Positions 1 through 64,000 of a DNA stretch of 64,000 nt are shown piece after piece. A program made the position numbers and the translations under genes. Every line of letters starts with the position of its first letter. Within the stretch, counting starts at the first letter, position 1. The notes under the pieces are model-generated. The model saw nothing but the letters and a program-made list of their open reading frames with translations. It did no database searches and was not told the origin of the DNA. Source of the stretch: a virus; IMG/VR virus record IMGVR_UViG_3300037010_001227, positions 1-64,000 of that record; one strand, 5' to 3'.

Positions 1-177
1 TAGGTCTGTGACGCCTTTTGCGTATTCTACGTTAGCCTTAATTACTAAAGACAGTGCTGTTAATAAAGACTCATTTGATACTTCTTGTCGTTTGCTAATT
101 AGTGCTTCCTCTTCAAGAGAAGAAGCGACGTCTTGAATATCGGTTGATCTAACCCTAACTACTCTTTTAACGTTCAT
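1..177 (-). CDS. Partial CDS, N-terminal 59 residues, unknown
   Basis: An ATG at 177 opens a frame that stays open to the left edge of the window, so only the N-terminus is visible. The 59 residues are mostly helical in character, with a basic start (MNVKRVVRVR) followed by an acidic stretch (SSLEEEA). It follows the small gene at 189-350 by 11 bases in the same direction, so it probably belongs to the same transcript. No family is recognised. Confidence 0.6.
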   Translation of the reverse strand, partial: MNVKRVVRVRSTDIQDVASSLEEEALISKRQEVSNESLLTALSLVIKANVEYAKGVTDL

Positions 178-188
178 AAACTGTATTC

Positions 189-350
189 CTATTTAATGTG
201 TTTTTGCATTTGCAATCTATGGACGCGACCGATTTTTATAATTTTAGATAGCTCTACTAAAGATTCCTCTAGCTCTTCACAATACCTTAAAAGTAGTAGC
301 TCTTTGTTAGAATCCGAGGTATTTGCGTCAGTTTTCACTTGCTCACTCAT
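189..350 (-). CDS. Small hypothetical protein, 53 aa
   Basis: A 53-residue frame runs from ATG at 350 to TAG at 189. It begins MSEQVKTDAN and continues as a charged, probably alpha-helical peptide (RYCEELEESLVELSKII) with a basic C-terminus. It fits exactly into the gap between two other minus-strand genes (14 bases downstream of one, 11 upstream of the next), as expected for a real gene in a compact phage operon. The composition is coding-like but no family or function is recognised. Confidence 0.5.
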   Translation of the reverse strand: MSEQVKTDANTSDSNKELLLLRYCEELEESLVELSKIIKIGRVHRLQMQKHIK

Positions 351-364
351 GTTACAACATTCTA

Positions 365-643
365 TTAGTTACGTAGTGCGTCTGTTCCAGGAGCTCCAGA
401 TGTTGCAGCAACAAAACCTTGTGCTGTTCCACTTGAACTATGAAGTATGTCAGTTAATGGAACTAAAACTTCAGTAAAAAATACCAAGTATTCAGCAGCC
501 GTGGCAAATATAAGTTTTTGGCCACCAAAAGTAACTTGAATTGGAGCATTTAAAGTGTTTGTTGAAGTATTATAAGAAGTAAATGCAGAACTTTTACTAT
601 CTGAAGAGCTAAATGTAATTTGTTCTACTATAGTCTTAGTCAT
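365..643 (-). CDS. Small hypothetical virion-type protein, 92 aa
   Basis: The 92-residue product is rich in Ser, Thr, Ala and Gly, with no charged coiled coil, membrane segment or cysteine. Such a composition is common in small beta-structured phage virion proteins. The segment VTFGGQKLIFATAAEYLVFF is the most hydrophobic part. It lies directly downstream of the gp14-like neck gene with a 54-base spacer, so a head-tail or virion role is possible but not demonstrated. No family is recognised. Confidence 0.55.
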   Translation of the reverse strand: MTKTIVEQITFSSSDSKSSAFTSYNTSTNTLNAPIQVTFGGQKLIFATAAEYLVFFTEVLVPLTDILHSSSGTAQGFVAATSGAPGTDALRN

Positions 644-697
644 TGGGCAGTCCGAATTTGTTTATTAAACTTAATTAGATTTTTAATGAATCTTATC

Positions 698-1171
698 CTA
701 CTTACTATCCTGGTAAAGTCTAATTTTAAGTAAATATCTAAGAGGCTTATTCATTCTATAGGTATCTTTAGCTATTTCGTAAACAACAAATTTTTGATTT
801 AACTGGAGACTATAAAGAACATCACCTAATACAGGTTGTCTACCTAAAAGTTTTTCAATAAGATTAATATTAAAAGAAGCTGTTCCTGTCCTTTCTGCAT
901 TTTGAACAGCTCCAGTATCGCCTAAACTATGTGTAGTATTGGGATCAACATGCAAAAAAGAACGTAATTCTAGAGGCTCTTCATAGTCTGGAGAAGAGAA
1001 GAAATCTCTAAAAATACTGTCGTAATTTTTTTGTTGCGCTTTAAATTTATAATAAAAAACATTGATTCCGAATAACGAAAATTGTTCTACATCTAACGTA
1101 TTAAAAAGATTTAAATCTTTTAATAGAGAAGGATTTCCATCAGTGTAATTGTAGCTTGAAGAACGAAACAT
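698..1171 (-). CDS. Probable neck (head-completion) protein, T4 gp14-like
   Basis: A 157-residue protein. Its centre (FSLFGINVFYYKFKAQQ) and C-terminal part (LGRQPVLGDVLYSLQLNQKF, then VVYEI) follow the T4 gp14 pattern, in which an early segment gives the protein its 'ECYYVPRE' strand and a later 'EGDLIYFP...LFEI' element follows. gp14 joins gp13 in the neck that closes the portal and receives the tail. A gp13-like gene lies in the same unidirectional block at 8835-9602, which supports the pairing, although the fibre/radical SAM cassette and other genes lie between. The homology is remembered, not computed, and overall identity looks low. An alternative is an unrelated small virion protein. 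Confidence 0.5.
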   Translation of the reverse strand: MFRSSSYNYTDGNPSLLKDLNLFNTLDVEQFSLFGINVFYYKFKAQQKNYDSIFRDFFSSPDYEEPLELRSFLHVDPNTTHSLGDTGAVQNAERTGTASFNINLIEKLLGRQPVLGDVLYSLQLNQKFVVYEIAKDTYRMNKPLRYLLKIRLYQDSK

Positions 1172-1172
1172 A

Positions 1173-1682
1173 TTAAGCTCCAGATTTTTTTAATACTTCA
1201 GTATTTTTACTGGAAATAGAAATTTTTTGTTTAACTTCATTGGGAGTTTTCCAACCAAGTTTATGTTGTTTTCCTTTGTAAGCTAATGATAATTTCTTTT
1301 TACTGTCTTCTCTATGTTTGCGTCCAGGTTTATTTAATTTTGCTATTGATTGCTTTAATTTAGTTTCGACAGATCTTTTATTGCCTAAATTAGTATTAGC
1401 CAAAGGTTTACAAGTATATCCATTTTTATAAGAATCATAATTATTACTGGCACGGTGTTCAAAAAATACTAAATCTATTATATTATAGTATAGTAACACT
1501 TTAAAATTAAAATTATCTATTTCATGCTTATTAACAGAATTTTGTAATTTACTGAAACCAGGTTTATTATTTTTTAAATCATATTTATGCTGTCTCCAAT
1601 GATTTTTAATATCTTTAGATGACCCAATATAGACTTTATTAGTGTCTATATTTCGTATTATGTAAATATCACTTTTAAACAC
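1173..1682 (-). CDS. GIY-YIG homing endonuclease, free-standing
   Basis: The N-terminus carries the GIY-YIG nuclease signature in the form IYIIRN (residues 6-11) and VYIGSS (18-23), followed by an Arg (HWRQH, about residue 30) in the place of the catalytic Arg. The C-terminal half has a NUMOD3-type DNA-binding motif (GRKHREDSKKKLSLAYKG). These are the parts of T4 Seg-like and intron-type homing endonucleases, which cut DNA lacking the insertion and so spread themselves. The start is GTG at 1682, directly after the TAA of the upstream gene, and the stop is one base before the ATG of the gp14-like gene. This seamless fit shows insertion between two structural genes. Confidence 0.85.
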   Translation of the reverse strand: MFKSDIYIIRNIDTNKVYIGSSKDIKNHWRQHKYDLKNNKPGFSKLQNSVNKHEIDNFNFKVLLYYNIIDLVFFEHRASNNYDSYKNGYTCKPLANTNLGNKRSVETKLKQSIAKLNKPGRKHREDSKKKLSLAYKGKQHKLGWKTPNEVKQKISISSKNTEVLKKSGA

Positions 1683-2057
1683 TTAAACGTTATCCTTTAT
1701 AATTAGTTCCATGGCTCCAGTGATTAGTTTCATTGCTGGGTGGTAATAGTCACCATATTCGCAAGCTGCTAAATCTTCATGTATCTTCACCATTCTAGAT
1801 TCTTTATCATAAAAAATTAAGTTTTTGGCATCATTTTTGAAGTTCTTAACCAAAATCTCAGCTTGATTTTTCTGTATTTCAGGCGTTATTTCTAATCCAT
1901 TATCTGAAAGGTATTCCGCAGCACTACCAAGAAAGTTTTTATATGAGAATGATTCTATAACAGAACTTATTTTGTCATTCATAACTGCAGCCCAAGATTC
2001 TAATAAGTCTTGTTCAAAAAGTTTTAATACTTCGTCATCTATCTCTATTTTATCCAT
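1683..2057 (-). CDS. Hypothetical protein, 124 aa
   Basis: An acidic, mostly helical 124-residue protein beginning MDKIEIDDEVLKLFEQD, with no cysteine cluster or membrane segment. Its ATG overlaps the TAA of the preceding gene by one base (TAATG), so translation is probably coupled. It sits in the neck/head-completion block, upstream of the GIY-YIG insertion and the gp14-like gene, which makes a virion or assembly role plausible. No family is recognised. Confidence 0.6.
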   Translation of the reverse strand: MDKIEIDDEVLKLFEQDLLESWAAVMNDKISSVIESFSYKNFLGSAAEYLSDNGLEITPEIQKNQAEILVKNFKNDAKNLIFYDKESRMVKIHEDLAACEYGDYYHPAMKLITGAMELIIKDNV

Positions 2058-2491
2058 TAGTAACCTATTTGTTTAACAGTACTAAAATACATCCAAGAAT
2101 TATCATATAAATATTGTTCAATATTATGATTTGTGATATTATAAATTAACATTCCAATTGCAAAAATTTGAATAATTGGTTGTGGAACATCTTCAAAAGC
2201 AAGGCCATATTTACTAGCAGTTGCTCGTGCAATTTGGTTGTTCGTTTGTAAAGCAACAGTATATAGTTTAGCTTTTTCCTTTTCTGTGTATTTAGGAACA
2301 AGATACCGTTTATATGAAGGTAAATTATCGGCGTATGCTAATAAATAAAATTTCTCATCCTCTACTGGAATTATTAACTCTTCGTGTTGATGTGGAGCTT
2401 CTCCTACCCAAACATACTGTGGATTATTATAGTCTACAAAGAAATCGTATGGCACTATTTTATTACAAATAAGATTAGAAAACTCTGACAT
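2057..2491 (-). CDS. Hypothetical protein, 144 aa
   Basis: A 144-residue protein counted from ATG at 2491. A TTG four codons further up is also in frame, but the ATG is preferred because GGGTG lies just upstream of it. It contains several aromatic residues and a hydrophobic stretch (IIQIFAIGMLIYNI) that could be a buried helix. It is the first gene of a short leftward block starting in the divergent gap with the plus-strand gene at 2518, and its stop overlaps the next ATG by one base. Function unknown; its neighbours are structural genes. Confidence 0.6.
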   Translation of the reverse strand: MSEFSNLICNKIVPYDFFVDYNNPQYVWVGEAPHQHEELIIPVEDEKFYLLAYADNLPSYKRYLVPKYTEKEKAKLYTVALQTNNQIARATASKYGLAFEDVPQPIIQIFAIGMLIYNITNHNIEQYLYDNSWMYFSTVKQIGY

Positions 2492-2517
2492 ATAAACACC
2501 CAATCAAAATTAATTTT

Positions 2518-2919
2518 ATGAACGTAGATAGCTATAAATCCGCAGTAGCCAAAACTATTAATAACTTAATAGCCAGCTCAAAGAAAGAAACAACTGACGC
2601 CATTGATATGGGTGCCTTCATATCTGCTTGTAAAAAAGAATTTTTAACTTTAAAGATTCCTATTTTCAATATTAAACTATCTGAATATCGAGACAATGTT
2701 ATTGTAATAGAGCTTCCATTTTGCAAATCTTGTGAAATCGCCATTAATAGTGTTGAATTCGGTAAAGAAGATCAAGAAGTTTTACTCTATGTTGACAAGC
2801 ATATAGTTAGACGTATTCGGTTAAAAGCTTATGACGCTAAATATATGAATGAAGTAGCAATGGCCCTTGTAGATTATTTTAAACGCTACTTGTTGTTACA
2901 AAACAAATTTGAACGTTAA
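2518..2919 (+). CDS. Hypothetical protein, the only clear plus-strand gene
   Basis: A 133-residue protein transcribed against all its neighbours. It starts 26 bases from the ATG of the divergent gene and ends next to a bidirectional terminator shared with the radical SAM operon. The product is basic and mixed alpha/beta, with two Cys in FCKSCEI near residue 75. No Shine-Dalgarno sequence is visible upstream of ATG 2518, so it may be translated from a near-leaderless mRNA. The long frame, coding-like composition and terminator support it as a real gene. No family is recognised. Confidence 0.65.
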   Translation: MNVDSYKSAVAKTINNLIASSKKETTDAIDMGAFISACKKEFLTLKIPIFNIKLSEYRDNVIVIELPFCKSCEIAINSVEFGKEDQEVLLYVDKHIVRRIRLKAYDAKYMNEVAMALVDYFKRYLLLQNKFER

Positions 2920-2922
2920 TAA

Positions 2923-2946
2923 AAAGCCCCTAAAACTAGGGGCTTT
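2923..2946. terminator. Bidirectional intrinsic terminator between convergent genes
   Basis: A 10-bp stem (aaagccccta / taggggcttt) with the 4-base loop aaac. An A-run on the left and a T-rich tail on the right allow it to work in both directions. It separates the plus-strand gene ending at 2919 from the leftward radical SAM operon ending near 2965. Confidence 0.85.
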
Positions 2947-2964
2947 CGCTTTATAAAATGATTT

Positions 2965-3054
2965 TTATCTTCCAGTGCATGTTCCTGTGCAGGATGAACT
3001 ACAAGTATTACTACACGTAACATTAAGTATACTAATTAATCCTTTAAGGTATAC
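2965..3054 (-). other. Short Cys-x-x-x coding stretch after the SPASM gene
   Basis: On the minus strand a frame open from 3054 to a TAA at 2965 ends NVTCSNTCSSSCTGTCTGR. It holds four Cys-x-x-x units and the same Gly-Arg-stop ending as the long Cys-rich fibre at 7096. It overlaps the end of the radical SAM/SPASM gene in the +1 frame. No ATG, GTG or TTG lies in this frame; only ATT or ATA follow an AAAGGA Shine-Dalgarno-like site at 3040-3045. It may be translated from a rare start, be reached by +1 frameshifting at the CCT-TAA-A junction as a C-terminal extension of the SPASM enzyme, or be the remnant of a fibre 3' end. The coding resemblance is clear; expression is unknown. Confidence 0.45.
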
Positions 3055-4171
3055 TTAATTTAAGTTCTTTTTCTTTAAGTTTACTTGCAAAATACATCTT
3101 TGCTATTGATATAGCATGAGTCCATCCGCACTGACGTTTTTCATTAACGTATTTTTCCTTATCTTCTACTTCATATATAGCTGCAACACAAGTAGGACAA
3201 GATGCTCTCAGTAAGCAAGTCTGGCACTCTTCTGGCCAAATACGTTTAAAAGTTGTTACCTCATTTAATAGTTTTGTATTTGTAATATTGATAGCATTGT
3301 CACTAAAGGTTCCTAGTTCCATACCAGGTTTATCCATAGTGCAGAATCTATTACAACCATATAATTTACCATCAATTCCTAAACAAGCCATATGAACGCA
3401 AGTTCCACACCACGAATCCTGACTAGAAGACAAAACTGGCATATAAGATTTAATATCTTCTAAAGAATTACCAAATTGAAGTAATTTGACAGTAGATTCT
3501 AGATTATTATTAACAATATAGTCGATAGTTTGTTTTAGTGGTTTAACGATGTCATAGGATAGATCTTTAGTTACAATATCTTCAAAGACTATGTTCCCAG
3601 CAATCTGAGTAAACCCTAATTTAATCAAATTTACCATACCTTCATAATAACTATTAAGATATGTCTCTACTGTGAAGGTTGCTTTTACACTTACATTCTC
3701 TTTGCCTAAAGTCTTAAATAACCAAGGTAAATATTCAATAGCATCTTCATATGAACCAGAACCATCTTTATAGATTCTATATTTATCGTGGTTTTCTTTT
3801 GTTCCATCTACAGAAACCCCAAGAGAAAAATCATTAGTTTTATATTTTTCGATTAAAGCTCTAACTTTAGGATTTTTTAATGTAGTTCCATTTGTAGTTG
3901 TAGATAGGAAAATATGCTTATTAAACTTATGCGACAACTGAAGAGCATATGAAAAAATCTCGTCACAAAGTTCAGGAAACAGAAAAGATTCTCCACCAAT
4001 CAAGTCAATAATAATATGCTTGTTTTCAATAGTTTTGAACTTAATATACATAAATGTCTTGATAGTATCAATGTCATTATGTTTCTGTTCTTTATGCTCA
4101 TAACAATAAGTGCAGTCTAAATTACAGCTTAAATTGGTAAGAATTTGAACTGTGGCTGGAATACCATTCAT
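3044..4171 (-). CDS. Radical SAM/SPASM protein, probable peptide maturase
   Basis: A 375-residue enzyme. The radical SAM cluster motif Cx3Cx2C is C16, C20 and C23, and the SAM-binding GGES is at residues 59-62. The C-terminus is a cysteine-rich SPASM-type region (C255, C258, C263, C273, C277, then C316, C319, C325, C328, C348) expected to hold auxiliary [4Fe-4S] clusters. SPASM enzymes typically modify ribosomal peptides (sactipeptide and ranthipeptide thioethers) or sulfatases. Its ATG overlaps the stop of the preceding radical SAM gene by one base, so the two are coupled. The nearest Cys-rich substrate candidates are the fibre at 7096-8802 and the short stretch at 2965-3054. All canonical residues are present; the substrate is inferred from context. 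Confidence 0.85.
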   Translation of the reverse strand: MNGIPATVQILTNLSCNLDCTYCYEHKEQKHNDIDTIKTFMYIKFKTIENKHIIIDLIGGESFLFPELCDEIFSYALQLSHKFNKHIFLSTTTNGTTLKNPKVRALIEKYKTNDFSLGVSVDGTKENHDKYRIYKDGSGSYEDAIEYLPWLFKTLGKENVSVKATFTVETYLNSYYEGMVNLIKLGFTQIAGNIVFEDIVTKDLSYDIVKPLKQTIDYIVNNNLESTVKLLQFGNSLEDIKSYMPVLSSSQDSWCGTCVHMACLGIDGKLYGCNRFCTMDKPGMELGTFSDNAINITNTKLLNEVTTFKRIWPEECQTCLLRASCPTCVAAIYEVEDKEKYVNEKRQCGWTHAISIAKMYFASKLKEKELKLSIP

Positions 4172-5589
4172 TATAACAGTCCCTTATTAAATCGTTTACA
4201 AATATCTAAATAATAATCAAAATCATTTCTGGTGGCAAATAAGTTTTCTTTACCCTCTGCAGCAAATACAATCGTATTTTTATATGTTGGATATAGCTTT
4301 TTCAATTCCATTTCAATTGCTATGACAGCAGTAATATCAAACGTTGCCTTGGTAACTTGTAAATCAATTTGAAAGGGGCACATAAAAATTCTAAATAGTT
4401 CTAAAAAGTCATTTGAAAAGTGCTCATTTGGAGAAATTGATTTTTTAATCTTTTTAGTTGTACTAGTAAGAAGTTCTTTTACTAAATCAAGATTTCTACT
4501 TTGAATAACTGCATTTTTAACTGATTTTGTATCACCATTTAAAGTATCAAAATTAACAATTAACGAAATACCATGATAATTTGTAAAAGCAACCAAAGAT
4601 TTAGTAATAGAATACCCATCAATAATTAAAGATAACTTAGCCATCGGTTGCTGAATTTTAACTGTCTGAATAATGCTTAAAAAATCATGTTCATCAATGA
4701 AATTATCCGAACAATCAAATACGATTTCTTTATATTTGGTTGCCATAGTTGCATTTAGTAATTTAGGATTAGATGCTATTAAGACATATTCTAAAACTAA
4801 TTTTGAGGGTTCCATAGGGTCTCTTCTGAAAGTGTCTACAAATTTTAAAAACTCTGTGTATTGTTCAAACGACATTGCAGTTCTGTATCCTACGCATCCT
4901 GGAAAACCTGGAACTGGTTCACATAGTTTCTCAACAGAGCCATCAGCATTTATAATCATATCTGAATAATCACATTGTTTTGTTGTATGTGTAAATGTCA
5001 ACCATTTAGTGCTTGTAGAATCTATAGTTTTTAAAGCTATTAATTCCTTTTTAATCCAATCTAATGAAATATCGTCAAATTTTTGAGTTACATCTAAAGA
5101 CAATCCAATGTTTGTATTAAATAGGATTCGCAATTGATGTAAGGTGTTACAAAGGTTTTTAGTATTTGGCAATACTATTGTAGACAAGGACAAACTGTTA
5201 ATAGTCTTTAATAACTGGGGCCATTCTTGGTTATCAGTTATAATTTTAGCATCTTCTACAGATTTCTCTCCAGTAATTCCTTGGAGACTAATAATGATAT
5301 GAATATTGTTGGCATTAATCCATGAAATAATCTCTGGTGTTAATAGTCTTCCATTAGTATTTATCGTCTTTTTGGAGTCTAGACTTAAGGAAGATATTAC
5401 CTTTTTTAACTTATCGAAGTCTAAAAAAGGTTCGCCACCAGTTATAACAGCATGTTCATAATATCCAAAAGTACTAATAGACTTTAAAATGGCTTCAATA
5501 TTCTCGCCTTTTTTAGAATCTTCTGTTTTTAAACAGAAAGAACACTGCATATTACAGTGTTCATTCAATTGTATTGTTAATATTGACAT
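4171..5589 (-). CDS. Radical SAM protein with a degenerate second barrel
   Basis: A 472-residue protein. The N-terminal half has the radical SAM motif C12, C16, C19, followed by TGGEP (about 50-54) and a TNGRLL strand typical of this fold. From about residue 255 the order of elements repeats without the cysteine motif: compare GITGEKSVEDA in the first half with TLNGDTKSVKNAV in the second. This suggests an internal duplication in which the second barrel lost its cluster. The same elements occur in the broken gene at 6374-7089 (VLQGEKSVLNAI), so the two genes are related. It is coupled by TAATG overlaps to both neighbours. It probably works with the SPASM enzyme on the same substrate; that is inference. 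Confidence 0.8.
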   Translation of the reverse strand: MSILTIQLNEHCNMQCSFCLKTEDSKKGENIEAILKSISTFGYYEHAVITGGEPFLDFDKLKKVISSLSLDSKKTINTNGRLLTPEIISWINANNIHIIISLQGITGEKSVEDAKIITDNQEWPQLLKTINSLSLSTIVLPNTKNLCNTLHQLRILFNTNIGLSLDVTQKFDDISLDWIKKELIALKTIDSTSTKWLTFTHTTKQCDYSDMIINADGSVEKLCEPVPGFPGCVGYRTAMSFEQYTEFLKFVDTFRRDPMEPSKLVLEYVLIASNPKLLNATMATKYKEIVFDCSDNFIDEHDFLSIIQTVKIQQPMAKLSLIIDGYSITKSLVAFTNYHGISLIVNFDTLNGDTKSVKNAVIQSRNLDLVKELLTSTTKKIKKSISPNEHFSNDFLELFRIFMCPFQIDLQVTKATFDITAVIAIEMELKKLYPTYKNTIVFAAEGKENLFATRNDFDYYLDICKRFNKGLL

Positions 5590-6263
5590 TATTTACCTGA
5601 AAGAATTTCAGCTCTCTTAGCAAAATAATCGGCCTGTAAAGCTCGTATTCTGGCTTTTTCAGCAATAATAGTAGCTGGAGTATTAGAGTTATTAATATTT
5701 CCTACTGTTAACATAGTTTTTAAATCTTCACCATATTTGTTGCAGATATTTACATCATTAAGAACTAATAGCTGAATGATTTCTGTTAAATAATCAACTT
5801 GAGCTTCTAATGTGGCAATAGACGAATAAGGATCTATTTTATAGGTAATAGTTTCAAATTTTATATCTTGTTTTTTACACTTAAAATCAAACTCTGGTAT
5901 TGTCTTAAGATAGGTAAGAAAATTAGAACATGAGTCAAAACCATGAGGTCCACAATCTAATGTTTCTGCCGTGCCACAATAAATAAACACAAAGATATCA
6001 GAACCTACTCGTAAAATAGTAGCAATATGCATATCATTTAGAGTTTTATCACTCCAAGGGAATGTACGATAGGTTTTATTTGACTCATTATAATGTAAAA
6101 AGACGCCATCAAAAGATTCTTTTAGTGGAGAGCAGTCAAAAGTATATGGTAACGTAGTTTTATAGTGATTAATCACTATAGTAGTATCATTTACTATACT
6201 TACAGAAATTACTCCAGTGTCTGTTAAATAATCAGAATTGGTAACTTTAACTAGTTTTATCAT
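5589..6263 (-). CDS. Unknown protein inside the radical SAM operon
   Basis: A 224-residue protein with no family recognised. The first two thirds look beta-rich with scattered Cys (FDCSPL, FIYCGTAETLDCGPHGFDSC). The last third is helical and Ala-rich (AEKARIRALQADYFAKRAEI) and may form a coiled coil. Its stop overlaps the ATG of the two-barrel radical SAM gene by one base. Being locked between radical SAM genes, it is a candidate partner such as a substrate-binding, leader-recognition or fibre-chaperone protein. No RiPP recognition element could be identified by eye, so the role stays open. Confidence 0.65.
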   Translation of the reverse strand: MIKLVKVTNSDYLTDTGVISVSIVNDTTIVINHYKTTLPYTFDCSPLKESFDGVFLHYNESNKTYRTFPWSDKTLNDMHIATILRVGSDIFVFIYCGTAETLDCGPHGFDSCSNFLTYLKTIPEFDFKCKKQDIKFETITYKIDPYSSIATLEAQVDYLTEIIQLLVLNDVNICNKYGEDLKTMLTVGNINNSNTPATIIAEKARIRALQADYFAKRAEILSGK

Positions 6264-6342
6264 TATCTTCTTCCAAGTGAATAATTTGCATTTCCTGTTT
6301 AAAATTGTCTATTGTATCTATAAAATAATTAAGCGTTTCCAT
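6247..6342 (-). CDS. Possible small ORF, 31 aa
   Basis: A short frame from ATG 6342 to TAA 6247 encodes a charged helical peptide (METLNYFIDTIDNFKQEM...). It overlaps the start of the 224-residue gene by 17 bases. No clear ribosome binding site is visible. It occupies the gap after the broken radical SAM gene and may be a small coupled gene or chance. Confidence 0.25.
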   Translation of the reverse strand: METLNYFIDTIDNFKQEMQIIHLEEDNDKTS

Positions 6343-6373
6343 ACTATCAAAACAAACCGCCTCACACTAAATC

Positions 6374-7089
6374 TCAACAACCATTCCAGCCCTTGACAGG
6401 TCGGTAAGGATAAGGTCTGAAAAGTAAATTAAAACATCGTTGATTACATTCTTTGTGGGCAAGTAAAAACTTTACTGACTTAAATACAGAATAAGGTACT
6501 AGTTTTTGTAATTCTGCTTTTATAAATTCTACATCAGCGGGTTTAAATTTTTTCGTGGAATCTAATGTAAGCTGAAAGGTGGCAGATGGAAACAATAAAG
6601 ACAAATCTTTAAAAGATTCTGTAAAAGTTATAGAAGCAAATACTACTTTCATAAGTTCTACTTGATCTAAATGCCGTATATGATCTATCAGAGAAAGATT
6701 TTGTGTGAGATTAATAGCATTTAATACGGATTTTTCACCTTGTAAAACATCTCTAAAACCTATGGAAAATTTTATTTTATTGTAATTAAAATAATTTACT
6801 AGTTCATTTGTTAGTAAACTACCATTTGTATACACAGACAACATCATAGTTTTTGAATGTTCTCTTACATATGTTATAGCGGGAATAAAAATTCTAAGTC
6901 TTGTAAAGGTTCTCCGCCAGTAAACGATATTACTGTATATAGATGATGTCCAAAGATGTCTTTAAACTTTTCTAACCTATCACTAGTAGATAACCTGTCT
7001 TTTCGCTCTAAAAATTCGCGTCTAGAACAAAAAGAACAGTTCATATTACATAAAAACCTAGTAAAAACAAAAAGATCGTAAACTTTCAT
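6374..7089 (-). pseudogene. Radical SAM gene broken by a 1-base frameshift
   Basis: Two frames together make one radical SAM protein. The first (7089-6874) has CNMNCSFC (Cx3Cx2C at C14, C18, C21) and TGGEP, then ends early at EFLFPL-stop. The second frame (ATG at 6847) carries SVYTNGSLL and VLQGEKSVLNAI. The second frame is open upstream of its ATG and reads IPAITYVREHSKTMML, the missing link. Adding one T to the five-T run in the codons for Glu-Phe-Leu would restore a single frame of about 235 residues. The product would still be half the length of the related 472-residue protein. It is a recent frameshift, a homopolymer sequencing error, or a slippage-controlled gene. It starts 7 bases after the Cys-rich fibre gene. 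Confidence 0.75.
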
Positions 7090-7095
7090 AAGTTA

Positions 7096-8802
7096 TTAGC
7101 GACCTTTGCAGCCACTAGCACAATCTGCTGTGCAAGATGCAGAACAAGTTCCTGTGCAAGTTCCTTCACAACCACCTGTGCAAGTTCCTGTACAACCACC
7201 TGTGCAAGTTCCTGTGCAAGTACTAAAACAAGTTCCTGTGCAAGATGTCTGACAACCACCAGTACAGGTTGAAGAACAAGTTCCTTCACAAGTTCCTGTG
7301 CAATTTGCTGTGCAATGTCCAGTGCAAGAATTTAAACATCCTCCAGTACAAGATGTAATACAACTACCTACACAAGTATTATTACAACTACCTTTACATG
7401 TAGATAAACAAGACCAAGAACAACTACCACCACAAGTATAGAAATCGGGCGGTTGACCACCTAAAGTAACAGCATTAACATTTGTTATTTGAGAACCATC
7501 ACCAGCAAATGAGGGGGCAATGAATCTAGTGGAAGAAGCCAAGGAAACAGGATGTGTTTCATCAGCAGCTCTTCTTGATATAATAGAATCTACATCAGAC
7601 GTTCCAGAACCAAAGCTGATTTCACCACTGTATGAGATAGAAATTCTACTAAAAATATCACCGGGAACATTAGTAACCAAGGCGTCTTTGTGTAAAGGAC
7701 CTACAAAGTGGACACTAGCTGGATCTGTAACAATTAATGTGCCAGCTACTAAATTATCACCGTCTCTATTAATTTTACGATTTAACTGACTCTGAACAGG
7801 ACTTGTTACACCAGATAAAAGATTCAACTCGTCTAAATTGGTATTCATTGTAACAACTACTTTGTTAGAGTCTATACCTAAAACTCTATTAGCTGTTAAT
7901 TTATTTAACAGTAAATCAGATGTATTACTTAAAGCAATAGAGCCTGCTGTATGAGTAACTGAACCAGTCAACTGTGCAGAAGCTAAAGGAGCTTTTAAAT
8001 CTAATTGGCCTTGAATAGGAGATGTTACATTGTGAACATAAGAAAGTTCAGTAGATGTGGTTGAAGAGCTTGTTAATTTTTTATTGTTGTCTAAATAAAC
8101 AGCAGTTGAAGCAGTTAATGAAGAAACAATAAAATTATTAGATAGTGTAAGGTTGTTTGCAGCTGTTAAACCAGTTAAGTGAGCATCCAGTAATGGAGCC
8201 TTTAAGTCTAATTGACTCTGTAAAGTTATTCCAGTTGACAAATCAGATAATTGATTGATTTGATTTGTTGATACTGCGGCGCACATAATTTTGGAGCCGG
8301 TTGGATCCGAAATTAAAACCTTGTTTGTATCCAAGCCGGTTAGAGTAAATGCACCGTTACCAATAGTAACGGCAGCAGTAAAGTTTGCTGGTCCTTCTAC
8401 AGTAACATCCCCAAGAAAATCTACAGGCTTAGTAAAGTCTACGTTGTTATTAAAATATGATAGTCCAGTGAACGTAGTATTACCACTAAAAATATTATTA
8501 CCACTGAAGTTATTAGGAGCAGCAGACAGAGCAAAGTCTGACATTGTAGTGCCGTCATGACTAAAATAGAGTCTCCAAGCATTTACATTAGTATCCCAAT
8601 CACATTTAATATGTGGATTATAATTTACACCGACATTGTTTGATACCTGGAACACCAAATACTTTGGACTGTATCCTACTCCGTGTCCATTTTGTTCTCC
8701 ATCGGGGGCTCCATTAACAGCTGTTAACGGAGTTCCAATAACAAAGTCATTGTCAGGTGTTGTTGTGTATCTAAATTGACTTAATCTTAACTCACCACTC
8801 AT
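7096..8802 (-). CDS. Tail fibre with (Cys-x-x-x)28 C-terminus
   Basis: A 568-residue fibre protein. Residues about 1-90 form an N-terminal domain that may attach to the virion. The middle has fibre repeats of the type QSQLDLKAPL...LTG (near residues 198, 270 and 340), typical of trimeric phage fibres. From C457 to the end every fourth residue is Cys, with Gly, Ser and Thr in most other places (CGGS CSWS CLST ... CTGT CSAS CTAD CASG CKGR): 28 units without a break. Only two other Cys precede it (CDWD, MCAA). It is followed 7 bases later by radical SAM genes. The tail may form thioether, disulfide or metal cross-links at the fibre tip. The fibre assignment is firm; the modification is inferred. 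Confidence 0.85.
   Translation of the reverse strand: MSGELRLSQFRYTTTPDNDFVIGTPLTAVNGAPDGEQNGHGVGYSPKYLVFQVSNNVGVNYNPHIKCDWDTNVNAWRLYFSHDGTTMSDFALSAAPNNFSGNNIFSGNTTFTGLSYFNNNVDFTKPVDFLGDVTVEGPANFTAAVTIGNGAFTLTGLDTNKVLISDPTGSKIMCAAVSTNQINQLSDLSTGITLQSQLDLKAPLLDAHLTGLTAANNLTLSNNFIVSSLTASTAVYLDNNKKLTSSSTTSTELSYVHNVTSPIQGQLDLKAPLASAQLTGSVTHTAGSIALSNTSDLLLNKLTANRVLGIDSNKVVVTMNTNLDELNLLSGVTSPVQSQLNRKINRDGDNLVAGTLIVTDPASVHFVGPLHKDALVTNVPGDIFSRISISYSGEISFGSGTSDVDSIISRRAADETHPVSLASSTRFIAPSFAGDGSQITNVNAVTLGGQPPDFYTCGGSCSWSCLSTCKGSCNNTCVGSCITSCTGGCLNSCTGHCTANCTGTCEGTCSSTCTGGCQTSCTGTCFSTCTGTCTGGCTGTCTGGCEGTCTGTCSASCTADCASGCKGR
7099..7434 (-). repeat. Cys-x-x-x tandem repeat coding region, 28 units
   Basis: Twelve-base coding units, one Cys codon per unit, repeated 28 times with no change of register. 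Common forms are TGT/TGC-ACA-GGA/GGT-ACT (CTGT, CTGG). The units vary in sequence, more at the 5' end, so selection on the spacing of Cys rather than simple recent slippage maintains the pattern. The short stretch at 2965-3015 has four more such units. Confidence 0.95.
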
Positions 8803-8834
8803 CGTATACCCTATAGTAAAACTTAATTGTAATC

Positions 8835-9602
8835 TTACGCGATAAAGAACTGTTGGCTTGAAGCATGGTTTGCCAGCTCTTCTCGTAAATTGGTTATCTC
8901 ATCTTTGGCTTGTGACAGCAGTTCCTGGGCATTTAAAGTTTGAGTCTCTCCAGTAGCACCAGCTATAGTTGAATATTTACCACGAACTAATCCTAGCATG
9001 TTCTTTGTAATAGCAAGGGCCATACGCTTTATCCAATAGGTTCCCCATTGATTAGATGTGGATATGGCTCCATCTTTAGACATAACGCCAAAGGCATTTT
9101 TAGAATACTCGATAATAACTGTCTGAGTGGCCTTAGGATAAGGAAATAGATAGAGTGTATTGTCAATAACTTTAAAAGTGATATCAAGACCTAAAGCTCG
9201 GTTTCTATTTTGTATATACTCATAGAATACAGCAAGATTAGCAGCACCATGAATAAAATTACCATAGCCAGCTCCTTGTAATCCTCCAAAACCACCACCG
9301 CCTCCCATAGCGAAACTAAAGATGTCTGTTGTTCCAGCCATACCGGCCATTATTTCGAAGGGCATAGCATAACAAACACTAGAGACAGTTCCTACTTCAG
9401 GAGGTAATGGAACTTCATTGTGCCCCTGAATAGCCATCGGTTGGTAGTAAGCTCTTTCTACTGCTCCAGTGGCAAGGTATTCATCCACGGCGGTGTTAAT
9501 AGCAGTATGAAGTTGAGCTTCATCTAACTCAACAGCAACAGTGGGCCAACCTAAATTAGTCAGGATGTAATTTTGAATGTCTTCTCGTTTGATTAAGCCC
9601 AT
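8835..9602 (-). CDS. Neck protein, T4 gp13-like
   Basis: A 255-residue protein matching the T4 gp13 layout. The N-terminus (IQNYILTNLGWPTVAVELDE, then a helix of AINTAVDEYL type) parallels gp13's opening helix and 'GAPIINVELTPDQI'. The middle is Gly/Ala/Met-rich (GMAGTTDIFSFAMGGGGGFG). The C-terminus has a helix WIKRMALAITKNMLGLVRGK followed by a charged coil (AKDEITNLREEL), as in gp13. gp13 and gp14 form the neck that seals the filled head. It lies between the gp6-like wedge gene and the fibre gene. Assigned by pattern; no alignment was run. Confidence 0.75.
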   Translation of the reverse strand: MGLIKREDIQNYILTNLGWPTVAVELDEAQLHTAINTAVDEYLATGAVERAYYQPMAIQGHNEVPLPPEVGTVSSVCYAMPFEIMAGMAGTTDIFSFAMGGGGGFGGLQGAGYGNFIHGAANLAVFYEYIQNRNRALGLDITFKVIDNTLYLFPYPKATQTVIIEYSKNAFGVMSKDGAISTSNQWGTYWIKRMALAITKNMLGLVRGKYSTIAGATGETQTLNAQELLSQAKDEITNLREELANHASSQQFFIA

Positions 9603-9610
9603 TGGTAACC

Positions 9611-12040
9611 TTACTTAGCTATGTTAATTTGTAGATTTGTTGTGTTTAATACAATAATTTCGTATGGTTTAATAGGATACTCAGCGCCGAAGAGAATATC
9701 ATACTCAGAAGATAGTTTAGGAAAGTCTCTTTGAGAGTCTTTGTATCCTGGAATATCTTTAAGTTGCTTATATGTTTTAACTCCAGTTGCTAATACTGTT
9801 CCATCAGGTAAGAATGCGGAAGCCAATCCACCAACATAAATGTCAAAAGATTCTACGCCTGAAATAGCAGATAATGACTTAATGAAATCAAAGCTATTTA
9901 AACCCATACCCATTTCAAAATTATCCATTTTGAAATAGTTTGTTACAGAAGTGTAAATATCATTTCTGATTTGGCCTGATAGGTAACCAGCTTTTACTTT
10001 AACGTCTAGTCTGATATCTAAACTTCTCATTAAACCGTCAGCAACTTCAATATCAACACCAATACACTTATATTTATTTAAATAGTTACGTAATTGATAT
10101 TTTTCAGTAAGTGTTAAAGGCTGAACGGAGGTTTTATTAACTGAACTTAAGCAATACAGTCTAATAATGCTTCCATCTGAATCAGATTTAACAAGAGCAG
10201 CTGCAACTTTATAATTACTATTGAATTTTTTAGCCAGTGTAATATAATCTTCAGAACCTACTGCTCTATCTTGAGCAGCAAAGAATCGTGTTACTAATTC
10301 CTTAGAAGATTCAATAGATTCACCTTTTGACGAAGGTGCTGAAGAATATTCATTGTTTAATGAAACAATTACACCACCAATCCGAATTGACTTCTCTGAT
10401 TCGTTAGGTTTAATAATATAACCGTAACTACCAGTATTATTTACTCGATAGATAACTTTAATAGCTGCACCCTTGTCTGGGATTGCACCAAAATGACCGT
10501 CACCAAATCTAATAAAAGCATTAAAATTACCATCCCAAGTGACTTCATATACAGATTCTGCTTTATAGTAGGTATCAATATCTGCTGACAACCCAAACGC
10601 GATAACATTGTCAGATAATACCTTACCAATAGCAATCTTGTATGAAGGATTATTTTTTAAGAACTTAATAGAAGGATATTTAGTTGGATCCGCTAACTCA
10701 ATTTGAGTATCTGACACTAATTGTGGTTGTTTATATTCACCACCAATATCCTTATATTCTAATAGATAAAGAATGTCTCCAGCTGACCAAGCAATTGGTT
10801 CACCATAAATATTTGTAACTTCTGTTTCTAATGTAGTAGATGTAGCTGAATCAGTATTATCTGCAACTTTACCATAAACATATGCAGAGTGATATAATAA
10901 AAGATCAACATAATCATCACCAGCTACGGTAGAACTGGATAGATTAGAAATAATACCAATTCTATATGGAACATTTAGATTAACAAAGTCTTCATACTTG
11001 GCGATAATAGCTTCGTTATCATAATTGATAGCTAACATCATACCAACTTGAAGTAGATTGTTTTGTTTTAATCTAAAAGTCTCTTCAGATAGTTTAAAAG
11101 GAGCCAACAGGTAAGGAGTGTTTAAATTTTTTGTTGCTCCTACTTCAGTAGCAGACTTAAAGCCTGCTAATGCTAAGTAAGAAAGTTCGCCCCAAGTATT
11201 ATAAGCATACTTTCCAGGAATATTAATAGTAGTATCTTGGACTTGAACAATTATTGATGAGTTTAATACAGGTCCAGAACTTAAAGTAATGATTTGATTT
11301 GCAGTTCCATTAGATCGAAAATCTTCAACTAATGTCGTTCCACTTAATGCGAAACAAGTATATGTATTGAGTTCTTTTTCAATAGATTCTGCATCAGGAT
11401 CGTCAACTCTCACATAAGGTGGTAAAATAACATCACCTAAGTAATCAGGCTCAAAAATACCGTCTGTTAGTATAGCTGGGAATAATTCAAAGGTTTCTGA
11501 ACCAAAGGTAAGTTTTCTTCGGGCTAAACTAGAAGAAAAAATAATTTCTGAGGCATCCTCAATGTCTCTCGCTGCTGATGAATTAGCCAAAGATCTGTTT
11601 CTGGTAACTTTAAGAAGCAACACACCTTGTTGAGGACGGGAAGGTTTATATTTAAACATGTTTAAGAGTCTGTAAGTAGCGTATGCAGACTGTGAAGTGT
11701 CTAAAAATAGTTCGTTAACCATGGAATCAGTGTGATATGAAAGCATTTGACCCATGTAGGCCATCATGTTCATCATCATGCCTGAAGTGTTTGAATCTGC
11801 AAAGTCTCTTACAGAATACCCTAATTTAGCAGAATTGGCCTTAAGTAGGTTTAGTAATTGCAGTTTAATAGAACTGAAGTCTAAGTTTGTATATTCAAGA
11901 GGCGGCAGCTGAGGCTTAAATCTAAGTAGATCAATATCCAACGGAGTAACAGCGTCCGGTATATTTGGGTCTACTATAATATTTCCAGTAGAAGATACTA
12001 TATCTGTTATACTATTTGGCGTATTGTAAATTAATGTCAT
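9611..12040 (-). CDS. Baseplate wedge protein, gp6/J-like
   Basis: An 809-residue protein. Near residues 50-130 it has the helical segment typical of T4 gp6 and P2 gpJ-type wedge proteins (NLLKANSAKLGYSVRDF, YHTDSMVNELFLDTSQ, ATYRLLNMFKYKPSRPQQG). The C-terminal third has the conserved J-domain features: RFFAAQDRAVGSEDYITLAK, then a cysteine-containing YKCIGVDIEVADG region and alternating strands. The wedge ring surrounds the hub and links the fibres to sheath contraction. It is longer than T4 gp6 (660 aa). Nine bases separate it from the gp13-like gene, within a compact operon. Confidence 0.85.
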   Translation of the reverse strand: MTLIYNTPNSITDIVSSTGNIIVDPNIPDAVTPLDIDLLRFKPQLPPLEYTNLDFSSIKLQLLNLLKANSAKLGYSVRDFADSNTSGMMMNMMAYMGQMLSYHTDSMVNELFLDTSQSAYATYRLLNMFKYKPSRPQQGVLLLKVTRNRSLANSSAARDIEDASEIIFSSSLARRKLTFGSETFELFPAILTDGIFEPDYLGDVILPPYVRVDDPDAESIEKELNTYTCFALSGTTLVEDFRSNGTANQIITLSSGPVLNSSIIVQVQDTTINIPGKYAYNTWGELSYLALAGFKSATEVGATKNLNTPYLLAPFKLSEETFRLKQNNLLQVGMMLAINYDNEAIIAKYEDFVNLNVPYRIGIISNLSSSTVAGDDYVDLLLYHSAYVYGKVADNTDSATSTTLETEVTNIYGEPIAWSAGDILYLLEYKDIGGEYKQPQLVSDTQIELADPTKYPSIKFLKNNPSYKIAIGKVLSDNVIAFGLSADIDTYYKAESVYEVTWDGNFNAFIRFGDGHFGAIPDKGAAIKVIYRVNNTGSYGYIIKPNESEKSIRIGGVIVSLNNEYSSAPSSKGESIESSKELVTRFFAAQDRAVGSEDYITLAKKFNSNYKVAAALVKSDSDGSIIRLYCLSSVNKTSVQPLTLTEKYQLRNYLNKYKCIGVDIEVADGLMRSLDIRLDVKVKAGYLSGQIRNDIYTSVTNYFKMDNFEMGMGLNSFDFIKSLSAISGVESFDIYVGGLASAFLPDGTVLATGVKTYKQLKDIPGYKDSQRDFPKLSSEYDILFGAEYPIKPYEIIVLNTTNLQINIAK

Positions 12041-12045
12041 GAATT

Positions 12046-12231
12046 TTACTTTTGATAAGAGTCTTTAAACCACCCTCCACCTGACATAGCAAATGAAGTT
12101 TTAGATATTTGTCTTTGTAAACTATCAGACTCTCCACAAGATTCGCAACTCTGAACTTCTGGAGAGGTAAAAGATTCTAATTTCTCTATACTAATATTAC
12201 AATTTTTACAACGATATTCGTATAGAGGCAT
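12046..12231 (-). CDS. FmdB-type zinc ribbon protein, 61 aa
   Basis: The start MPLYEYRCKNC and the pairs C8/C11 and C29/C32 match the small FmdB-family zinc ribbon found in bacteria and phages. The C-terminus (FAMSGGGWFKDSYQK) also fits that family. One zinc atom is expected. Function in phage is unknown; members often lie next to structural genes, as here between two virion genes with spacers of only 2-5 bases. Confidence 0.85.
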   Translation of the reverse strand: MPLYEYRCKNCNISIEKLESFTSPEVQSCESCGESDSLQRQISKTSFAMSGGGWFKDSYQK

Positions 12232-12233
12232 AG

Positions 12234-12461
12234 TTAGATAGAGATTCGTGAAAGAACCTTATTAGTAATGTAATTGTTGATGATGTCAGAATTGTAGCTA
12301 ACGTCTTTGATGTCAGAAACAAGCCATAAAGCCTCGTCTACTGTTTCACCAGGATGTAGAACCAGAGTTGAAGTTGTCAATACTCCATTTACTACAGGAT
12401 CAGCAACATTGAACATTTGTAAAGTAATGACATTAGGAGTAATATTTTTTAGCAGTTTCAT
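12234..12461 (-). CDS. Small virion-type domain protein, 75 aa
   Basis: A 75-residue protein whose C-terminal half (HPGETVDEALWLVSDIKDVS, then INNYITNKVL) closely resembles residues about 40-80 of the 647-residue virion protein at 39076-41019 (LKPDESVYYDLIVNEDLSSP, IIQEYIDNKILS). The small protein is therefore probably a stand-alone copy of that N-terminal domain. It is packed between the zinc-ribbon gene and a 180-residue gene. Function unknown; virion or baseplate association is inferred. Confidence 0.6.
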   Translation of the reverse strand: MKLLKNITPNVITLQMFNVADPVVNGVLTTSTLVLHPGETVDEALWLVSDIKDVSYNSDIINNYITNKVLSRISI

Positions 12462-12504
12462 TTAAGAACCTTTGATGAGTGTTAAAATTAATTTGGTATT
12501 ATTA

Positions 12505-13047
12505 CTAAGATAATGAATCAAGCTGCTTGACTGTCTCTTGTATTTTACCCATTTGATGTCGCATGTCTCCGTTTATAATCAGCATTAGGTTTTTTAAGTC
12601 TTTGTCACATTGCCTCTCTCTTCCCCAAGGATTCAAATGTTGGGTAGCATTTATGTAATCAACTAAATTATCTGGATCTATTTCAGTGTATCTAATCTGA
12701 CCTACATTATTTTTTTCAGGAGTTGGGATTTTTGCTAACTGTTCTACCATAGCTTGTTGCTGTGATAGATTATTTACTGCGGCAGCTCCAGAATCAGCTA
12801 AAGTTTCTTTGCTGCTTGACAAGGTAACTTTAGTTTCCAATGGACTTGGAGGATTTAACATAAGTTCCGATAGTTTAGCTTCCAAAGATTTTATAAAAAT
12901 TATGTCTTCACTTGTAGCAGTTCCATTAGCTTCTTTTCGTCGTAGATTTAAAAGTTTTTGTTCTAAGTCTAATTTTAAGCTGTTATACATCACAATACTG
13001 GTCGTATATTGCGATAAATTAACGCCAGTTGCAGTAATGTCAGACAT
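12505..13047 (-). CDS. Hypothetical protein, 180 aa, helical
   Basis: A 180-residue hydrophilic protein with a long N-terminal helix (SLKLDLEQKLLNLRRKEANG), a Gln/Ser-rich middle and a helical C-terminus (MGKIQETVKQLDSL). The profile suggests a coiled-coil tail or assembly protein. Its ATG overlaps the stop of the next upstream gene (TAATG at 13047), so the pair is probably coupled. No family is recognised. Confidence 0.6.
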   Translation of the reverse strand: MSDITATGVNLSQYTTSIVMYNSLKLDLEQKLLNLRRKEANGTATSEDIIFIKSLEAKLSELMLNPPSPLETKVTLSSSKETLADSGAAAVNNLSQQQAMVEQLAKIPTPEKNNVGQIRYTEIDPDNLVDYINATQHLNPWGRERQCDKDLKNLMLIINGDMRHQMGKIQETVKQLDSLS

Positions 13048-13877
13048 TATGCCTCCATATGAGCGTTGATTTTAGGAGATAAACTAAAGAATTTTTTATC
13101 TTCCTCCTCTTCAGAAGCCCAACGATTTTTCCAGTAGATTTTATCGGCAGCAAGGGCTTTTCGTTGGTTTTCATAGCTATTTACTTCTAATTTTGCTTCT
13201 TTTAAATGGCTTTCAACTAACTGTACTTCTGCATATTGGTTAATTTGCAATTGTTTGTTTTTTTCTTGTTGTAAATTATAAGCCAATGCTTCAGCTTGTG
13301 TCATTGCATTAGATGGTTTTTTAGTATCTATCTGTTGAGTCTTTTTAATAGAATCTAACATTTTTTCGTAGTAATCTTTTTTCTGTTCTGAATATTTTTC
13401 ATTAAAATTAATCAAAATGGCCAATTTTTGCCACTCAATATTTTTATTAATTTTTTGCTTTGTTCTATTTAAAGCCCGTTCTACACGTAGCTTTGTCAAT
13501 GATAATAGCTTTTGAGCTTTAGCTATATCTTCATAAAACATATTTAATACAGTGCTAAGACTCATTATATTACTTGCTAATTTCATTAATTCCATAAATA
13601 ACGTAATAGCAAATGCTATCTCTTTTATGAAATAAATAGTCATATTAATTACTACACCCACATTAGGCGCAAATCCTGGAGACATAGATACGCCATATTT
13701 CATCTGAGATATAGCTGATTTAAAATCAGCAAAAAGATGTTTAATACTTTTTATTAATTCTCTAATAGATTCTTCTGCTTGTGGATCTCCCGTAGCTAAC
13801 GCCCGGAGTGTATACTCATAGCTAACATTAAGAGCTTTTACTTTTTGCATTAAGGGTTGTATTACTGAATCAGCCAT
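13047..13877 (-). CDS. Hypothetical helical protein, 276 aa
   Basis: A 276-residue protein made mostly of helices. Residues about 75-110 are hydrophobic (VINMTIYFIKEIAFAITLF) and could be a membrane-inserted or buried hairpin. The rest is a charged coiled coil (RVERALNRTKQKINKNIEWQ; QLVESHLKEAKLEVNSYENQ). Such a profile could fit a tail-lumen, tape-measure-associated or assembly protein. It is the last gene before the decayed stretch at 13882-14373 and is coupled to the gene that follows it. Function unknown. Confidence 0.6.
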   Translation of the reverse strand: MADSVIQPLMQKVKALNVSYEYTLRALATGDPQAEESIRELIKSIKHLFADFKSAISQMKYGVSMSPGFAPNVGVVINMTIYFIKEIAFAITLFMELMKLASNIMSLSTVLNMFYEDIAKAQKLLSLTKLRVERALNRTKQKINKNIEWQKLAILINFNEKYSEQKKDYYEKMLDSIKKTQQIDTKKPSNAMTQAEALAYNLQQEKNKQLQINQYAEVQLVESHLKEAKLEVNSYENQRKALAADKIYWKNRWASEEEEDKKFFSLSPKINAHMEA

Positions 13878-13881
13878 ATAC

Positions 13882-14211
13882 TTAATTTGTGTTAGCTGTC
13901 AATATGAATAAAGGGCTTGTTTTTATCTTTAAAAGCACTAAAAAATCTTCAGAAACTTGAGTAAAAATGGAAAAGTGTATTTAAAACAGATATAATACTG
14001 TAAAATCCATCCAGATTCTTTATATTTCTTGTGTAGACCAGCTAGAATAGCATCAAAAATAAGAATACTTTTCCATCATATATTCCATAGTTTATCGTTC
14101 AGCAACTGGAGTCCATTCTACTTCCATAGAAACAACTAAATCTGGAAGTCGTAAAGATATGAGAACCATTCTTACACCGTCTAATGCAGAAGCTTTTCCC
14201 AGAAATAGCTC
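13882..14211 (-). pseudogene. Decayed gene remnants between fibre and tail genes
   Basis: No long frame exists here, but coding-like pieces are readable on the minus strand. One (14211-14092) ends GVRMVLISLRLPDLVVSMEV, EWTPVAER-stop, with no good start. A second begins at ATG near 14088 (MEYMMEKYSYF), shifts frame to DAILAGLHKKYKESGW...YYI, shifts again to FSIFTQVSEDFLVLLKIK and stops at 13882. These read as one or two small genes broken by single-base changes. The original function cannot be told. Confidence 0.45.
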
Positions 14212-14281
14212 CTAAGTAACACTATGTGAGTTCAAATAAGCTTTAGTAACAATATTTTGGTTGTTTGTTAATTGGATTAGC

Positions 14282-14326
14282 TATATTCGGAATCAAACTA
14301 TTATTAAGATTTAGATTCCGAATATA
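14282..14326. repeat. 13-bp perfect inverted repeat, 19-base spacer
   Basis: The arms TATATTCGGAATC (14282-14294) and GATTCCGAATATA (14314-14326) are perfect inverted repeats in the non-coding part of a 160-base gap. No T-run follows on either strand, so it is not a typical terminator. It could be a protein-binding site, an RNA hairpin or a scar of a lost element. Otherwise nothing is seen in 14212-14373. Confidence 0.6.
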
Positions 14327-14373
14327 CTAGGATTGGAGTTAGACTCATAAATACCTTAGGAAAGCATTAATGT

Positions 14374-14571
14374 TCACGCTACTATTTCTGATAGTTGAAC
14401 ACGAACTTGTGAGATACTTGAGAAAGTTACATCAGCCCAAACCTTAACACCATCTGCGTTAATAACTTCAACATATGGGTTATGTCCGAATGAATGTGTT
14501 TGTAACCATTCTGTAGATGCTTCAACTGAGAAACTTAAAGATGCATCAGTGACTGTAATACTAACAAACAC
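14374..14571 (-). CDS. Small fibre-type C-terminal domain protein, 65 aa
   Basis: A 65-residue beta-rich protein containing HSFGHNPYVEVINADGVKVW, ADVTF, then QVRVQL. This 'H-x-x-G-x-x-P-x-V-x-V-x-x-x-x-G' pattern is a common small module at the C-terminus of phage tail-fibre and tip proteins. Here it is a separate gene with a GTG start at 14571, overlapping the end of the 112-residue gene by 11 bases. It could also be the detached end of an older fibre. Family recognised only at the pattern level. Confidence 0.6.
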   Translation of the reverse strand: MFVSITVTDASLSFSVEASTEWLQTHSFGHNPYVEVINADGVKVWADVTFSSISQVRVQLSEIVA

Positions 14572-14899
14572 CTCTTGGCCATAACTGACCTACAGAAGGT
14601 CTTGCACCGTTACCTCCAGTTCGTTCTTTGTAGGAAGCTGGAAAAGTTGCTATGCTTACTTGGTGAGCTTGTTTTTGGCTAATAGTAGATTGGGTTTTTG
14701 CATTTAATAGTAGTTTAACCCTTGCAAATTTTGGTGTTACAATTAACCACCGATTAGCATTTGAAAATGAATTAACTGGAAATGCTTGACCAACTTTAAG
14801 AATATATGGAGATCTCTTAGGTACATTGGTTTTAATTTGTTGAGGACAGCGGATCGATAATCCCGTAGCGTCAACTAAATTTTTTACTGGTGCTGCCAT
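14561..14899 (-). CDS. Hypothetical protein in fibre cluster, 112 aa
   Basis: A 112-residue basic protein (MAAPVKNLVDATGLSIRCPQ...). It has Ile/Val/Leu strands (ILKVGQAFPV, RWLIVTPKFARVKLLL) and a Gly-rich C-terminus with one Cys at the end. It lies 9 bases after the discoidin-like adhesin gene and overlaps the next small gene, so it belongs to the fibre transcript. A fibre accessory or chaperone role is possible. No family is recognised. Confidence 0.6.
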   Translation of the reverse strand: MAAPVKNLVDATGLSIRCPQQIKTNVPKRSPYILKVGQAFPVNSFSNANRWLIVTPKFARVKLLLNAKTQSTISQKQAHQVSIATFPASYKERTGGNGARPSVGQLWPRGVC

Positions 14900-14908
14900 T
14901 ATATATCC

Positions 14909-16798
14909 TTAAACAGGCTTTTGGTAACCAGCAAGTAGTAACCCAGTATTAATCTTAACCAACCACATAGCTACATTTACTGTAGTTCCATTTAATTGAG
15001 ATACAGGATTAGTTGCGTATTTACCACGAGTACATCCAGTAAAAGATGTTGGAGTTGTGCCAGTATATTGTATAACTTCACCATCAGCAACTATATAGCC
15101 AGTTGCAGGAAATCCTGTAGTTGATGCAACTGTTAGCGTATCATCGGTTGCTGAAGCAGTAGAAGTTATAGTAGTTGTAAAATCTGTAGATGCGGCTAAT
15201 ACCAATTGTTCATTTGCTAAGGTTCCAACATACCTATACCAATCTAAATTAGTAAGTTCTGGAACAATTCCTCTACCATTTGCACCCATTGTAAGTGTAT
15301 AAGTCCAAGTTGTATCAGAATTCATAGTTAATCTATGAATTGTATACATATTTCCATTATCTCCATCAGAAAATAATCCTTCCGATTTCATAGTTATATT
15401 AATATCAGCAAAACTAGATACGTTTCCCATAGTATCTGACACATAACCGGAAATTCCATGTTTAGTGAATACATTACAAGATTGATAGTCTGTTTCTGGA
15501 TTTAACACACCAAATCTATTGCCATAGTCAGGATAAACTACCCACCAATGTGTTATTTTACCGTATCCCCCAGTATTAGTAGCTATGTCATCATAGCCAA
15601 CTACTAGTTCAATAGGTGTAACAGGTAATAATGTGTGATCATTTGCAGGCATTTGAACAAGTGCTTCTGCGTTATTTCCATAACAAGCATGACACGGACC
15701 ATAAAAACCAGCATTTGTTTTAATAGCTAATGCGATACCTCTAGAACATACTTGAAGATAATAAATAAAACCATTTAGTAGATCAATAGTCATAGTATAA
15801 CTACGAGTTACACCAGTTCGTTGTATTTGTGGCTGAGCATATACACTTTTTGTTATAGTAGTAATGTTTGAAGTCGTAATAGTTATATTATTAGCTGGTA
15901 TCTTCTTTGTGGCTAAGAAATAAGAATAATTTGATAATCCTAATAAAGAACTAGTCCATTTCCATTCCCAAGCAAGAAAATTAGCATCCGTGCTTGTGGA
16001 TACAGCTTCAAATAAACCTCTAGCATTTTGTACTGCAGTATTCCCAGCAATACCGGTGTATGAAACTGTCACATTGTTTATTGTAATACTTAAAGTAACA
16101 GCTCCAGAGGTTGCGGCATAAAAACTATTACATTGTGGCATAGCTGTTAATAATTCTTGTATTGGAACAATAGAAATAGCAGATGAGTTACAAGAAATTT
16201 TAACTAGTTCTCTTGACACACTATTACCTATTGTTTCAGTTACTGGTGGGATAAAAAATCCATACATGTTTGTAGATACTTGATTATTTGAAGAATCTTC
16301 TAACCAAATATTAGATATCGTTGTAACTGTACCAGAAACTCTAGCTGTCACATTTAATCTCCAATAAGATTTTGCTGGAGCCCCAGTGACTGCAAAACTA
16401 CGAACTTCGGATATAACCAACCAATTATTTTCTCCTGTCCAAGTTTGGTGAGTGGTCCAAGTAGTTCCATCATCACTCCAATCTAATGTAAAATCTTTTG
16501 GAGCGGCGCTGGGAGATGATGATATTTGTATAATAAGGTTGGTAGGAGTAAATGGGTTAGCCAGTTGAACTCCTACCCACTTAGGCAACGAACTTGTTTC
16601 TGTTACTGTTGTTGTATTATCACCATCAAATACATTTCCAGGTGATGTAAAAGTTCCTAATGTAGCTACTGGAACTAGACTTTGTTTAATACATTGCCAG
16701 CCATAAGAAGTGATGGCTGTTTTTAGTGTATCTTGAACGTTTTGAACAGTAGAACCTGAAGGAATTAGAAAAGATTCAAATCCTAAGAAAGCAGACAT
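14909..16798 (-). CDS. Adhesin with F5/8 type C (discoidin-like) domain
   Basis: A 629-residue protein. Residues about 45-165 resemble a discoidin/F5-8 type C carbohydrate-binding domain: ATLGTFTSPGNVFDGDNTTT, PKWVGVQLANPFTPTNLIIQ, FTLDWSDDGTTWTTHQTWTG and SYWRLNV follow the 'FDGn..t.w......wi.vdlg....i......s.DG..w' pattern. The remainder is Ser/Thr/Asn-rich and beta-structured, with a C-terminal ATGYIVADGEVIQYTGTTPT segment seen in other phage adhesins. It probably binds a surface glycan at the host or decorates the fibre. The start is supported by a GGAG just upstream. It follows the 894-residue repeat fibre gene by 7 bases. Confidence 0.75.
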   Translation of the reverse strand: MSAFLGFESFLIPSGSTVQNVQDTLKTAITSYGWQCIKQSLVPVATLGTFTSPGNVFDGDNTTTVTETSSLPKWVGVQLANPFTPTNLIIQISSSPSAAPKDFTLDWSDDGTTWTTHQTWTGENNWLVISEVRSFAVTGAPAKSYWRLNVTARVSGTVTTISNIWLEDSSNNQVSTNMYGFFIPPVTETIGNSVSRELVKISCNSSAISIVPIQELLTAMPQCNSFYAATSGAVTLSITINNVTVSYTGIAGNTAVQNARGLFEAVSTSTDANFLAWEWKWTSSLLGLSNYSYFLATKKIPANNITITTSNITTITKSVYAQPQIQRTGVTRSYTMTIDLLNGFIYYLQVCSRGIALAIKTNAGFYGPCHACYGNNAEALVQMPANDHTLLPVTPIELVVGYDDIATNTGGYGKITHWWVVYPDYGNRFGVLNPETDYQSCNVFTKHGISGYVSDTMGNVSSFADINITMKSEGLFSDGDNGNMYTIHRLTMNSDTTWTYTLTMGANGRGIVPELTNLDWYRYVGTLANEQLVLAASTDFTTTITSTASATDDTLTVASTTGFPATGYIVADGEVIQYTGTTPTSFTGCTRGKYATNPVSQLNGTTVNVAMWLVKINTGLLLAGYQKPV

Positions 16799-16805
16799 TA
16801 GTAAA

Positions 16806-19490
16806 TTACTCCATTTTAAGAATATTCATCGTTACAACAATTGCTGTCGCTGTTGGATTCATATTTTGAATTGTTACATAAATATTTTTTGTTAATACTG
16901 TATCCATATTAACACAAGTAGGAACAGGGCTTAGTATCCAACTAAGATTAGATTGTGATAATACGATTTCTGCATACATCCCATGGTTACCGATAGGATC
17001 TAACGTTACTAAACGTTGCCTATCTGCTACTGCTTGACTATTAGTTCCATACAATCTAATTCTGCATGGATGACTTGCTGTAATTGACTGTAACTGGAAG
17101 GTATAACATGTTGTGTTAATAGCTCTAATTTCATCTGCTAATATATCTAATACAGAAGTTGTAATTTGTATTGGTAATCTACTTAACGTAGTAGGACCAC
17201 TTATACCACTAATATCCTGCCAATAAGAAGTTACACCATCTGTTGTTAAGACTTTACCTGAGTTACCAGAAACATTTGGTATACCAGAATAAGGAACCCA
17301 AAAAGCTGTTGTTCCATCGTTACTTAAATATTTACCACCAGACTGTCCATTTACATCTGGTAATTGATTAGGTAATGACATCCAAGAGTAGTTAGTTCCA
17401 TCAGTACCTAAAAACTTGCCTGTTTGACCAACAACAGTTGGGACTTGATAAATAGTAGTCCAATTAGGTGTTGAGCCATCAGTAATTAAAAATTGATTTG
17501 GATGCCCTGTCTGAGTTGGTAGTTCCGTTGGAGTTGTAGTCCATGTTAATGCACCACCAACAACTCCTAAAAATTGTCCATTAGAACCAATAGAAAGTCT
17601 ACCAGCAGTTCCACCAGCTAAACCAGCAATTATGTCACCGGCTGCAATCATTGGATTAGCAAAACCTGTTGGTGGAGTAGTCCAACTAACTGTACTGCCA
17701 TTAGTTGATAAATACTTTCCGCTATTCCCTGTTTGTTCTGGGAAAGAGTCTACAGTAGCCCAATAAGCAAAACTACCATCAGAGTATAAAAACTTTCCAG
17801 CGTGACCTTCTACTGGAGGAGTCAAAGATCCCTTGACCCAATACGGATTAGAACCATTAGAGGCTAAATAATAACCAGGTCCACTTATTTCAAGACGAGT
17901 AGGTGTTCCAGATGCTCCACCATAAATCAAATCTCCTTGATTTATCATAGGATTGGTTAGTACTCCAGGCAAATCTGATGCAGTGATTGTAGTCCAAGCT
18001 AATGTTCCATTTGATTGCGTTGTTAGATATTGCCCTGTAGTTCCGTGTGCTAATCTAATAGGTGAACCACCTATAGTGCCTACTATTAAGTCTCCTGTAT
18101 CAATCATTGGATTAGCAAAACCACTTGCAGGAAACTCCCAATCTACGCTGGCACCATTAACAGTTAAAACTTTGCCTGTATTACCGGCTAAACTTGGTAA
18201 AACACTAGCAATACTTGTCCATGAATATGCCGCTCCATCAGAAGACAATAATTTACCAGCAGTTTCTGCATTAACAGTTGGAACTTGGTTTAAACTATAC
18301 CAAGCCATAGCCGCTCCGGTGTTACCTAAGAATTTGCCTGCTTGACCTGTAATATCTGGAGGAGCTGTGTTTGTTATCCAAAGTGCGGTTGTTCCATTGG
18401 TAGATAAAATCTTACCGCTATCTTCAGAACCCATTGCTGGAACTTGATTAATAGTTTGCCAAGCAGCTTCTGAACCATTATTAGTTAAAAACTTACCATT
18501 ATTACCAGTTAAACCTGGGATTACGAAATCTTTCCACACTGGTAAGCCACTAGCAACAGATAAAAATTGTCCTTCTTGACCAATTGCTAATCTACCAGCA
18601 GCTCCAGCAGTTCCACCTATGATAATATCTCCATAAGTACTCATAGGATTTAACATATATGGAGGAGTTCCCCAACTTACAGATGTCCCATCAGTAGTAA
18701 GATATTTATTAGCTTGACCATCTTGTGCTGGAAATGCTGATTGCCAGTATGGAAATACCCCATTTGTGTGTAAAACTTTACCAGCTTGGTTTTCTTGGTT
18801 TGGTAAACCTTCTTCTGAAACTGGTTGCCAAGTTACACTAACACCGTCTGTTTTTAAATATTTATTAGCATTGCCAAAAACAGATGGTAATGATGGGCCT
18901 CCCCCGCCACTGGAAATAGCATTTGAAAATACAGATGAAATTATTGTTACTTTAATACTGTTCTGTCTTGGTGCAGTTATAAAAGATAGTGAAATCTCAT
19001 TTTCAGAAATAATACTTATTGTACAATTTACATTTCGTCTTGCATCTAATGTTTCCCATACGCCACAAACAATAGCATCTGTTCCTAAGTTATGAAGAAC
19101 ATTTATAACTCTTGAAAATCCATCACCAATAACAGTGGTAAAAGAAGCATTATCAATATTACCAGAAGTATCAACAAACTTCCAACTTAATGTAGTTCCA
19201 TCTGTCTGTAAAAATTTACCAGTATTACCAGTTTGATCAGGTAAAATAGAGCTTGAAACGTCATCTACTAAAGCTATTCTACCACTTTTATTAGGAAATG
19301 ACCATCGTTTATCTGAACCGGTGATTAAATCAGTAGTTATAATACCTTTAAAAGCACTCGACAAATATTTGATTTCAATATTTCCAGGGACTGAAAATGT
19401 TCCAGTTGTTCCAAATGAAAATGTTGAATTAACATTATTCTCGCTGGTCTGGATTTGATACAGACTATTTGGTTGTGCTGTTATTAACAT
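16806..19490 (-). CDS. Large repeat-rich tail fibre protein
   Basis: An 894-residue fibre. The core consists of many 30-50 residue repeats of the type (T/N)G-x-(A/S)GK(F/V)L-x-(T/S)DG-x-x-x-x-W, for example TGNTGKFLQTDGTTLSW, NGNSGKVLTTDG-like and GQTGKFLGTDGTNYSW. Some alternate with NPM-x-x-x-GD(I/L)I-x-G units ending RLxIGxxGQFL. Such arrays occur in phage tail fibres and form elongated beta shafts. A non-repeat C-terminal domain of about 130 residues (from LSRLPIQITT) has few charges and may bind the receptor. It lies between two other fibre genes and a terminator lies just upstream of it. Confidence 0.85.
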   Translation of the reverse strand: MLITAQPNSLYQIQTSENNVNSTFSFGTTGTFSVPGNIEIKYLSSAFKGIITTDLITGSDKRWSFPNKSGRIALVDDVSSSILPDQTGNTGKFLQTDGTTLSWKFVDTSGNIDNASFTTVIGDGFSRVINVLHNLGTDAIVCGVWETLDARRNVNCTISIISENEISLSFITAPRQNSIKVTIISSVFSNAISSGGGGPSLPSVFGNANKYLKTDGVSVTWQPVSEEGLPNQENQAGKVLHTNGVFPYWQSAFPAQDGQANKYLTTDGTSVSWGTPPYMLNPMSTYGDIIIGGTAGAAGRLAIGQEGQFLSVASGLPVWKDFVIPGLTGNNGKFLTNNGSEAAWQTINQVPAMGSEDSGKILSTNGTTALWITNTAPPDITGQAGKFLGNTGAAMAWYSLNQVPTVNAETAGKLLSSDGAAYSWTSIASVLPSLAGNTGKVLTVNGASVDWEFPASGFANPMIDTGDLIVGTIGGSPIRLAHGTTGQYLTTQSNGTLAWTTITASDLPGVLTNPMINQGDLIYGGASGTPTRLEISGPGYYLASNGSNPYWVKGSLTPPVEGHAGKFLYSDGSFAYWATVDSFPEQTGNSGKYLSTNGSTVSWTTPPTGFANPMIAAGDIIAGLAGGTAGRLSIGSNGQFLGVVGGALTWTTTPTELPTQTGHPNQFLITDGSTPNWTTIYQVPTVVGQTGKFLGTDGTNYSWMSLPNQLPDVNGQSGGKYLSNDGTTAFWVPYSGIPNVSGNSGKVLTTDGVTSYWQDISGISGPTTLSRLPIQITTSVLDILADEIRAINTTCYTFQLQSITASHPCRIRLYGTNSQAVADRQRLVTLDPIGNHGMYAEIVLSQSNLSWILSPVPTCVNMDTVLTKNIYVTIQNMNPTATAIVVTMNILKME

Positions 19491-19534
19491 TTAAAACCTT
19501 AATAAACTTAATTTACCAACCACATATAAATAAA

Positions 19535-19564
19535 AACCGGAGAACCATGTTGTATTCTCCGGTT
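19535..19564 (-). terminator. Intrinsic terminator after the 948-aa fibre gene
   Basis: A 10-bp stem (aaccggagaa / ttctccggtt) with a 10-base loop. Read on the minus strand it is followed by a T-rich tract (TTTTTATTTAT). It ends transcription from the gene at 19584-22430. Confidence 0.85.
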
Positions 19565-19583
19565 TATAGTAAAAGAACGCGTT

Positions 19584-22430
19584 TTAGTAGAACAGTAATT
19601 GTCTGAAACATTCAGAGTTTGAATGTCTATTAGTCCAAAGATACTTTAGGCCATCAATAGTAGAATAGATTTCTGTTCTATTACCAATAATAATGGTACC
19701 TGTGTTATATGGAGTTATACCAGCACCATGAATTGTATTCGTAATACAATCTAAATAATACCAACGTAATGTAGCATCTTTTTCAAAGTAAAGTCTATCA
19801 CCATAATCATACGCGTATTGAGAACCAGCTGATAAGACTTCAATCTGTGGAGTAACTGGAATTAAATTCCATTGATCTGTTGTGATATCTAATTTATCAA
19901 ATCCTAAAGCACCACCGCCGCGAGCACTAACCATATATTTGCCACGGAAAGTTTGATTGATAGTACCTAAACCAAATATCCATTTTAAAGAAATACCAGT
20001 ACCGCGAACTGGCGGTTGAAGAATTACATATGATGAAACTGATGCTACTGGAGCAGTAGCAGCACCAAAAGTTAACGTATTATTGGTATTTGATGTAATA
20101 GTTAATTCTTGAGCCTGGCCAGTGCCTCCTAATATTCTAACTTTACGTCCAGCATAAGCATTAACTACCCAGCCTGGGGTAATAGTTCCACCAGAAATTG
20201 AAGATGTTGCAGCCATCGATAAAGTATAAGTTCCTTGACCACCTAATGATCCATTTGGCATAGTAGATGTTAACTGATTAACAATGACGGCACCAGCAGG
20301 AATACTAGCATGTGTTACCGACATTCCAGGTGATAAAATACCTGATGGAGTAGTAGAAACGGTTAATACAAAACCTCCAGCATTCATAGATCCAGTAAAT
20401 GTACCAGTTTTTGTAGTATCTTGTAATGTAGTTGTAGATTGTGTACCAGTAGCAATACCATGATCTAAAGTTCCAATTGTATTTCTAGGCGTAATAACAT
20501 AACGAGAAACTCCATTAACAGGAGCGGTTCCAGTTGTTACAAACGTTAATGTATCAGCAGTATTTGAAGCAATTTGGAAAACTTGACCAGTAGCTAGTCC
20601 AGACGCGGCAGTAACAGCGGTTGTGGTCATATAACACATATAGCCAGCCCACTGATTTGATGTCCATGATTTAGTTTTGTCACATAATGTTGATGTAGAT
20701 TGAGAGCCAGCTAATGTATCTGCCGAAGGTGTTCCAGCCATTGTATATGTAAAGGTTGTAGTAGAAGGAACCGAAACAATAGTAGCAGTAGTATTAAAAT
20801 TAGCATCCGTCATACCTTTAACGGTAATTGACATACCTACTTTAAGACAATGTGGATTAACGGTTGTAATTGTTGCTGTATTAGTAGAATGTGTTGCTGA
20901 AGCGATTGCAATTGGTTTAGTTTCTCCAAATATTACGCAAGCATTTCTCGCTACACCAGAATCAGCCAATCTCCCATAAGTCGCAATATCGTCGTCATAA
21001 TTATGAATTAACGTAGCCGCCTGTCCACCTAACATTATATAGATTTTGTCGCCATCTCCTTGGAAGTTATAAACAGATGTGGAATCTGGAGTTACTAACC
21101 ATGGTTTAGCTAACGTAATAGTTGTAGCAGTATTACTTAGAATTGGCATTACCTGACCCGCGCCAGTTCCGCTTGTGATTCTAATAGCGTAATTTTTAAA
21201 TCTATTAATTGGCCAATTCTTAGTATTATCAACTAAAGTTGTAGTTGTAGCACTTGTAGCTGTTCCAGAATCAAATCCATCAATTAAATACTTTGAAGTT
21301 GCATCTGGTACTGTTCCACTAGTAGCCCACGTTAAAGTATTAGCTGTATTACTAACAATTTGTCTTAATTGACCATCACCTGTTCCTCCAAATAAACGAA
21401 CATAATAACCGGCCCATTGATTAGTATTCCAAGATTTTGTGGTATCAATTAAAGTAGTTGTAGTACCACCTGTAGCTACTCCACGTTCCCAAATAGACGA
21501 ATTTTCTGTACAAGATTCAATTGTTCCATCGGTTCCAACAGCAGATATATTTAACGTGTTAGCCGTTCTAATATACCAAGTATCTGTTGCAACATCATAA
21601 ACTTGTAATGTATAAAATGGCGTTGCAGCAGCGGAAGATGCTAAAATAACCATTCCAGATTCAATACGGAAAATAGATGTAATATCTGGATTAACAGTCC
21701 AGTTTGTATCGACTGTAACAGTTGAAGATTCAATAGAATAGATAGATTGAGATCCAGCCGTAGCAAGAATAGCTGGTGATGTAATCATTGGATTACACCA
21801 GTTATTTTGCGCAGAAATACCAGAATCGCCTAAATATAAAACAGTGGCAGAATTATAAAGAATACGTCTTACTTGACCAACGCCAGTACCAAAACTAATT
21901 CTAACTTGATATCCAGCCCATTGATTAACTGTCCAAGCTTTTGTTGTATCGGTAATTGTAATAGCGCCCAATACGTTATTAACTGCTGTTGGAACACCCG
22001 TATCCATTACAACGGGTTCAGATACATCTGTAATAATTCTGCGCTGTCCCTTTCCCGTTCCGCCGACAATACAAATATCAAAGTTCTTTAAGGCTTGTCC
22101 AGAATAAGCTGGAATATTAATAGAGTTATTAGTAGTTCCGGGAAGGCATAATCCTTCTACCCCTAACGCACCATTAAATTTCATTGCTGACCATGTTGCA
22201 GGAGCAATAGGTGGAGAAGATAACTGAAGATATGTATCAGTCCATGTGTCATATTTCCAGAAAGACGTGGCTGCGATTAGATAATATATATATCTTCCAT
22301 GTTGAGGATGGAAGTTTGAGTTGTCTGCACTACAAGAGCTTGAACTAGTTGAAGAAGACACTGGAGCAAATCTTGCCCATTCCCAAACGGGAATGTCAAC
22401 TTGTTTTCTTAGAGTATTCTGAATTGCCAT
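19584..22430 (-). CDS. Fibre/adhesin with WAGYxVRI repeats
   Basis: A 948-residue virion protein with at least seven repeats of about 75-110 residues. Each contains T-T-T-L-x-D-x-T-K-x-W-x-x-N-x-W-A-G-Y-x-V-R-I, GTGxGQxRxI and SNTAxTLT (for example NQWAGYYVRLFGGTGDGQLR). The unit is rich in Thr and Asn and predicted to be beta-structured. The N-terminal 100 residues are different, with a Ser/Cys-rich SSSTSSSSCSAD segment. An array like this suits a long host-contact fibre or decoration protein. A 10-bp-stem terminator follows it. Its ATG overlaps the stop of an HNH endonuclease gene by one base. Confidence 0.8.
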   Translation of the reverse strand: MAIQNTLRKQVDIPVWEWARFAPVSSSTSSSSCSADNSNFHPQHGRYIYYLIAATSFWKYDTWTDTYLQLSSPPIAPATWSAMKFNGALGVEGLCLPGTTNNSINIPAYSGQALKNFDICIVGGTGKGQRRIITDVSEPVVMDTGVPTAVNNVLGAITITDTTKAWTVNQWAGYQVRISFGTGVGQVRRILYNSATVLYLGDSGISAQNNWCNPMITSPAILATAGSQSIYSIESSTVTVDTNWTVNPDITSIFRIESGMVILASSAAATPFYTLQVYDVATDTWYIRTANTLNISAVGTDGTIESCTENSSIWERGVATGGTTTTLIDTTKSWNTNQWAGYYVRLFGGTGDGQLRQIVSNTANTLTWATSGTVPDATSKYLIDGFDSGTATSATTTTLVDNTKNWPINRFKNYAIRITSGTGAGQVMPILSNTATTITLAKPWLVTPDSTSVYNFQGDGDKIYIMLGGQAATLIHNYDDDIATYGRLADSGVARNACVIFGETKPIAIASATHSTNTATITTVNPHCLKVGMSITVKGMTDANFNTTATIVSVPSTTTFTYTMAGTPSADTLAGSQSTSTLCDKTKSWTSNQWAGYMCYMTTTAVTAASGLATGQVFQIASNTADTLTFVTTGTAPVNGVSRYVITPRNTIGTLDHGIATGTQSTTTLQDTTKTGTFTGSMNAGGFVLTVSTTPSGILSPGMSVTHASIPAGAVIVNQLTSTMPNGSLGGQGTYTLSMAATSSISGGTITPGWVVNAYAGRKVRILGGTGQAQELTITSNTNNTLTFGAATAPVASVSSYVILQPPVRGTGISLKWIFGLGTINQTFRGKYMVSARGGGALGFDKLDITTDQWNLIPVTPQIEVLSAGSQYAYDYGDRLYFEKDATLRWYYLDCITNTIHGAGITPYNTGTIIIGNRTEIYSTIDGLKYLWTNRHSNSECFRQLLFY

Positions 22431-23080
22431 TAAATTAACTCCTTCACTTTACTATGTCTTTTATGATGGCATATAAAACACAGAGTTATTCCATTGTCTA
22501 CAGCATATCTATATTCTGGATAATCCTTCCATTTTAATTTATGATGTGCATTTAATTTACCGCCCTTAACCTTACAATCTTGACACGTATAATCGTCTCT
22601 AATATATACGGCAGTTCTCCAATTTTTATAATCTAAAGAAAGAGTTGCATTAGAACGAACTTTATCCGAGGTATAATTTCCATTTTTATAATTCCAATGG
22701 CGTTTCCCTTCTTTTCTTAACTGTGCTGCATGTTCTTTTTTCTTTTCTGATATTTTCTTTTTTGCTTCTTCGGTATGATGATGTCCGTCAAATCTATATT
22801 GAAGATTTCTTAAATGTTCAGCTTTTTTCTTATTAGAAATTTCTTTTTCTTCAAGGGTTAAATTTTTCTTTTTTTGATTTTCTGAATTTACTTTGTTTAT
22901 ATGTTCTTTATTTTTTAAGTAATAATCTGCTTTATATCTTTTTAATTGTTCTTTATTATTAATGTAATCTCTTTGTTTACCTCTAAAACACACTTTACAT
23001 TCAGAACGATATTTTTGACTATCTTGTCTAAAATGAAATTCTTCTTTTAATTTATCTTCTTTACATATTTTACATATCAT
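22430..23080 (-). CDS. HNH homing endonuclease, apparently intact
   Basis: A 216-residue protein. The N-terminus is a four-Cys zinc motif (MICKICKEDKLKEEFHFR... CKVC) followed by a basic helical linker with a NUMOD3-like TEEAKKKISEKKKEH. The C-terminal HNH domain (164-209) has C166/C169, the H179-H180 pair, N196 and C201/C204-H205...H209, so all catalytic and zinc residues are present. Such free-standing enzymes nick or cut uninvaded DNA and spread their gene. It lies between two virion genes and overlaps the fibre gene's ATG by one base, as is common for phage homing endonucleases. Confidence 0.9.
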   Translation of the reverse strand: MICKICKEDKLKEEFHFRQDSQKYRSECKVCFRGKQRDYINNKEQLKRYKADYYLKNKEHINKVNSENQKKKNLTLEEKEISNKKKAEHLRNLQYRFDGHHHTEEAKKKISEKKKEHAAQLRKEGKRHWNYKNGNYTSDKVRSNATLSLDYKNWRTAVYIRDDYTCQDCKVKGGKLNAHHKLKWKDYPEYRYAVDNGITLCFICHHKRHSKVKELI

Positions 23081-23089
23081 TCCACTATC

Positions 23090-23641
23090 CTAACTAAAAT
23101 TCAAATTTCTGCGAATACCATTGCTGTACGAATTTCTAGCATTTTCTATAAATAAAAATCTGGGATCAACACCACCCATAGTTGCTAAATTGCCTAAAGG
23201 AACCGCATTTGTAATAGTATTTAATGTGGAAACAGTGGAAATAGTAGCTGAAAATGAATCTACTGAAATTCTCTGTCTTTGTGCTCCATCTTGCGTTGCT
23301 AGTGGAGCTAATAAAGTACACATTCGTTCAAGTAAAAGATGTGTATAATTATCAGTCATTTCAGCAGTTTTCTGAGCTACAGATATTGGTAAATCGACAT
23401 AAATCTGTAAAGCATCGTTAGCAGACATTGATGTAGTGTCATAAGTTAATGTTAAAATATTATTAGACACAGTTCCACCTAAAGATGCATTAGCGAAACA
23501 ATAAATCATTATTCCATCAGTTGTATTTGTAATTGTGAGAATTTGTTCTAATGTAATAGGTGATATACCTATTAAAGTAATAGTTTTAGCGGCAGGATTA
23601 AATATGTAACTACCGATATCTTTTCCAATTAACTGTTTCAT
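23090..23641 (-). CDS. Virion structural protein, 183 aa
   Basis: A 183-residue protein that begins MKQLIGKDIGSYIFNPAAKT and has alternating strands (ITLIGISPITLEQILTITNT; IMIYCFANASLGGTVSNNIL; LTYDTTSMSANDALQIYVD). This N-terminal pattern is familiar from uncharacterised structural proteins of other phages, often close to fibre or baseplate genes; the link is remembered and not verified. The C-terminal part is polar. It follows the 65-residue gene at 23647 by 5 bases. It is probably a fibre-associated virion protein. Confidence 0.7.
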   Translation of the reverse strand: MKQLIGKDIGSYIFNPAAKTITLIGISPITLEQILTITNTTDGIMIYCFANASLGGTVSNNILTLTYDTTSMSANDALQIYVDLPISVAQKTAEMTDNYTHLLLERMCTLLAPLATQDGAQRQRISVDSFSATISTVSTLNTITNAVPLGNLATMGGVDPRFLFIENARNSYSNGIRRNLNFS

Positions 23642-23646
23642 GTTAA

Positions 23647-23844
23647 TTATCCTAAAGCGATAGCCATTGCAATTACGAAAGCCTCGTCTTGGCCACTGCC
23701 AGTTGCCGGAATTAAGCTAGAATCAAATTGTCCAGCACCATTTAATTGAGCCAACTTCCCAGACGATGCCGGGCCAGAAGATACAGTTATTGGCTGTATC
23801 TCCTGATATGATCCATCGTCGTTTAATTGTATAAGTTTTAACAT
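23647..23844 (-). CDS. Small paralogue of the 178-aa virion protein
   Basis: Only 65 residues. Its first 45 residues (LIQLNDDGSYQEIQPI, then SGKLAQLNGAGQFDSSLIP) match the N-terminus of the next gene upstream (ILSLNTDGSLQEIQPI, GKLAQVDVNGKFDVSLMP). The rest of that gene is absent, so this is a truncated tandem duplicate that kept the N-terminal domain. Its start overlaps the neighbour's end by one base (TAATG). The domain may be a virion-attachment or capping module. Confidence 0.65.
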   Translation of the reverse strand: MLKLIQLNDDGSYQEIQPITVSSGPASSGKLAQLNGAGQFDSSLIPATGSGQDEAFVIAMAIALG

Positions 23845-24380
23845 TATGCTCTAACAGTAAAAGGTTGTTCAGAAAAATTAATTGTTACAGTTCCACCAAA
23901 AGCTTCAATAGTGCCAAGCACTTGAGCAATTTGTCCCGTCGACGCTGGAATAGTAAGAGTTGCAGTACCAGCGGTAGATGGAGATAAAAAGACTTTTTTA
24001 CCAACATTAGCAGCTACAAATGTTCCAACTGGAACGGAGGTATTTAAACCGCGAACATAAACTAATGCAGTTGCGCCACTATCAAAGCCAGATAATACGA
24101 AACCATTTGCAGGTTTAGTATTATCAGCAGCATTAGCTTTTCTGCAATTTCTAGTACCAGAGTTATCGTAAATATTTACGAAATCACCAGCCACAAGAAC
24201 TTCAGAAGTTAAAACAGATTGAGTATCAGCACCAATACCAGTTGGCATTAAACTCACATCAAATTTACCATTAACATCAACTTGTGCCAGTTTACCAGCA
24301 TCTCCAGCCCCGGCAGACGAAACAATAGGTTGAATTTCTTGTAAAGAACCATCTGTATTTAAAGAAAGAATTTTAGCCAT
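23844..24380 (-). CDS. Virion protein, possible decoration/fibre cap, 178 aa
   Basis: A 178-residue protein. Residues 1-50 are the 'LNxDGSxQEIQPI ... GKLAQ' domain shared with the 65-residue neighbour. The rest is beta-rich and includes LVAGDFVNIYDNSGTRNCRK, then NVGKKVFLSPSTAGTATLTI and TGQIAQVLGTIEA. The last segment is a pattern known from the C-terminal domains of phage head-fibre and decoration proteins ('G..V.Ls...G.....p...g...q.vG...'). A structural role is likely; the exact place in the virion is not known. Confidence 0.65.
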   Translation of the reverse strand: MAKILSLNTDGSLQEIQPIVSSAGAGDAGKLAQVDVNGKFDVSLMPTGIGADTQSVLTSEVLVAGDFVNIYDNSGTRNCRKANAADNTKPANGFVLSGFDSGATALVYVRGLNTSVPVGTFVAANVGKKVFLSPSTAGTATLTIPASTGQIAQVLGTIEAFGGTVTINFSEQPFTVRA

Positions 24381-24394
24381 CTGTTATTACCCTA

Positions 24395-24805
24395 TTATAA
24401 TAATTTAATTGGAAGCTGTGGGTCAAATATAAAGTTAGAACTGTTAGGAAGACATCTACCAACTAATACTTGGTATCTTGTATTAGTCGGTCTTACTGTC
24501 GAGATTACCCCAGTTGATGTTAACCAATAGAATTTAGCTTCTGTAAAGTCAAATATTGTATGGTAAATATTGTTTCTCACACAAGCATATTGAACTATTG
24601 AATCAATACCACCAGATTCTAATGTTATACCATCAATTATAGGTATTGTTAAATCGTCTGCGGTGACTATATATGCTTTACCTAAATCACCTATTTTAAA
24701 TGCTGTGAATGTAGCCATAGGTTCTGCTAAAGTGATAAAATTATTGGCTAAATCTACCTCTTGTAAAGAAGCTCCATCTTCTGATAATACTAGTGCTTTT
24801 TTCAT
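24395..24805 (-). CDS. Virion protein sharing a domain with the gp15-like protein
   Basis: A 136-residue protein. The first residues (ALVLSEDGASLQEVDL) resemble the 'DGSxQEIQPI' module of the two neighbours. Residues about 28-136 match the C-terminal extension of the gp15-like protein encoded just upstream. Compare EPMATFTAFKIG with EPLPAFTCFKLT, PIIDGITLESG with PVIDGIILEAG, and FIFDPQLPIKLL with FIFNPSIPVKLS. The domain was therefore duplicated within this locus. A virion role near the tail end or the fibre base is inferred. Confidence 0.7.
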   Translation of the reverse strand: MKKALVLSEDGASLQEVDLANNFITLAEPMATFTAFKIGDLGKAYIVTADDLTIPIIDGITLESGGIDSIVQYACVRNNIYHTIFDFTEAKFYWLTSTGVISTVRPTNTRYQVLVGRCLPNSSNFIFDPQLPIKLL

Positions 24806-24806
24806 A

Positions 24807-26177
24807 TTAACTCAATTTAACTGGTATACTCGGATTGAATATAAATAAATCTGAATTTTCGGTACTGTGACCAACTACCAATAGATATTTGTCTCCATTT
24901 TCTGATAAGGGTCTTGTCAATGTTAATGTTCCTGTTTGTGATAAGAACAATGGTGCTGTTCTGTCGAAAATTGTCAAAGCATGATAAGAAGTTCCAGGAA
25001 TTCCAATTTTAACAGAAGCTCCTAAGACGCCTGCTTCTAAAATAATACCGTCGATTACAGGAGATACAGAACTTACTGAGTTAACCGCAAAAGCTCTTCC
25101 ATTAGTTAACTTGAAACAAGTAAATGCTGGTAAAGGTTCACCAAGTACTACAGAGTAGGAGATACCATGTGATACTAAGTTTGTTAGAACTTCTTGAACG
25201 TTATTACCCAAATTAGTATTACCTGGAGTAGTTACTGAGATTTGTGCTGCTGTATAATCACCAGCTTGAGCAGAAATGTCACCTTCTCTACCAAATACTG
25301 AAGCCACTTTGTCAATATCATTATATTCTTCAGCCAAAATAACTCCTGGTGCAGATATATTGGTTTCTTTAGCCACTTCAGATTGCTCTGCAATATTGAA
25401 TATTGAAGTAGTTCTATGAACGTAAGACTCTTCATGAAGTGGAGGAGTCATCCAACCTTTAATTGTAATTCTAATAGTTCCTCTAACTACACGTCTATCG
25501 GTTCCAGGAATAAAATTGCTTGTATCTGCAATTGAATCTAAGACCATAGGGACATAAGGAGTATAAAATAGTTTGTTAGTTTCATCTGTCATATCATATA
25601 CGTCTGTTAGATAGGACATTGGATTGAAATCATTATGAAAAGCTGTTAGTAACTGAAATAAGTGTTCTCTAAATTCTGTCCAGATATCTACTTGAATCTG
25701 ATAATCAATAGGGATAGGAGCATGTGTTACAAAGGCTTTATCAAACAACTTATTTTTAGGTTTTACTCGATATCTAACGCAAGGATTTACAGAACGTTTT
25801 TCGTCTCTTTTAGAGTCAAGAATATAGTAAGATACTAAAGGCAATACAACTCTATTTGTTAAAGATGCTTCTGAAGCTAATCCCGTAGAATTACTGGGTA
25901 AATTATCTGAAAATGCCTGCTGTGGTGATGCGTATCGAATTGGGATGTCAATAAACTCTTCTTTTGCTAAATCAAATACTTTTGATTTACTATCTCTAAG
26001 ATAGTCACCAAATTTTTTAGCGTATATTCTAAAATCACCTACATAACACTCTTCAACAGTATTAGCATAGGAATAGAGCATACTTTCTCTATCTGGAGAC
26101 ATTCTATTATCCGTTATTACAGGATAAGAATTACCAGGTCTATTCTCTTTATCTTGATAGTAAAGTTCTGTAGTCAT
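24807..26177 (-). CDS. Tail sheath terminator, T4 gp15-like, with extra C-terminal domain
   Basis: A 456-residue protein. Residues about 75-265 follow T4 gp15: FIDIPIRYASPQQAFSDNL (gp15 'FIRVPITYASKEHF'), LPLVSYYILDSKRDEKR, APIPIDYQIQVDIWTEFREH (gp15 'PSPIKMIYELSIFTRYEDD'), FHNDFNPMSYL, and GWMTPPLHEES (gp15 'GWMYPPVDD'). gp15 caps the tail and stabilises the sheath before head joining. T4 gp15 is 272 residues; here about 110 extra C-terminal residues are also found in the next gene downstream (24395-24805). Its ATG overlaps the stop of an inserted HNH-like gene by one base. Confidence 0.8.
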   Translation of the reverse strand: MTTELYYQDKENRPGNSYPVITDNRMSPDRESMLYSYANTVEECYVGDFRIYAKKFGDYLRDSKSKVFDLAKEEFIDIPIRYASPQQAFSDNLPSNSTGLASEASLTNRVVLPLVSYYILDSKRDEKRSVNPCVRYRVKPKNKLFDKAFVTHAPIPIDYQIQVDIWTEFREHLFQLLTAFHNDFNPMSYLTDVYDMTDETNKLFYTPYVPMVLDSIADTSNFIPGTDRRVVRGTIRITIKGWMTPPLHEESYVHRTTSIFNIAEQSEVAKETNISAPGVILAEEYNDIDKVASVFGREGDISAQAGDYTAAQISVTTPGNTNLGNNVQEVLTNLVSHGISYSVVLGEPLPAFTCFKLTNGRAFAVNSVSSVSPVIDGIILEAGVLGASVKIGIPGTSYHALTIFDRTAPLFLSQTGTLTLTRPLSENGDKYLLVVGHSTENSDLFIFNPSIPVKLS

Positions 26178-26917
26178 TAATAAGTATCTTTCATATAACT
26201 AATAAGTTGAGTTTGTATATTTTTATTTAACTTATTAAACCTACCGTCATGGGCTTTATTTTTATGACACTTTTTGCTTAAATTTGTAAGTTCACACTGC
26301 AACTCAAACGATTCTGAAACCGGTGCTATATGTAAAACTCCACCAATATGTCCACATAAATAATCAGTAAAATTATCTCGTTGTTTTATTTGTTTTTGTA
26401 TTTTACTTATATTATTTTTATTTTTATTTATAGCATTTATAGAGAACATTAAAACATCTGGATCTAATCCTTTTTTTAATCTATACACAGAGTGTTTAAT
26501 TCTCAAGCATCCACAACTATGAGTAGTACCATTTAATAAATTAGACCTGTTTACTATAGTAGTATTACCATAAGAACATGTACACTCGTATTGTTCATGA
26601 CCACATGAGGTTAATCCTACACAAGTAGTTACTAGTAAATTATCAAAAAATTTACCTATTAAAGAAGTACAAAACTTCTTACCTTTAACATTTTTATTAC
26701 CACTATTAGAGGTTCCTAATAATCTATCAGTTTCTTTTTTACAATAACCACAACTTTTAGTAATTCCACTTGTTAATTTATAGTTTTGAGTAGATTTTAT
26801 TATATTTCCACAATCGCACATATAAACACAAGCAGAACTACCACTCACTTTTTGAGTATTACCAATGGCAGTCAATTGATTATATTTTGAATTTACTGAT
26901 AAAAGTTTTATTTTCAT
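26177..26917 (-). CDS. HNH-family homing endonuclease, possibly degenerate
   Basis: A 246-residue protein. The N-terminal part has two copies of a zinc-binding DNA-recognition module common in phage homing endonucleases: CDCGNIIKSTQ...SCGYC and CTCSYGNTTIVNRS...SCGCL. The C-terminus (CGHIGGVLHIAPVSESFELQ, then CELTNLSKKCHKNKAHDG) is HNH-like with the Asn and the CHxxxH end. The usual 'HH' is reduced to LH and one Cys of the first zinc pair is missing (YLCGH). Activity may be lost. It lies between two virion genes and overlaps the gp15-like ATG by one base. Confidence 0.7.
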   Translation of the reverse strand: MKIKLLSVNSKYNQLTAIGNTQKVSGSSACVYMCDCGNIIKSTQNYKLTSGITKSCGYCKKETDRLLGTSNSGNKNVKGKKFCTSLIGKFFDNLLVTTCVGLTSCGHEQYECTCSYGNTTIVNRSNLLNGTTHSCGCLRIKHSVYRLKKGLDPDVLMFSINAINKNKNNISKIQKQIKQRDNFTDYLCGHIGGVLHIAPVSESFELQCELTNLSKKCHKNKAHDGRFNKLNKNIQTQLISYMKDTY

Positions 26918-26927
26918 GGATTTAGTT

Positions 26928-27425
26928 TTACAAATAAATAATCCAAGTAATAATTAGTGAAATAGTATCTGTTTTAGGAATACTTGAAAACCGTTTAATA
27001 GAAAATGCAGTATGTGGCGTAGTATTCAGCATTAAGGCGATTTCACTGATAGATTGTCCATTTAATGCTGTGTTAGATTTCGGAACTACAATGGAATGGA
27101 TGAGTTTTGGTGCAAGTGTGTTCACAGGGTTAATAGTAAAGGTGTAATCAGTATTAGCAACTAATCCAGTAATCTCATTTTTAAGAGTAAGATCGGCAGG
27201 TAAAACTGGATCAACACTGTTACTACCTTGGTAAACACCGCCATTACCAAATGCAACATCTGTAATAGATACATAATTGGTTCCAGCTAACGCATTTACA
27301 ATAGCTGCTCGACCATTTAATACAATGAGATTCTTATCTTCTACTAATGTAGTAAGCTTCCCAAATTCATCTACAGCACAAATTGTTACTTCGCCGCGCA
27401 TGTGGATATTTTCTTCAATATTCAT
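26928..27425 (-). CDS. Virion structural protein, 165 aa
   Basis: A 165-residue, mostly beta-structured protein. It opens with a segment seen in baseplate or fibre-adaptor proteins of various phages (GEVTICAVDEFGKLTTLVED, KNLIVLNGRAAIVNALAG, SITDVAFGNGG). The name of the family is not certain. The start at ATG 27425 is supported by AAGG upstream. It follows a terminator and precedes an HNH gene by 10 bases, so it may start its own transcript or use read-through. Confidence 0.65.
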   Translation of the reverse strand: MNIEENIHMRGEVTICAVDEFGKLTTLVEDKNLIVLNGRAAIVNALAGTNYVSITDVAFGNGGVYQGSNSVDPVLPADLTLKNEITGLVANTDYTFTINPVNTLAPKLIHSIVVPKSNTALNGQSISEIALMLNTTPHTAFSIKRFSSIPKTDTISLIITWIIYL

Positions 27426-27457
27426 TAAAATACCTTCTCAAAAACTTAATTTAAAAA

Positions 27458-27483
27458 AGCCCAAACATTTTATTGCTTGGGCT
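27458..27483 (-). terminator. Intrinsic terminator after the 354-aa gene
   Basis: Stem agcccaa / ttgggct with a 12-base loop. On the minus strand it is followed directly by a run of six T. It lies between the genes at 27504-28568 and 26928-27425. Confidence 0.85.
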
Positions 27484-27503
27484 ATTTGTTAAATGAATAA
27501 AAC

Positions 27504-28568
27504 TTATTTATTTACTTCTAAGCTTAATTTTATACTGATCGGACTATCTAAACCCATTACATCTGAAAAATCATCCGCAGAGAAAGAGTCTACAACACCT
27601 GGGATAGAAGGCCCTCTTCTACTCGTTCCAGTTTTAACATATTGACTCATATTAGGTCTTACCATTCCTGGCACTTGGTTTTGAATAACAGGAGTTTCTG
27701 GATTTACTCCCATATTTTGTTGTGTCTGTTTTACTGTGTCAGAGAGATTTGGAGAGGATGGTTGCCAAAAAGTAGGAGTATATGAATTTAACACATCCAT
27801 TGGATCAGCTATATCAGTAAAATCATCAGCTACATGGTCTACTTCAACTTCTACTAAACCATCATTAGTTTTTGAAGTTTCTTTAGTTTCAGGCTCTTCA
27901 ACTACTTCTGGTTTTGTCTCTTCAACTTCATTTGAAATGTCTGGTTGTGTATCTTTGTGTAGTTCAACTTCAACCTCAGTTGGATCAAAGTATTCATCAT
28001 GACCTTTAGGATTTTTATTCTTATTTAAAGGACCGGAAGAAAAAATTTGATTTAAATCATCCATAAAACTATAAATATCATCTACTTTTTCTTCAGCAAT
28101 TCTATTTGATTGCTGTTGTTGAGCAGACTTTTGAGCAGCTTGTGTTTGCTGATTTGTTTGTTGCTGATTATTTTTATTTTGGTCTGGATTACTACTTTCA
28201 GCGGCTTGTCTAGCTAAAATAGCTAACTGAGTTAGTTTTTTAACATCTTCTGGAGATTTTACTTCAACATTCTCTGGGTTATCAGAAACAATAATTGGTT
28301 TACCTGTTTTAGGATCGACCATTATTGTGCTACCGTCAGGAGTAGTAGCTATTTGAGTAGCGCCATCTTGTTGAGCAATATCTGTTTGTGTAATTGGCTT
28401 ATTGTTAGAAAAAGTTCCTAAATTTGTTCCTTGAGGAAACAAATTGGCCATTTGTTCAGAACTTAAACTTTCAATAAAAGATTTACGTTCTTTATTAACC
28501 TCAGATTGAAGTTCTTTCATCTTATCTGAGGTTAACTTAATCTGACTAAAAAGAGAACGTTTTATCAT
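27504..28568 (-). CDS. Low-complexity acidic/Gln-rich protein, 354 aa
   Basis: A 354-residue protein with little sign of a fold. The N-terminus is a charged helix (KMKELQSEVNKERKSFIESL). The centre is Gln-rich (QQQTNQQTQAAQKSAQQQQS). The next segment is Glu/Val-rich (VEETKPEVVEEPETKETS), and the C-terminus is Pro/Ser-rich. It might be a disordered scaffold, chaperone or linker of the tail. Its ATG overlaps the TAA of the repeat-protein gene by one base, so the two disordered proteins are probably co-translated. Function unknown. Confidence 0.65.
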   Translation of the reverse strand: MIKRSLFSQIKLTSDKMKELQSEVNKERKSFIESLSSEQMANLFPQGTNLGTFSNNKPITQTDIAQQDGATQIATTPDGSTIMVDPKTGKPIIVSDNPENVEVKSPEDVKKLTQLAILARQAAESSNPDQNKNNQQQTNQQTQAAQKSAQQQQSNRIAEEKVDDIYSFMDDLNQIFSSGPLNKNKNPKGHDEYFDPTEVEVELHKDTQPDISNEVEETKPEVVEEPETKETSKTNDGLVEVEVDHVADDFTDIADPMDVLNSYTPTFWQPSSPNLSDTVKQTQQNMGVNPETPVIQNQVPGMVRPNMSQYVKTGTSRRGPSIPGVVDSFSADDFSDVMGLDSPISIKLSLEVNK

Positions 28569-29176
28569 TATTTTTCTTTCTTTCTACTACTTTTTGTTAC
28601 TGGTTCAACAACTGCCTGTTCAATAGCTGGTTCAACAACTGCTGGTTCAACAACTGCTGGTTCAACAACTGCTGGTTCAACAACTGCTGGTTCAACAACT
28701 GCTGGTTCAACAACTGCTGGTTCAACAACTGCTGGTTCAACAACTGCTGGTTCAACAACTGCCTGTTCAATAGCTGGTTCAACAACTGCTGGTTCAACAA
28801 CTGCTGGTTCAACAACTGCCTGTTCAATAGCTGGTTCAACAACTGCCTGTTCAATAGCTGGTTCAACAACTGCCTGTTCAACAACTGCCTGTTCAATAGC
28901 TGGTTCAACAACTGCCTGTTCAACAACTGCAGCTGGAACATTCACTAATTCTGGAATAGGTTCAGAAATTGGTTGATTAGGATTTATTAAAATACCAGTT
29001 CCATATTCTAGTTTTACTAAATGATGAGGAACATACTGATCTAAACCAGGATATTCTAATTCTTTAATCGTGTCAGGATATATAAGAATATCCTCTGCTG
29101 TTTTGAAATCACTTGAGGGAAGGATTACATGAACAACTTTAGTAGAAATATTTTTGTAAATATGTTGCTTTATCAT
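28568..29176 (-). CDS. Virion-type protein with VVEPA/IEQA tandem repeats
   Basis: A 202-residue protein. Residues 1-80 form a compact domain with strands ([40 protein letters not shown]). From about residue 83 to 188 there are about 23 units of [10 protein letters not shown] or IEQA, then a basic tail (TKSSRKKEK). Pro-containing alternating hydrophobic/acidic repeats usually make an extended rod or linker. The repeat is also nearly identical in DNA and so liable to length change. Close to the gp7-like wedge and the zinc ribbon; role unknown. Confidence 0.7.
28603..28935 (-). repeat. 15/12-bp tandem repeat array coding VVEPA/IEQA
   Basis: Near-identical units ttcaacaactgctgg (15 bp) alternate with a unit reading ttcaatagctgg or ttcaacaactgcctg. 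The longest uniform run is at about 28621-28757. The units are in frame with the gene at 28568-29176, and changes in copy number would keep the frame when 15-bp units are gained or lost. Confidence 0.95.
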
Positions 29177-29179
29177 AGG

Positions 29180-29347
29180 TTATTTCTTTCTTCCACAGGT
29201 TCCACAAATAATACGGGTTCCTTGTAATTTTGCAAGAGCTTCACACGAAGCACAGCCCTTATATATAATTCGTTTTATAGGTTCAGAAACCGGTTTAGAA
29301 TACCCCGCTACTGATCCGCTGGTTGTCGATTCATTTAACTTTTTCAT
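29180..29347 (-). CDS. Small zinc-ribbon protein, 55 aa
   Basis: A 55-residue frame from ATG 29347 to TAA 29180. It has C32-A-S-C35 and C48-G-T-C51, a two-knuckle zinc ribbon, with a Ser/Gly-rich N-terminus and a basic end (GRKK). The spacing resembles small zinc-binding proteins seen between phage tail genes. It fits the gap of 181 bases between the gp7-like wedge gene and the repeat-protein gene. Function unknown; binding to nucleic acid or to a virion partner is possible. Confidence 0.7.
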   Translation of the reverse strand: MKKLNESTTSGSVAGYSKPVSEPIKRIIYKGCASCEALAKLQGTRIICGTCGRKK

Positions 29348-29357
29348 ATTAATCCTA

Positions 29358-32300
29358 TTAGGCTGTTATAAAATATTTTAATTTAATGTCATCGGATACG
29401 ATTAGGCGGTATCCTAAATCAGGTGATAATTCTATGTATGCAATATTATTACCAATAATGAATTTCCATGCTTTACCATAAGCATATTCAATACCGTTGA
29501 TAGTTAATACCATGTTTGGAATTACTACATCATGGTTAATAGTAGAGGTTAAATCTGTTAATGTAGTAGATGAAACTACTTCCCCAGTTTTTGGATTAAT
29601 CCAAGAAACATCTGCATTAGTTGGGATAGGGAAGCGATATAAAATACCGCTAGAAATATCGGTTATATTTTGTGTAGTTATTACTGGTGAGAAATATCTA
29701 GCATTCTCTTCTATAATTGGATTTAATACATTTAACTCCTCGTTTAAAATATTATAAGTTATTTCAATAACATCTGTTTCATATACTGGAGTTATCATTT
29801 TAAGTGCTTTTGATACGTCCATAGTAATGGTCCAAGTTTTACCATATGCCATTTGTATACCGTTCAATGTTACCATGACATTTGGAACAGCAGTTGCTGA
29901 TAAAGGGTAATTTCCAGAGTTTACATAGCTTCCAGAACCAACTTCTGTCCATACAAAATATGGATTTTTATATTTTAAATAATATGTAGATTGAGTTCTA
30001 TCAAAAACATTAAAAGTCTCTGTAGTGGCAATTAAACCCTCAATAGAGAAGTCAAAATAATCCATGCCATCATATATTAATCCTGTATTTGGTGACATTC
30101 TAATAGTCATATTACCAGCATACAAAGAAGTCAATAAATTAGTAGTGCCTGGGATATAATAAGTTGACCGATTAGCGTAATTAGTAGCATTATCATATCT
30201 AGTATCAGTGTCATTCAAGGTCCACTGTGTTTCTACTGTGTTACTAATAGAAATTTTATTTTGGTTATTCATTGTAGTATAAAAGTTTTCTACTGTAGGA
30301 ACTACAATATCAGAACTTTCAAAATCTGGATTGAAATAGGCCCTGGAAACATCTGCTTTACTAGAAGCATAAATATATTTTAAATTGGATAACTGAGAAC
30401 GAGAGATAATATCGGTTGCATAGTCCGACATATTATCAGTTCTGTTAAACAAAACTTTTTCTGACCGTCTACCTTGCAGAGTTCGTCTATTACTACCATC
30501 ATAAGCATAAGGAAGTTTTTTTGATGTTCCTCTGGTCCACATTAATTCTCTATCAGAACTGATTTTTCTAGTGGCTAAAAAATTAGCTGGATTAGTAGTA
30601 TCTAGAAGCTGAAGAGCTGTTTGCCATCTAGTAGAATTTCTGCAAGTCTCTTGAATATCATAAGAAGTATCTACAGAGAGATAAGGAATTAGATAATTTG
30701 AATTTTCATCGCCCTGCGTAGTTTGAAAATAATTTGACCACCAAGAAGGTGAGATTTTTTCACCTGTTATATATGATGTATATAAAGAAGAATAAACTTT
30801 CCATAAATGCTTGTCGCAGACATTTAAAGTATCCTTATTTACTACAGAATAATCCGGTGTAATTTTATATTGTTTTAAACTCTGCCGTGTATATACTATA
30901 GGCAAGGAAGTTTTGTATAACTTTTCATTGACAAAATCTTCTTTTAAGGTTCCTGTAACAGGATCAAATTCAAACTTTTGAGTTCCTTTAATATCTTCTG
31001 AAGATAACACAGGCACTGTATTAGAATAAGCTCTAGTGAATTTATTATTTGATCTGTTGTTGATGTACATAGAACGAGATGTTTTTTCTAGTGGAACATC
31101 ATCAACAGTTTTTGTTTTCGCAGCAAATAATACTCTAATAGAAGCATTGTTAAGGAAAGAAGCATCCGTAATAGCATTGCAATTAGTCAATTGTTTTGCA
31201 ATTGCTAAACTATCGAAGTATAATTGTTTATTATACAGCTTATAACAAGAACTATCTAAAATAAGATCTTGTGTATTATCATCAGAAGTAGTTCCACTAT
31301 ACTGGAATGCTACAATCAAAAACTCGTCTATAAGTTTTTGTAGAACATCTTTGGGAGTTGGTTTTGGTTCTATTTCTAGATCATCATAAAACCGGGTACA
31401 GTTTTTTAAATCCCATGGGTTTTTATTTACATATGATTCAACGTGACCGTTTATAGTGACAGTATCGCGTTGAGATGCATTTAAAGACTTAACTTTATCT
31501 ATTTTAACTTTTGTAGTTAAATTATATTTAAATTTTAAAAAAGATTTTAAATCTATTATTGTATTAGTTTTAAAAATATCAGAGATATCTACTTTTACAA
31601 ACTTAAAAGTTGCAGGATATCGTAAAGATTCTTCTTGAATAGTTCGTGTGTTTGTATCAACAGAAGTTCCTGGATATCCATCCCCACCATCAAAGTCTTC
31701 AGTATACCAAATATGATTATTTAAAACATTATAACCATTATTATTTTCTTCCCATACAGTTTTAATAGACAATCCAACAGTTTGCACCTCAGTAAAATCA
31801 GATACTCTTTTTGCGTTAGCTAACTTATATTGACTAAAAGATGTATAGATGGTTCCATGGTTATTATTTGAAGGAACCCAGGGTGCTACTTGATCTGTTG
31901 TAGGTAAATTAACATTTCTAAAAGAAATGGTTTCTTCTGGTTTATTCGATGTTAGATAAGCAGAGAAGTCAAAATATTCTCTATATTCTAAACACTCTGC
32001 GGCCAAATTATCATTGGTAGTTCCAAAAGTATAGTCAGCTAGACTAAATAATACATCAACATTATTGATAAAAATATGGAATGGCTTAAACTTTAATAAC
32101 ATTTCCAGTGCTGCATCTAAGTTTGTAGCAATGACATTTCCATTTGTATCAATAGAATCTAAAGCTTCATCTTTCTTTAAAACTACATTTATTCTTGGAG
32201 TTTTAGAATATCTAGATAAAGAACCTTCGCCAGTTAATGGATTGTATCCAGGTGTAGTAGCTAAAGTGCTAACGCCCGTAGATTTATCACTAGTGTTTCT

Positions 32301-32879
32301 ATAAGGTCTTATAACATGACCAGCATCGTTAAGAAAGGCATCTGATAAATTGTAAGATTCAAATAGATCAGATTCAATTGCAACTGATATTGGATTACCC
32401 TGATCATCTCTTGGATATGTTTTAAACCAAGGCTTGTGTAAAATTTCTTCTGGTATATTGTTAAATATACGTTCTTTTACAGTCAGTTCACCTAAATGAT
32501 CTCGGTATAATTCGCTAATGAATACAGAATATCCTACTAGCTTTTCAGCTAAAGTTAAACCAGCTTTAGTTCCTTTTATTTTATACAGCAGGGGAGCTGT
32601 TTTAATCTGTTCTCGCCAACAGACAGGATCTGTTCCAACTAAGTTCCAACCAATTAAAGAAGATAAGAATTTAAGATATTTTTCTGGACAAAGATCTGGA
32701 TCAAACAACTCATCCATATTCACTATCTTGTTATAGAAATAGTGATACATGTGTTGAGCCATTGTATAGACTAGCAGTTGTAAAGCTTTACCGTTATCAT
32801 CATCAGAGCTTCGCCATACTTCTGGAATTTTATACCAGATAGAATTATAAAATTCTTCAAAAGTTAGTTTAGTTTTCAT
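29358..32879 (-). CDS. Baseplate wedge protein, gp7/P2 gpI-like N-terminus
   Basis: A 1173-residue protein, the largest in the window. Residues about 60-120 (PEKYLKFLSSLIGWNLVGTD, CWREQIKTAPLLYKIKGTKA) match the phage tail protein I domain: a helix pair followed by 'R..i..ap.lyr.KGT..gl'. T4 gp7 (1032 aa) is the equivalent large wedge organiser that clamps gp6, gp8, gp10 and gp53. The rest is long, beta-rich and Asn/Thr-rich. The C-terminal third shows two related segments (VPNVMVTLNGIQMAYGKTWT and IPNMVLTINGIEYAYGKAWK), an internal repeat likely to be an attached fibre-binding module. Confidence 0.75.
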   Translation of the reverse strand: MKTKLTFEEFYNSIWYKIPEVWRSSDDDNGKALQLLVYTMAQHMYHYFYNKIVNMDELFDPDLCPEKYLKFLSSLIGWNLVGTDPVCWREQIKTAPLLYKIKGTKAGLTLAEKLVGYSVFISELYRDHLGELTVKERIFNNIPEEILHKPWFKTYPRDDQGNPISVAIESDLFESYNLSDAFLNDAGHVIRPYRNTSDKSTGVSTLATTPGYNPLTGEGSLSRYSKTPRINVVLKKDEALDSIDTNGNVIATNLDAALEMLLKFKPFHIFINNVDVLFSLADYTFGTTNDNLAAECLEYREYFDFSAYLTSNKPEETISFRNVNLPTTDQVAPWVPSNNNHGTIYTSFSQYKLANAKRVSDFTEVQTVGLSIKTVWEENNNGYNVLNNHIWYTEDFDGGDGYPGTSVDTNTRTIQEESLRYPATFKFVKVDISDIFKTNTIIDLKSFLKFKYNLTTKVKIDKVKSLNASQRDTVTINGHVESYVNKNPWDLKNCTRFYDDLEIEPKPTPKDVLQKLIDEFLIVAFQYSGTTSDDNTQDLILDSSCYKLYNKQLYFDSLAIAKQLTNCNAITDASFLNNASIRVLFAAKTKTVDDVPLEKTSRSMYINNRSNNKFTRAYSNTVPVLSSEDIKGTQKFEFDPVTGTLKEDFVNEKLYKTSLPIVYTRQSLKQYKITPDYSVVNKDTLNVCDKHLWKVYSSLYTSYITGEKISPSWWSNYFQTTQGDENSNYLIPYLSVDTSYDIQETCRNSTRWQTALQLLDTTNPANFLATRKISSDRELMWTRGTSKKLPYAYDGSNRRTLQGRRSEKVLFNRTDNMSDYATDIISRSQLSNLKYIYASSKADVSRAYFNPDFESSDIVVPTVENFYTTMNNQNKISISNTVETQWTLNDTDTRYDNATNYANRSTYYIPGTTNLLTSLYAGNMTIRMSPNTGLIYDGMDYFDFSIEGLIATTETFNVFDRTQSTYYLKYKNPYFVWTEVGSGSYVNSGNYPLSATAVPNVMVTLNGIQMAYGKTWTITMDVSKALKMITPVYETDVIEITYNILNEELNVLNPIIEENARYFSPVITTQNITDISSGILYRFPIPTNADVSWINPKTGEVVSSTTLTDLTSTINHDVVIPNMVLTINGIEYAYGKAWKFIIGNNIAYIELSPDLGYRLIVSDDIKLKYFITA

Positions 32880-32898
32880 TAAAGTCTCTTACGCTGAA

Positions 32899-33495
32899 TT
32901 ATTTAATAATTGGAACTCCAGAAGGTGCAAAAAGTGCTCTACAGGTTCCTGCAAAAAATATTGATTGTGAACCTGTACAAACTGCTAGAGGAGCATATCC
33001 TATTGTATCTTGATTAAAAGTGGTTTTGTCACCTGATAAGTATAACGAATCTTCATCTGTATTAAGATATAAAGGATCACCAGGAATAGCATTCCATAAA
33101 GTAGCTAAATTTTTTGTGGGATAAACAAAATTAGGACAGAATGTACATACTACAATACTATTTCTATTTGATACAGCGCTGTCTATTTCAGCTTCTGCTA
33201 CCACAATACCATAACGAGCATGTAAAGGATCATGTACTGTTGCATGGACAGCAATTTCATCATCAGTTATTCTAACAATTTGGTAAAGTAGAAACTCTGA
33301 AGAGTCTAAAGCAGGTTGTAAAATACTTACTGCCCCACCGTAAGAAAAAATAGTGTTAATGTTGTCTGCATAAGTATATGCAGAGAGTGCCGGTCTATTT
33401 AAATTTTGAAAATAAGGAACTTCATCTCGTAAGAGAGGAAGAAATCCAGGATAGTTAGGGACTTGCTGCGTAGGGTTTATATGTTTTATTCTCAT
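32899..33495 (-). CDS. Virion protein, 198 aa
   Basis: A 198-residue protein of mixed strands with four Cys (TFCPNF, AVCTGS, TCRAL). It opens MRIKHINPTQQVPNYPGFLP and contains YGIVVAEAEIDSAV, then GDPLYLNTDEDSLYLSGD, a segment resembling the small beta domains of baseplate or fibre adaptors. Its ATG overlaps the stop of the 842-residue fibre-like gene by one base, and the gp7-like gene follows 20 bases later, so a baseplate or fibre-junction role is likely. No named family. Confidence 0.65.
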   Translation of the reverse strand: MRIKHINPTQQVPNYPGFLPLLRDEVPYFQNLNRPALSAYTYADNINTIFSYGGAVSILQPALDSSEFLLYQIVRITDDEIAVHATVHDPLHARYGIVVAEAEIDSAVSNRNSIVVCTFCPNFVYPTKNLATLWNAIPGDPLYLNTDEDSLYLSGDKTTFNQDTIGYAPLAVCTGSQSIFFAGTCRALFAPSGVPIIK

Positions 33496-36023
33496 TATTT
33501 GATTACCGTTATATTACCGTAAGATGCTAATTCTCTTATTGCGCCTGAAGCCTTATCCGCAGAGTTTTTTACCATACGGAATTGTAAAGTTTCGTTTAAT
33601 TTTAATGAAACTATGGTATCAATTGTCATAGTCCAAAGACCTGACACACTACCAATAGCTGATGTAGTTGCTCCACCAACAGTTTTTGCAATAGTTTTTC
33701 CTTGCTTTTGTAAATCAATAATAACAGAGTAATCGGATGCATCTAAAACTACGTTTAGTTTTACATGTAAGATACAATCTCGTAAAGCTTTAAAAACACC
33801 CTCGTCCACAGCGGCCACTAAGAAATCATTAAAATAATCTGAAAATAGATCTGGAGCATCATTAGATACTAAACCACCGTCTCCAGTTGGTTTATAGTCC
33901 CAAGAACCCCAAATATCTTGATTATTACTTCTAACATTTGCAACTAGATCGTCTACATATCCCTTACTTGTAACTGTATGGATATCATCAGATTGTGTTG
34001 TTCCACCAGTTCGTAATTTGATTGTAGGAACAGTTTCATCACCTAGTAGTAGGAAATCAGCAGTATCAACAAAGTTAATATATTTTGAACTAGTATCTAT
34101 AATAGCATTTACTGCTACTGTATCAATACTTAAAACTCGGCCATTATGAGAAGAGTCTGCAAGAGTTAAGAAATTAGTGAATGATTTTGGTCCAGTAATA
34201 TCTTGAAGAACTGTTCCACCTACAGTCACCATAGGAGTAATAGCAGAAGAAATAATTGCGCCATCAACATAGGTCTTTAGATAACCTTTATTTACTGCGT
34301 CTAAAGCATCCCAACCGTCATCAGAAAAATGAGCTGAGGTTGTGTATATTTTTAAAACTTGTAACTGTGGAGCGTCAGTCGAATCAATAAACCGGATAGG
34401 TGACGAGCTATAAATGTCTGTATGTCCTAAGGTGTTAAACTTAAGAACTGTAGAAGAGTCAGTAAGTGTTGTTACATTAAATTCAAAGATTCCGGCAATT
34501 GCATTACCTTCTGATGTTCCACTTAATGAAACCTTCTGAACGGTTGAATCTGAAATGGATGCGAACAGTGAATCAGTATATTTTTTATTACAGACTTCAG
34601 AATCTAGTACTGGTTGTTTTAATACATGGACTCCATGCGAACCAGAAAGAATTACATAACCATCGGCAGATAAAGCTAAATTAGAAAGTAGTTCAGAACC
34701 TGATTTAGCGTGTAGCAATAGGGTAGAACTATTTGATAAATCTGTTAATGTAACAGTTTTAAACTTAGTAGCCTCTGCTAAAGCTCGTTCATCAGTTTCA
34801 GTAGGTCTTGTAACTCCAACTGAAGTATCTTGAACTAGTCCTAAATAAACTCCTAATCCATAATCAGAATAATCACCAAAAGTGATACCAGAAATTGGAT
34901 TCACTCCTAGAGTTGGGATTAAGGCACTTGTAATACCAGTAGTTTGATTTACTGAGTTACCAATACTTCTTGTAACGCTAGGAAATTGTGCGACTAACGT
35001 TTGAGTATTTGCAGTTGAAAACTTAAAGTTTAAAGAGGTTGAGATACTCTGTTCTAATTCTGGAATTGCTTCAGAGAAACTTGCAGTATGAACAAGATTA
35101 TTTTTAGCAAAATCGAAAAGACTTCCAACTGTCACACCAGCAGACTGATAAATTTTATCTTGATTACTGCTTGAAGAGATAATAGGAGATTTAAAGTGTA
35201 ATTCATTTAGTTTAGAATCTAAATCTAAATCTAAGAATTCTCCAGTTACTTGATTATATACTAAATCATTATTGGTAAAAAATACAGGAACAGCACTTTG
35301 TGATGTAGCGAATTGTGGCTTATGACTACTCTGGTATTCAGCGAACACATAAGGTGAGTTTACTGTATTAATATTGATTGTTTTTAAAACAATTGCAGAT
35401 TCTTTGTTGTCTCTTACAACAGTAACTAACCCAGAAGTAGAGTCATCGTAGTTTTTTTGTAAGAAATTATTATCACTTAATACACCTACTTGGTTTCCAC
35501 CAAAAGTGATTTCTGTAGTGCTAAGAATTTTACCTACAGTAATATCCTGATATCCTTTACCGCCACAATATTGATTATAGTAGAAGTAGTCAGTTAAAAC
35601 ACCACCAAAACCTACTTTAAGTGTATTACCTACTGAAGTTTTTAAAAACGCTTGAAGTTTATCATTTACTTTATATAGAATAGAGAAAGATAGACATTTA
35701 TATATATTAGTTTTACTATCTTTATCTACTACTAGAACAATAGGAAATTTAGAATAATCAATTTCGGAAACTGGTTTGGTGATGTCAACTGGAAACAGTA
35801 AGCTGTTTTCTCTAATACAAGCACAAGTATTCTTAGTAAATCCACCCACAGGTTCTGTTTCTGGGTTTGCTTTTGCTTCAATATAAAATCCTAGATTACC
35901 TAACTGATTGTTTAATAACTGAAGGTTAGATACTATGTCGTATAAAGGTCTGTTATCCACCGATACGTCATAAATATCTGTTTCATTGTAGTATCTTACT
36001 GGTAATAGTGACAACGTTGACAT
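33495..36023 (-). CDS. Baseplate-attached fibre-like protein, 842 aa
   Basis: An 842-residue protein. The N-terminus RYYNETDIYDVSVDNRPLYD is shared with the 422-residue protein at 37168-38436 (FYTPDDPYGYEVDNRPLFNL), which suggests a common attachment domain. The C-terminal half contains fibre-type hinge motifs of the form 'D...v.NK.Y.d': LDSEVCNKKYTDSLF, LDAVNKGYLKTYVDG and TVTSKGYVDDLVA. The protein probably trimerises and leaves the baseplate periphery, similar in role to T4 gp10/gp12-type proteins, although sequence homology to them is not claimed. It follows a terminator. Confidence 0.75.
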   Translation of the reverse strand: MSTLSLLPVRYYNETDIYDVSVDNRPLYDIVSNLQLLNNQLGNLGFYIEAKANPETEPVGGFTKNTCACIRENSLLFPVDITKPVSEIDYSKFPIVLVVDKDSKTNIYKCLSFSILYKVNDKLQAFLKTSVGNTLKVGFGGVLTDYFYYNQYCGGKGYQDITVGKILSTTEITFGGNQVGVLSDNNFLQKNYDDSTSGLVTVVRDNKESAIVLKTININTVNSPYVFAEYQSSHKPQFATSQSAVPVFFTNNDLVYNQVTGEFLDLDLDSKLNELHFKSPIISSSSNQDKIYQSAGVTVGSLFDFAKNNLVHTASFSEAIPELEQSISTSLNFKFSTANTQTLVAQFPSVTRSIGNSVNQTTGITSALIPTLGVNPISGITFGDYSDYGLGVYLGLVQDTSVGVTRPTETDERALAEATKFKTVTLTDLSNSSTLLLHAKSGSELLSNLALSADGYVILSGSHGVHVLKQPVLDSEVCNKKYTDSLFASISDSTVQKVSLSGTSEGNAIAGIFEFNVTTLTDSSTVLKFNTLGHTDIYSSSPIRFIDSTDAPQLQVLKIYTTSAHFSDDGWDALDAVNKGYLKTYVDGAIISSAITPMVTVGGTVLQDITGPKSFTNFLTLADSSHNGRVLSIDTVAVNAIIDTSSKYINFVDTADFLLLGDETVPTIKLRTGGTTQSDDIHTVTSKGYVDDLVANVRSNNQDIWGSWDYKPTGDGGLVSNDAPDLFSDYFNDFLVAAVDEGVFKALRDCILHVKLNVVLDASDYSVIIDLQKQGKTIAKTVGGATTSAIGSVSGLWTMTIDTIVSLKLNETLQFRMVKNSADKASGAIRELASYGNITVIK

Positions 36024-36056
36024 TAAAATTCCTATTCTACAATAGCATTAAAAATT

Positions 36057-36082
36057 AATTGCCTAGCTAAAACTAGGCAATT
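36057..36082 (-). terminator. Intrinsic terminator after the gp26-like region
   Basis: A 10-bp perfect stem (aattgcctag / ctaggcaatt) with a 6-base loop. On the minus strand it is followed by AATTTTTAATG. It lies between the end of the overlapping frame at 36092 and the 842-residue gene. Confidence 0.8.
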
Positions 36083-36091
36083 TCATTTATA

Positions 36092-36499
36092 CTATGTATG
36101 TGAAGATTGTGTTCTTTTTGCGGCTTCCATTGCGTCTTTTTTAGTCTCTTCTATTTGGTATGCTCTATTGAAATAGTTCATTAAATCAATTGGTAACAAT
36201 AGTTCTGTGAATTGATACTCAGCCTTTATTGTCTGGCGCAAGTAGATTTCAATATCTATTATATCCTTGTAAACTACAAAATTGTGAAAAAAAGTATATA
36301 AGATTGAATCTATATTATCTAAAGTTTCTACTGTGAGGGGTATGTCTGCTCCGAAAATATTACTGAAAAAACAAGTCAGTATAAGGAATTGTGTATTGTT
36401 GTTCAGTCTTACATACTGGACAGGAAACTTCGGCTTCACCAAAAAGTCCAAAAGTATCATCTGGATAAGCACCAGTGACCAAGTTGGCTTCATCAGCAT
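36092..36499 (-). CDS. Overlapping frame, probable frameshift extension of the gp26-like gene
   Basis: A 135-codon frame from ATG 36499 to stop 36092. Its first 46 codons overlap the gp26-like gene in another frame and look like a shadow. The last ~90 codons are unique and coding-like (DIPLTVETLDNIDSILYTFF, AEYQFTELLLPIDLMNYFNR, ETKKDAMEAAKRTQ). No good start or ribosome binding site lies near the junction. The gp26-like gene ends ...TTG TTT TTT CAG TAA. A +1 slip from TTT to TTC, or a -2 slip on the six-T run, would pass directly into this frame. Either a frameshift fusion or a separate protein is possible. Confidence 0.5.
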   Translation of the reverse strand: MLMKPTWSLVLIQMILLDFLVKPKFPVQYVRLNNNTQFLILTCFFSNIFGADIPLTVETLDNIDSILYTFFHNFVVYKDIIDIEIYLRQTIKAEYQFTELLLPIDLMNYFNRAYQIEETKKDAMEAAKRTQSSHT

Positions 36500-37151
36500 T
36501 TAGATAATCTAGGAGCTGATCTTTAATAACAGGGACTGGAAAGCCTGAGACTTGAGTAATATGGGCTTTTAGTAATTCTGTTAGTGGGTAAGTAGTAATA
36601 GGCTGATTTAGTTTTGCCGCCATTTCAGCACTTTGTCTAATTGCATTATCAATTCTAACGTAATCTGCTCTTGTAAGAGGTTTCACGTCTACTGTTACCT
36701 CAAACCCATGTTCTTTTTTGAACCGTGGTAACGTAATGGTTTTTACAGGTACTAGAGGCTCTTCCAGTAATTTCACAGACGTATTTGCAGTAACATCATA
36801 TTCAAAATTGAACTTGTGACGACACTGAACATTTTCACAAAACTTGGTTCCACTGGCTTTATTTCCAGAAGTATAGAGTCTTACTAAATATACTAAATAA
36901 TTATAATCCTGGATTAATAGTTTTGATAACTCAATTGGCTCTTGAATACAAGAAGAAATACAGTTATCAAAAACCTTCTTATCGAATCTTCCTGAAGCTG
37001 TTAAATGTTTTAATTCTTTAACAGTTAAACCTCTAACATTTACTATAGAAGGTTGGCTGTTGTACTGTCCATTTGAAGGCAAAGTATGTTCATGAAATGC
37101 GGGTAGTAATAGTTTTAAATCAAAAGTCTGAATGCCTTGCTGTGAAGCCAT
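36360..37151 (-). CDS. Baseplate hub assembly protein, T4 gp26-like
   Basis: A 263-residue protein of the T4 gp26-type baseplate family. It has GLTVKELKHL near residue 41, a helical PIELSKLLIQDYNYLVYLVR segment, and two zinc-type Cys pairs: FCENVQC (C105, C110) and CPVC (C244, C247) just before the C-terminal YTDLFFQ. The paired Cys and aromatic end are seen in this family. In T4 such proteins assist hub assembly. A Shine-Dalgarno AAAGGA precedes ATG 37151. Its 3' end carries a six-T run one codon before the stop and overlaps another open frame, as in tail assembly chaperone genes that use frameshifting. Confidence 0.65.
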   Translation of the reverse strand: MASQQGIQTFDLKLLLPAFHEHTLPSNGQYNSQPSIVNVRGLTVKELKHLTASGRFDKKVFDNCISSCIQEPIELSKLLIQDYNYLVYLVRLYTSGNKASGTKFCENVQCRHKFNFEYDVTANTSVKLLEEPLVPVKTITLPRFKKEHGFEVTVDVKPLTRADYVRIDNAIRQSAEMAAKLNQPITTYPLTELLKAHITQVSGFPVPVIKDQLLDYLNADEANLVTGAYPDDTFGLFGEAEVSCPVCKTEQQYTIPYTDLFFQ

Positions 37152-37167
37152 GAAAATCCTTTAGGTG

Positions 37168-38436
37168 TTACATTAAATTAATAAGTTCGGTAGTAAATAA
37201 ACCAGAGTTGGTTGAAAACAAAACAGAAGCTGAAGCGCCTGTTGAGACTATACGATGTTTCTTTACTTCTAATCCTGTGGTAGAACCATACTCATAAAAA
37301 TCCCAAACAATAATTGTATTTGGCTCACCACCATCGTTGGTATTACCTGGATTGAATACCGTGGCAGTTACACCAAGCTTACCATATAGTAATGAGTTTG
37401 TTGGTGGAACTTTTAGGTATTGATAATACTTTTCAATTGTAAAGTTTTTAAATGATGATAGTGAAGCAGCATTTAAACTATAATCAGGAGTACTGATATT
37501 ATTTCCAAGAACTATAGGAGAAAGTTCATAGTTCTCATAAATTGCATTATTGTTCCCAAGAGTTTGTTTATACGCAATATCAGACCAAGAACTATTAGCT
37601 ACTTTATCAGGTGTAATAGTTGCATTCTGGAATCGAACATAACGTTCTTTTAAAACCTTTGTATTTAAAGCTGAATCATAAGTAGTAATAACAGTTGTAT
37701 CTTTAATAATGTTACTTAAGTCAGCAGATAATTTTGCTGACATTGGATTGATAGAATTGCTTAAGTCTTGTATATAGAATGTAGATTTTGTATATTGAAT
37801 AGGCGCTTGACCTTGATCTACAAATGCTAATAGATTTCGTAAACGACTAAATCCGTATAAATTATGAGAATTGGCTCTAGCAGTTTCTGAAACTACAACT
37901 GTTGAATTACTTAATGACGAGTAAGATGAGATAGTAACGTAAGGGTACTTTTTAACTTTTCCTATAACAACCTGACTATTAGAAGGAGACAAAACGGGCA
38001 TAATAGTACCGGCTATTGTAACGTCATCTACACAGTTGGCCACCAGGAAATAGTCAGAATCCGTCTGGGGAATTATAGCACTCAGGCCCACAGAATCCAA
38101 ATCAAGGTGCTCTGAGGCCCAAATAACCCTGTTTAAACCTGCTTCTGTACTTCCGATAACAATACCTAGAACTGGTCTACTACTAACTGCGGTATCAGCA
38201 TTAGGATATCTAATGGCACCATTCGTTAATAATTCTACAGCTCTACCTGGAGATAATAAATTACCAGCTACAGAGACATGTTCACCATATCCAATTCCAA
38301 CAAGTGAAGAATTTATATGTCGAATATTAGTATCTAAATTGAATAAAGGACGATTATCTACCTCATAACCATATGGGTCATCGGGAGTGTAAAAAAGCAC
38401 ATCACTGATTGCTGGAATAGATGAAGATGTTGACAT
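37168..38436 (-). CDS. Virion protein with EVDNRPL N-terminus, 422 aa
   Basis: A 422-residue protein. The N-terminus (DVLFYTPDDPYGYEVDNRPL, FNLDTNIRHINSSLVGIGYG) is a motif found in structural proteins of large T4-like phages and shared here with the protein at 33495-36023. The segment GNLLSPGRAVELLTNG...RPVLGIV resembles small beta domains of baseplate proteins. The last 200 residues are Ser/Asn-rich strands. AAGGAA lies 10 bases upstream of ATG 38436. It probably sits at the baseplate periphery; the exact counterpart in T4 is uncertain. Confidence 0.7.
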   Translation of the reverse strand: MSTSSSIPAISDVLFYTPDDPYGYEVDNRPLFNLDTNIRHINSSLVGIGYGEHVSVAGNLLSPGRAVELLTNGAIRYPNADTAVSSRPVLGIVIGSTEAGLNRVIWASEHLDLDSVGLSAIIPQTDSDYFLVANCVDDVTIAGTIMPVLSPSNSQVVIGKVKKYPYVTISSYSSLSNSTVVVSETARANSHNLYGFSRLRNLLAFVDQGQAPIQYTKSTFYIQDLSNSINPMSAKLSADLSNIIKDTTVITTYDSALNTKVLKERYVRFQNATITPDKVANSSWSDIAYKQTLGNNNAIYENYELSPIVLGNNISTPDYSLNAASLSSFKNFTIEKYYQYLKVPPTNSLLYGKLGVTATVFNPGNTNDGGEPNTIIVWDFYEYGSTTGLEVKKHRIVSTGASASVLFSTNSGLFTTELINLM

Positions 38437-38704
38437 TTAGTGTTTATTCCTTGGTAAAATTAATTCATTGATAGATATATAACTACAGCAGTATACAACT
38501 ATAGCTGGTGGAAGTATACTTCCAGGTCTTGGAAGTATAAGTAAAGGATCTGTTTCACATAATAATGTATCGGTAGTTCTGTCATAAAACCTAAAAAAGA
38601 AAAATATAGTATCTGAACTAGGATCTACAGTAGTGTATACGTCACTCAATAACTCTTTTTCAATTACATTTTTACCATTACACAGCTATAGTTTTATATA
38701 TCAT
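38437..38704 (-). pseudogene. Small gene with a one-base frameshift, about 88 aa
   Basis: An ATG at 38704 starts MIYKTIAV and meets TAA at once. The +1 frame at the same place is open (CNGKNVIEKELLSDVYTTVD...) and runs 80 more codons to TAA at 38437, next to the ATG of the following gene. The distance from ATG to stop is 268 bases, one more than a multiple of three, so one extra base explains the break. Without it the product would start MIYKTIAxNGKNVIEKELL. The alternative is initiation at TTG 38649 within the open frame, for a 70-residue protein. Family unknown. Confidence 0.5.
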
Positions 38705-38712
38705 AAATAGTG

Positions 38713-38793
38713 TTAAGTTTTAATTGCTGATAATCTATCATCAGAATATTCAAAATCAACATTATCCCAGCGGTGTGTAATAAATGAACTCAT
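38713..38793 (-). CDS. Very small ORF, 26 aa
   Basis: ATG 38793 to TAA 38713 encodes MSSFITHRWDNVDFEYSDDR, LSAIKT. It begins 3 bases after the stop of the 67-residue gene (TAATGAATG region), which favours reinitiation. It may be a real micro-gene or a piece of a disrupted larger gene in 38437-39086. Confidence 0.35.
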   Translation of the reverse strand: MSSFITHRWDNVDFEYSDDRLSAIKT

Positions 38794-38796
38794 TCA

Positions 38797-39000
38797 TTAA
38801 ATATACTTCATGATCATTTGAGAAGCTGCATTTAAAGGAACATAGAGACGTTCCGATATTTCTACGTCATCATAAATGTTAGTAGCATTCCAGCTATTTA
38901 CAAATGGGTCTGGTAGTGTTCCAAAAGGATACCGAGCCTCGTTTTTCCAAACAGTATCAACTGGAGCAAAATAATTATTAAATCTATTGATTGTTAACAT
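38797..39000 (-). CDS. Small virion-type protein, 67 aa
   Basis: A 67-residue protein (MLTINRFNNYFAPVDTVWKN...) rich in aromatic and Asn residues (RYPFGTLPDPFVNSWNATNI) with no Cys. Its ATG overlaps the stop of the preceding 28-residue ORF by one base. It resembles short wedge- or fibre-associated pieces in composition only. Function unknown. Confidence 0.5.
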   Translation of the reverse strand: MLTINRFNNYFAPVDTVWKNEARYPFGTLPDPFVNSWNATNIYDDVEISERLYVPLNAASQMIMKYI

Positions 39001-39086
39001 TATAAGTATATCCTATATCCAGTTCTATTCCAAAGAGCATTAGGTGGATCTACTGTAATAGTATCCATTGGTATCTTAGTCTTCAT
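39000..39086 (-). CDS. Very small ORF, 28 aa
   Basis: ATG 39086 to TAA 39000 encodes MKTKIPMDTITVDPPNALWN, RTGYRIYL. It overlaps the 3' end of the 647-residue gene by 11 bases and the ATG of the 67-residue gene by one base. This tight chain supports translation, but the length makes it uncertain. Confidence 0.4.
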   Translation of the reverse strand: MKTKIPMDTITVDPPNALWNRTGYRIYL

Positions 39087-41019
39087 ATTCGTTCAATGAA
39101 TATGCTACATTATATATAGGCACATAATAAGTTGAAACACCTGTTATAGTATATGTTATTTTATTAATTACAAGACTTCTTGTAGCTACATGATCAATAT
39201 AAAAAAACACATATTTTCCAAAAGCCCTGGAGCTTATTAGATAACCAAATAGCAATTCATCACTAGTCTCAAATAAAGTTTTAAATTTATTGTAATAATT
39301 TAAAGTGTTAGTTGAGTATAAAGAACCGTTTACGTTTAAAATTAAACGTAAGTTATCATTCATATAAGACTTTGTATCAATAACTTGATCTACTTGCCCA
39401 AGACTAGCAGTATCTTTTGTTGATTTAGAAAAGAAATTTGGTTTTAATTCTAATTGATGTGTTAAAGTAGTGAAATTATTTCTTTTAAAATAAGTAAAAT
39501 CAAAATTATTTTCACTAGGTACATAACTTAAGTATGGAACAATATTATTTGTGTAAGTTTTGTACTCCACAGGAACAACAGTTTTTATATTGCAGCCTAT
39601 AATTGTTGAAGTCCCTGCTGGAATAACTAAATCAGTTAATCGAGAATTGTATATTTTAGTATTGATTTGTCTAGTAGCAAAAGAAGAAGATATTTTTAAT
39701 TTTAGTTCATTATTTACATAAGTGAACCAATACTGTATTAAACCAATATTAGAAGCTACACAACCTAAAAATTCAGTGTCACTGATTTTAGCTAAAGAAA
39801 AGTTAACTAATCCAGTCAAAGGTATCTTACATTCGTTAGCAACGGTAGCGAACTGTAAAGAAGTATTCAAGTAAGTGTTTAAATATTTTGTATTTATATT
39901 AACGAGATCTGCATCTTTGTGCAGTAATAGACTCCAAGAGCTAGTATTGAAAGTATATTTCCAGACAGCATTATCTACAGTTAGGAAAATATACTTTGCT
40001 AAAGTAAATGGTTCTGTAAATGTAGAGAGTCCAGTAATTTTTTCTTGTGTTGGTGACAAAATATTGGCAACTGTTGCCGTCTTTTCTAAATATGCTATAT
40101 GATTATTTCCAAGTTCATCAGAATATGCCACTACTAAAGTATTATCCACAAACGTAGTAGTTCTAATAATGTCTGCTAAGTTTTTAGGTAATACTGTATT
40201 AAACTCTTCCCAGACGGTAGTGAGGTCAAATAGTGACTTAAGATAGTATTGTTTATGTGCTCTACTAAATACTATTAAAGGACATGTATCTGTGTCATTT
40301 AAGATACCCACAACATATACTGGAGCAAAAGTTTCTGGAGACTTTTTAAAAATAAGTTCCCCAGAGATCTTGTCCAAATTTACTAAATCAGTATAAGTTG
40401 TATCTTTTCCAGGAATGAAACATTTGATACCCTCTCGTAAAGTGCCGACAAATAGCTTGGCATATACTTTAGTAGAATTTTTTGTTTCATATACCTGAAC
40501 AGCTATTGATGTGATTTCATCTGGATACTTTAAATTATCATTAGAAATTAAAACCGAAGAGGCGCCTTTATTTAGAGAGTATGAAATACCTTCAATGTCT
40601 CTGTAGTAGATAACAGCTACATTTTTTTGTGAATCTAATACTGGTAAAATTTCCAAGTGATTGGTCTGTTGCCCGTATTCTTTATTCACAAATTTTATTG
40701 TTTTATTGTTATTAACTATAGCAGAAAAAGTTCCACCTTGAATAGAGACAACTTCTGGGATAGGTTCTGATAAATCAACAAAAGTGCTTGATAATATCTT
40801 ATTATCAATGTATTCTTGAATAATAGATACATTATAATAAGGTGAAGAAAGGTCTTCATTTACTATTAAATCATAATATACAGATTCGTCTGGTTTTAAA
40901 TGAAGGGTATAATCAGCATTAATCTCCAAAGCAATACAGCTACCAGTCAAATTCGTCAAGAGTTTGAGAGGTCTATCTGTGAAAATCTCAGAAAGAGGAG
41001 ATGTAATTGTTACTGGCAT
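39076..41019 (-). CDS. Virion protein, 647 aa, with duplicated N-terminal domain
   Basis: A 647-residue, Thr/Asn/Tyr-rich protein of mostly beta character. Residues about 15-80 (LKLLTNLTGSCIALEINADY, TLHLKPDESVYYDLI, IIQEYIDNKILS) match the stand-alone 75-residue protein at 12234-12461. The rest has no named family and may be a propeller- or sandwich-type tail ornament (VYVVGILNDTDTCPLIVFSR; TVDNAVWKYTFNTSSWSLLL). Coupled to the preceding 166-residue gene by a TAATG overlap. It lies between the tape measure and the baseplate genes, so a tail or baseplate location is likely. Confidence 0.65.
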   Translation of the reverse strand: MPVTITSPLSEIFTDRPLKLLTNLTGSCIALEINADYTLHLKPDESVYYDLIVNEDLSSPYYNVSIIQEYIDNKILSSTFVDLSEPIPEVVSIQGGTFSAIVNNNKTIKFVNKEYGQQTNHLEILPVLDSQKNVAVIYYRDIEGISYSLNKGASSVLISNDNLKYPDEITSIAVQVYETKNSTKVYAKLFVGTLREGIKCFIPGKDTTYTDLVNLDKISGELIFKKSPETFAPVYVVGILNDTDTCPLIVFSRAHKQYYLKSLFDLTTVWEEFNTVLPKNLADIIRTTTFVDNTLVVAYSDELGNNHIAYLEKTATVANILSPTQEKITGLSTFTEPFTLAKYIFLTVDNAVWKYTFNTSSWSLLLHKDADLVNINTKYLNTYLNTSLQFATVANECKIPLTGLVNFSLAKISDTEFLGCVASNIGLIQYWFTYVNNELKLKISSSFATRQINTKIYNSRLTDLVIPAGTSTIIGCNIKTVVPVEYKTYTNNIVPYLSYVPSENNFDFTYFKRNNFTTLTHQLELKPNFFSKSTKDTASLGQVDQVIDTKSYMNDNLRLILNVNGSLYSTNTLNYYNKFKTLFETSDELLFGYLISSRAFGKYVFFYIDHVATRSLVINKITYTITGVSTYYVPIYNVAYSLNEYED

Positions 41020-41519
41020 TATGATACAAGTATGTTAACTGTTGCTGTTCCGGTAGAGAATAGATAGACATATCGTAGAGGATTCATTGCATTCCAGAAT
41101 GCAAGAGTTTCATTTGGATTTAAGTCAGAAATGAATTTAGCGTCTGGAGCTGTTTCAGGAGCTTCAATTCCACTAAATGACCAAGAAACCTTATCTGTTG
41201 CGGATTCATTATGGATTTCAAACTGAGAACTAATACGTCCTAAATCTACTAATGTCCAAGTATTTGCAACAAGAGTAATAGTTTTTCTGAATGGATCCCA
41301 AAGATCATCCATACCACCAGCATCAACAAGTTGAATAAAGGTTGGATAGGATACTAAAAGTTCATTATATGACCGTTGTGAAATAGATCTAGTTTCTTGA
41401 GGACCAAGAATCATAGTGGCACTCATATTATCTGACCAGCAGTATAATTTCTTACCTTCACGTAAGCTTTCATCTGCATTGTTAATATCACCAGTTAAAT
41501 TTTTGACTAAAAATCTCAT
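41019..41519 (-). CDS. Virion protein, 166 aa
   Basis: A 166-residue protein that begins MRFLVKNLTGDINNADESLR. The first part has a strand-turn-strand (MILGPQETRSISQRSYNELL) that loosely recalls the 'NLT...L.P.E' domain of the next gene. The second half is a beta sandwich-like segment (TWTLVDLGRISSQFEIHNES; AKFISDLNPNETLAFWNAMN). AGGA lies upstream of its ATG. Its stop overlaps the ATG of the 647-residue gene. Likely a tail or baseplate ornament; no family recognised. Confidence 0.6.
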   Translation of the reverse strand: MRFLVKNLTGDINNADESLREGKKLYCWSDNMSATMILGPQETRSISQRSYNELLVSYPTFIQLVDAGGMDDLWDPFRKTITLVANTWTLVDLGRISSQFEIHNESATDKVSWSFSGIEAPETAPDAKFISDLNPNETLAFWNAMNPLRYVYLFSTGTATVNILVS

Positions 41520-41572
41520 GTTTTATATTCCTATTACTTATTTCTTTATTATATTCTGTAAACTATCTTGGT

Positions 41573-44146
41573 CTATGGATTTGAACCATGGCCCTCGACA
41601 AGTTGTCCAAAAGGTGGTGGAGCTGGAGTTTTTGTTTTACTATTCGAAGGATTTAAGCCTCCTTCTGGTTTATCTGCCATTCTTCGTAAAATATCTCTGG
41701 TATCTTCTGCAATTGCTTTCATACTATTTTTGTATTCTTCTTCTTTTTTGGCTTTCTCTTCCTCAGCTTTTTTCATATCTTCCTGAAGGTCAAATTGACG
41801 TTCAGCTACAGTCATGAAACCGATTGTTCCATCATGACGTCTGCCATAAGTCAGATCATCACCTCTAGCTCCAATACTATTTAGGTCATCTAGTTTTTTC
41901 TTATCTTCATTAATTCTACTATCATACAATTTAGTAATCGCAGCTAGTGCAGCTGGAATTGCGCTAGTACCACCTTCTTTATCAGTAGATTTGAATTCTT
42001 TTATTATGTTAGAAGATTGTGTATCTAAGCCATTCGTATCAAATAGTTCAAATTTCATACGAGGAGCAATAGCTTTCATCATACCAATGGCGATTAAACT
42101 CCCCATTGGACCTGCTGCTGCCATTAAGATCTCTATAATATGACCAAAGGCAAATTTAATAGCATCTTTTAATTTTTCTCCAAATGTTTTTGGACCAGAC
42201 AACCAATTTATGAACTCCTCTACCTTGAGAACAAGACTAGAAGCCCAATCGGATACTTTATCGAGTAAGGTTGTAAGACCTGTAACTAATGAATTACCAG
42301 TTGGACTGTTAACAGCATTCTGGAATTTCTCTACCAGATTTGTCAGAATAGCTTGTAATCTGGTTAAACCACTACTGCCACCAACAGCACGTTCAAATGC
42401 ATTCATGGCACCAGCTTTAACTTTTTCCCATGCATCAACTAAAGTTGCAGTTACTTTTTTATAAGAGTTACTAACGGCATTTTCATCCAAGCTAACCATC
42501 AATTTTTGCATTTCTCTGATATGAGCTTTTTGTTTCTCATCAAGTTGTAGTAATCGTAATGCAGTTTCTTTGCTAACTCCAAATTGTTGAGCTACTACTT
42601 GAGAAGTAATATTGATGTTACCGTTGAATTGAGTGTTTAATCGTTGCATAAACTCTGCTGTTTTTAACATTGCAGAAGTTTTATCAAAAGTATCATTCAT
42701 GACATCCTTGATATTTGCACCTTTGGCAATAATCAACATGTCTCTAAAACCAGAGGATTGTGAACTTAAAATATTTCCAGCTTCTTCAAACTTACCATTG
42801 ATTTCCCCAATATTTAAACCTAAAGTAGTAGTTAAACTAACTAAAGTAGAAATATCTTTAATCATATTATCGGTAAATTGTTTACCATTTTTAGCAGCAA
42901 TCAGCAGGGAGTTACTTGAAGTTGTTAAGCCCTCACTAAAATCTTTAAAAGAACTAGCTGCAATATCACCAAAGTCTAATGCTAATTGATTGATACTTAC
43001 AAAAGAATTACCAATAGTCTTTATAGAACTATCAGTCATTTGTGTTGTTTTAATCAATTGTCCAAATAAACTACTAATTTCATCTGTAGCTACACCAGTT
43101 GCTCCAGATAGTTCTAATGTCGTTCCTACTAAACTATCACTCATTGCTCTGGAATAACTAATTCCATTCTTTAAATAATTTAAAACAACCCCGTTTATCT
43201 TCTCTGTAGTCATTCCTAAATCTAACATAGAAGTATTTATATCAATAAGTTGTTTTCTCATTTTAAATAGATTATTTTCACCTACTCCACCAAAAACCTC
43301 ATCAAATTTTTTCATTTCCATACGTGCTGATATAGATGCTGCAGCAATTTTCCACATAGCATATCCAAGTGCTTCTACAGCAGCAATTATTAAAATTATG
43401 CCACCAGTTGCAATAGCTTCCATAGCAGTAATGGCAGCTCCTGCGCCTTCAGCGCTCTCAGTAACTTCTCCTAAACCTTCTGCTAGTTTGCCTACTTCTC
43501 CAGAAGCAGCTGCATCCGTTACAGGAGTATCTGGATTTTGGATCCGTGCTATTCTATCAGAGCATTCAAGAAGATTTTTCTTTAAGTCTTCTACTGAATT
43601 ATTTGCTTTATCCATAGCTTTTTCAATGGAGTTTGCTAATTTTTCAGCAGGGTGTTTCGTCTTTTCTGCGTCTGTTTGTAACTTTTTAATAGCTTGCGGA
43701 CTCATAGCAGCAGATGCTAAATTAACGGCAAGCTTACCTAAAAGACCCATATTATTATATAGTTCTTTATTAGCGCCTGCAACGTTCTTAGAAATTACAC
43801 CATACTTGATTACCTGATCTAAATGTTTACCCCAACTTCCAGTTAACCCAATAATAGACTTGTTAAAGCCATTTAAATCCATGGTTAATAAAGATTTACC
43901 AAGTTTAAATAGTCCTGTTGTTAATGTTTCAATTTTACCTGGAGCAAAAATATGATCTTTAGGTAAGTTAGCAGAAACATTTTTTAATGTTTTATCTAAA
44001 GCAGTAAAGACTGGACCAGCTTTGTTTTCAAGTTCTGAATAGTCAATAGATAGACCAAGTTTAACTAAATAATTAGCTAAAACCTTTTCAGCACCCTCAC
44101 GTTCAGGTGTCTTTTTAACATTTTGTGGTGGTTGTTGTGGTATCAT
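41573..44146 (-). CDS. Probable tape measure protein, 857 aa
   Basis: An 857-residue, mostly helical protein with the features of a tape measure: charged coiled coils at both ends and two hydrophobic regions (AITAMEAIATGGIILIIAAV near residue 245 and HIIEILMAAAGPMGSLIAIG near 690). Between them lies a helical body (SLFGQLIKTTQMTDSSIKTI; AVSNSYKKVTATLVDAWEKV; NAFERAVGGSSGLTRLQAIL) as in phage and prophage tape measures. The C-terminus is Lys/Glu-rich, then Pro-rich. It would set the tail length and exit at injection. It lies after the sheath, tube and hub-type genes. The T4 equivalent, gp29, is shorter (590 aa). Confidence 0.75.
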   Translation of the reverse strand: MIPQQPPQNVKKTPEREGAEKVLANYLVKLGLSIDYSELENKAGPVFTALDKTLKNVSANLPKDHIFAPGKIETLTTGLFKLGKSLLTMDLNGFNKSIIGLTGSWGKHLDQVIKYGVISKNVAGANKELYNNMGLLGKLAVNLASAAMSPQAIKKLQTDAEKTKHPAEKLANSIEKAMDKANNSVEDLKKNLLECSDRIARIQNPDTPVTDAAASGEVGKLAEGLGEVTESAEGAGAAITAMEAIATGGIILIIAAVEALGYAMWKIAAASISARMEMKKFDEVFGGVGENNLFKMRKQLIDINTSMLDLGMTTEKINGVVLNYLKNGISYSRAMSDSLVGTTLELSGATGVATDEISSLFGQLIKTTQMTDSSIKTIGNSFVSINQLALDFGDIAASSFKDFSEGLTTSSNSLLIAAKNGKQFTDNMIKDISTLVSLTTTLGLNIGEINGKFEEAGNILSSQSSGFRDMLIIAKGANIKDVMNDTFDKTSAMLKTAEFMQRLNTQFNGNINITSQVVAQQFGVSKETALRLLQLDEKQKAHIREMQKLMVSLDENAVSNSYKKVTATLVDAWEKVKAGAMNAFERAVGGSSGLTRLQAILTNLVEKFQNAVNSPTGNSLVTGLTTLLDKVSDWASSLVLKVEEFINWLSGPKTFGEKLKDAIKFAFGHIIEILMAAAGPMGSLIAIGMMKAIAPRMKFELFDTNGLDTQSSNIIKEFKSTDKEGGTSAIPAALAAITKLYDSRINEDKKKLDDLNSIGARGDDLTYGRRHDGTIGFMTVAERQFDLQEDMKKAEEEKAKKEEEYKNSMKAIAEDTRDILRRMADKPEGGLNPSNSKTKTPAPPPFGQLVEGHGSNP

Positions 44147-46365
44147 TATTTATTAATTCCATTCTGCTTTTCGTAATTATTTAATAATTGACGTAAAGAT
44201 TGAGATAGATTACCATTAAGAAATTCTGTGCTTGTTAAATCAACATTAGTATATTGCTGAGTAATTTTATCTGATGCTTGCGCTGTAGTAGAGTGTGTTG
44301 AATCCTTTTGAACTTCTTCAACAACTTCATTAGAAACAGTGGCCATTAAACCAGAACTTGTAGCATGTTTAAGTCCATAAATCGTAGTAGTGTAATCATT
44401 TAATGATATACTATGCGTAATTTGTTGAACTAAAAATACGCCGCTTAATAGTGCGTTAAGGTTATGTGTTTTACCAGTAATATCTGGGTAATAACTGATT
44501 AATTCAAAGTTTCCAACACCCAGTCTTAATAAAGTGGGGTCTCCCAATACTACAATACTTAAAGATAACGGTCGTTTTAAAAAGTTATTTATTCGACTTC
44601 TAATTTTTAATTCTGTGAAAGAGGAAGAATTTTCTGTATTGTAATGAGTTCTATTCTTACCCATAATGTTTCTATTAGAAATATCATCACACAATACTAA
44701 ACAGTTATTTGCACGAGATGCATTTTTAAATCTAAACGAGTTTTTTGTAAGATTATTAGAGGATGCAAGATTAGTTGGGGCCGAGGCTTTCTTCTGGGCC
44801 ATTGCATTATCATAGACTTCATCAACATCTGCACCTGAATACTGCTGTTTAACAGTTACAGTAGAAATTTTACCATTAGTTCCTGTTGTCATATAGTTGC
44901 CTTCATTAGCATACATGGCAGTTTCAGAAACACTTTCTTTTAAAAGTTCTACTAAGTTACTATACTTAACACTAACTGATAAAACATCTCCAAAAGTTTG
45001 TGAATGTTGCTCTGAGGTAGCAATACTGGCATTGAATACATTCATAGCTGAACCATGAAGATATGGAAAACTTGATGCGCCTGGGCCGTAAACAAGATTG
45101 GCAAACTGGGGATCACCATGAATATCTGATAAATCTGGTAATAAAAAGAATGCTCCAGTTTCTTGCAAGGAATCTTTTGGTAAATTGCCAGTAGTCGATA
45201 AACTTTTTGGAACATTAGGAATCCAGTATAACTTACAAGAAGATGCTAACAATGTTTGTAGGTCAGCTATTTTTTGTTTTTGTTCTGCAATTTGTGGACT
45301 GTCATTAGTATATTTTGTTTTAAGTTGTTCAAGTTCTTGCCATGCTTTTACATAAGCAGTATTTTGCTGAGATACCTCAGATATGACATTAGCTAACTCA
45401 GAGTTTTTATGGGAATACCATCGACAACGACATCTTGAAGCAAGCTCATCTAAAATAACTGAAAAGTTATTGCTGCCAAATCTTATTGGAGCTGTTTTTT
45501 CTGTTACGAAGAAAGTCCTGTCATTTACTGAACCATCTTTAACATATAATAGATCATCTAATGTGAACAGTCTCATGCCCAACATACGTTCTAGCAAAGT
45601 TCTTATTTGTTCTTGAGGATAATCAGATTCAAGAGCAAGACCTGGAAAACTACTATATTGACAAACAGTGTTTCCTATCTCCTGCAATGAAATAGTAAAC
45701 TCTGTTCCTGTAGTATCAAAATTAGTGAAATCAACATTTAAACTAATAAAGTCTAGTTTAGGTGTTTTAATTTCCTGTATACCAGTAGAAGTAGCAAATT
45801 TCCAACCCCATTGAAGAGTAATAATAGGTAAATTATCAGATGCATTTTGAGATGTTGTCACAGTTAAAGCATTAATAATTGGTCCAGGATCTTTAGCGAA
45901 TAGCTTTAGTGTTCCTCTAATAGTAGTTTCTTGACCACCCATAGGATAATTAATATCTAATGATTGGAAGAATAATTTTTCTGGGCTGGAATTATCAGCA
46001 ATAATACCACCACCAACAGAGCTAATATTATCATATGGATATATGTCAATACCGTTAATGGCTACATAAACAAATGGAGTTCGTACGTTAAACGTAGGTA
46101 ATGGAGTATTAGCATTGCTATCTCTTACACCTGAAATTAATGATTGCATTCGTGCTACAGAATCTGGATCTAAAAATCGTTGTAAAATTGTACTTACAAT
46201 CGCAATATCATTTTTATATTTTGCTGAATTGGTTGATCCAGATACATTTCCAGCGGTATCAAATGAAGATAAATCTCTTTTTAGAGCAGCTAATAATTCT
46301 ATAGTAGTGCTATCATTAGTAACACTAACAAATCCTGAAGAGTCATCACCCTTTGTCGTTACCAT
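44146..46365 (-). CDS. Large baseplate or hub-type protein, 739 aa
   Basis: A 739-residue protein. Residues about 95-240 (FVYVAINGIDIYPYDNISSV; LFFQSLDINYPMGGQETTIR; LFAKDPGPIINAL; LPIITLQWGWKF) look like a gp27/gpD-type beta domain that carries tube-like folds at the hub. A coiled coil (AWQELEQLKTKYTNDSPQIA) lies near residue 345. The C-terminal region (LGVGNFELISYYPDITGKTH; VQQITHSISLNDYTTTIYGL) resembles the end of hub or late-control D-type proteins. Gene order (tube, sheath, junction, this, tape measure) fits a hub role. The identity is only moderate by eye. Confidence 0.55.
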   Translation of the reverse strand: MVTTKGDDSSGFVSVTNDSTTIELLAALKRDLSSFDTAGNVSGSTNSAKYKNDIAIVSTILQRFLDPDSVARMQSLISGVRDSNANTPLPTFNVRTPFVYVAINGIDIYPYDNISSVGGGIIADNSSPEKLFFQSLDINYPMGGQETTIRGTLKLFAKDPGPIINALTVTTSQNASDNLPIITLQWGWKFATSTGIQEIKTPKLDFISLNVDFTNFDTTGTEFTISLQEIGNTVCQYSSFPGLALESDYPQEQIRTLLERMLGMRLFTLDDLLYVKDGSVNDRTFFVTEKTAPIRFGSNNFSVILDELASRCRCRWYSHKNSELANVISEVSQQNTAYVKAWQELEQLKTKYTNDSPQIAEQKQKIADLQTLLASSCKLYWIPNVPKSLSTTGNLPKDSLQETGAFFLLPDLSDIHGDPQFANLVYGPGASSFPYLHGSAMNVFNASIATSEQHSQTFGDVLSVSVKYSNLVELLKESVSETAMYANEGNYMTTGTNGKISTVTVKQQYSGADVDEVYDNAMAQKKASAPTNLASSNNLTKNSFRFKNASRANNCLVLCDDISNRNIMGKNRTHYNTENSSSFTELKIRSRINNFLKRPLSLSIVVLGDPTLLRLGVGNFELISYYPDITGKTHNLNALLSGVFLVQQITHSISLNDYTTTIYGLKHATSSGLMATVSNEVVEEVQKDSTHSTTAQASDKITQQYTNVDLTSTEFLNGNLSQSLRQLLNNYEKQNGINK

Positions 46366-47501
46366 TAAAAAGCTTTCTGTAAAATCTTACTTAACTGATT
46401 ACTTACTGCGTTACTAATAACTGCTAAGTCTCCGCGCCGTCTATCATTATTACCTTCTTCAAAAATATTAAATGAAGTATCTCTAGTTAAAGTATAATCA
46501 GTAGAAGTTTTTAAGACCCCGTCTGAAAAAGTATATTTATCTGAGTTTGTTAATTGGAAAGCGCCTGTTTTAAATTGGCTTGAAATACCGGACTCATATA
46601 AAGAATCACCCATTTGTGAGGCTATATTAGATAAATCTTCATCAGACATTTCATTTCTATAACCGATAAATGTTTGACCAGCATTATCAATAACATCTTC
46701 AGCATAGTTGACTTCATTATCTGGAGACACTAAGGTAAGACTAATAGTAGCTGTGAAAAAATATGGTGCATAGGAAGGGACATTAAAAGTATGTTTAGCT
46801 GCATCTTTACTTTTAGCAACTGCTTGTCTAATATACCAAGGACCTTTAAAATCAATATCAACATTATTAACAATAGCTCTAAATTGTTTCCACTCACCAA
46901 TCATTACTTGAACTGGTGAAGGCATATAATAATACTTTGACGGAGATGCCAAAGACATAATGTAATCAGATAACTTTAGTTTATATAAATGTTCCACATG
47001 TGAAGATACATAAAAATCCCCAGTAAGAGATATAGTTGTAGGGTTACTATGTGAATAGGTCCAAACTGGTTCTGGCCTACCTAAAATATCTTTAGGAACC
47101 CAATTTGCTGACTTAGTAAATTTGATTGATTCTGGAGTGCTATCAAAAACAATATATAAAGGGACTGATGAATTTACAGAAGAAACCATATTAAATTCAG
47201 TTTTTAATATAATAGGAATAAAATTTTGTGAGTAGCTAGTTTTTGTAAAAGCCTCTTTTAGTTCAGGGGCCGCTTGACTTTTATCACCTAAAAAGAAGTC
47301 AAGAGTTGCGTCTATAATGGACGCACCATCGCCGCCTACAATGTTTTTTCGTCTTAAAAATGATCCAAGTCTTCCTGCACCTATCAAATTCAAATCGACT
47401 ACAGTCTCTTGATTCATTGCTTTAAAAAAAGGATTTGCAGTTTGTAAAGGCTGTTTAGAAGAGCCATAAAATTTCGTAATTGATGTAAGAATATCTGTCA
47501 T
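46365..47501 (-). CDS. Tube/baseplate junction protein (CIS tube-like N-terminus)
   Basis: A 378-residue protein counted from ATG 47501, which has AAGAAG upstream. An earlier in-frame ATG (47531) lacks a ribosome site. Residues about 105-160 (VPLYIVFDSTPESIKFTKSA, NWVPKDILGRPEPVWTYSHS, NPTTISLTGDFYV) follow the 'l.F.p.si..sks..w.......gr..P...y..g....lsl...f' pattern of contractile-injection tube-associated proteins (Afp7/XkdP type, related to T4 gp53/gp54-like junction proteins). Such proteins join tube to baseplate. Its place directly after tube and sheath agrees. No LysM domain was seen at its end. Confidence 0.55.
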   Translation of the reverse strand: MTDILTSITKFYGSSKQPLQTANPFFKAMNQETVVDLNLIGAGRLGSFLRRKNIVGGDGASIIDATLDFFLGDKSQAAPELKEAFTKTSYSQNFIPIILKTEFNMVSSVNSSVPLYIVFDSTPESIKFTKSANWVPKDILGRPEPVWTYSHSNPTTISLTGDFYVSSHVEHLYKLKLSDYIMSLASPSKYYYMPSPVQVMIGEWKQFRAIVNNVDIDFKGPWYIRQAVAKSKDAAKHTFNVPSYAPYFFTATISLTLVSPDNEVNYAEDVIDNAGQTFIGYRNEMSDEDLSNIASQMGDSLYESGISSQFKTGAFQLTNSDKYTFSDGVLKTSTDYTLTRDTSFNIFEEGNNDRRRGDLAVISNAVSNQLSKILQKAF

Positions 47502-47548
47502 TGTATACCGCTTCTTACTTAATTTAAACATATTAATATAAAATAAAA

Positions 47549-47568
47549 AACCCCAATTTCTTGGGGTT
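47549..47568 (-). terminator. Intrinsic terminator after the tail sheath gene
   Basis: An 8-bp stem (aaccccaa / ttggggtt) with a 4-base loop. On the minus strand it is followed by a T-run. It would limit transcription of the sheath gene into the downstream tail genes. Confidence 0.9.
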
Positions 47569-47589
47569 CTCTAGTATTAATTTGTTTGT

Positions 47590-50283
47590 TTAGCTATTAA
47601 TGCTGATTCCCTGACCTTGTGGGAGAATATTAAAAACTTCAACAATCTTCTCGCCAGTTTTTACGGGGACAATACTAATGCTCATACGTAGTTCATTATT
47701 TTCTAATGAAAGAGCAGTATTAACCTTAGGACCAACATCTACGATATAACTACGAATAGCACCCTTATTCTTGTGATCTTCTAAGAGAGTTTCAGCAATG
47801 CCCTTTAATCTCATTGCAGTGATATTATCACCAGGTTCAAACTCAAAGTACTTAGAAGCAGTTGCAACAACTTTACGTAGTTTCAGTAATAGTCTACGAA
47901 CGTTTACACGGTCGAGAGCTGTTGTAGCAATCTGGAGTGTCATTTGACCACGAATATAAGTACCGTAACCAGTTTCATTAACGATTGGGTTAATCTGGTT
48001 AAGAGTTAACTGATCTCTATCTCCCTGATTAAGAGCTCGTTCTGTTCCTACAGCAGCTGCAATATTACCACGATTACGGCCAGCAGGAGCAGAGAAAACA
48101 TCTCCTACAGAGTCATTGTAAGCATACTGAGCAGCAACTAAACCGCTTGGTGGAACATAAATATCTTTTTTATTTACGTCATCAGTGATCTTAACCCAAG
48201 GATAATACATAGCTCCATAGTTATTATTAACACCTAAGATATTTTTACGATACTGAACAGCGTTTTGAACTGATAGACCAAAAGGAGTATCAAGAATACA
48301 CATACAATCGCTTCTATTTTCGCATAAAGCAACCATAGCTTTTGCTACTGCTGGATCTGCTGACCAACCTGGAACAAGTAAGAGGTTTAAGTCTAGTTGT
48401 TCTGGATCTGAGTAAGTATAGATACCAGTCTTATGTTCTGCACTACCGATAATATCATTTCGTGTAATAGCTGAACCAGCGGAACCGCCAGTTAAGAATG
48501 TTCGGAGAGCTGGAGCATATGAGCGACCTGATAACTCATAATTGATACCAAATAAAACACCTTTATTAGTGATGTCTGTTACTAGAACAGGCTCAAAGAA
48601 AAGGTTATCTGATACTGCAAGCGCTTCTGTAGTAACTTCACCAGTTTTTAGGTCAACTAGGTTTGTGGTGCTGTAGTCAATCTGTAGTCTAATTAGATCA
48701 GAATTTAGATTGATGTTATTTTGAATAACTTCTGGAGTTCCAGAATACTGCTCAGAAACAATAAAGTTACTTACTAAAGTTGAATCAGGATCAATATTTG
48801 AAGAAGCCTGCTTTGTGAATACTCTTACTGTATAAACTTTATTTTTCTCAGCATCTAATGAGTCAATATTTACACTGACAGTCACAGCAACATTTGAGAA
48901 GTCACCTTCACCAATACTAGTAAACTTTAAGTATGTTGGAATCTGTAAAAGACCAGCAGTGGTCATATTCCAAGTAGGACGATATAGATTTGTTACGAAT
49001 TCACCAGTAATAGCCATTGGAGTGATGGATACGCCAGTTGCAGGTATTACTGAAGTGTAAGTAGAAGTTGCACCTAATGTTAGAGCAGAGAAAACTAAAG
49101 CTGTTGTAACATTATTGGTGTTTTTAATAGCTGTACTGCTCTTAATACCTTTAGAAGTTCCATCAGCAGCGACTGTGCCTAAACCAATAATACCAGAAGC
49201 AGTAGTTGCGCGAGCATTATGCCAAAGAGCATTAAGATTTGGGAAAGTGCCAACTAGAGGTTCAGGTCCATTAAGGATACTGATTAAACCAGAAATGATA
49301 GTATTGATTAAGTTGAGACTTAAGGAATTATTTGAAGCACTTACTGCATAAAGAGGAACTGAGATTTTGATATCATTTGTATCAAGAGCTACCATAGCTT
49401 CGAGAGCTAGTTTCTTGGCTGCGGCATCTGCACCAGCAAAGATGTCAGCAACTGATGTAGCATCTGCATTAGCATCATAAGTTACTAAAACCTTTCCAGC
49501 AGGAGTATGAGAAGTTGCACCAAGACTAAAGAGAGTTGTACCATCAGCGGGAAGAACAAAAGCGTTACCTAATGTTAATACTGAAGTGGCTGTTTCTTTT
49601 AGTGGTGAATTGAAGGCATTAAAACTTGAAGCATTAACTTTGATCTTAAGGTCTGCACCATCTTCTACTAAATCAGTGATTGTTACAGCACTGTTTTTAC
49701 CAGAACCGGAAGTAATAGTAAATGTTCCACCTTTAACATATTTCTCAACGTAACTAGGATCAGCTACGAAGCTGGCAAGGTCTGCACCTAGTTTACCAAC
49801 AGCAGTTACTGTCTGAGGAACAGTTGTATCGTTGTATACAAAACCAGGAATTACAGTTCCGGCATCCAACTTTACAGTTTTTGCTGGAGATGAGGTTGCT
49901 AGAGAAGCAAAGTCAGTTATAGTAAATGTTGCTTCTGTAGCTGTTGCTGAGTCTAAAGTCCAAGCACCGGCATAAGGTGTGTATGTTTCTGGTAGTAGCA
50001 TAGTAACTTTAGCTACTTTTGCGTCAGCAGCAGCTACTCGGGTAACATAGACACTATTACCCTGGCTTAAGTAGGCTTTTACAGCATAACCTAAGTAGTG
50101 TCGAGGATCTTGGTCACCGAAGATACTTGAAAACTGCGCTGGTGATGTAATTAAAATTGGTGTATTAGAAGGTCCCTTTTCAGAGGTTCCCACCATAGCT
50201 ACTATAGTAGAAGAAAGATTTGAAATGTAATAAGATAAATCATTCTCTTTAGTGTAAACTCCAGGGGAGATAATTTGAGACAT
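47590..50283 (-). CDS. Tail sheath protein, T4 gp18-like
   Basis: An 897-residue sheath protein. It begins ISPGVYTKENDLSYYISNLS and STIVAMVGTSEKGPSNTPIL, the standard opening of gp18-family sheath proteins. The C-terminal core has RSDCMCILDTPFG, YAAMYYPWVKI-like NNYGAMYYPWVKITDDVNKK, VPPSGLVAAQYAYNDSVGDV, APAGRNRGNI, INPIVNETGYGTYIRGQMTL and a final NRGAIRSY-type segment (KNKGAIRSYIVDVG). These contract around the tube during infection. It is longer than T4 gp18 (659 aa), mainly because of an extra Ala/Thr/Val-rich middle region that probably makes surface domains. A strong terminator follows. Confidence 0.95.
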   Translation of the reverse strand: MSQIISPGVYTKENDLSYYISNLSSTIVAMVGTSEKGPSNTPILITSPAQFSSIFGDQDPRHYLGYAVKAYLSQGNSVYVTRVAAADAKVAKVTMLLPETYTPYAGAWTLDSATATEATFTITDFASLATSSPAKTVKLDAGTVIPGFVYNDTTVPQTVTAVGKLGADLASFVADPSYVEKYVKGGTFTITSGSGKNSAVTITDLVEDGADLKIKVNASSFNAFNSPLKETATSVLTLGNAFVLPADGTTLFSLGATSHTPAGKVLVTYDANADATSVADIFAGADAAAKKLALEAMVALDTNDIKISVPLYAVSASNNSLSLNLINTIISGLISILNGPEPLVGTFPNLNALWHNARATTASGIIGLGTVAADGTSKGIKSSTAIKNTNNVTTALVFSALTLGATSTYTSVIPATGVSITPMAITGEFVTNLYRPTWNMTTAGLLQIPTYLKFTSIGEGDFSNVAVTVSVNIDSLDAEKNKVYTVRVFTKQASSNIDPDSTLVSNFIVSEQYSGTPEVIQNNINLNSDLIRLQIDYSTTNLVDLKTGEVTTEALAVSDNLFFEPVLVTDITNKGVLFGINYELSGRSYAPALRTFLTGGSAGSAITRNDIIGSAEHKTGIYTYSDPEQLDLNLLLVPGWSADPAVAKAMVALCENRSDCMCILDTPFGLSVQNAVQYRKNILGVNNNYGAMYYPWVKITDDVNKKDIYVPPSGLVAAQYAYNDSVGDVFSAPAGRNRGNIAAAVGTERALNQGDRDQLTLNQINPIVNETGYGTYIRGQMTLQIATTALDRVNVRRLLLKLRKVVATASKYFEFEPGDNITAMRLKGIAETLLEDHKNKGAIRSYIVDVGPKVNTALSLENNELRMSISIVPVKTGEKIVEVFNILPQGQGISINS

Positions 50284-50316
50284 GTTTTATAATCCTTTTA
50301 AAAACTGAAATTTAAC

Positions 50317-50811
50317 TTAACTTAAAACTATCTTAGCTTCGTCGATTGATAAAACAAGACTAACTTCGATAATTCCGCCGCCCTGTGACCAATCTAATCC
50401 TTGAGGACGGGTAATATCTTTAGGCCAGGCACCGCGAAGTAACCATGACTCAACTACTGAATCATCTGGGCCATACATAAGTAGTGTTAAATCTCTCTTA
50501 TAATCTTTAGGATAACCCATTAAAGAAGTGCTAATATCATAAATCTGACGATGCCACTCTTGTAGAGCCGCTGCTGCCTGATTATCAACGTAGTCAAAGA
50601 ATTTTAAGTTAACGTCACCGTAGGAAACCTTAGCACCAGCTACTTTGTATTTATTATGCATTCTGTGGATTTCGACAGGATCAATATTGATTGAAGGGAA
50701 AGAAACTTGGTTACAAGTTAATCTTAAAGTATCTTCTAAAAGAAGTTCAAATCGTGTTTGTCGTTTGGGTTCCTGCATATTTGAAACCCAACCCATTAAT
50801 CGTTCACTCAT
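50317..50811 (-). CDS. Tail tube protein, T4 gp19-like
   Basis: A 164-residue tube protein of gp19 type. RQTRFELLLEDTLRLTCNQV and SFPSINIDPVEIHRMHNKYK near the N-terminus, VNLKFFDYVDNQAAAALQEW in the middle and GYPKDYKRDLTLLMYGPDDS, then GAWPKDITRPQGLDWSQGG at the end follow the gp19 order, including the YKRDaTl and GaWP elements. Length equals T4 gp19 (163 aa). The protein forms the inner tube through which DNA passes. The gene lies 33 bases upstream of the sheath gene. Confidence 0.92.
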   Translation of the reverse strand: MSERLMGWVSNMQEPKRQTRFELLLEDTLRLTCNQVSFPSINIDPVEIHRMHNKYKVAGAKVSYGDVNLKFFDYVDNQAAAALQEWHRQIYDISTSLMGYPKDYKRDLTLLMYGPDDSVVESWLLRGAWPKDITRPQGLDWSQGGGIIEVSLVLSIDEAKIVLS

Positions 50812-50901
50812 AAGTCCACCCTTTTTAGCATTTACGTGATTTTGTGATTACTGCTCAACTTTTAATTACGGGATAGTCCCTATAATTATTCTATTATTTA
50901 A

Positions 50902-51410
50902 TTACTTGTTATAAAATTAGTCCAATCAGATTCTACTGTCTTTAATCCATATAATGAGTGAAAGTTTTTATGTTCCTTAGCAAGTAAAACTATACCATTG
51001 GTAGGATCAAATAGTTTATCACAAGTTAAGTTGATGTGTAATGATTAACTCAGATACTGAATGACTGTGGTGAATGAACTTCCAGCTTATCCAACTCTCC
51101 GGGCAATTCTGACTTATTTTCTGCTCAAACATATTTTAACAAATTATCTATATTGTTTACATATCCGTTTCTGAAGTTCAAAATTCTCTCTCGGTATGCC
51201 CAGCCATTATTTATACTATTATAATAGTCTGATTTACATTCACAGGATTGCACTTTATTAAGTAAATCATAAAGTCTTACAGAGTTTTATATTTCCACAA
51301 TCACAAAGACATGTATAACCAGTATAATTTCAGGTTCCGTTATTTCTAATGACACGTTTTATTATTAATAGACTATTATATTTTTACCTATATTTTTATC
51401 CAAGGTTCAC
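50902..51410 (-). pseudogene. Decayed HNH homing endonuclease
   Basis: A 673-base gap between capsid and tube genes holds a broken endonuclease. Reading leftwards it starts with LDKNIGKNIIV, IKRVIRNNGT-stop-NYTGYT, then CLCDCGNIKL, a zinc module like that at 26177-26917, a frameshift, and LLNKVQSCECKS. Further on there is LHINLTCDKLFDPTNGIVLL, AKEHKNFHSLYGL, DWTNFITSN-stop at 50902, the typical HNH end ('FDP.NGI.L....H..FH..YG'). At least two stops and one frameshift lie within. It shows an old insertion by a homing gene next to the major capsid gene. Confidence 0.75.
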
Positions 51411-51443
51411 CCATTAATGTATCGGGAGTTATAAATAAAAAAA

Positions 51444-51463
51444 CAGGCTGCCGAAACAGCCTG
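51444..51463. terminator. Strong intrinsic terminator after the capsid gene
   Basis: Stem caggctg / cagcctg with the loop ccgaaa, flanked by an A-run on the left and a T-run on the right, so it can act in both directions. It lies 22 bases after the stop of the major capsid gene and insulates it from the remnant beyond. Confidence 0.92.
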
Positions 51464-51484
51464 TTTTTTAAGTTGTGTTTATTC

Positions 51485-53026
51485 TTATACGAATAGGTTT
51501 TGGACCTGTAGAACACCTAGGCCATACTTACCATCTAGGAGAGGCTTGTGGTCATAACGTTGCTGTAGACCAACAACTGTTGAGAACATATCACCGCTCA
51601 TTACGTCAACGGTAGGAGGAGTAAGGTAAGTTACATATGGGAAATACGCATAAGGAGCCTTGGTAAGATCCTTAGAAGTATAACCAAGAAGCATTTTGTC
51701 AGACTGTGGGAAATAAGGATTCTTGGCAACTGTGAAGTTGTCAATAACACCAAGCTTCTCTTGACCAACACTGTATTCACCGCCGTGAGAATGATCGGCG
51801 CCAGCTAGCTTGAATCGGTTAGTATTCTGTAGCTTGGTGTAAACATGAGGATGGCAAATAGCGAAGAAATCTTCACCACGGAGATAATCAACTGACATAT
51901 CGTTAGCAAGGAAATTCATCTTGTGAACGAGAGTCTCGTTGAAATCAGCCTGTGTTCCACGGAATAGACCTGAAGCATACTGGGCGTCCCAAGTTGCAAA
52001 CTTACCAGATACACTCATCATAGCCTGTGTTAATTCAAGGTCGATTTCAAGAGCCATTGTTTCAGTCATGGCTGTTACTAGTTCTTTAAGAGCATCTAGT
52101 TTACCATCTGAATAAGCTTCTAAGTCCTGAATTGCTTCAGCTGAAATCTGTGCAAAGTTCTTACGAGCTTTTGCAGTTACTTGAATTAGATCCATTGCGA
52201 AGCTGACTTCTGATAGATCTTTATTGCGTTCTAGACCGATTGAATAATCTAGTTCATAGTGGTAACCAGCGCCTGGGGCTGGAAGACTAGCTGTGGTAGT
52301 CATATCAACTACAGGCTTGGCACCGTTTAAAGAACCGTAACCAGTAATAGTTGTTACTGTAACAGCAGACTTCTTAATTGTACCAGTTCCATCATCAGCA
52401 CCTACGAAAGAACGGTCACGAGGAGTTAGATCGTTAACCTTGTAAATTGCTAATGAACCAGGAATTAGTGGACCGTGCTGTAGAGTAACGGGGCCAGGAG
52501 CTCCAGCTAACTCACCAGAGATTTCCTGTGAAGAATAATTAGGATCTAAACTACCCTTATTACCCTGCCAAGAAGTACTACCAGAAGCACCTTCAGTATA
52601 GAGCTTGTTGTACTGAGGATCGAACCACTCTGCGCCAGCAGCCTGACCATCTTTAGGAGTCTTACGATTTAGACGGAATGTTTGGATGATCTGAGTAGGA
52701 ACATCTAACTGACGAGTAGCTACGAACTTAGTAGCTACAATCTGGGGCATTACCCGCTTAATAATAGTAGGTAACATAGCTTTATTATAACCAGCGACCT
52801 GACTAGAAACTGTGGCTTCCTGTAAAGGAGTTAATGCATACTTCATTGACTGAACAGTGTGCATAAAAACTGTATTACGTAGATTCTCATCCTTAACGTC
52901 TTGTAAAGATTCCATAATAGCTGCCCAGAATGGAGCTTTACCTTTTGCTTTAGCTAGGTTGGAGTCCTTGGCTAAAATCTGTTTTACTTTTTCCTCTAGT
53001 AGAGGTTCATTTCCGCGAAGAAGCAT
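51485..53026 (-). CDS. Major capsid protein, T4 gp23-like
   Basis: A 513-residue protein with gp23 hallmarks: AMLPTIIKRVMPQIVATKFV and VATRQLDVPTQIIQTFRLNR in the N-terminal third, LERNKDLSEVSFAMDLIQVT and AKARKNFAQISAEAIQDLEA in the centre, and YASGLFRGTQADF, FFAICHPHVYTKLQN, KLGVIDNFTVAKNPYFPQSD, PYAYFPYVTYLTPPTV near the end. Length is close to T4 gp23 (521 aa). The N-terminal helix (about 60 residues) is the part removed by the prohead protease in T4. A perfect AAGGAG ribosome site, isolated terminator and balanced codon usage suit a highly expressed gene. Confidence 0.96.
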   Translation of the reverse strand: MLLRGNEPLLEEKVKQILAKDSNLAKAKGKAPFWAAIMESLQDVKDENLRNTVFMHTVQSMKYALTPLQEATVSSQVAGYNKAMLPTIIKRVMPQIVATKFVATRQLDVPTQIIQTFRLNRKTPKDGQAAGAEWFDPQYNKLYTEGASGSTSWQGNKGSLDPNYSSQEISGELAGAPGPVTLQHGPLIPGSLAIYKVNDLTPRDRSFVGADDGTGTIKKSAVTVTTITGYGSLNGAKPVVDMTTTASLPAPGAGYHYELDYSIGLERNKDLSEVSFAMDLIQVTAKARKNFAQISAEAIQDLEAYSDGKLDALKELVTAMTETMALEIDLELTQAMMSVSGKFATWDAQYASGLFRGTQADFNETLVHKMNFLANDMSVDYLRGEDFFAICHPHVYTKLQNTNRFKLAGADHSHGGEYSVGQEKLGVIDNFTVAKNPYFPQSDKMLLGYTSKDLTKAPYAYFPYVTYLTPPTVDVMSGDMFSTVVGLQQRYDHKPLLDGKYGLGVLQVQNLFV

Positions 53027-53035
53027 TTACTTTTT

Positions 53036-53041
53036 CTCCTT
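53036..53041 (-). promoter_or_regulatory. Strong Shine-Dalgarno site of the capsid gene
   Basis: AAGGAG on the minus strand, nine bases before ATG 53026. It is one of the strongest ribosome binding sites in the window and fixes the capsid start. Confidence 0.85.
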
Positions 53042-53118
53042 AATATTTAAAAAAGTTGTTTTCTGTTTTAGTAGTTCACTAATGTAATATTTAATTGTTA
53101 TTTTTTATTTACTAGTTA

Positions 53119-53958
53119 TTAAAAAACATCAGTTGGGTCAATCATTTCTTTAGATGTACTAGGAACGGCCTTTTTCTGCTCTGCTACTTTGACTTTTACT
53201 GACTCGGCAAGAGCGATTAACTTCGCTTTGGCGTCATCAACAGTACCAATATTTTCAAGCATAGGCTCGGTAACTGTTTTATTTTCAGTTACTGATTCTA
53301 CTTTTGAGCGTAGTTCATGCTTAATTTTTTCAATTGCTTCTTTTGCTTCAGTTAAAGTTTTTGGTGAAAGTTCTTTTAAAGTATTAACGATTACGACTTG
53401 CTTTTCGAGAGAATAGCCAGCGCATTCTTTAACAACTAAAGTCTGAATATCATCAGAAAGAACTTTAGAACGAAGTTCTTGGTTCTCACGAAGAGCACGA
53501 TTTAGCTTAGTCTTGTATCCTTCAACTACAGCCGCGTTAGAAGCTTCTAATTCAGGAACATTAATGAAGGGAGCCATAATCTTAACGGCTGTAGAAAATG
53601 CTTCAGTAATTTTTGCTGATTGAGTATTAGTTTTTGAATCTTCTGCAATAGCAGTTGTAACCTTAGTTACGGATTCATTAATAAAACCATAAACGTCATT
53701 AGACATTTTCTTGATAGCTTCGTTAAGCTTGGCTTCATTAAAAGCCTTTAACTTCTGCTCATATAAATTTGCTTTAGCTACAAGCATTTTCTTATGTACA
53801 AATAGTTCTTTTTTAACTTTAGCCTTTTCCTCTAGTAACTCAGTCTTGGCTTTATCAAGTTCAGCAGCCTTAGCTTCTGTAGCTTTGATAATCTCAGCTT
53901 CGACTAAATTTTTGATCTGAGGATTTTCTAGTAATTCTTTAATTTGTGAAAGTTCCAT
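53119..53958 (-). CDS. Prohead scaffold (core) protein, T4 gp22-like
   Basis: A 279-residue charged, helical protein with a long coiled coil (EAIEKIKHELRSKVESVTEN; KAAELDKAKTELLEEKAKVK), as in T4 gp22 (269 aa), which fills the prohead and is digested by the protease. NVPELEASNA and the C-terminal end SKEMIDPTDVF fit the family's acidic tail. It lies between the protease and major capsid genes, exactly as in T4 (21-22-23). The assignment rests on order, length and coiled-coil content. Confidence 0.8.
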   Translation of the reverse strand: MELSQIKELLENPQIKNLVEAEIIKATEAKAAELDKAKTELLEEKAKVKKELFVHKKMLVAKANLYEQKLKAFNEAKLNEAIKKMSNDVYGFINESVTKVTTAIAEDSKTNTQSAKITEAFSTAVKIMAPFINVPELEASNAAVVEGYKTKLNRALRENQELRSKVLSDDIQTLVVKECAGYSLEKQVVIVNTLKELSPKTLTEAKEAIEKIKHELRSKVESVTENKTVTEPMLENIGTVDDAKAKLIALAESVKVKVAEQKKAVPSTSKEMIDPTDVF

Positions 53959-53992
53959 GTTAGTATCACCTACTTAAATTTAGTTGCGGTTT

Positions 53993-54637
53993 TTATTTCT
54001 TGTTTCTTAGGAGTTGTTGGATGTTTGACCTAAAACTGTTCAAATATTCCTGCTCTTCTAAAGCTTGCTGAATGGAATATTTTCTAGATTCATTTACTGC
54101 CTCAACATAAGCATTCTGAGTACTGGGGTCATGCACACAATCAAAAGTGATTAGTTTATATTGTTCTACAATTGTTTCTGGTGAAGACATTAGGCCAGCT
54201 GGTTTTACTGCACCTAGACCACGACTAGAAATACCAACAGTGCAATTGTTTCTAATTAAAGAACCAAGAATTCTACCCTGTGGAGTTCCTGCTGGGCCTG
54301 GATCATCAAATACAATAGCTTCTCCGATTAAATCTGAACCCATAAACTTTAGGTTTGTAATTACGTGACTTACATTTCTAAGAGATACGGTAGGACTTTG
54401 ATCAGCTGGGTGATCTAACTCACCAAACATATTGCGACTGTTTAAACTCTCTTTAACTTCTTCTACTGCTTTATTAAGAACATTAAATGGATAAACTCTA
54501 CCATTATGATTTTTAGCGTCTGCACGTTGAAAAGTACCACGAATTTTTAGAGCTTTCCAAGAAGAACTTAGAGAAATTTGTTCTTCTAAAACTTCAAAGC
54601 CTTTAGAAGAGGCAGTTATATCATATAAAAAAGACAT
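53993..54637 (-). CDS. Prohead maturation protease, T4 gp21-like
   Basis: A 214-residue serine protease of the gp21 (peptidase U9/S80-type) group. NHNGRVYPFNVLNKAVEE (44-61), FGELDHPADQSPTVSLRNVS with the probable catalytic H76, and NCTVGISSRGLGAV (131-144) with the probable catalytic Ser (S137 or S138) are all in place. Asp in FDCVHDPS or elsewhere may complete the triad. It cleaves core and capsid proteins during head maturation. Length matches T4 gp21 (212 aa). Its ATG overlaps the stop of the 421-residue core gene by one base. Confidence 0.92.
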   Translation of the reverse strand: MSFLYDITASSKGFEVLEEQISLSSSWKALKIRGTFQRADAKNHNGRVYPFNVLNKAVEEVKESLNSRNMFGELDHPADQSPTVSLRNVSHVITNLKFMGSDLIGEAIVFDDPGPAGTPQGRILGSLIRNNCTVGISSRGLGAVKPAGLMSSPETIVEQYKLITFDCVHDPSTQNAYVEAVNESRKYSIQQALEEQEYLNSFRSNIQQLLRNKK

Positions 54638-55902
54638 TATACTCCTTTGCTTTCTTCATCAGGATTTAATCCAGGAGTCTCTTCAGAACCTTCAGAACCT
54701 TCAGAATTTTCTGTCTTTATGTCTTCTGTATCTTCTAACTCTTCAGATTTATTATCAGGTAACTGAGCATCAATTGAAGATTCATCACCAAAATCATCCG
54801 CAATAGCTTCAGGAGTATGATACTCTGAATCTAAGAAGTAACCAATCATAGGTTGCCAACGAGCTTCAATTTCAGATAGTCTGGCATCTGAAAGTTCTGG
54901 ATTATCTAAACTATCAAGGTCAGCGATAATTGTTTCGTCAAGATCAGGAGGAATATTAGAATCTTCTAGATCACTTGCCTTATCTGTAACAAATTCTTTT
55001 AAGGAATTCAAGATACTCTTTAAAGTCATCTTGTGAAGTTCTCTTACATCTTCCTCAGATAATGAAGAAGGATCAAAAGGTTCAAATTCCTGTGGACCTT
55101 CACCATCGGTAACATCATCATCCATTAAAGCAGGTTCCTCTTGAGTATAATCCTCAGAGTCTACATCACTTTCGTCAGGATATGAGCCACCTTCTAAATC
55201 ATAATCAGAAGTTGATAGTGCATTAAGGTCATCATTAGTATCTTTTAGCTCTTCTACGATAGTATAAAGATATGAGGTAACTGATTCAGCTAAAATATTG
55301 TTGCCAAGAAGAGCATCTGTAATAACAGGCTTAATCTTGTCTTTTCCTAAAGCTAATACGATACCGTGCTCTTCAATTACAGCAGCAAGGGCGCTTAGAT
55401 TCTTATTAGTAATAGCTTCTTCCACAACAGCAGCTGTGAAAAGAGCTTTCTTGAAACCATCTAAGCATTCTGTGGCTTTCTTTCTAATAGAAAAACCCTT
55501 ATTAAACTTAACAAGGTTTTCCATGAAAAGATCAGGACATTTCATTTTTAGAACATTAAACTGATAGAAAGTTTCACAAAATTCTGTCAATTTTTCTTCG
55601 GCAGTTACAAGATCATTGGCAACTAAACTCTCAACAACAGTTGAGAGAAGACCTTTTAGAGTCTTGTTTAATTCTCGTGAAGATACTGTAACTATCTCAT
55701 TCTCTAAAATATGCTCTGAAGTCATAGACTCATTTAGAGGAGTTTTGAAAGTGGCATTAATAAGCTTGCCGCCCTTGATGAATAGTACTGACTTGTCAGT
55801 ATACTCCAAAATAATGCAATCATCAGTTAGAAGATTGGCTAATTTTGAACCAAGAGCTATGTTTCCTGACTTTAAAACACTGACTAGATTTTTTAAGTTC
55901 AT
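54637..55902 (-). CDS. Acidic prohead core-type protein, 421 aa
   Basis: A 421-residue protein. The first 215 residues form a folded domain (CIILEYTDKSVLFIKGGKLI; VSSRELNKTLKGLL; LSALAAVIEEHGIVLALGKD). The rest is highly acidic and repetitive (DESDVDSEDYTQEEPALMDD; ENSEGSEGSEETPGLNPDEE). In T4 the genes at this place (67, 68) encode small acidic core proteins. A similar acidic filler that the protease digests is plausible here, but the length is quite different and no homology can be claimed. It is coupled to the protease gene. Confidence 0.65.
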   Translation of the reverse strand: MNLKNLVSVLKSGNIALGSKLANLLTDDCIILEYTDKSVLFIKGGKLINATFKTPLNESMTSEHILENEIVTVSSRELNKTLKGLLSTVVESLVANDLVTAEEKLTEFCETFYQFNVLKMKCPDLFMENLVKFNKGFSIRKKATECLDGFKKALFTAAVVEEAITNKNLSALAAVIEEHGIVLALGKDKIKPVITDALLGNNILAESVTSYLYTIVEELKDTNDDLNALSTSDYDLEGGSYPDESDVDSEDYTQEEPALMDDDVTDGEGPQEFEPFDPSSLSEEDVRELHKMTLKSILNSLKEFVTDKASDLEDSNIPPDLDETIIADLDSLDNPELSDARLSEIEARWQPMIGYFLDSEYHTPEAIADDFGDESSIDAQLPDNKSEELEDTEDIKTENSEGSEGSEETPGLNPDEESKGV

Positions 55903-55953
55903 ATTAAATATACCCTATACTCAAGTTTTCTTTTATATTAACAACATTAGTTA

Positions 55954-56298
55954 TTATTTAATTTCGAAGTTTCTACAAACATTTACTATATTAATTCTTG
56001 GAATTCTGGTAACACCGTTTCGCATAACTGGGTCTTTAATACAAAGTTTTTCTGTAAGTATTTTAGCAAGAGCTGTATCCAAACGTTTGTATGCTCCGTC
56101 ATGTGCTTTTAAATAACACTGTCTACATAATATTATTAAATTTTTAGGATTAAAAATATTAGAATCAGTACTGTTTTTATTACCTGGTATTGTATGGTGC
56201 ATGGTTAGCTCGGTTAAAGTATTACACAATTGACAACAGTAAGAATCTCTCTTTAGAGGTTTAATTTTAAAAGTGCATCTTTTGAATGCTTGTAGCAT
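55954..56298 (-). CDS. HNH endonuclease fragment, C-terminal domain
   Basis: A 114-residue protein with a HNH core: RDSYCCQLCN (zinc pair), TMHHTIPG (HH), NPKNLIILC (Asn) and CRQCYLKAHDG. In the last motif the usual CHxxxH reads CYxxxH, so one conserved His is replaced by Tyr. The N-terminal zinc domain that such genes normally carry is found separately just upstream (56354-56515) in another frame. The gene is therefore probably a broken homing endonuclease inserted between the portal and core genes. Any remaining nuclease activity is doubtful. Confidence 0.7.
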   Translation of the reverse strand: MLQAFKRCTFKIKPLKRDSYCCQLCNTLTELTMHHTIPGNKNSTDSNIFNPKNLIILCRQCYLKAHDGAYKRLDTALAKILTEKLCIKDPVMRNGVTRIPRINIVNVCRNFEIK

Positions 56299-56353
56299 TA
56301 TTCACATATTTACGTTGATATATTTTATATTATTCTGACTTTTTTTACTAAAA

Positions 56354-56515
56354 CTATTTAAAACTTCTTGGATTTTTCTGATATCTTATTTTATTTTTAA
56401 TTTTTATGCACTCTTTACAATCTGAGCCAACACCAATCTGGACACAACTCAGCCTATAAAAATCTGAGGTTGGTTTATTTTTTTTTTTACAAGAATTACA
56501 TGATTTTACAGACAT
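56354..56515 (-). pseudogene. Detached N-terminal zinc domain of the HNH gene
   Basis: A 53-codon frame (MSVKSCNSCKKKNKPTSDFY, RLSC..., CKECIKIKNK) with CxxC...CxxC and the 'DFY' motif typical of the N-terminal domain of phage HNH homing endonucleases; compare the start of the gene at 22430-23080. It ends at TAG 56354, and further stops separate it from the HNH domain at 55954-56298. The two pieces are in different frames and belonged to one gene. Confidence 0.65.
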
Positions 56516-56516
56516 A

Positions 56517-58430
56517 CTAGTCTTTTAAAAATTTAAGTTTTTCTTTGTTGTGCTCGAACAGACTTGTATATTCATTGGTGTATTCCTTGGGGTATTTCAC
56601 CTTATGAACTACAGATAGTAATTGACCCTCATGTAGTACTTTAGATGTTCCACTATAATATCTGCCTTGGGTAATTGGTTGAGAAGCTTCTAATGGAGCT
56701 GGTGTTCCAGCCGCGCCCATTGGTGAATTTCCCATTTGCATTGAAGCATCTGCTCCCATTGCATTTGGTTGACCCATATCAGGCATTGGTTGTTCTGCTC
56801 CCATATCTCCACCTAAATCTTCACCCATATCCATTCCACTACCCATTCCTGGTAATCCTCCTCCGCCAGTAGCATTTTCCTGTGGATTAAGTGGATCTGG
56901 TTTTAGCATCTCTACTACTTCAGCATCAGTTTTACGAAGAACATTCTTAATGATCCACTCAGTATTAACATGCATACTCTGATAACTAGTGGCTAAGTTT
57001 AGTAATTCTGATTCTACTTCAATACGAGATTTCTCTTCAATATAAGAAGGACGAGTCATTACTAAGTCGAAAGATGTAAGTTCTTCTTTAGAAGAAATAC
57101 CCTTTACTGCTAAATGAATAATACAAAGATCCTTAATAGTTTCTAAGAAATCTTCTTGAATATTTTGAATAGCTTTACCAAAAGTTACGTTCTGCTGAGA
57201 TAGTGTAGCCTTACCATTAATATCTCCCTCGAAACCAAGGAAGGCTTTTGGAACTTTTAACGCACTAAATAAACGATTATTTAAATAGTTTAAATCTTCA
57301 ATGTCACCAATATTCTGAGCACCTGACATCATCTCAACTTTAGAACCAGCATTATTCTTTCCAATAGGAATAAAAATATTAGCATTCATATCTAATAGTT
57401 GATAACGTTCGTTAATACGTCCAGAAGGATCAAAGAATTCTTTCTTGTTAATAGCATTAATCTGCTTTTTAACAATATTTTCAATATCTGCACCTTGATT
57501 ATTACCTACATCTACGTAGAAAACCATTCGTGAAGGTGCTCTATTAAGACGATAGATAATAACAGAATCTACCATCAAATCTAGTTTCTTCCAGATATCA
57601 ATAGAAGATTCTAATACTGAAGTTCCATAAGGTTCAAATGTTCCACGTCCACGAAGTCTAAAATGGGCCAATTCGTATTTCATGAAAGGAACGATGTCCT
57701 CATTATCTTCATCGTCACCAGTAACACTATGTTTTTTGCCAGCTAGGTAAGGTCTTACTAACACATTTAGATCAATAAAAGGACTTGAGGTTCCCATGTT
57801 AGAAGCATACTGAGACATTTGATATCTAAATACTTCCATGTCTTGAATGTAACCCTGTAGCTCACCATCTTGTTCTACACGATAAATAGACCGTGGATCT
57901 AAATGAGTAAGTTTAACAATCCCACGATTTGAATCTATTTTAATGGAATCAAAACGGTCACCATACTTACACATGTCTCTCACAATTGACCACGAACGGT
58001 AATTATTAAGACCTGTTACTTCTAACATTTCTGTTAGCTCATCTTGAATATATCGTGATTGACTATAAACACCGATTACTACATTGTTTTGATTTTTCTG
58101 TGTAGCTTCATTTGCATATACATCTAAAGCAGAAGCAATCAAATCACTATCCATCTTTTCATACAATGCATATCGTGATTGTCTTACATTTTCACGTTCC
58201 AAGTATCTATGATAATTTTGACCTTCGCTCTTATCAACGAAAACACCAGTTCCAATACCTTTATTGGCAATGATATTTGGTTCCCAAGCAGGAACTGTTG
58301 CAGAGGGTCTGTTGGTTGTAGCTAACGCTTGTTCGACAGACTTACGAGTATCAAATTCGTTTGGTTTATTTTTGCTAAATATCTTACTAATCGCGGTAAA
58401 AATATTTTTAACTTTACCTGATTCAGCCAT
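56517..58430 (-). CDS. Portal protein, T4 gp20-like
   Basis: A 637-residue portal. YHRYLERENVRQSRYALYEK, MDSDLIASALDVYANEATQK and MCKYGDRFDSIKIDSNRGIV, then HLDPRSIYRVEQDGELQGYI follow the gp20 pattern. The clip/wing region has RGRGTFEPYGTSVLESSIDI and SVIIYRLNRAPSRMVFYVDV. The crown end contains KVPKAFLGFEGDINGKATLS. A Gly/Met/Pro-rich linker (GGGGLPGMGSGMDMGEDLGG) near residue 530-590 is an addition compared with T4 gp20 (524 aa). The dodecamer forms the DNA gate and nucleates the head. It lies between terminase and core genes, as in T4. Confidence 0.93.
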   Translation of the reverse strand: MAESGKVKNIFTAISKIFSKNKPNEFDTRKSVEQALATTNRPSATVPAWEPNIIANKGIGTGVFVDKSEGQNYHRYLERENVRQSRYALYEKMDSDLIASALDVYANEATQKNQNNVVIGVYSQSRYIQDELTEMLEVTGLNNYRSWSIVRDMCKYGDRFDSIKIDSNRGIVKLTHLDPRSIYRVEQDGELQGYIQDMEVFRYQMSQYASNMGTSSPFIDLNVLVRPYLAGKKHSVTGDDEDNEDIVPFMKYELAHFRLRGRGTFEPYGTSVLESSIDIWKKLDLMVDSVIIYRLNRAPSRMVFYVDVGNNQGADIENIVKKQINAINKKEFFDPSGRINERYQLLDMNANIFIPIGKNNAGSKVEMMSGAQNIGDIEDLNYLNNRLFSALKVPKAFLGFEGDINGKATLSQQNVTFGKAIQNIQEDFLETIKDLCIIHLAVKGISSKEELTSFDLVMTRPSYIEEKSRIEVESELLNLATSYQSMHVNTEWIIKNVLRKTDAEVVEMLKPDPLNPQENATGGGGLPGMGSGMDMGEDLGGDMGAEQPMPDMGQPNAMGADASMQMGNSPMGAAGTPAPLEASQPITQGRYYSGTSKVLHEGQLLSVVHKVKYPKEYTNEYTSLFEHNKEKLKFLKD

Positions 58431-58460
58431 TCTTAAATCCTTCTATTTATTTAATTTTGA

Positions 58461-60446
58461 TTAAAATTTCCACTGCGATCCAATTTGTCCATATAGATAG
58501 TTTTGATGGCCTCTAATTAACTGCTGGTAGGATTCATCAAAAATATCACCAATAATATAACCAGATTCTGTTGGAATAACAGATCGTGAAATAGTTATCA
58601 AATTAATGTTTTCATCGGATTCAATACTGATATTATTAGTTCCTAAGAAATCAGATACAGACAACTGTTTCTCATATTCTTCGACAGGATGTTTTAAGTC
58701 TACTTCTTCTAATCCAGAACCATCGTATTTACCTTGCTTAATATCGTGGTAAAGTTTTAGTCTATGTGCTAGAGATGACTTGGAAATACCAAGTTTTTCT
58801 GAATAAAATGCTAAGTATTCTTCAGGATATTCAGAGGAATCTGTAATACTCTTCGAATCTACGGCAATACCAATAGTCTCTACAGGTCTATGTAAAATAT
58901 TTTTAGGCGTTAATGGTATTAGAGCTAAAGCCAAAGCTAGTGCAAGGTCATCGTTACCTTTATTAGCTTCATACTTTTTAGTTCCATCATCATATAAGGT
59001 TTTAGCAGAAAAATTTTCTAACTGAATTTTCAGCCTTGGACTTTTTAGTTTGGACATACCAAAACAATTATTATAAAATAACACTAGTTTTTCAATTAAG
59101 GTTACTCTAGAATACCTATTAGTATTAAAGCCTGGTTTACTTTTACCTTCAGCATACCAAAAATTGTTGTATCCTTTGTTCTCAAGAAGATAAACTAACA
59201 TATCCGAGTATGAGTTTTCTTCAATAACCAATTGAGCTGAATTATAATGTCTTGCAGTCTTTAAAAGAATATCTGCAAATACTTCTGTAGGCAATTTACC
59301 TACATATTCTGCTACTTGTTCTTGTGTGTCTTCATCTAATACAACAAATGCCGAGAAGTCTCGTGAACTAGGTTTATTAGCAGAGCAGTCCACACCTATT
59401 ACATACCGTTTTGTAGAGTCAGCTACTTCCCAAATCCAAAAAGTATCTTCGTAAGTCAAACCACCATAAACTCTGTTTAAGATTTTATCACTGGGGATGA
59501 AAGCTTGCAATGCTTTTGGACTGAATAACGATGCAAGGTTAACGTCGAATCTACATTCGTATTCCTGAGCAAACTTATCAGTATTTCCATTGTCAGTTCT
59601 AATCTGATCTTCTTTAAACTTCGGATTCTTAGTGAATATAGGTGAAACAGTCCAAGGAAATTCCTTCCATTCCCAACCGTTAATACCTAATTTTGCCATT
59701 GTAAAGGTTTTATAAAACCAATTACTATCACTATTACCATTTGGTGATGACAAGGCAATCAATTTAGCGTCTGCTGCTGCAATTGTAGGTAATAAACCTT
59801 TTACTACTTCATCAGCTTTATCAATGAATGCTGCTTCGTCTAATATAAACAGAGTTGCAGAGAAGGAACGTGCTGCGTGAGGGTTTGAAGTGATTGCTTT
59901 GATCTTACATTTTGTTTCACTAAACTCTACTGTGTTCTTTGAGTATAATGTGCAAGAAGGTTTCATCCATTCTGGTAAAAACTCATATGCAGTTTTTAAC
60001 TTTGTGATAAACTCTTCAGCAGCTTCTCTATTGTGAGCCACGATTAGAGTTCGTTTACCATTTGAGAATATTGAATACCATAAAACATAAAATACCATGA
60101 TTGTAGAGACACCTAACTGACGTGACTTTACGCAAATAGTATATTTATTATTTCTTACACTGTTTAAAATTTCATTCTGATAGGTTGCGGTATCCATTGG
60201 GATGAGTCCAGAGGAACCGTGACCAATAATAAATCCGTAATTATTAGCAAAATATACTGGATCAGCAATACATTTTTCTTTTTCTTCCTCAACATATTTA
60301 AAAAGAGCTGCCTGAACTTGATCTATTGGCATTCCTTGATCTAATAGTGCCTGTCCAAGCCGTTCAATCTCAAAAAATTTATGGTTTGGATAATCTTCTG
60401 GTCTACTATGATATTTTTTCGATAATTTTTTCTGTTTTGTTGCCAT
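58461..60446 (-). CDS. Large terminase subunit, T4 gp17-like
   Basis: A 661-residue packaging motor. The ATPase has the Walker A variant SRQLGVST (108-115), Walker B LFILDE (199-204) and the coupling motif LSSPNG (232-237). The RNase H-fold nuclease has GVDCSANKPSSRDFSAFVVL with D353, LVIEEN (E409/E410) and KGNDDLALALALA (D499/D500). These match gp17-type terminases, which cut concatemers and drive DNA into the prohead. Length is slightly more than T4 gp17 (610 aa). The gene starts on the last base of the small-subunit candidate's stop (TAATG). Confidence 0.95.
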   Translation of the reverse strand: MATKQKKLSKKYHSRPEDYPNHKFFEIERLGQALLDQGMPIDQVQAALFKYVEEEKEKCIADPVYFANNYGFIIGHGSSGLIPMDTATYQNEILNSVRNNKYTICVKSRQLGVSTIMVFYVLWYSIFSNGKRTLIVAHNREAAEEFITKLKTAYEFLPEWMKPSCTLYSKNTVEFSETKCKIKAITSNPHAARSFSATLFILDEAAFIDKADEVVKGLLPTIAAADAKLIALSSPNGNSDSNWFYKTFTMAKLGINGWEWKEFPWTVSPIFTKNPKFKEDQIRTDNGNTDKFAQEYECRFDVNLASLFSPKALQAFIPSDKILNRVYGGLTYEDTFWIWEVADSTKRYVIGVDCSANKPSSRDFSAFVVLDEDTQEQVAEYVGKLPTEVFADILLKTARHYNSAQLVIEENSYSDMLVYLLENKGYNNFWYAEGKSKPGFNTNRYSRVTLIEKLVLFYNNCFGMSKLKSPRLKIQLENFSAKTLYDDGTKKYEANKGNDDLALALALALIPLTPKNILHRPVETIGIAVDSKSITDSSEYPEEYLAFYSEKLGISKSSLAHRLKLYHDIKQGKYDGSGLEEVDLKHPVEEYEKQLSVSDFLGTNNISIESDENINLITISRSVIPTESGYIIGDIFDESYQQLIRGHQNYLYGQIGSQWKF

Positions 60447-60952
60447 TAGTTTAAGTTTTTAAGAATATTGTTCACTGAAGAAGTTGTTTCACCAGGTTCT
60501 AGCTCTACTTCCGCATCAACAATATCTGTCCTTTCTACCTCTACTGGAACTGACTGAGTTCCATTAACATTTAGTTTCGTGCCTCCTGCCGCCATTACAG
60601 CACCAATACCAACACCAGCCATAATATCTTGAATACTACTTGTTGCATCTGCTGAACGTTTCTTCATTGTTTGTTCACCAGATTTATATTGAATCATTGT
60701 TTTTATTAATTCAATTTTCTGTCTACGTGCTGATAGTTTAATTTCAGCAAATCGTGCTAAGCTGATAGCAAAACCTACCTCAGAGGATTCTACCATCCTG
60801 TCTCTAATAACAGTCATGTCAGAATCTAGCTCCCGAATATCTGAATCTAAGTCATCCATAGAAGCTTCTACTTTGTCTAAAATTGTATTATCAATCTTTT
60901 GAACATTTATAGAAGCACTGGAAACTTCTCGTTTGTTTATTTGATTAGTCAT
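60446..60952 (-). CDS. Probable small terminase subunit, T4 gp16-like
   Basis: A 168-residue protein directly upstream of, and overlapping by one base, the large terminase gene. It has a central helical region (MTVIRDRMVESSEVGFAISL; ARFAEIKLSARRQKIELIKT) and polar ends, the same arrangement as T4 gp16 (164 aa), whose central coiled helices form a ring that regulates gp17. A Gly/Ala segment (GVGIGAVMAAGGTK) lies near residue 115. Assigned by position, length and architecture; sequence identity with gp16 was not computed. Confidence 0.6.
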   Translation of the reverse strand: MTNQINKREVSSASINVQKIDNTILDKVEASMDDLDSDIRELDSDMTVIRDRMVESSEVGFAISLARFAEIKLSARRQKIELIKTMIQYKSGEQTMKKRSADATSSIQDIMAGVGIGAVMAAGGTKLNVNGTQSVPVEVERTDIVDAEVELEPGETTSSVNNILKNLN

Positions 60953-60998
60953 ATACGTGTTTTACAACTATAAGTGTATAATTAATTGACTTAATTAA

Positions 60999-61022
60999 AA
61001 ACCTCGCCAAAAGACGAGGTTT
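60999..61022 (-). terminator. Intrinsic terminator after the sigma factor gene
   Basis: An 8-bp stem (aaacctcg / cgaggttt) with the loop ccaaaaga. On the minus strand it is followed by TTTAATTAA. It separates the late sigma factor from the packaging operon; the rest of 60953-61092 holds no gene. Confidence 0.85.
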
Positions 61023-61092
61023 ACGCGTTAGGATAGCATGCTGTTATATATAAATATAGTAACACCCACTTCTAGGGTTTACTATAATATAA

Positions 61093-62097
61093 TTAGTCAT
61101 CATTGTTATCGGAATTACTAAGTGAATGCACTTTATAGGTATTTAACCGAAGAGGACCGAAATTGGTTCTCAAGAACACTAAAGCTTCTTCAATGTCCTT
61201 ATGTTTAAGTTTTGTTCTACTACGAAGTTCATATACTAAGTTATTGGAAATCTTTGATAGTCCTTCTTGGGAGTATAGCATGTCAGATAGTTCTGTATAG
61301 ATCATTCGCTGATTATCAGAAATTTCACTATCTTCTTGTAAAAGAGACTCCAGAACTAAAAGTAAATCCTGTAAAATAATACTGGCATCAGAGCATTCGT
61401 CAGGTTCTTGACCTAAAGAACGTGATAGATCTTCGTAAGAAGAAGTCTTTAGTTTTTCACCGCCGTGGGCCATGGTAATAGTAGTAATACCATAGTTCAA
61501 AATCATTGTGAAGTACGTGTAAACACGAGCATAAATAGGATTTCCACGTTCATCAATTCCAACTTGTCGTTTTGGATCAAACTTATCCATAGCTTGAATC
61601 AACTTAATAACTGCGCCTTGGAATACTTCACCATAAGAAAGGCCGTGCTTGTGACGGCCATATTTAAAAATTACACCATCTATAATAGTGAATAAATAGG
61701 TTACGAAGTTATTTTGATTTTCAGCAGACTTATCTGCATTCCAAGTTTCCCAGAGATACCTACCTACAGGCTCCAAGAAATACATATTAGATTTCTTACC
61801 TCGTCGTTTCTTAGTTGGCAATTCTGGGGTTAATTCGGGATAATAGACTAAGGCTTTTTGAACAAAAGATTCTGGATAAGCATTAAGATCTGAGTTAATA
61901 GCCAAAATCTTTTTAATAGCAACCTTTTCAACAAAGGCTACTTCTTCTTTATTGTATGTGATTTCTCTGTAATCATGTTTCTTACCTAAGGACTCATGTA
62001 ATGCGTCTAAATCATCACGTTCGTCTTCTATCATCTGTAAGTAAGCTAACTCATTATAATCAGTATCTTCTGCATCATAGTCATTATAGTTCTTCAT
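61093..62097 (-). CDS. Late-transcription sigma factor, T4 gp55-like
   Basis: A 334-residue protein. Residues about 131-204 resemble sigma region 2 as kept in T4 gp55: FVTYLFTIIDGVIFKYGRHK, LSYGEVFQGAVIKLIQAMDK, FDPKR...YARVYTYFTMILNYGI. T4 gp55 has the same order ('[20 protein letters not shown]...AYITQACFNAFVQRI'). The N-terminus is long and acidic, and the C-terminus (KLKHKDIEEALVFLRTNFGP) may be the polymerase- or clamp-contact end. Such proteins direct host RNA polymerase to late promoters and link late transcription to replication. It lies just upstream of the packaging genes. AGGA precedes ATG 62097. Confidence 0.8.
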   Translation of the reverse strand: MKNYNDYDAEDTDYNELAYLQMIEDERDDLDALHESLGKKHDYREITYNKEEVAFVEKVAIKKILAINSDLNAYPESFVQKALVYYPELTPELPTKKRRGKKSNMYFLEPVGRYLWETWNADKSAENQNNFVTYLFTIIDGVIFKYGRHKHGLSYGEVFQGAVIKLIQAMDKFDPKRQVGIDERGNPIYARVYTYFTMILNYGITTITMAHGGEKLKTSSYEDLSRSLGQEPDECSDASIILQDLLLVLESLLQEDSEISDNQRMIYTELSDMLYSQEGLSKISNNLVYELRSRTKLKHKDIEEALVFLRTNFGPLRLNTYKVHSLSNSDNNDD

Positions 62098-62154
62098 TTA
62101 TATTCCTCTATGTTATTGTATCGGACTATAAATATAAAAATATAAATAAAAAGA

Positions 62155-62175
62155 GCCCCTATGTTAATATAGGGC
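62155..62175 (-). terminator. Intrinsic terminator between tRNA and sigma factor
   Basis: A 7-bp stem with one bulged C (gcccctat / atagggc) and a 6-base loop. On the minus strand it is followed by TCTTTTTATTT. It would end the transcript that includes the tRNA at 62184-62270. Confidence 0.8.
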
Positions 62176-62183
62176 ATTTAATT

Positions 62184-62270
62184 TGGCGCGTAGTGAGAGA
62201 TTTGAACTCCCGGTAGACTTTCATCGACGGATTACAAAACCGTTCCAATTGACCACTATGGGAACTACGC
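62184..62270 (-). tRNA. tRNA, anticodon UGU (probable tRNA-Thr), long variable region
   Basis: An 87-base cloverleaf with encoded CCA. Acceptor GCGTAGT pairs with ACTACGC and is followed by G and CCA. The D arm (CCA...TGG) has GG in its loop. The anticodon arm is ACGGT-TTTGTAA-TCCGT, with U33 and A37 and the anticodon TGT, at 62234-62236; its closing T-T is a mismatch. The T arm is GGGAG-TTCAAAT-CTCTC. Between anticodon and T arms there are 15 bases, far more than the usual 4-5 of tRNA-Thr and without a stem like those of tRNA-Ser or Leu. Thirteen of those bases repeat in the tRNA-like gene at 63818-63894. Confidence 0.75.
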
Positions 62271-62301
62271 AAGTAAAAATCGCTCCCTGCCTTTGTCAGG
62301 G

Positions 62302-62325
62302 TTTGCGCTCATGTTTGCGCTCATG
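62302..62325. repeat. Two copies of a 12-bp direct repeat
   Basis: tttgcgctcatg occurs twice in tandem, at 62302-62313 and 62314-62325, over the end of the membrane protein gene. The second copy contains its stop codon, so the repeat may mark a slippage duplication. A short stem (ccctg/caggg, about 62285-62300) lies next to it. Confidence 0.8.
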
Positions 62326-62602
62326 TTTGGTCATTATCTTGTTTATCAAGATTGATACCAAAACGAGCTGCTATCAATTTAATTACATCTTTCAACATTG
62401 TAATACTATAACCACCAAGTACTAAATAAAATAAATAATCATTTACTTGACTAATATAGGTTAAAGTGTCAAAAATCTTCCATGGATTTACTGCAATACA
62501 CCAATTTAATGTAATAAATGCTATAAACGCGGCGGTACTTATTACTCTTCCATAAGATGCATCAGTATTAGTACTATATACTTTTTTCCACCAATGTAAC
62601 AT
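62321..62602 (-). CDS. Small membrane protein, possible holin, 93 aa
   Basis: A 93-residue protein from ATG 62602, preceded by AGG at good distance; an upstream TTG is in frame but weaker. A short basic N-terminus (MLHWWKKVYSTNTDASYGR) is followed by two hydrophobic segments, VISTAAFIAFITLNWCIAV and YLFYLVLGGYSITMLKDVI. The C-terminus is charged (FGINLDKQDNDQT). Small two-helix proteins with charged ends are typical of class II holins and other phage membrane proteins. No lysozyme gene is seen nearby, so the holin role is a guess. Confidence 0.65.
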   Translation of the reverse strand: MLHWWKKVYSTNTDASYGRVISTAAFIAFITLNWCIAVNPWKIFDTLTYISQVNDYLFYLVLGGYSITMLKDVIKLIAARFGINLDKQDNDQT

Positions 62603-62678
62603 AAAATACCTAAACCTTACCAAAACTTATTTAGAACTCTTCGATATCGGTATATCTTCATGGAAAAGCTATAGGTGT

Positions 62679-62710
62679 TTCTTTAAAGATTTTTGGAATC
62701 TTTTAAAGAA
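62679..62710. other. Hairpin after the glycosyltransferase gene
   Basis: Inverted repeat ttctttaaagat / atcttttaaagaa with a 7-base spacer and one bulge. No T-run follows on the minus strand, so it is a poor terminator candidate. It may stabilise or process the mRNA of the gene at 62722-63798. Nothing else is seen in the 98-base gap. Confidence 0.35.
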
Positions 62711-62721
62711 GACCCCACACC

Positions 62722-63798
62722 CTAATGAGAACTGAATTGTCTAACCCAAACTTTAATAGATTTTTTCACATAAAAACGTAGTTTAATCAAATTTAATAAC
62801 TGAATAATTCTAAAGTTACGTAAAAACCAAACCCTGTTCATTACTTTAACAATATCTTTTGTAGACGTTGGATCAGCTTTTGCAAAATTACTTACCCAAG
62901 AAACTTCTGGGGACACAACAATTGGTAATTCTGACATTACCATGTCCGCTGATACAATATTAAAAGTTTCAGTAAAAGATACTTGCATACCCATATCCAT
63001 ATCTTTTATAAATTCTAAAAAATCATCATGAGATAACCATTCATGTGTTACTAAATGATGACGATAGGAATTTTTAAATAATCCTCTAAGATTATTTAAA
63101 GCTGGTTCACTTTTATTTTCTATTCTGGTTCCATTAATATGGAAATAAAGAGTCAACTGGTTTTTATCTGCAAATTCTATAGCTGCTATAGCTTGTGTTA
63201 AGTGATTTTTCAAATGTCTAACAGCACCAAAACACATTATATGAATTTCATTCTCTCTATCTCTGAATCTTACATAAGGTTCATAAAATTCCATAGGATA
63301 ACAATTAGGCAGATATAAAACTTTTTTGTCTATTTTTGATTCATCCCAATAAGGGTGGGCAGATTTAACAATAGTTTTGATATCATGGTAACTGCGCTTT
63401 GAATTACCAGAAACAGAAACATTATCGTAACCTACGTATCGTGAAATCCAATCCATAGCCATACCTTCAGTTGCTAAGAAAGGCATTTCACTATGATTTC
63501 TAATAATCCACTGTACTTTAGGATGAAGTTTATGAAGAATCTCAAATTTTTCTGGGACTACCCAAAAGGCTTCTATAACTACATGAGTAGGTTTATACTC
63601 TGTCACTAGTCTATCAATACAATTATTATCAATAGCATGAACAACTTTTACAGAAAAACCTTTTTTTCTCAAAGCATCTGCAACAAAGTTAGCACTATTT
63701 ACTAACCCAGATGACAATCCAGTTCTACAACTATATGTAGAGTTACCATAAGAGTCTTCTCTAAATTTTAAAATAAATAAAATTTTTGCCATTTCCAT
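62722..63798 (-). CDS. GT-B family glycosyltransferase
   Basis: A 358-residue enzyme of the GT4-like GT-B fold. Residues 1-60 are an N-terminal Rossmann half with KILFILKFRED, SGLVNSANFVADALRKKGFS and VKVVHAIDNN. The C-terminal half has IMCFGAVRHLKNHLTQAIAA, LTLYFHINGTRIE, HEWLSHDDFLEFIKDMDMGM and SFTETFNIVSADMVMSELPI, VVSPEVSW. The last motif is the donor-binding 'E.f......A...G.Pvv.s' region. It may sugar-modify phage DNA, a virion protein, or host surface; none is shown. A TGAGG ribosome site precedes the first ATG, but the second Met (codon 3) is equally usable. Confidence 0.8.
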   Translation of the reverse strand: MEMAKILFILKFREDSYGNSTYSCRTGLSSGLVNSANFVADALRKKGFSVKVVHAIDNNCIDRLVTEYKPTHVVIEAFWVVPEKFEILHKLHPKVQWIIRNHSEMPFLATEGMAMDWISRYVGYDNVSVSGNSKRSYHDIKTIVKSAHPYWDESKIDKKVLYLPNCYPMEFYEPYVRFRDRENEIHIMCFGAVRHLKNHLTQAIAAIEFADKNQLTLYFHINGTRIENKSEPALNNLRGLFKNSYRHHLVTHEWLSHDDFLEFIKDMDMGMQVSFTETFNIVSADMVMSELPIVVSPEVSWVSNFAKADPTSTKDIVKVMNRVWFLRNFRIIQLLNLIKLRFYVKKSIKVWVRQFSSH

Positions 63799-63817
63799 TT
63801 CAGCCTCATATTAATGC

Positions 63818-63894
63818 TGTAGCGGGTTAAGAAATTTGAATTCTTATCGTAAGTTTGGTAGACTTTCATGCTAACTGTTGAACATCACACTCGC
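63818..63894 (-). tRNA. Degenerate tRNA-Gly-like gene
   Basis: A 77-base cloverleaf can be drawn: acceptor GCGAGTG against AACCCGC (5 of 7 pairs), D arm ATGT...GCAT, anticodon arm AAAGT-CTACCAA-ACTTA (4 of 5 pairs), variable CGAT, T arm AAGAA-TTCAAAT-TTCTT, then T and ACA. Its 3' half resembles T4 tRNA-Gly(UCC). The anticodon reads ACC, the D-loop GG is AG and the end is ACA rather than CCA. It looks like a decaying tRNA-Gly gene, though function cannot be excluded. It lies between the end gene at 63901 and the glycosyltransferase. Confidence 0.5.
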
Positions 63895-63900
63895 ATAAAC

Positions 63901-64000
63901 TTAAACTTCCTTTAAAAACTCTCTTACTTCATCAGCATAACTTCTAACAATTTTTTGAATGATTAATGTTTGACCTTCATGAGAACAGCTATTAAAGAAA
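63901..64000 (-). CDS. Partial CDS, C-terminal end of an unknown protein
   Basis: A frame open from the right edge ends at TAA 63901. The 33 visible codons encode FFNSCSHEGQTLIIQKIVRS, YADEVREFLKEV-stop, an amphipathic helical C-terminus. The gene starts outside the window, so product and length are unknown. Confidence 0.55.
   Translation of the reverse strand, partial: FFNSCSHEGQTLIIQKIVRSYADEVREFLKEV

Follow-up and report, generated by a model that had tools for sequence, protein, structure and literature searches.

A phage tail-fibre tip with cysteine at every fourth residue and its putative radical SAM/SPASM maturation cassette

The window analysed here is the whole 64,000-nucleotide stretch formed by positions 1–64,000 of a 213,189-bp phage record (IMGVR_UViG_3300037010_001227). 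Its minus strand carries a structural module, with terminase, portal and major head protein genes at 56–60 kb and 51–53 kb. The closest matches of the terminase are T4-like phages at about 26%–32% identity, which places this phage, as judged by sequence, among the T4-like phages yet far from all named ones. No close relatives of the baseplate gene or of the enzyme gene P0003 were found in IMG/VR. Inside the module lie two HNH endonuclease genes (22430–23080 and 26177–26917) and, by eye, a possible GIY-YIG-type endonuclease (1173–1682). The minus strand reads from the baseplate-wedge gene through one gene (8835–9602) to the fibre gene, and the locus holds the following features.

9611–12040, minus strand: baseplate-wedge gene, from PHROG search.
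7096–8802, minus strand: predicted fibre gene P0001 (568 aa), an open reading frame with PHROG matches, downstream of the baseplate-wedge gene.
7099–7434, minus strand: C-terminal tip of 28 Cys-x-x-x units, starting CGGSCSWSC, with a TIGR04114 match.
6240–7089, minus strand: broken gene for the radical SAM (rSAM) enzyme rSAM-A, of which pieces 6874–7089 and 6374–6847 match a phage rSAM-A profile.
5589–6263, minus strand: P0004 (224 aa), an unknown protein occupying the accessory-gene slot of related cassettes.
4171–5589, minus strand: P0003, an rSAM-A barrel plus a second barrel, matching PF04055 (3.5e-9) once and the rSAM-A profile twice.
3044–4171, minus strand: P0002, predicted rSAM/SPASM maturase of the fibre-tip clade, from PF04055 (2.9e-10), TIGR04115 and the enzyme tree.
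3023–3058, unstranded: inverted repeat TTAAGTATAC-16 nt-GTATACTTAA, read from the sequence, at the end of P0002 and flanking the stub.
2968–3015, minus strand: stub of another Cx3 tip that lacks a start codon, CSNTCSSSCTGTCTGR-stop, sharing a 41-nt direct repeat with the tip.

On two grounds, its position near the baseplate gene and its virion PHROG matches (phrog_16122, virion structural protein, 1.1e-6; phrog_6085, 2.7e-14), P0001 is predicted to be a tail fibre; its N-terminus has no relatives found in phage records. As the preliminary description had reported, the 568-residue protein ends in 28 unbroken Cys-x-x-x units, which fill residues 457–568 (112 residues) exactly. The CXXX-repeat model TIGR04114 scores this tip at 20.7 bits against a cut-off of 20, and 20,000 shuffles of its own residues never gave a Cx3 run longer than 9. 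An origin by chance or as an artefact of repeat DNA was rejected; the tip is not a 12-bp repeat read in a wrong frame. Its non-Cys residues are mostly Gly, Ser and Thr, with only one Asp and two Glu, and no Cys has an acidic residue at i+4.

The three rSAM genes (one broken, one with two barrels, one SPASM) and the unknown gene described earlier do follow the fibre gene. The one-base overlaps claimed for the whole set are present at 5589 and 4171, and none joins the fibre gene to the broken rSAM gene. The pieces of the latter match the rSAM-A profile at 6.5e-15 (6874–7089) and 1.5e-19 (6374–6847), its frame being disrupted in more than one place. P0004 gave no family match in Pfam, NCBIfam or PHROG scans, and its membership of the accessory family was rejected for lack of detectable homology. 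The first barrel of P0003 carries CNMQCSFC; of its two rSAM-A profile matches (1.8e-28 and 1.7e-13), the one in the second barrel begins only at profile position 49, and that barrel lacks the Cys motif. An AlphaFold model of P0003 alone reached pLDDT 35 and was set aside.

P0002 has the Cys motif pattern of an rSAM/SPASM enzyme, keeping every catalytic Cys and the full SPASM set; in eight aligned phage enzymes, the Cys of CX3CX2C and of the SPASM pattern (CX9-15GX4C, CX2CX5CX3C, C) are all invariant. It matches TIGR04115 (8.1e-46, 157.1 bits; cut-off 350), the PapB model NF047865 (5.3e-44, 150.8 bits; cut-off 340) and the SCIFF model TIGR03974 (85.8 bits; cut-off 425), and stays under the cut-off of every NCBIfam model among the matches listed. 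In a profile comparison with solved structures, 5wgg comes nearest (2.6e-35); we take it to be CteB, a thioether-forming SCIFF maturase. The same phage encodes further rSAM genes (G000:C1:146685-148643 and 170775-171071), with no Cx3 array beside them in the stretches examined.

The association of enzyme and array was analysed in both directions. A scan with P0002 as a single protein found nothing, and relatives were recovered only with alignment-based profiles. A profile built from the enzyme clade to which P0002 belongs gave 18 clear viral relatives (≥33% identity), among them enzymes of SPN3US-like jumbo phages of Salmonella, Erwinia and Cronobacter, whose records mostly leave the genes unannotated. 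All 18 have a same-strand array, ending 3–7 aa from the protein C-terminus; four remoter matches (22%–32% identity) adjoin arrays of another pattern, CxCxCxxx. A wider profile of SPASM enzymes gave 79 viral loci, 50 of them at ≥36% identity, and 42 of these 50 have a strict array (≥5 units) within 4 kb, on the same strand in 42 of 42. Of the eight others, four come from short or cut stretches (L279, L286, L292 and L304), the array of L290 has mixed spacing, and in the 289-kb genome of L288 enzyme and array lie about 60 kb apart. L293 (135 kb) encodes the same enzyme as L288 and has no strict array within 4 kb, and L285 has no array anywhere in its 61-kb contig.

In the opposite direction, viral contigs were scanned for runs of ten in-frame Cys, each four residues from the next, and for a second related pattern, yielding at least 229 viral loci. 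Filtering by DNA periodicity and by Cys among the x residues, with at least six Cys, kept eight loci with diverse arrays among the matches listed. Among the same matches, an rSAM/SPASM gene lies within 4 kb of six of the eight (L030/L247, L041, L047, L079, L082 and L087), compared with any rSAM gene at 1 of 221 others (Fisher 1e-9), and that single gene is an unrelated rSAM. The remaining two, L138 and L200, look non-coding. Most (Cx3)10 matches in viral contigs are 12-bp repeats in a wrong frame, none with an array-linked rSAM among the matches listed. Thus (Cx3)n fibres regularly lacking rSAM neighbours, named beforehand as an observation that would speak against the pairing, were encountered in neither direction. 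Among the array-linked loci, a 292-kb phage (G001; L247:6343-8643) encodes a SPASM enzyme adjoining an 894-aa Cys-array protein, and an intein-like insertion of 155 residues splits the CX3CX2C motif of this enzyme.

Before a tree of 91 enzymes was built, the label 'fibre' was assigned to the arrays of L305, L296, L298, L300, L301, the window and the SPN3US-like phages. The array protein of L305 has a PF12571 tail-fibre domain at its N-terminus (1.8e-40), those of L296 and L298 have numerous tail-fibre PHROG matches, that of L300 combines collagen-like repeats with tail PHROGs, and that of L301 follows a lambda gpJ-like protein. The SPN3US-like arrays, on small separate proteins, are putatively assigned to fibres from the shared motif and position. 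In the tree, the enzymes adjoining fibre-tip arrays group in a single clade (support 100/99), within which P0002 is sister to the L301 enzyme; the label requires a single change, and none of 500 shuffles was as low. This clade spans T4-like, phiKZ-like and other tailed phages, and the array starts agree: CGGSCSWSCLSTC (window), CSGCSWTCLSSC (L301), CANGCSWTCSSGC (L300) and CGGTCSWTC (SPN3US). The genomic pairing strongly supports the array and the SPASM enzyme as a putative enzyme–substrate pair, and together with the dedicated clade it supports the earlier proposal that the fibre tip is a substrate of the SPASM enzyme encoded with it.

A cassette of array, accessory, rSAM-A and SPASM genes recurs in L300, L301, L305 and SPN3US. 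The order is fibre, accessory, rSAM-A, SPASM in L301; fibre, accessory, SPASM, rSAM-A in L305; and fibre, rSAM-A, accessory, SPASM in L300, which is the window's order minus the added P0003. SPN3US has three array proteins (two full, one short), then accessory, rSAM-A and SPASM genes, and in L296 the fibre and accessory genes precede an rSAM-A fused to SPASM. This recurrence, together with the fusion, argues that rSAM-A and the SPASM enzyme would share one substrate. The accessory proteins of the related cassettes align as a single family; a structure search with the L301 model (pLDDT 63, and about 85 in the C-terminal half) gave no PDB match, its sole hit being the orthologue from Erwinia phage Asesino.

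The SPN3US-like jumbo phages encode P0002 orthologues (34%–37% identity) accompanied by two or three small (Cx3)n proteins that start like the window's CGGSCSWSC; unlike in the window, the array sits on separate 130-aa proteins, off the main fibre. For pairs with estimable dS in these phages, dN/dS is 0.02–0.13 for the enzyme and 0.05–0.10 for the array protein, and 19 of 21 Cys columns in the arrays are invariant versus 11 of 56 others. Thus array and enzyme genes are both maintained by strong purifying selection. Their rSAM genes (gp163/gp164, by our inferred numbering) are mostly unannotated or called in a wrong frame, with no proposed function found in the literature examined. In public records of these phages, the (Cx3)n genes are missing or in a wrong frame (L002, SPN3US 4100-5129; L001), and virion proteomics would therefore have missed them; the main text of the SPN3US virion proteomics papers does not mention these proteins.

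By sequence comparison, the closest known kind of system is the CXXX-repeat RiPP family TIGR04115, in which, as in the window, an rSAM/SPASM enzyme adjoins a protein with Cys at every fourth residue; a CXXX-repeat target encoded near the SPASM enzyme is expected of such systems, and in the window the 28-unit array of the adjacent fibre supplies it. The phage members L082 (444.7 bits) and L254 (434.9 bits) pass the 350-bit cut-off of TIGR04115, whereas the window's clade falls below it (P0002 157.1, L301 148.4 and SPN3US 125.6 bits). CXXX-repeat targets (TIGR04114/TIGR04117) are small exported peptides, whereas the window's target is a 568-aa predicted virion fibre, and the window has a separate rSAM-A enzyme. 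Cellular members such as L332 combine the enzyme with a peptide of 91 aa as well as a TIGR04119 domain and an ABC transporter; in contrast, the window yielded neither an exporter nor a TIGR04119 domain, and Pfam and NCBIfam scans identified no RiPP leader peptide for the fibre. CteB (5wgg), a SPASM enzyme with auxiliary clusters, resembles P0002 in profile; SCIFF targets are short six-Cys peptides, unlike the window tip. The PapB/PapA system shares a SPASM enzyme and repeats at spacing four, PapB being the second-best NCBIfam match of P0002. However, PapB joins Cys to Asp or Glu at i+4 (PMC9413430), whereas i+4 in the window is another Cys and acidic residues are almost absent. The analogy to PapB CX3D motifs drawn in the preliminary description is therefore weak, and PapB-type chemistry was rejected for this tip because the acceptors that PapB needs are lacking.

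These comparisons enable us to propose a putative model, in which the locus would be a self-contained tail-fibre-tip maturation cassette. The fibre would be synthesised with Cys at every fourth tip residue, and P0002, aided by the rSAM-A enzyme P0003, would modify the tip before or during virion assembly. Most likely, Cys sulfurs would be joined to nearby carbons as thioethers, with about 2 H lost per link; thioethers from Cys to Thr, Ser or Gly are the most economical guess. The product would be a rigid receptor-contacting end, resistant to protease and reduction. From the gene patterns we infer the enzyme–substrate action, the thioether chemistry, the presence of the tip in virions and a role in adsorption, and we consider it likely that the SPASM maturase modifies the fibre tip before virion assembly, probably through thioether cross-links.

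The enzymes may instead act on the tip to give another product, such as epimerised residues, C–C or Cys–Cys joins, or a metal or Fe–S tip, a reading to which we give a real but minor chance. The Cx3 unit breaks the PapB acceptor rule, Cys spacing in arrays is 4 or 3, the inter-Cys residues favour Gly in the middle (41%) and Ser/Thr at the outer two positions with Pro almost absent, two rSAM enzymes could mean two reactions, and the scores of P0002 lie under all the listed cut-offs. Thioethers are favoured, on the other hand, by the nearest families (TIGR04115, PapB and SCIFF), which are Cys-peptide maturases, the PapB and SCIFF models being named for thioether or ranthipeptide formation, and by Cys being the conserved residue of the arrays.

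The tip stub, absent from the preliminary description, has 16 residues and lies between P0002 and the terminator; with the inverted repeat beside this terminator, it suggests that the tip-enzyme cassette was once inserted or exchanged. The start-less stub (2968–3015) and the broken rSAM-A (6240–7089) could also mark the window's copy as a decaying, non-functional remnant of a system that is real in other phages. This is improbable, since P0003 is an intact rSAM-A, P0002 keeps its catalytic and SPASM Cys, the 28-unit array is unbroken, and a past tip exchange explains the stub equally well. It is very improbable that the Cys run acts by disulfides or metal binding alone beside unrelated auxiliary rSAM genes: Cys-rich repeats elsewhere do behave so and unrelated rSAM genes occur in phages (147–149 kb of this record; L197), but pairings of 18/18 and 42/50, always on the same strand, and a single enzyme clade for fibre-tip arrays stand against it. 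On balance, we think it reasonably probable that a horizontally spread, dedicated phage SPASM lineage cross-links fibre tips, and that tip and enzymes travel as an exchangeable cassette among T4-like, phiKZ-like and other tailed phages.

Related arrays occur more widely. Phage Cys arrays of other spacing (CxxC runs, CTCTCT and CxCxCxxx in L303, L302, L307, L435–L438 and L323–L324) lie beside rSAM genes and are possibly parallel systems with other enzymes. One Cys-array protein (L291:6246-7499) has an N-terminal GDSL lipase/esterase domain and is perhaps a receptor-modifying tail protein. Candidatus Termititenax/Margulisiibacteriota (L335–L339) encode cellular proteins of 500–670 aa in which 79–122 Cys recur at every fourth residue, next to SPASM enzymes. 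The L336 array comes after the flagellar genes fliG, fliH and fliI, and may reflect the same chemistry at work on a flagellum or the cell surface.

In summary, an rSAM family for CXXX-repeat targets is already known from NCBIfam; its use on virion tail fibres, with a distinct enzyme clade spread over unrelated phages, appears to be new, and no description of rSAM-matured tail fibres was found in open-access papers. Known cases of peptide maturation by rSAM enzymes concern small secreted peptides and a few enzymes; in the present case the modification seemingly targets a component of the virion, and does so across many phage lineages, among them cultured phages of Salmonella, Erwinia and Cronobacter. 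This reading accounts for phage rSAM genes long annotated but unexplained. The findings point to a modified polymer at the phage–host interface, which would be a newly recognised chemical finishing of the part that touches the host. If true, a virus makes part of the surface that contacts its receptor out of a polymer carrying RiPP-like modifications.

Follow-up and report, generated by a model that had tools for sequence, protein, structure and literature searches.

A cysteine-repeat array on a phage fibre-like protein adjoins radical SAM genes, and the pairing recurs among unrelated phages

INTRODUCTION

How would a phage use a fibre-like protein that ends in an unbroken run of Cys-x-x-x units, and what holds the cysteines in place? 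The question is raised by a 64 000-nt stretch of DNA (positions 1–64 000 of the IMG/VR virus record IMGVR_UViG_3300037010_001227), hereafter the window, to which coordinates refer unless another locus is named. A preliminary description made from the sequence considered metal binding, disulfides or thioethers as possible roles for the cysteines. The key to the locus is the group of radical SAM (rSAM) genes that lies beside the array.

RESULTS

The cysteine array

Translation of the open frame at 7096–8802 (minus strand) gives a protein of 568 aa in which residues 457–568 (7099–7434) form 28 consecutive C-x-x-x units, confirming the exact register noted in the preliminary description. The array contains 28 cysteines while the remaining 456 residues have two. 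There are 20 distinct units at the peptide level and 23 at the DNA level. Position x1 is varied (Thr in 12 of 28 units, together with Leu, Lys, Glu, Val, Ile, Gln, Phe and others), x2 is Gly in 16 of 28, and x3 is Thr, Ser or Gly in 24 of 28. Asp and Glu are scarce in the Cys arrays, and the residues relevant to trypsin in the window array are limited to two Lys and one Arg among 112. The last unit is CKGR; the KGR ending had been remarked upon and is correct here, but relatives end in SGP, SGR, SRG, DMG and others.

The array starts with CGGSCSWSC (7408–7434, minus strand), a candidate recognition or priming site common to the arrays of SPN3US-type phages and of loci L016 and L018 described below. 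In the window and most SPN3US-type proteins the start has the form C-[GN]-G-[ST]-C-S-W-x-C, and it is CSGCSWTC or CANGCSWTC in L016 and L018. The whole array is a candidate substrate of rSAM enzymes, and clears the 20-bit cutoff of the NCBIfam target model TIGR04114 ('Cys-rich repeat') by a borderline margin at 20.7 bits. It is unique in the virus record of 213,189 bp, where 24 of the 25 reverse-strand matches to a five-Cys pattern fall inside it, and the other at 49424. A comparison of the array sequence with solved structures found none that is similar.

At positions 1 and 2 of the array Cys codons none of 56 sites varies, while at the same positions in the non-Cys residues 40% of the sites are off-consensus. 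If the Cys sites drifted like the others the probability of this would be ∼4e-13, or 4e-10 if the least variable position is taken as the measure. The third base does vary, with 18 TGT and 10 TGC codons, and this together with the fixed first two positions indicates that the array is not simply a fresh expansion. Selection of the spacing, beyond a mere fresh expansion, had been read from the variation at the DNA level. That stands for the strongly constrained cysteines, but a portion of the array is a recent duplication, with a 24-bp unit at 7151–7219 present in 2.9 copies with 93% matches (Tandem Repeats Finder).

The carrier protein and the phage backbone

The 568-aa carrier is tail-fibre-like by its open frame, PHROG matches and gene position. 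It weakly matches the virion structural protein family phrog_16122 (1.1e-6), and residues 443–531, spanning the junction and part of the array, match phrog_6085 (2.7e-14). Family matches place the gene after predicted head–tail adaptor and baseplate wedge genes. From its fibre-like sequence and this position we infer that the carrier is a virion tail fibre protein. The body upstream of the array contains repeated stretches of the form TSPIQxQLDLKAPL (identified by eye), and close relatives of it were sought in viral contigs and none found. A fibre linker, LGGQPPDFYT (7435–7464, minus strand), directly precedes the array in the translation. LGGQPPxYY was considered as an array-specific leader and dropped. 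It has 47 matches in viral contigs, 18 of them in frames of at least 100 aa, and none of the 18 leads into a Cys array. It is therefore a general phage fibre motif, and the CxGxCSWxC start was kept instead.

The terminase in the window has its closest counterparts in T4-like phages (it matches 2563 of 50,697 phage records, with ∼32% identity over 70% of the protein in the best case), and the baseplate also resembles that of T4-like phages. Elsewhere in the window, 28568–29176 encodes a protein of 202 aa composed largely of EPAVV or EQAVV repeats (Tandem Repeats Finder, 28600–28930), and frames resembling free-standing GIY-YIG or HNH endonucleases were seen by eye among the structural genes at 1173–1682, 22430–23080 and 55954–56298.

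The radical SAM genes beside the array

The first rSAM frame begins 7 bp past the end of the array gene on the same strand, and the three intact genes downstream overlap one another by single bases. The frame nearest to the array (6874–7089, minus strand) encodes an N-terminal piece of an rSAM enzyme with the motif CNMNCSFC (PF04055, 4.4e-8), similar to the 472-aa enzyme described below, and the rest of the gene lies in another frame (6374–6847, minus strand; BLASTP to the 472-aa enzyme, E 6e-13). In this record the gene is thus split by a frameshift (6374–7089), which may be biological or a sequencing error. It is followed by a possible partner protein of 224 aa (5589–6263, minus strand), with no match in NCBIfam, Pfam or PHROGs, and by the 472-aa rSAM enzyme (4171–5589, minus strand; CNMQCSFC; PF04055, 3.5e-9). 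The C-terminal half of the latter resembles a second, degenerate copy, and aligns to the product of the split gene (33% over 118 aa). A search of viral contigs for close relatives of the 472-aa enzyme found none. The last gene (3044–4171, minus strand) encodes an rSAM/SPASM enzyme of 375 aa with the motif CNLDCTYC, the predicted maturase of the array. All three of these motifs have the CxxxCxxC form of the rSAM superfamily, and the PF04055 scores are 41.0 bits for this gene, 37.5 for 4171–5589 and 33.9 for the fragment at 6874–7089, compared with a gathering cutoff of 29.5 bits. Away from the array, three more rSAM domains occur in the same virus record (G000), at 146685–146999, 148179–148643 and 170775–171071.

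The best NCBIfam model for the 375-aa enzyme is TIGR04115, 'radical SAM peptide maturase, CXXX-repeat target family', at 157.1 bits, below its cutoff of 350. PapB is second at 150.8 bits, below its cutoff of 340, and phrog_1802 is matched at 2.7e-47. TIGR04115 also has a criterion of context, an adjacent Cys-x-x-x target, and here that target is the array at 7099–7434 on the same strand. Conserved C-terminal cysteines of SPASM maturases serve auxiliary clusters. In the C-terminal half of the 375-aa enzyme C255, C263, C273, C316, C319, C325, C328 and C348 are invariant in all six aligned enzymes, and by these predicted cluster ligands the enzyme fits the SPASM-domain RiPP maturases. A PDB profile search with the window enzyme and four phage homologues placed CteB (5wgg) first (E 3.1e-21), and an AlphaFold2 model of the enzyme (mean pLDDT 71.5) gave CteB (5why) as the top structure match (E 6.7e-17, TM 0.73), with the epimerase EpeE also among the fold matches. 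The N-terminus of the enzyme lies close to the rSAM motif, and family scans and models recognised no RRE domain in the enzyme or in the modelled partner described below.

Arrays beside homologues of the 375-aa enzyme

A tblastn search of named phages with the 375-aa enzyme returned 103 records at E 1e-5, including many SPN3US-type jumbo phages of Salmonella, Erwinia and Cronobacter. In SPN3US, EarlPhillipIV, phiEaH2 and CR5, two small proteins that end in Cys arrays are encoded just upstream of two tandem rSAM genes. In SPN3US these are SPN3US_0166 and an unannotated frame, and next upstream are SPN3US_0167 (putative structural) and then SPN3US_0168, which the available passages of its description class as a baseplate/fibre tail protein (PMC5105663). 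The unannotated frame of this Salmonella phage lies at about 9100–9490 of locus L002, adjoining SPN3US_0166.

In viral contigs a pattern-based search with the 375-aa enzyme alone gave no homologues, and an alignment search gave 66 loci. All 15 homologues with 33–43% identity over nearly their full length (L016–L030) are preceded on their own strand by an array. Twelve are SPN3US-type, L016 and L017 represent a single match and L018 stands alone, making three lineages besides the window. L016 is lambda-like, and its array protein of 255 aa comes after a homologue of tail fibre J with one or two small frames between. L018 is P2-like, with baseplate, tail and sheath families, and its array carrier of 401 aa matches tail fibre families.

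A permissive scan (Cys spacing 2–5) marks seven of the other 51, weaker, loci. Four look real (L031, L033, L046 and L047), and have Cys-rich designs different from that of the window. The apparent arrays of L049, L050 and L060 are short reverse-strand frames and were treated as chance, and one of nine pattern matches (L007) was set aside as having no array in the translated scan. L047 encodes a phage protein of 381 aa with three long CDCNYCTC-type arrays (8772–9917), after rSAM genes at 5520–6614 and 6829–7671; the same is found in L046. In L031 a protein (9113–9832) encoded just past two rSAM genes has a stretch of the form CNSDCxCNxxCxCHNDCxC immediately before a Peptidase_S74 chaperone domain, and L033 looks alike by eye. 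In a set of seven further loci, L364 has a 31-Cys array adjoining an rSAM gene, L365 has 8 Cys and L370 a doubtful 6. The related rSAM genes of L366, L367, CP220 (L368) and nt-1 (L369) have no Cys array in the stretch read, which counts against the maturation of arrays proposed below. In bacterial genome contigs a permissive Cys run, doubtful in several cases, accompanies 11 of the best 80 rSAM relatives.

Constraint and spacing of the cysteines

Related phages with freely substituted cysteines had been named in the preliminary description as what would speak against its reading of the array, and the SPN3US-type relatives are not of this kind. In two sets of 12 of their proteins the aligned Cys columns are invariant (0 differences in 1386 and in 1309 sequence pairs), in an alignment that was itself guided by Cys and with L005_7 and L028_21 falling in the wrong paralog set. 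At the remaining array columns 38% and 37% of pairs differ, and identical cysteines use different codons in 39% and 42%. The cysteines of the array thus appear to be under strong constraint.

The spacing is less regular. The SPN3US-type arrays mix intervals of three and four, with 0 to 6 intervals of three per protein, and within one subgroup an 8-residue gap is fixed in one of the paralogs, where Ala replaces a Cys. The proposal that an exact period of four is selected, so placing the cysteines on one face of a rod or on the axis of a trimer, finds no support in this comparison; the mixed spacing and the 8-residue gap make such a placement unlikely.

Radical SAM genes beside arrays

The association was also examined in the reverse direction, starting from the array. 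The degenerate pattern C[ST]GxC[ST]GxC[ST]GxC matched at least 120 stretches of viral contigs, with 119 new loci among the matches listed. An array was required to have at least nine Cys and at least eight distinct units in a frame of at least 120 aa, a rule fixed before the rSAM search with the list of arrays known. This divided the matches listed into 13 positives, 11 low-complexity 'shadow' loci, used as controls and not as positives, and 95 without an array. The 50 controls, from 106 possible, comprised the 11 shadow loci and 39 of the 95 others, and are mostly shorter than the positive records.

Among the matches listed, 12 of 13 array-positive records have an rSAM domain (E 1e-3), compared with 1 of 50 controls (Fisher P ∼6e-11, or 3e-11 after merging records of the same proteins). 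The rSAM domain lies 403–1306 bp from the array in all 12 positives, and in the one control with a match 4.5 kb separate it from the shadow array. Because the control records are mostly shorter, these distances carry more weight than the counts. The one positive without an rSAM domain (G011) is a 20-kb fragment with an array identical, as printed, to that of G010. There is some overlap among the 13, with G003 and G009, and likewise G010 and G011, having the same proteins, and G013 being of SPN3US type and already in the forward search. Some rSAM frames of the array-bearing G008, G010 and G005 (the records of L152, L163 and L117) are interrupted by TAG, with five in a single frame in both G008 and G010, a sign that these phages may read TAG as an amino acid.

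A single enzyme clade on different backbones

In a tree of 28 rSAM/SPASM enzymes, those of the window, L016, L018 and seven SPN3US-type phages form one clade with support of 100/100. The occurrence of one enzyme clade on four different phage backbones indicates transfer of the cassette of array and enzymes among unrelated tailed phages. Four enzymes from bacterial contigs join the phage maturase clade (97/98). Their loci include L244 of Anaerolineae, where the neighbour is a peptide comprising a leader and CXXX units, and L238 of Lachnospiraceae, with a 26-Cys array.

L016, L018 and the SPN3US-type phages also have in common a partner protein of 240–300 aa, PHROG 8030 (hhalign probability 98.5, E 1.9e-15). 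No such partner is recognisable in the window, where the 224-aa protein was ruled out as a member by hhalign (probability 0.2%). A model of PHROG 8030, built in the hope of finding an RRE, was of moderate confidence (mean pLDDT 63) and matched nothing solved. The sole significant viral match to the family is an Erwinia phage protein of 295 aa with 28% identity, which probably belongs to PHROG 8030 itself.

DISCUSSION

Comparison with known systems

The systems of the bacterial CXXX-repeat peptides (TIGR04114/TIGR04115) resemble the window in having Cys-x-x-x repeats that adjoin an rSAM/SPASM maturase. They differ in the substrate, which from the NCBIfam family description of TIGR04115 we take to be a small peptide (as exemplified by L244), whereas in the window it forms the terminus of a long fibre-like protein encoded in a tail module; moreover the score of the 375-aa enzyme is less than half the TIGR04115 cutoff. 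CteB (the SCIFF maturase) is the nearest solved structure both by sequence and by model, and PapB (freyrasin) ranks second among the families matched by the window enzyme and first for the enzymes of L016 and L018. CteB links Cys32 of its peptide to a Thr by a thioether (PMC8326336), and the substrates of PapB have the Cys-x3 spacing of the array (PMC9413430). PapB however requires an Asp or Glu acceptor, and the arrays are mostly without these; the substrates of CteB and PapB are leader-bearing peptides, unlike the window fibre. The rSAM enzyme QhpD is described in the same source as CteB as introducing thioethers into quinohemoprotein amine dehydrogenase, a working protein and not a natural-product peptide (PMC8326336). 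Its target is an enzyme subunit rather than a virion fibre, and with 89 bits against the quinohemoprotein maturation model (cutoff 453) the window enzyme is not closest to it.

Among phages, the SPN3US type (Seoulvirus, Erskinevirus and Derbicusvirus) resembles the window in the CxGxCSWxC start and in having its arrays beside rSAM genes, two in each phage, one of them 38–39% identical to the window enzyme. It differs in encoding two separate small array proteins of ∼111–142 aa in each phage, with spacings of 3 and 4, and its backbone is phiKZ-like according to the passages available (PMC5105663), compared with the T4-like terminase and baseplate of the window. Text passages from papers on mass spectrometry of the SPN3US virion make no mention of the array product gp166 or its neighbours gp163–gp165. 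The rSAM genes of Campylobacter phages have been explained, in the part of the report available, as possible helpers of host metabolism (PMC2853527). Among the open-access titles and abstracts surveyed, we found no paper on rSAM-modified virion proteins.

A possible maturation of the fibre end

The array serves, on a reading that we regard as fairly likely, as the substrate within a virion fibre protein that undergoes RiPP-like maturation in the infected cell. The fibre would be made with its C-terminal run of Cys-x-x-x units, to which the rSAM/SPASM enzyme and one or two helper rSAM enzymes would bind, probably at the CGGSCSWSC start. The bound enzymes could then work along the array before the virion is assembled. 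By analogy with CteB and PapB each Cys sulfur would most likely be joined to a carbon of Thr, Ser or Gly in the same or the next unit, so that thioether rings would follow one another like the rungs of a ladder. At its distal end the fibre would then have a short rod or tip braced by covalent bonds, in the position occupied in other fibres by a receptor-binding or chaperone tip. What the enzymes need may be a spacing of 3 to 4 and small residues at x2 and x3, rather than a geometric rule of a helix, and the mixed spacing of the arrays would fit the tolerance of PapB for Cys-to-acceptor distances of 0 to 6 residues given in the passages available (PMC9413430). The fibre-like nature of the carriers, with L016 following tail fibre J, L018 matching tail fibre families and the Cys-rich stretch of L031 preceding Peptidase_S74, is consistent with this maturation. 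Against it stand the split in the rSAM gene closest to the array, the unrecognisable partner in the window, the missed cutoffs of TIGR04115 and PapB, the silence of the SPN3US virion passages on gp166 and gp163–gp165, and the related rSAM genes of L366, L367, CP220 and nt-1 with no array in the stretch read.

Since rSAM maturases adjoin the array, thioethers are favoured among the three possibilities offered by the preliminary description, and disulfides and metal less so. The bond made in the array is, by analogy, probably a thioether. The rSAM superfamily is chemically diverse, and the enzymes could instead epimerise the x residues, form carbon–carbon cross-links or oxidise Cys or Ser; the presence of EpeE among the fold matches and of second, smaller rSAM enzymes with no assigned chemistry are compatible with this. 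We consider it unlikely, because the nearest enzymes, CteB and PapB, make thioethers in the passages available (PMC8326336, PMC9413430) and the sole absolutely constrained residue of the arrays is Cys, the thioether donor. Still less probable is that the array escapes the rSAM enzymes altogether, with those genes serving some other process. Cysteine-rich repeats can bind metal or form disulfides, and could act in the fibre in either way. rSAM genes are moreover common in some phages that have no array in the stretch read, and the available part of one report gives 11 and 12 of them in the Campylobacter phages CP220 and CPt10 (PMC2853527). This is difficult to reconcile with the joint occurrence of array and rSAM genes in 12 of 13 records versus 1 of 50 controls among the matches listed, or with one maturase clade spread across unrelated phages.

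The fibre might alternatively be a mere carrier, with the array cleaved from it and set free as a RiPP that the phage makes to act on the host or rival phages. The small leader-plus-array precursors of bacterial CXXX-type peptides (L244) and the small size of the SPN3US-type carriers (∼111–142 aa) would suit such a role. In the window, L016 and L018, however, the arrays are fused to longer fibre-like proteins in tail modules, and a non-systematic look recognised no peptidase gene beside the array, so that we think release improbable. A functionless array that arose by neutral expansion of repeats is scarcely credible; the recent 24-bp duplication speaks for it in part, but against it are the invariance of the Cys codons at positions 1 and 2 (0 of 56 versus 40% elsewhere) and the retention of every Cys by relatives despite silent changes of codon.

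Implications for phage structural proteins

The finding widens from a single fibre to a recurrent cassette of array and rSAM genes on phage fibre-type proteins. It is possible, and we put it forward tentatively, that a covalently cross-linked Cys ladder, built by rSAM enzymes and supplied by one mobile cassette, completes the virion fibre tip in phages of four or more unrelated tail types, that a wider range of phages use other Cys-rich arrays in the same way, and that RiPP chemistry is a general way to build adhesive or penetrating tips. Given the tight pairing of rSAM genes with Cys arrays on structural-type proteins, the simplest task for these enzymes would be the building of the virion. 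If this is true, phage structural proteins would contain thioether cross-links made by enzymes. Standard virion proteomics, with its reliance on tryptic sites and on free or alkylated Cys, could have missed the array products. Many of the genes annotated as 'hypothetical' or 'radical SAM' in jumbo phages such as SPN3US would then gain a testable function.
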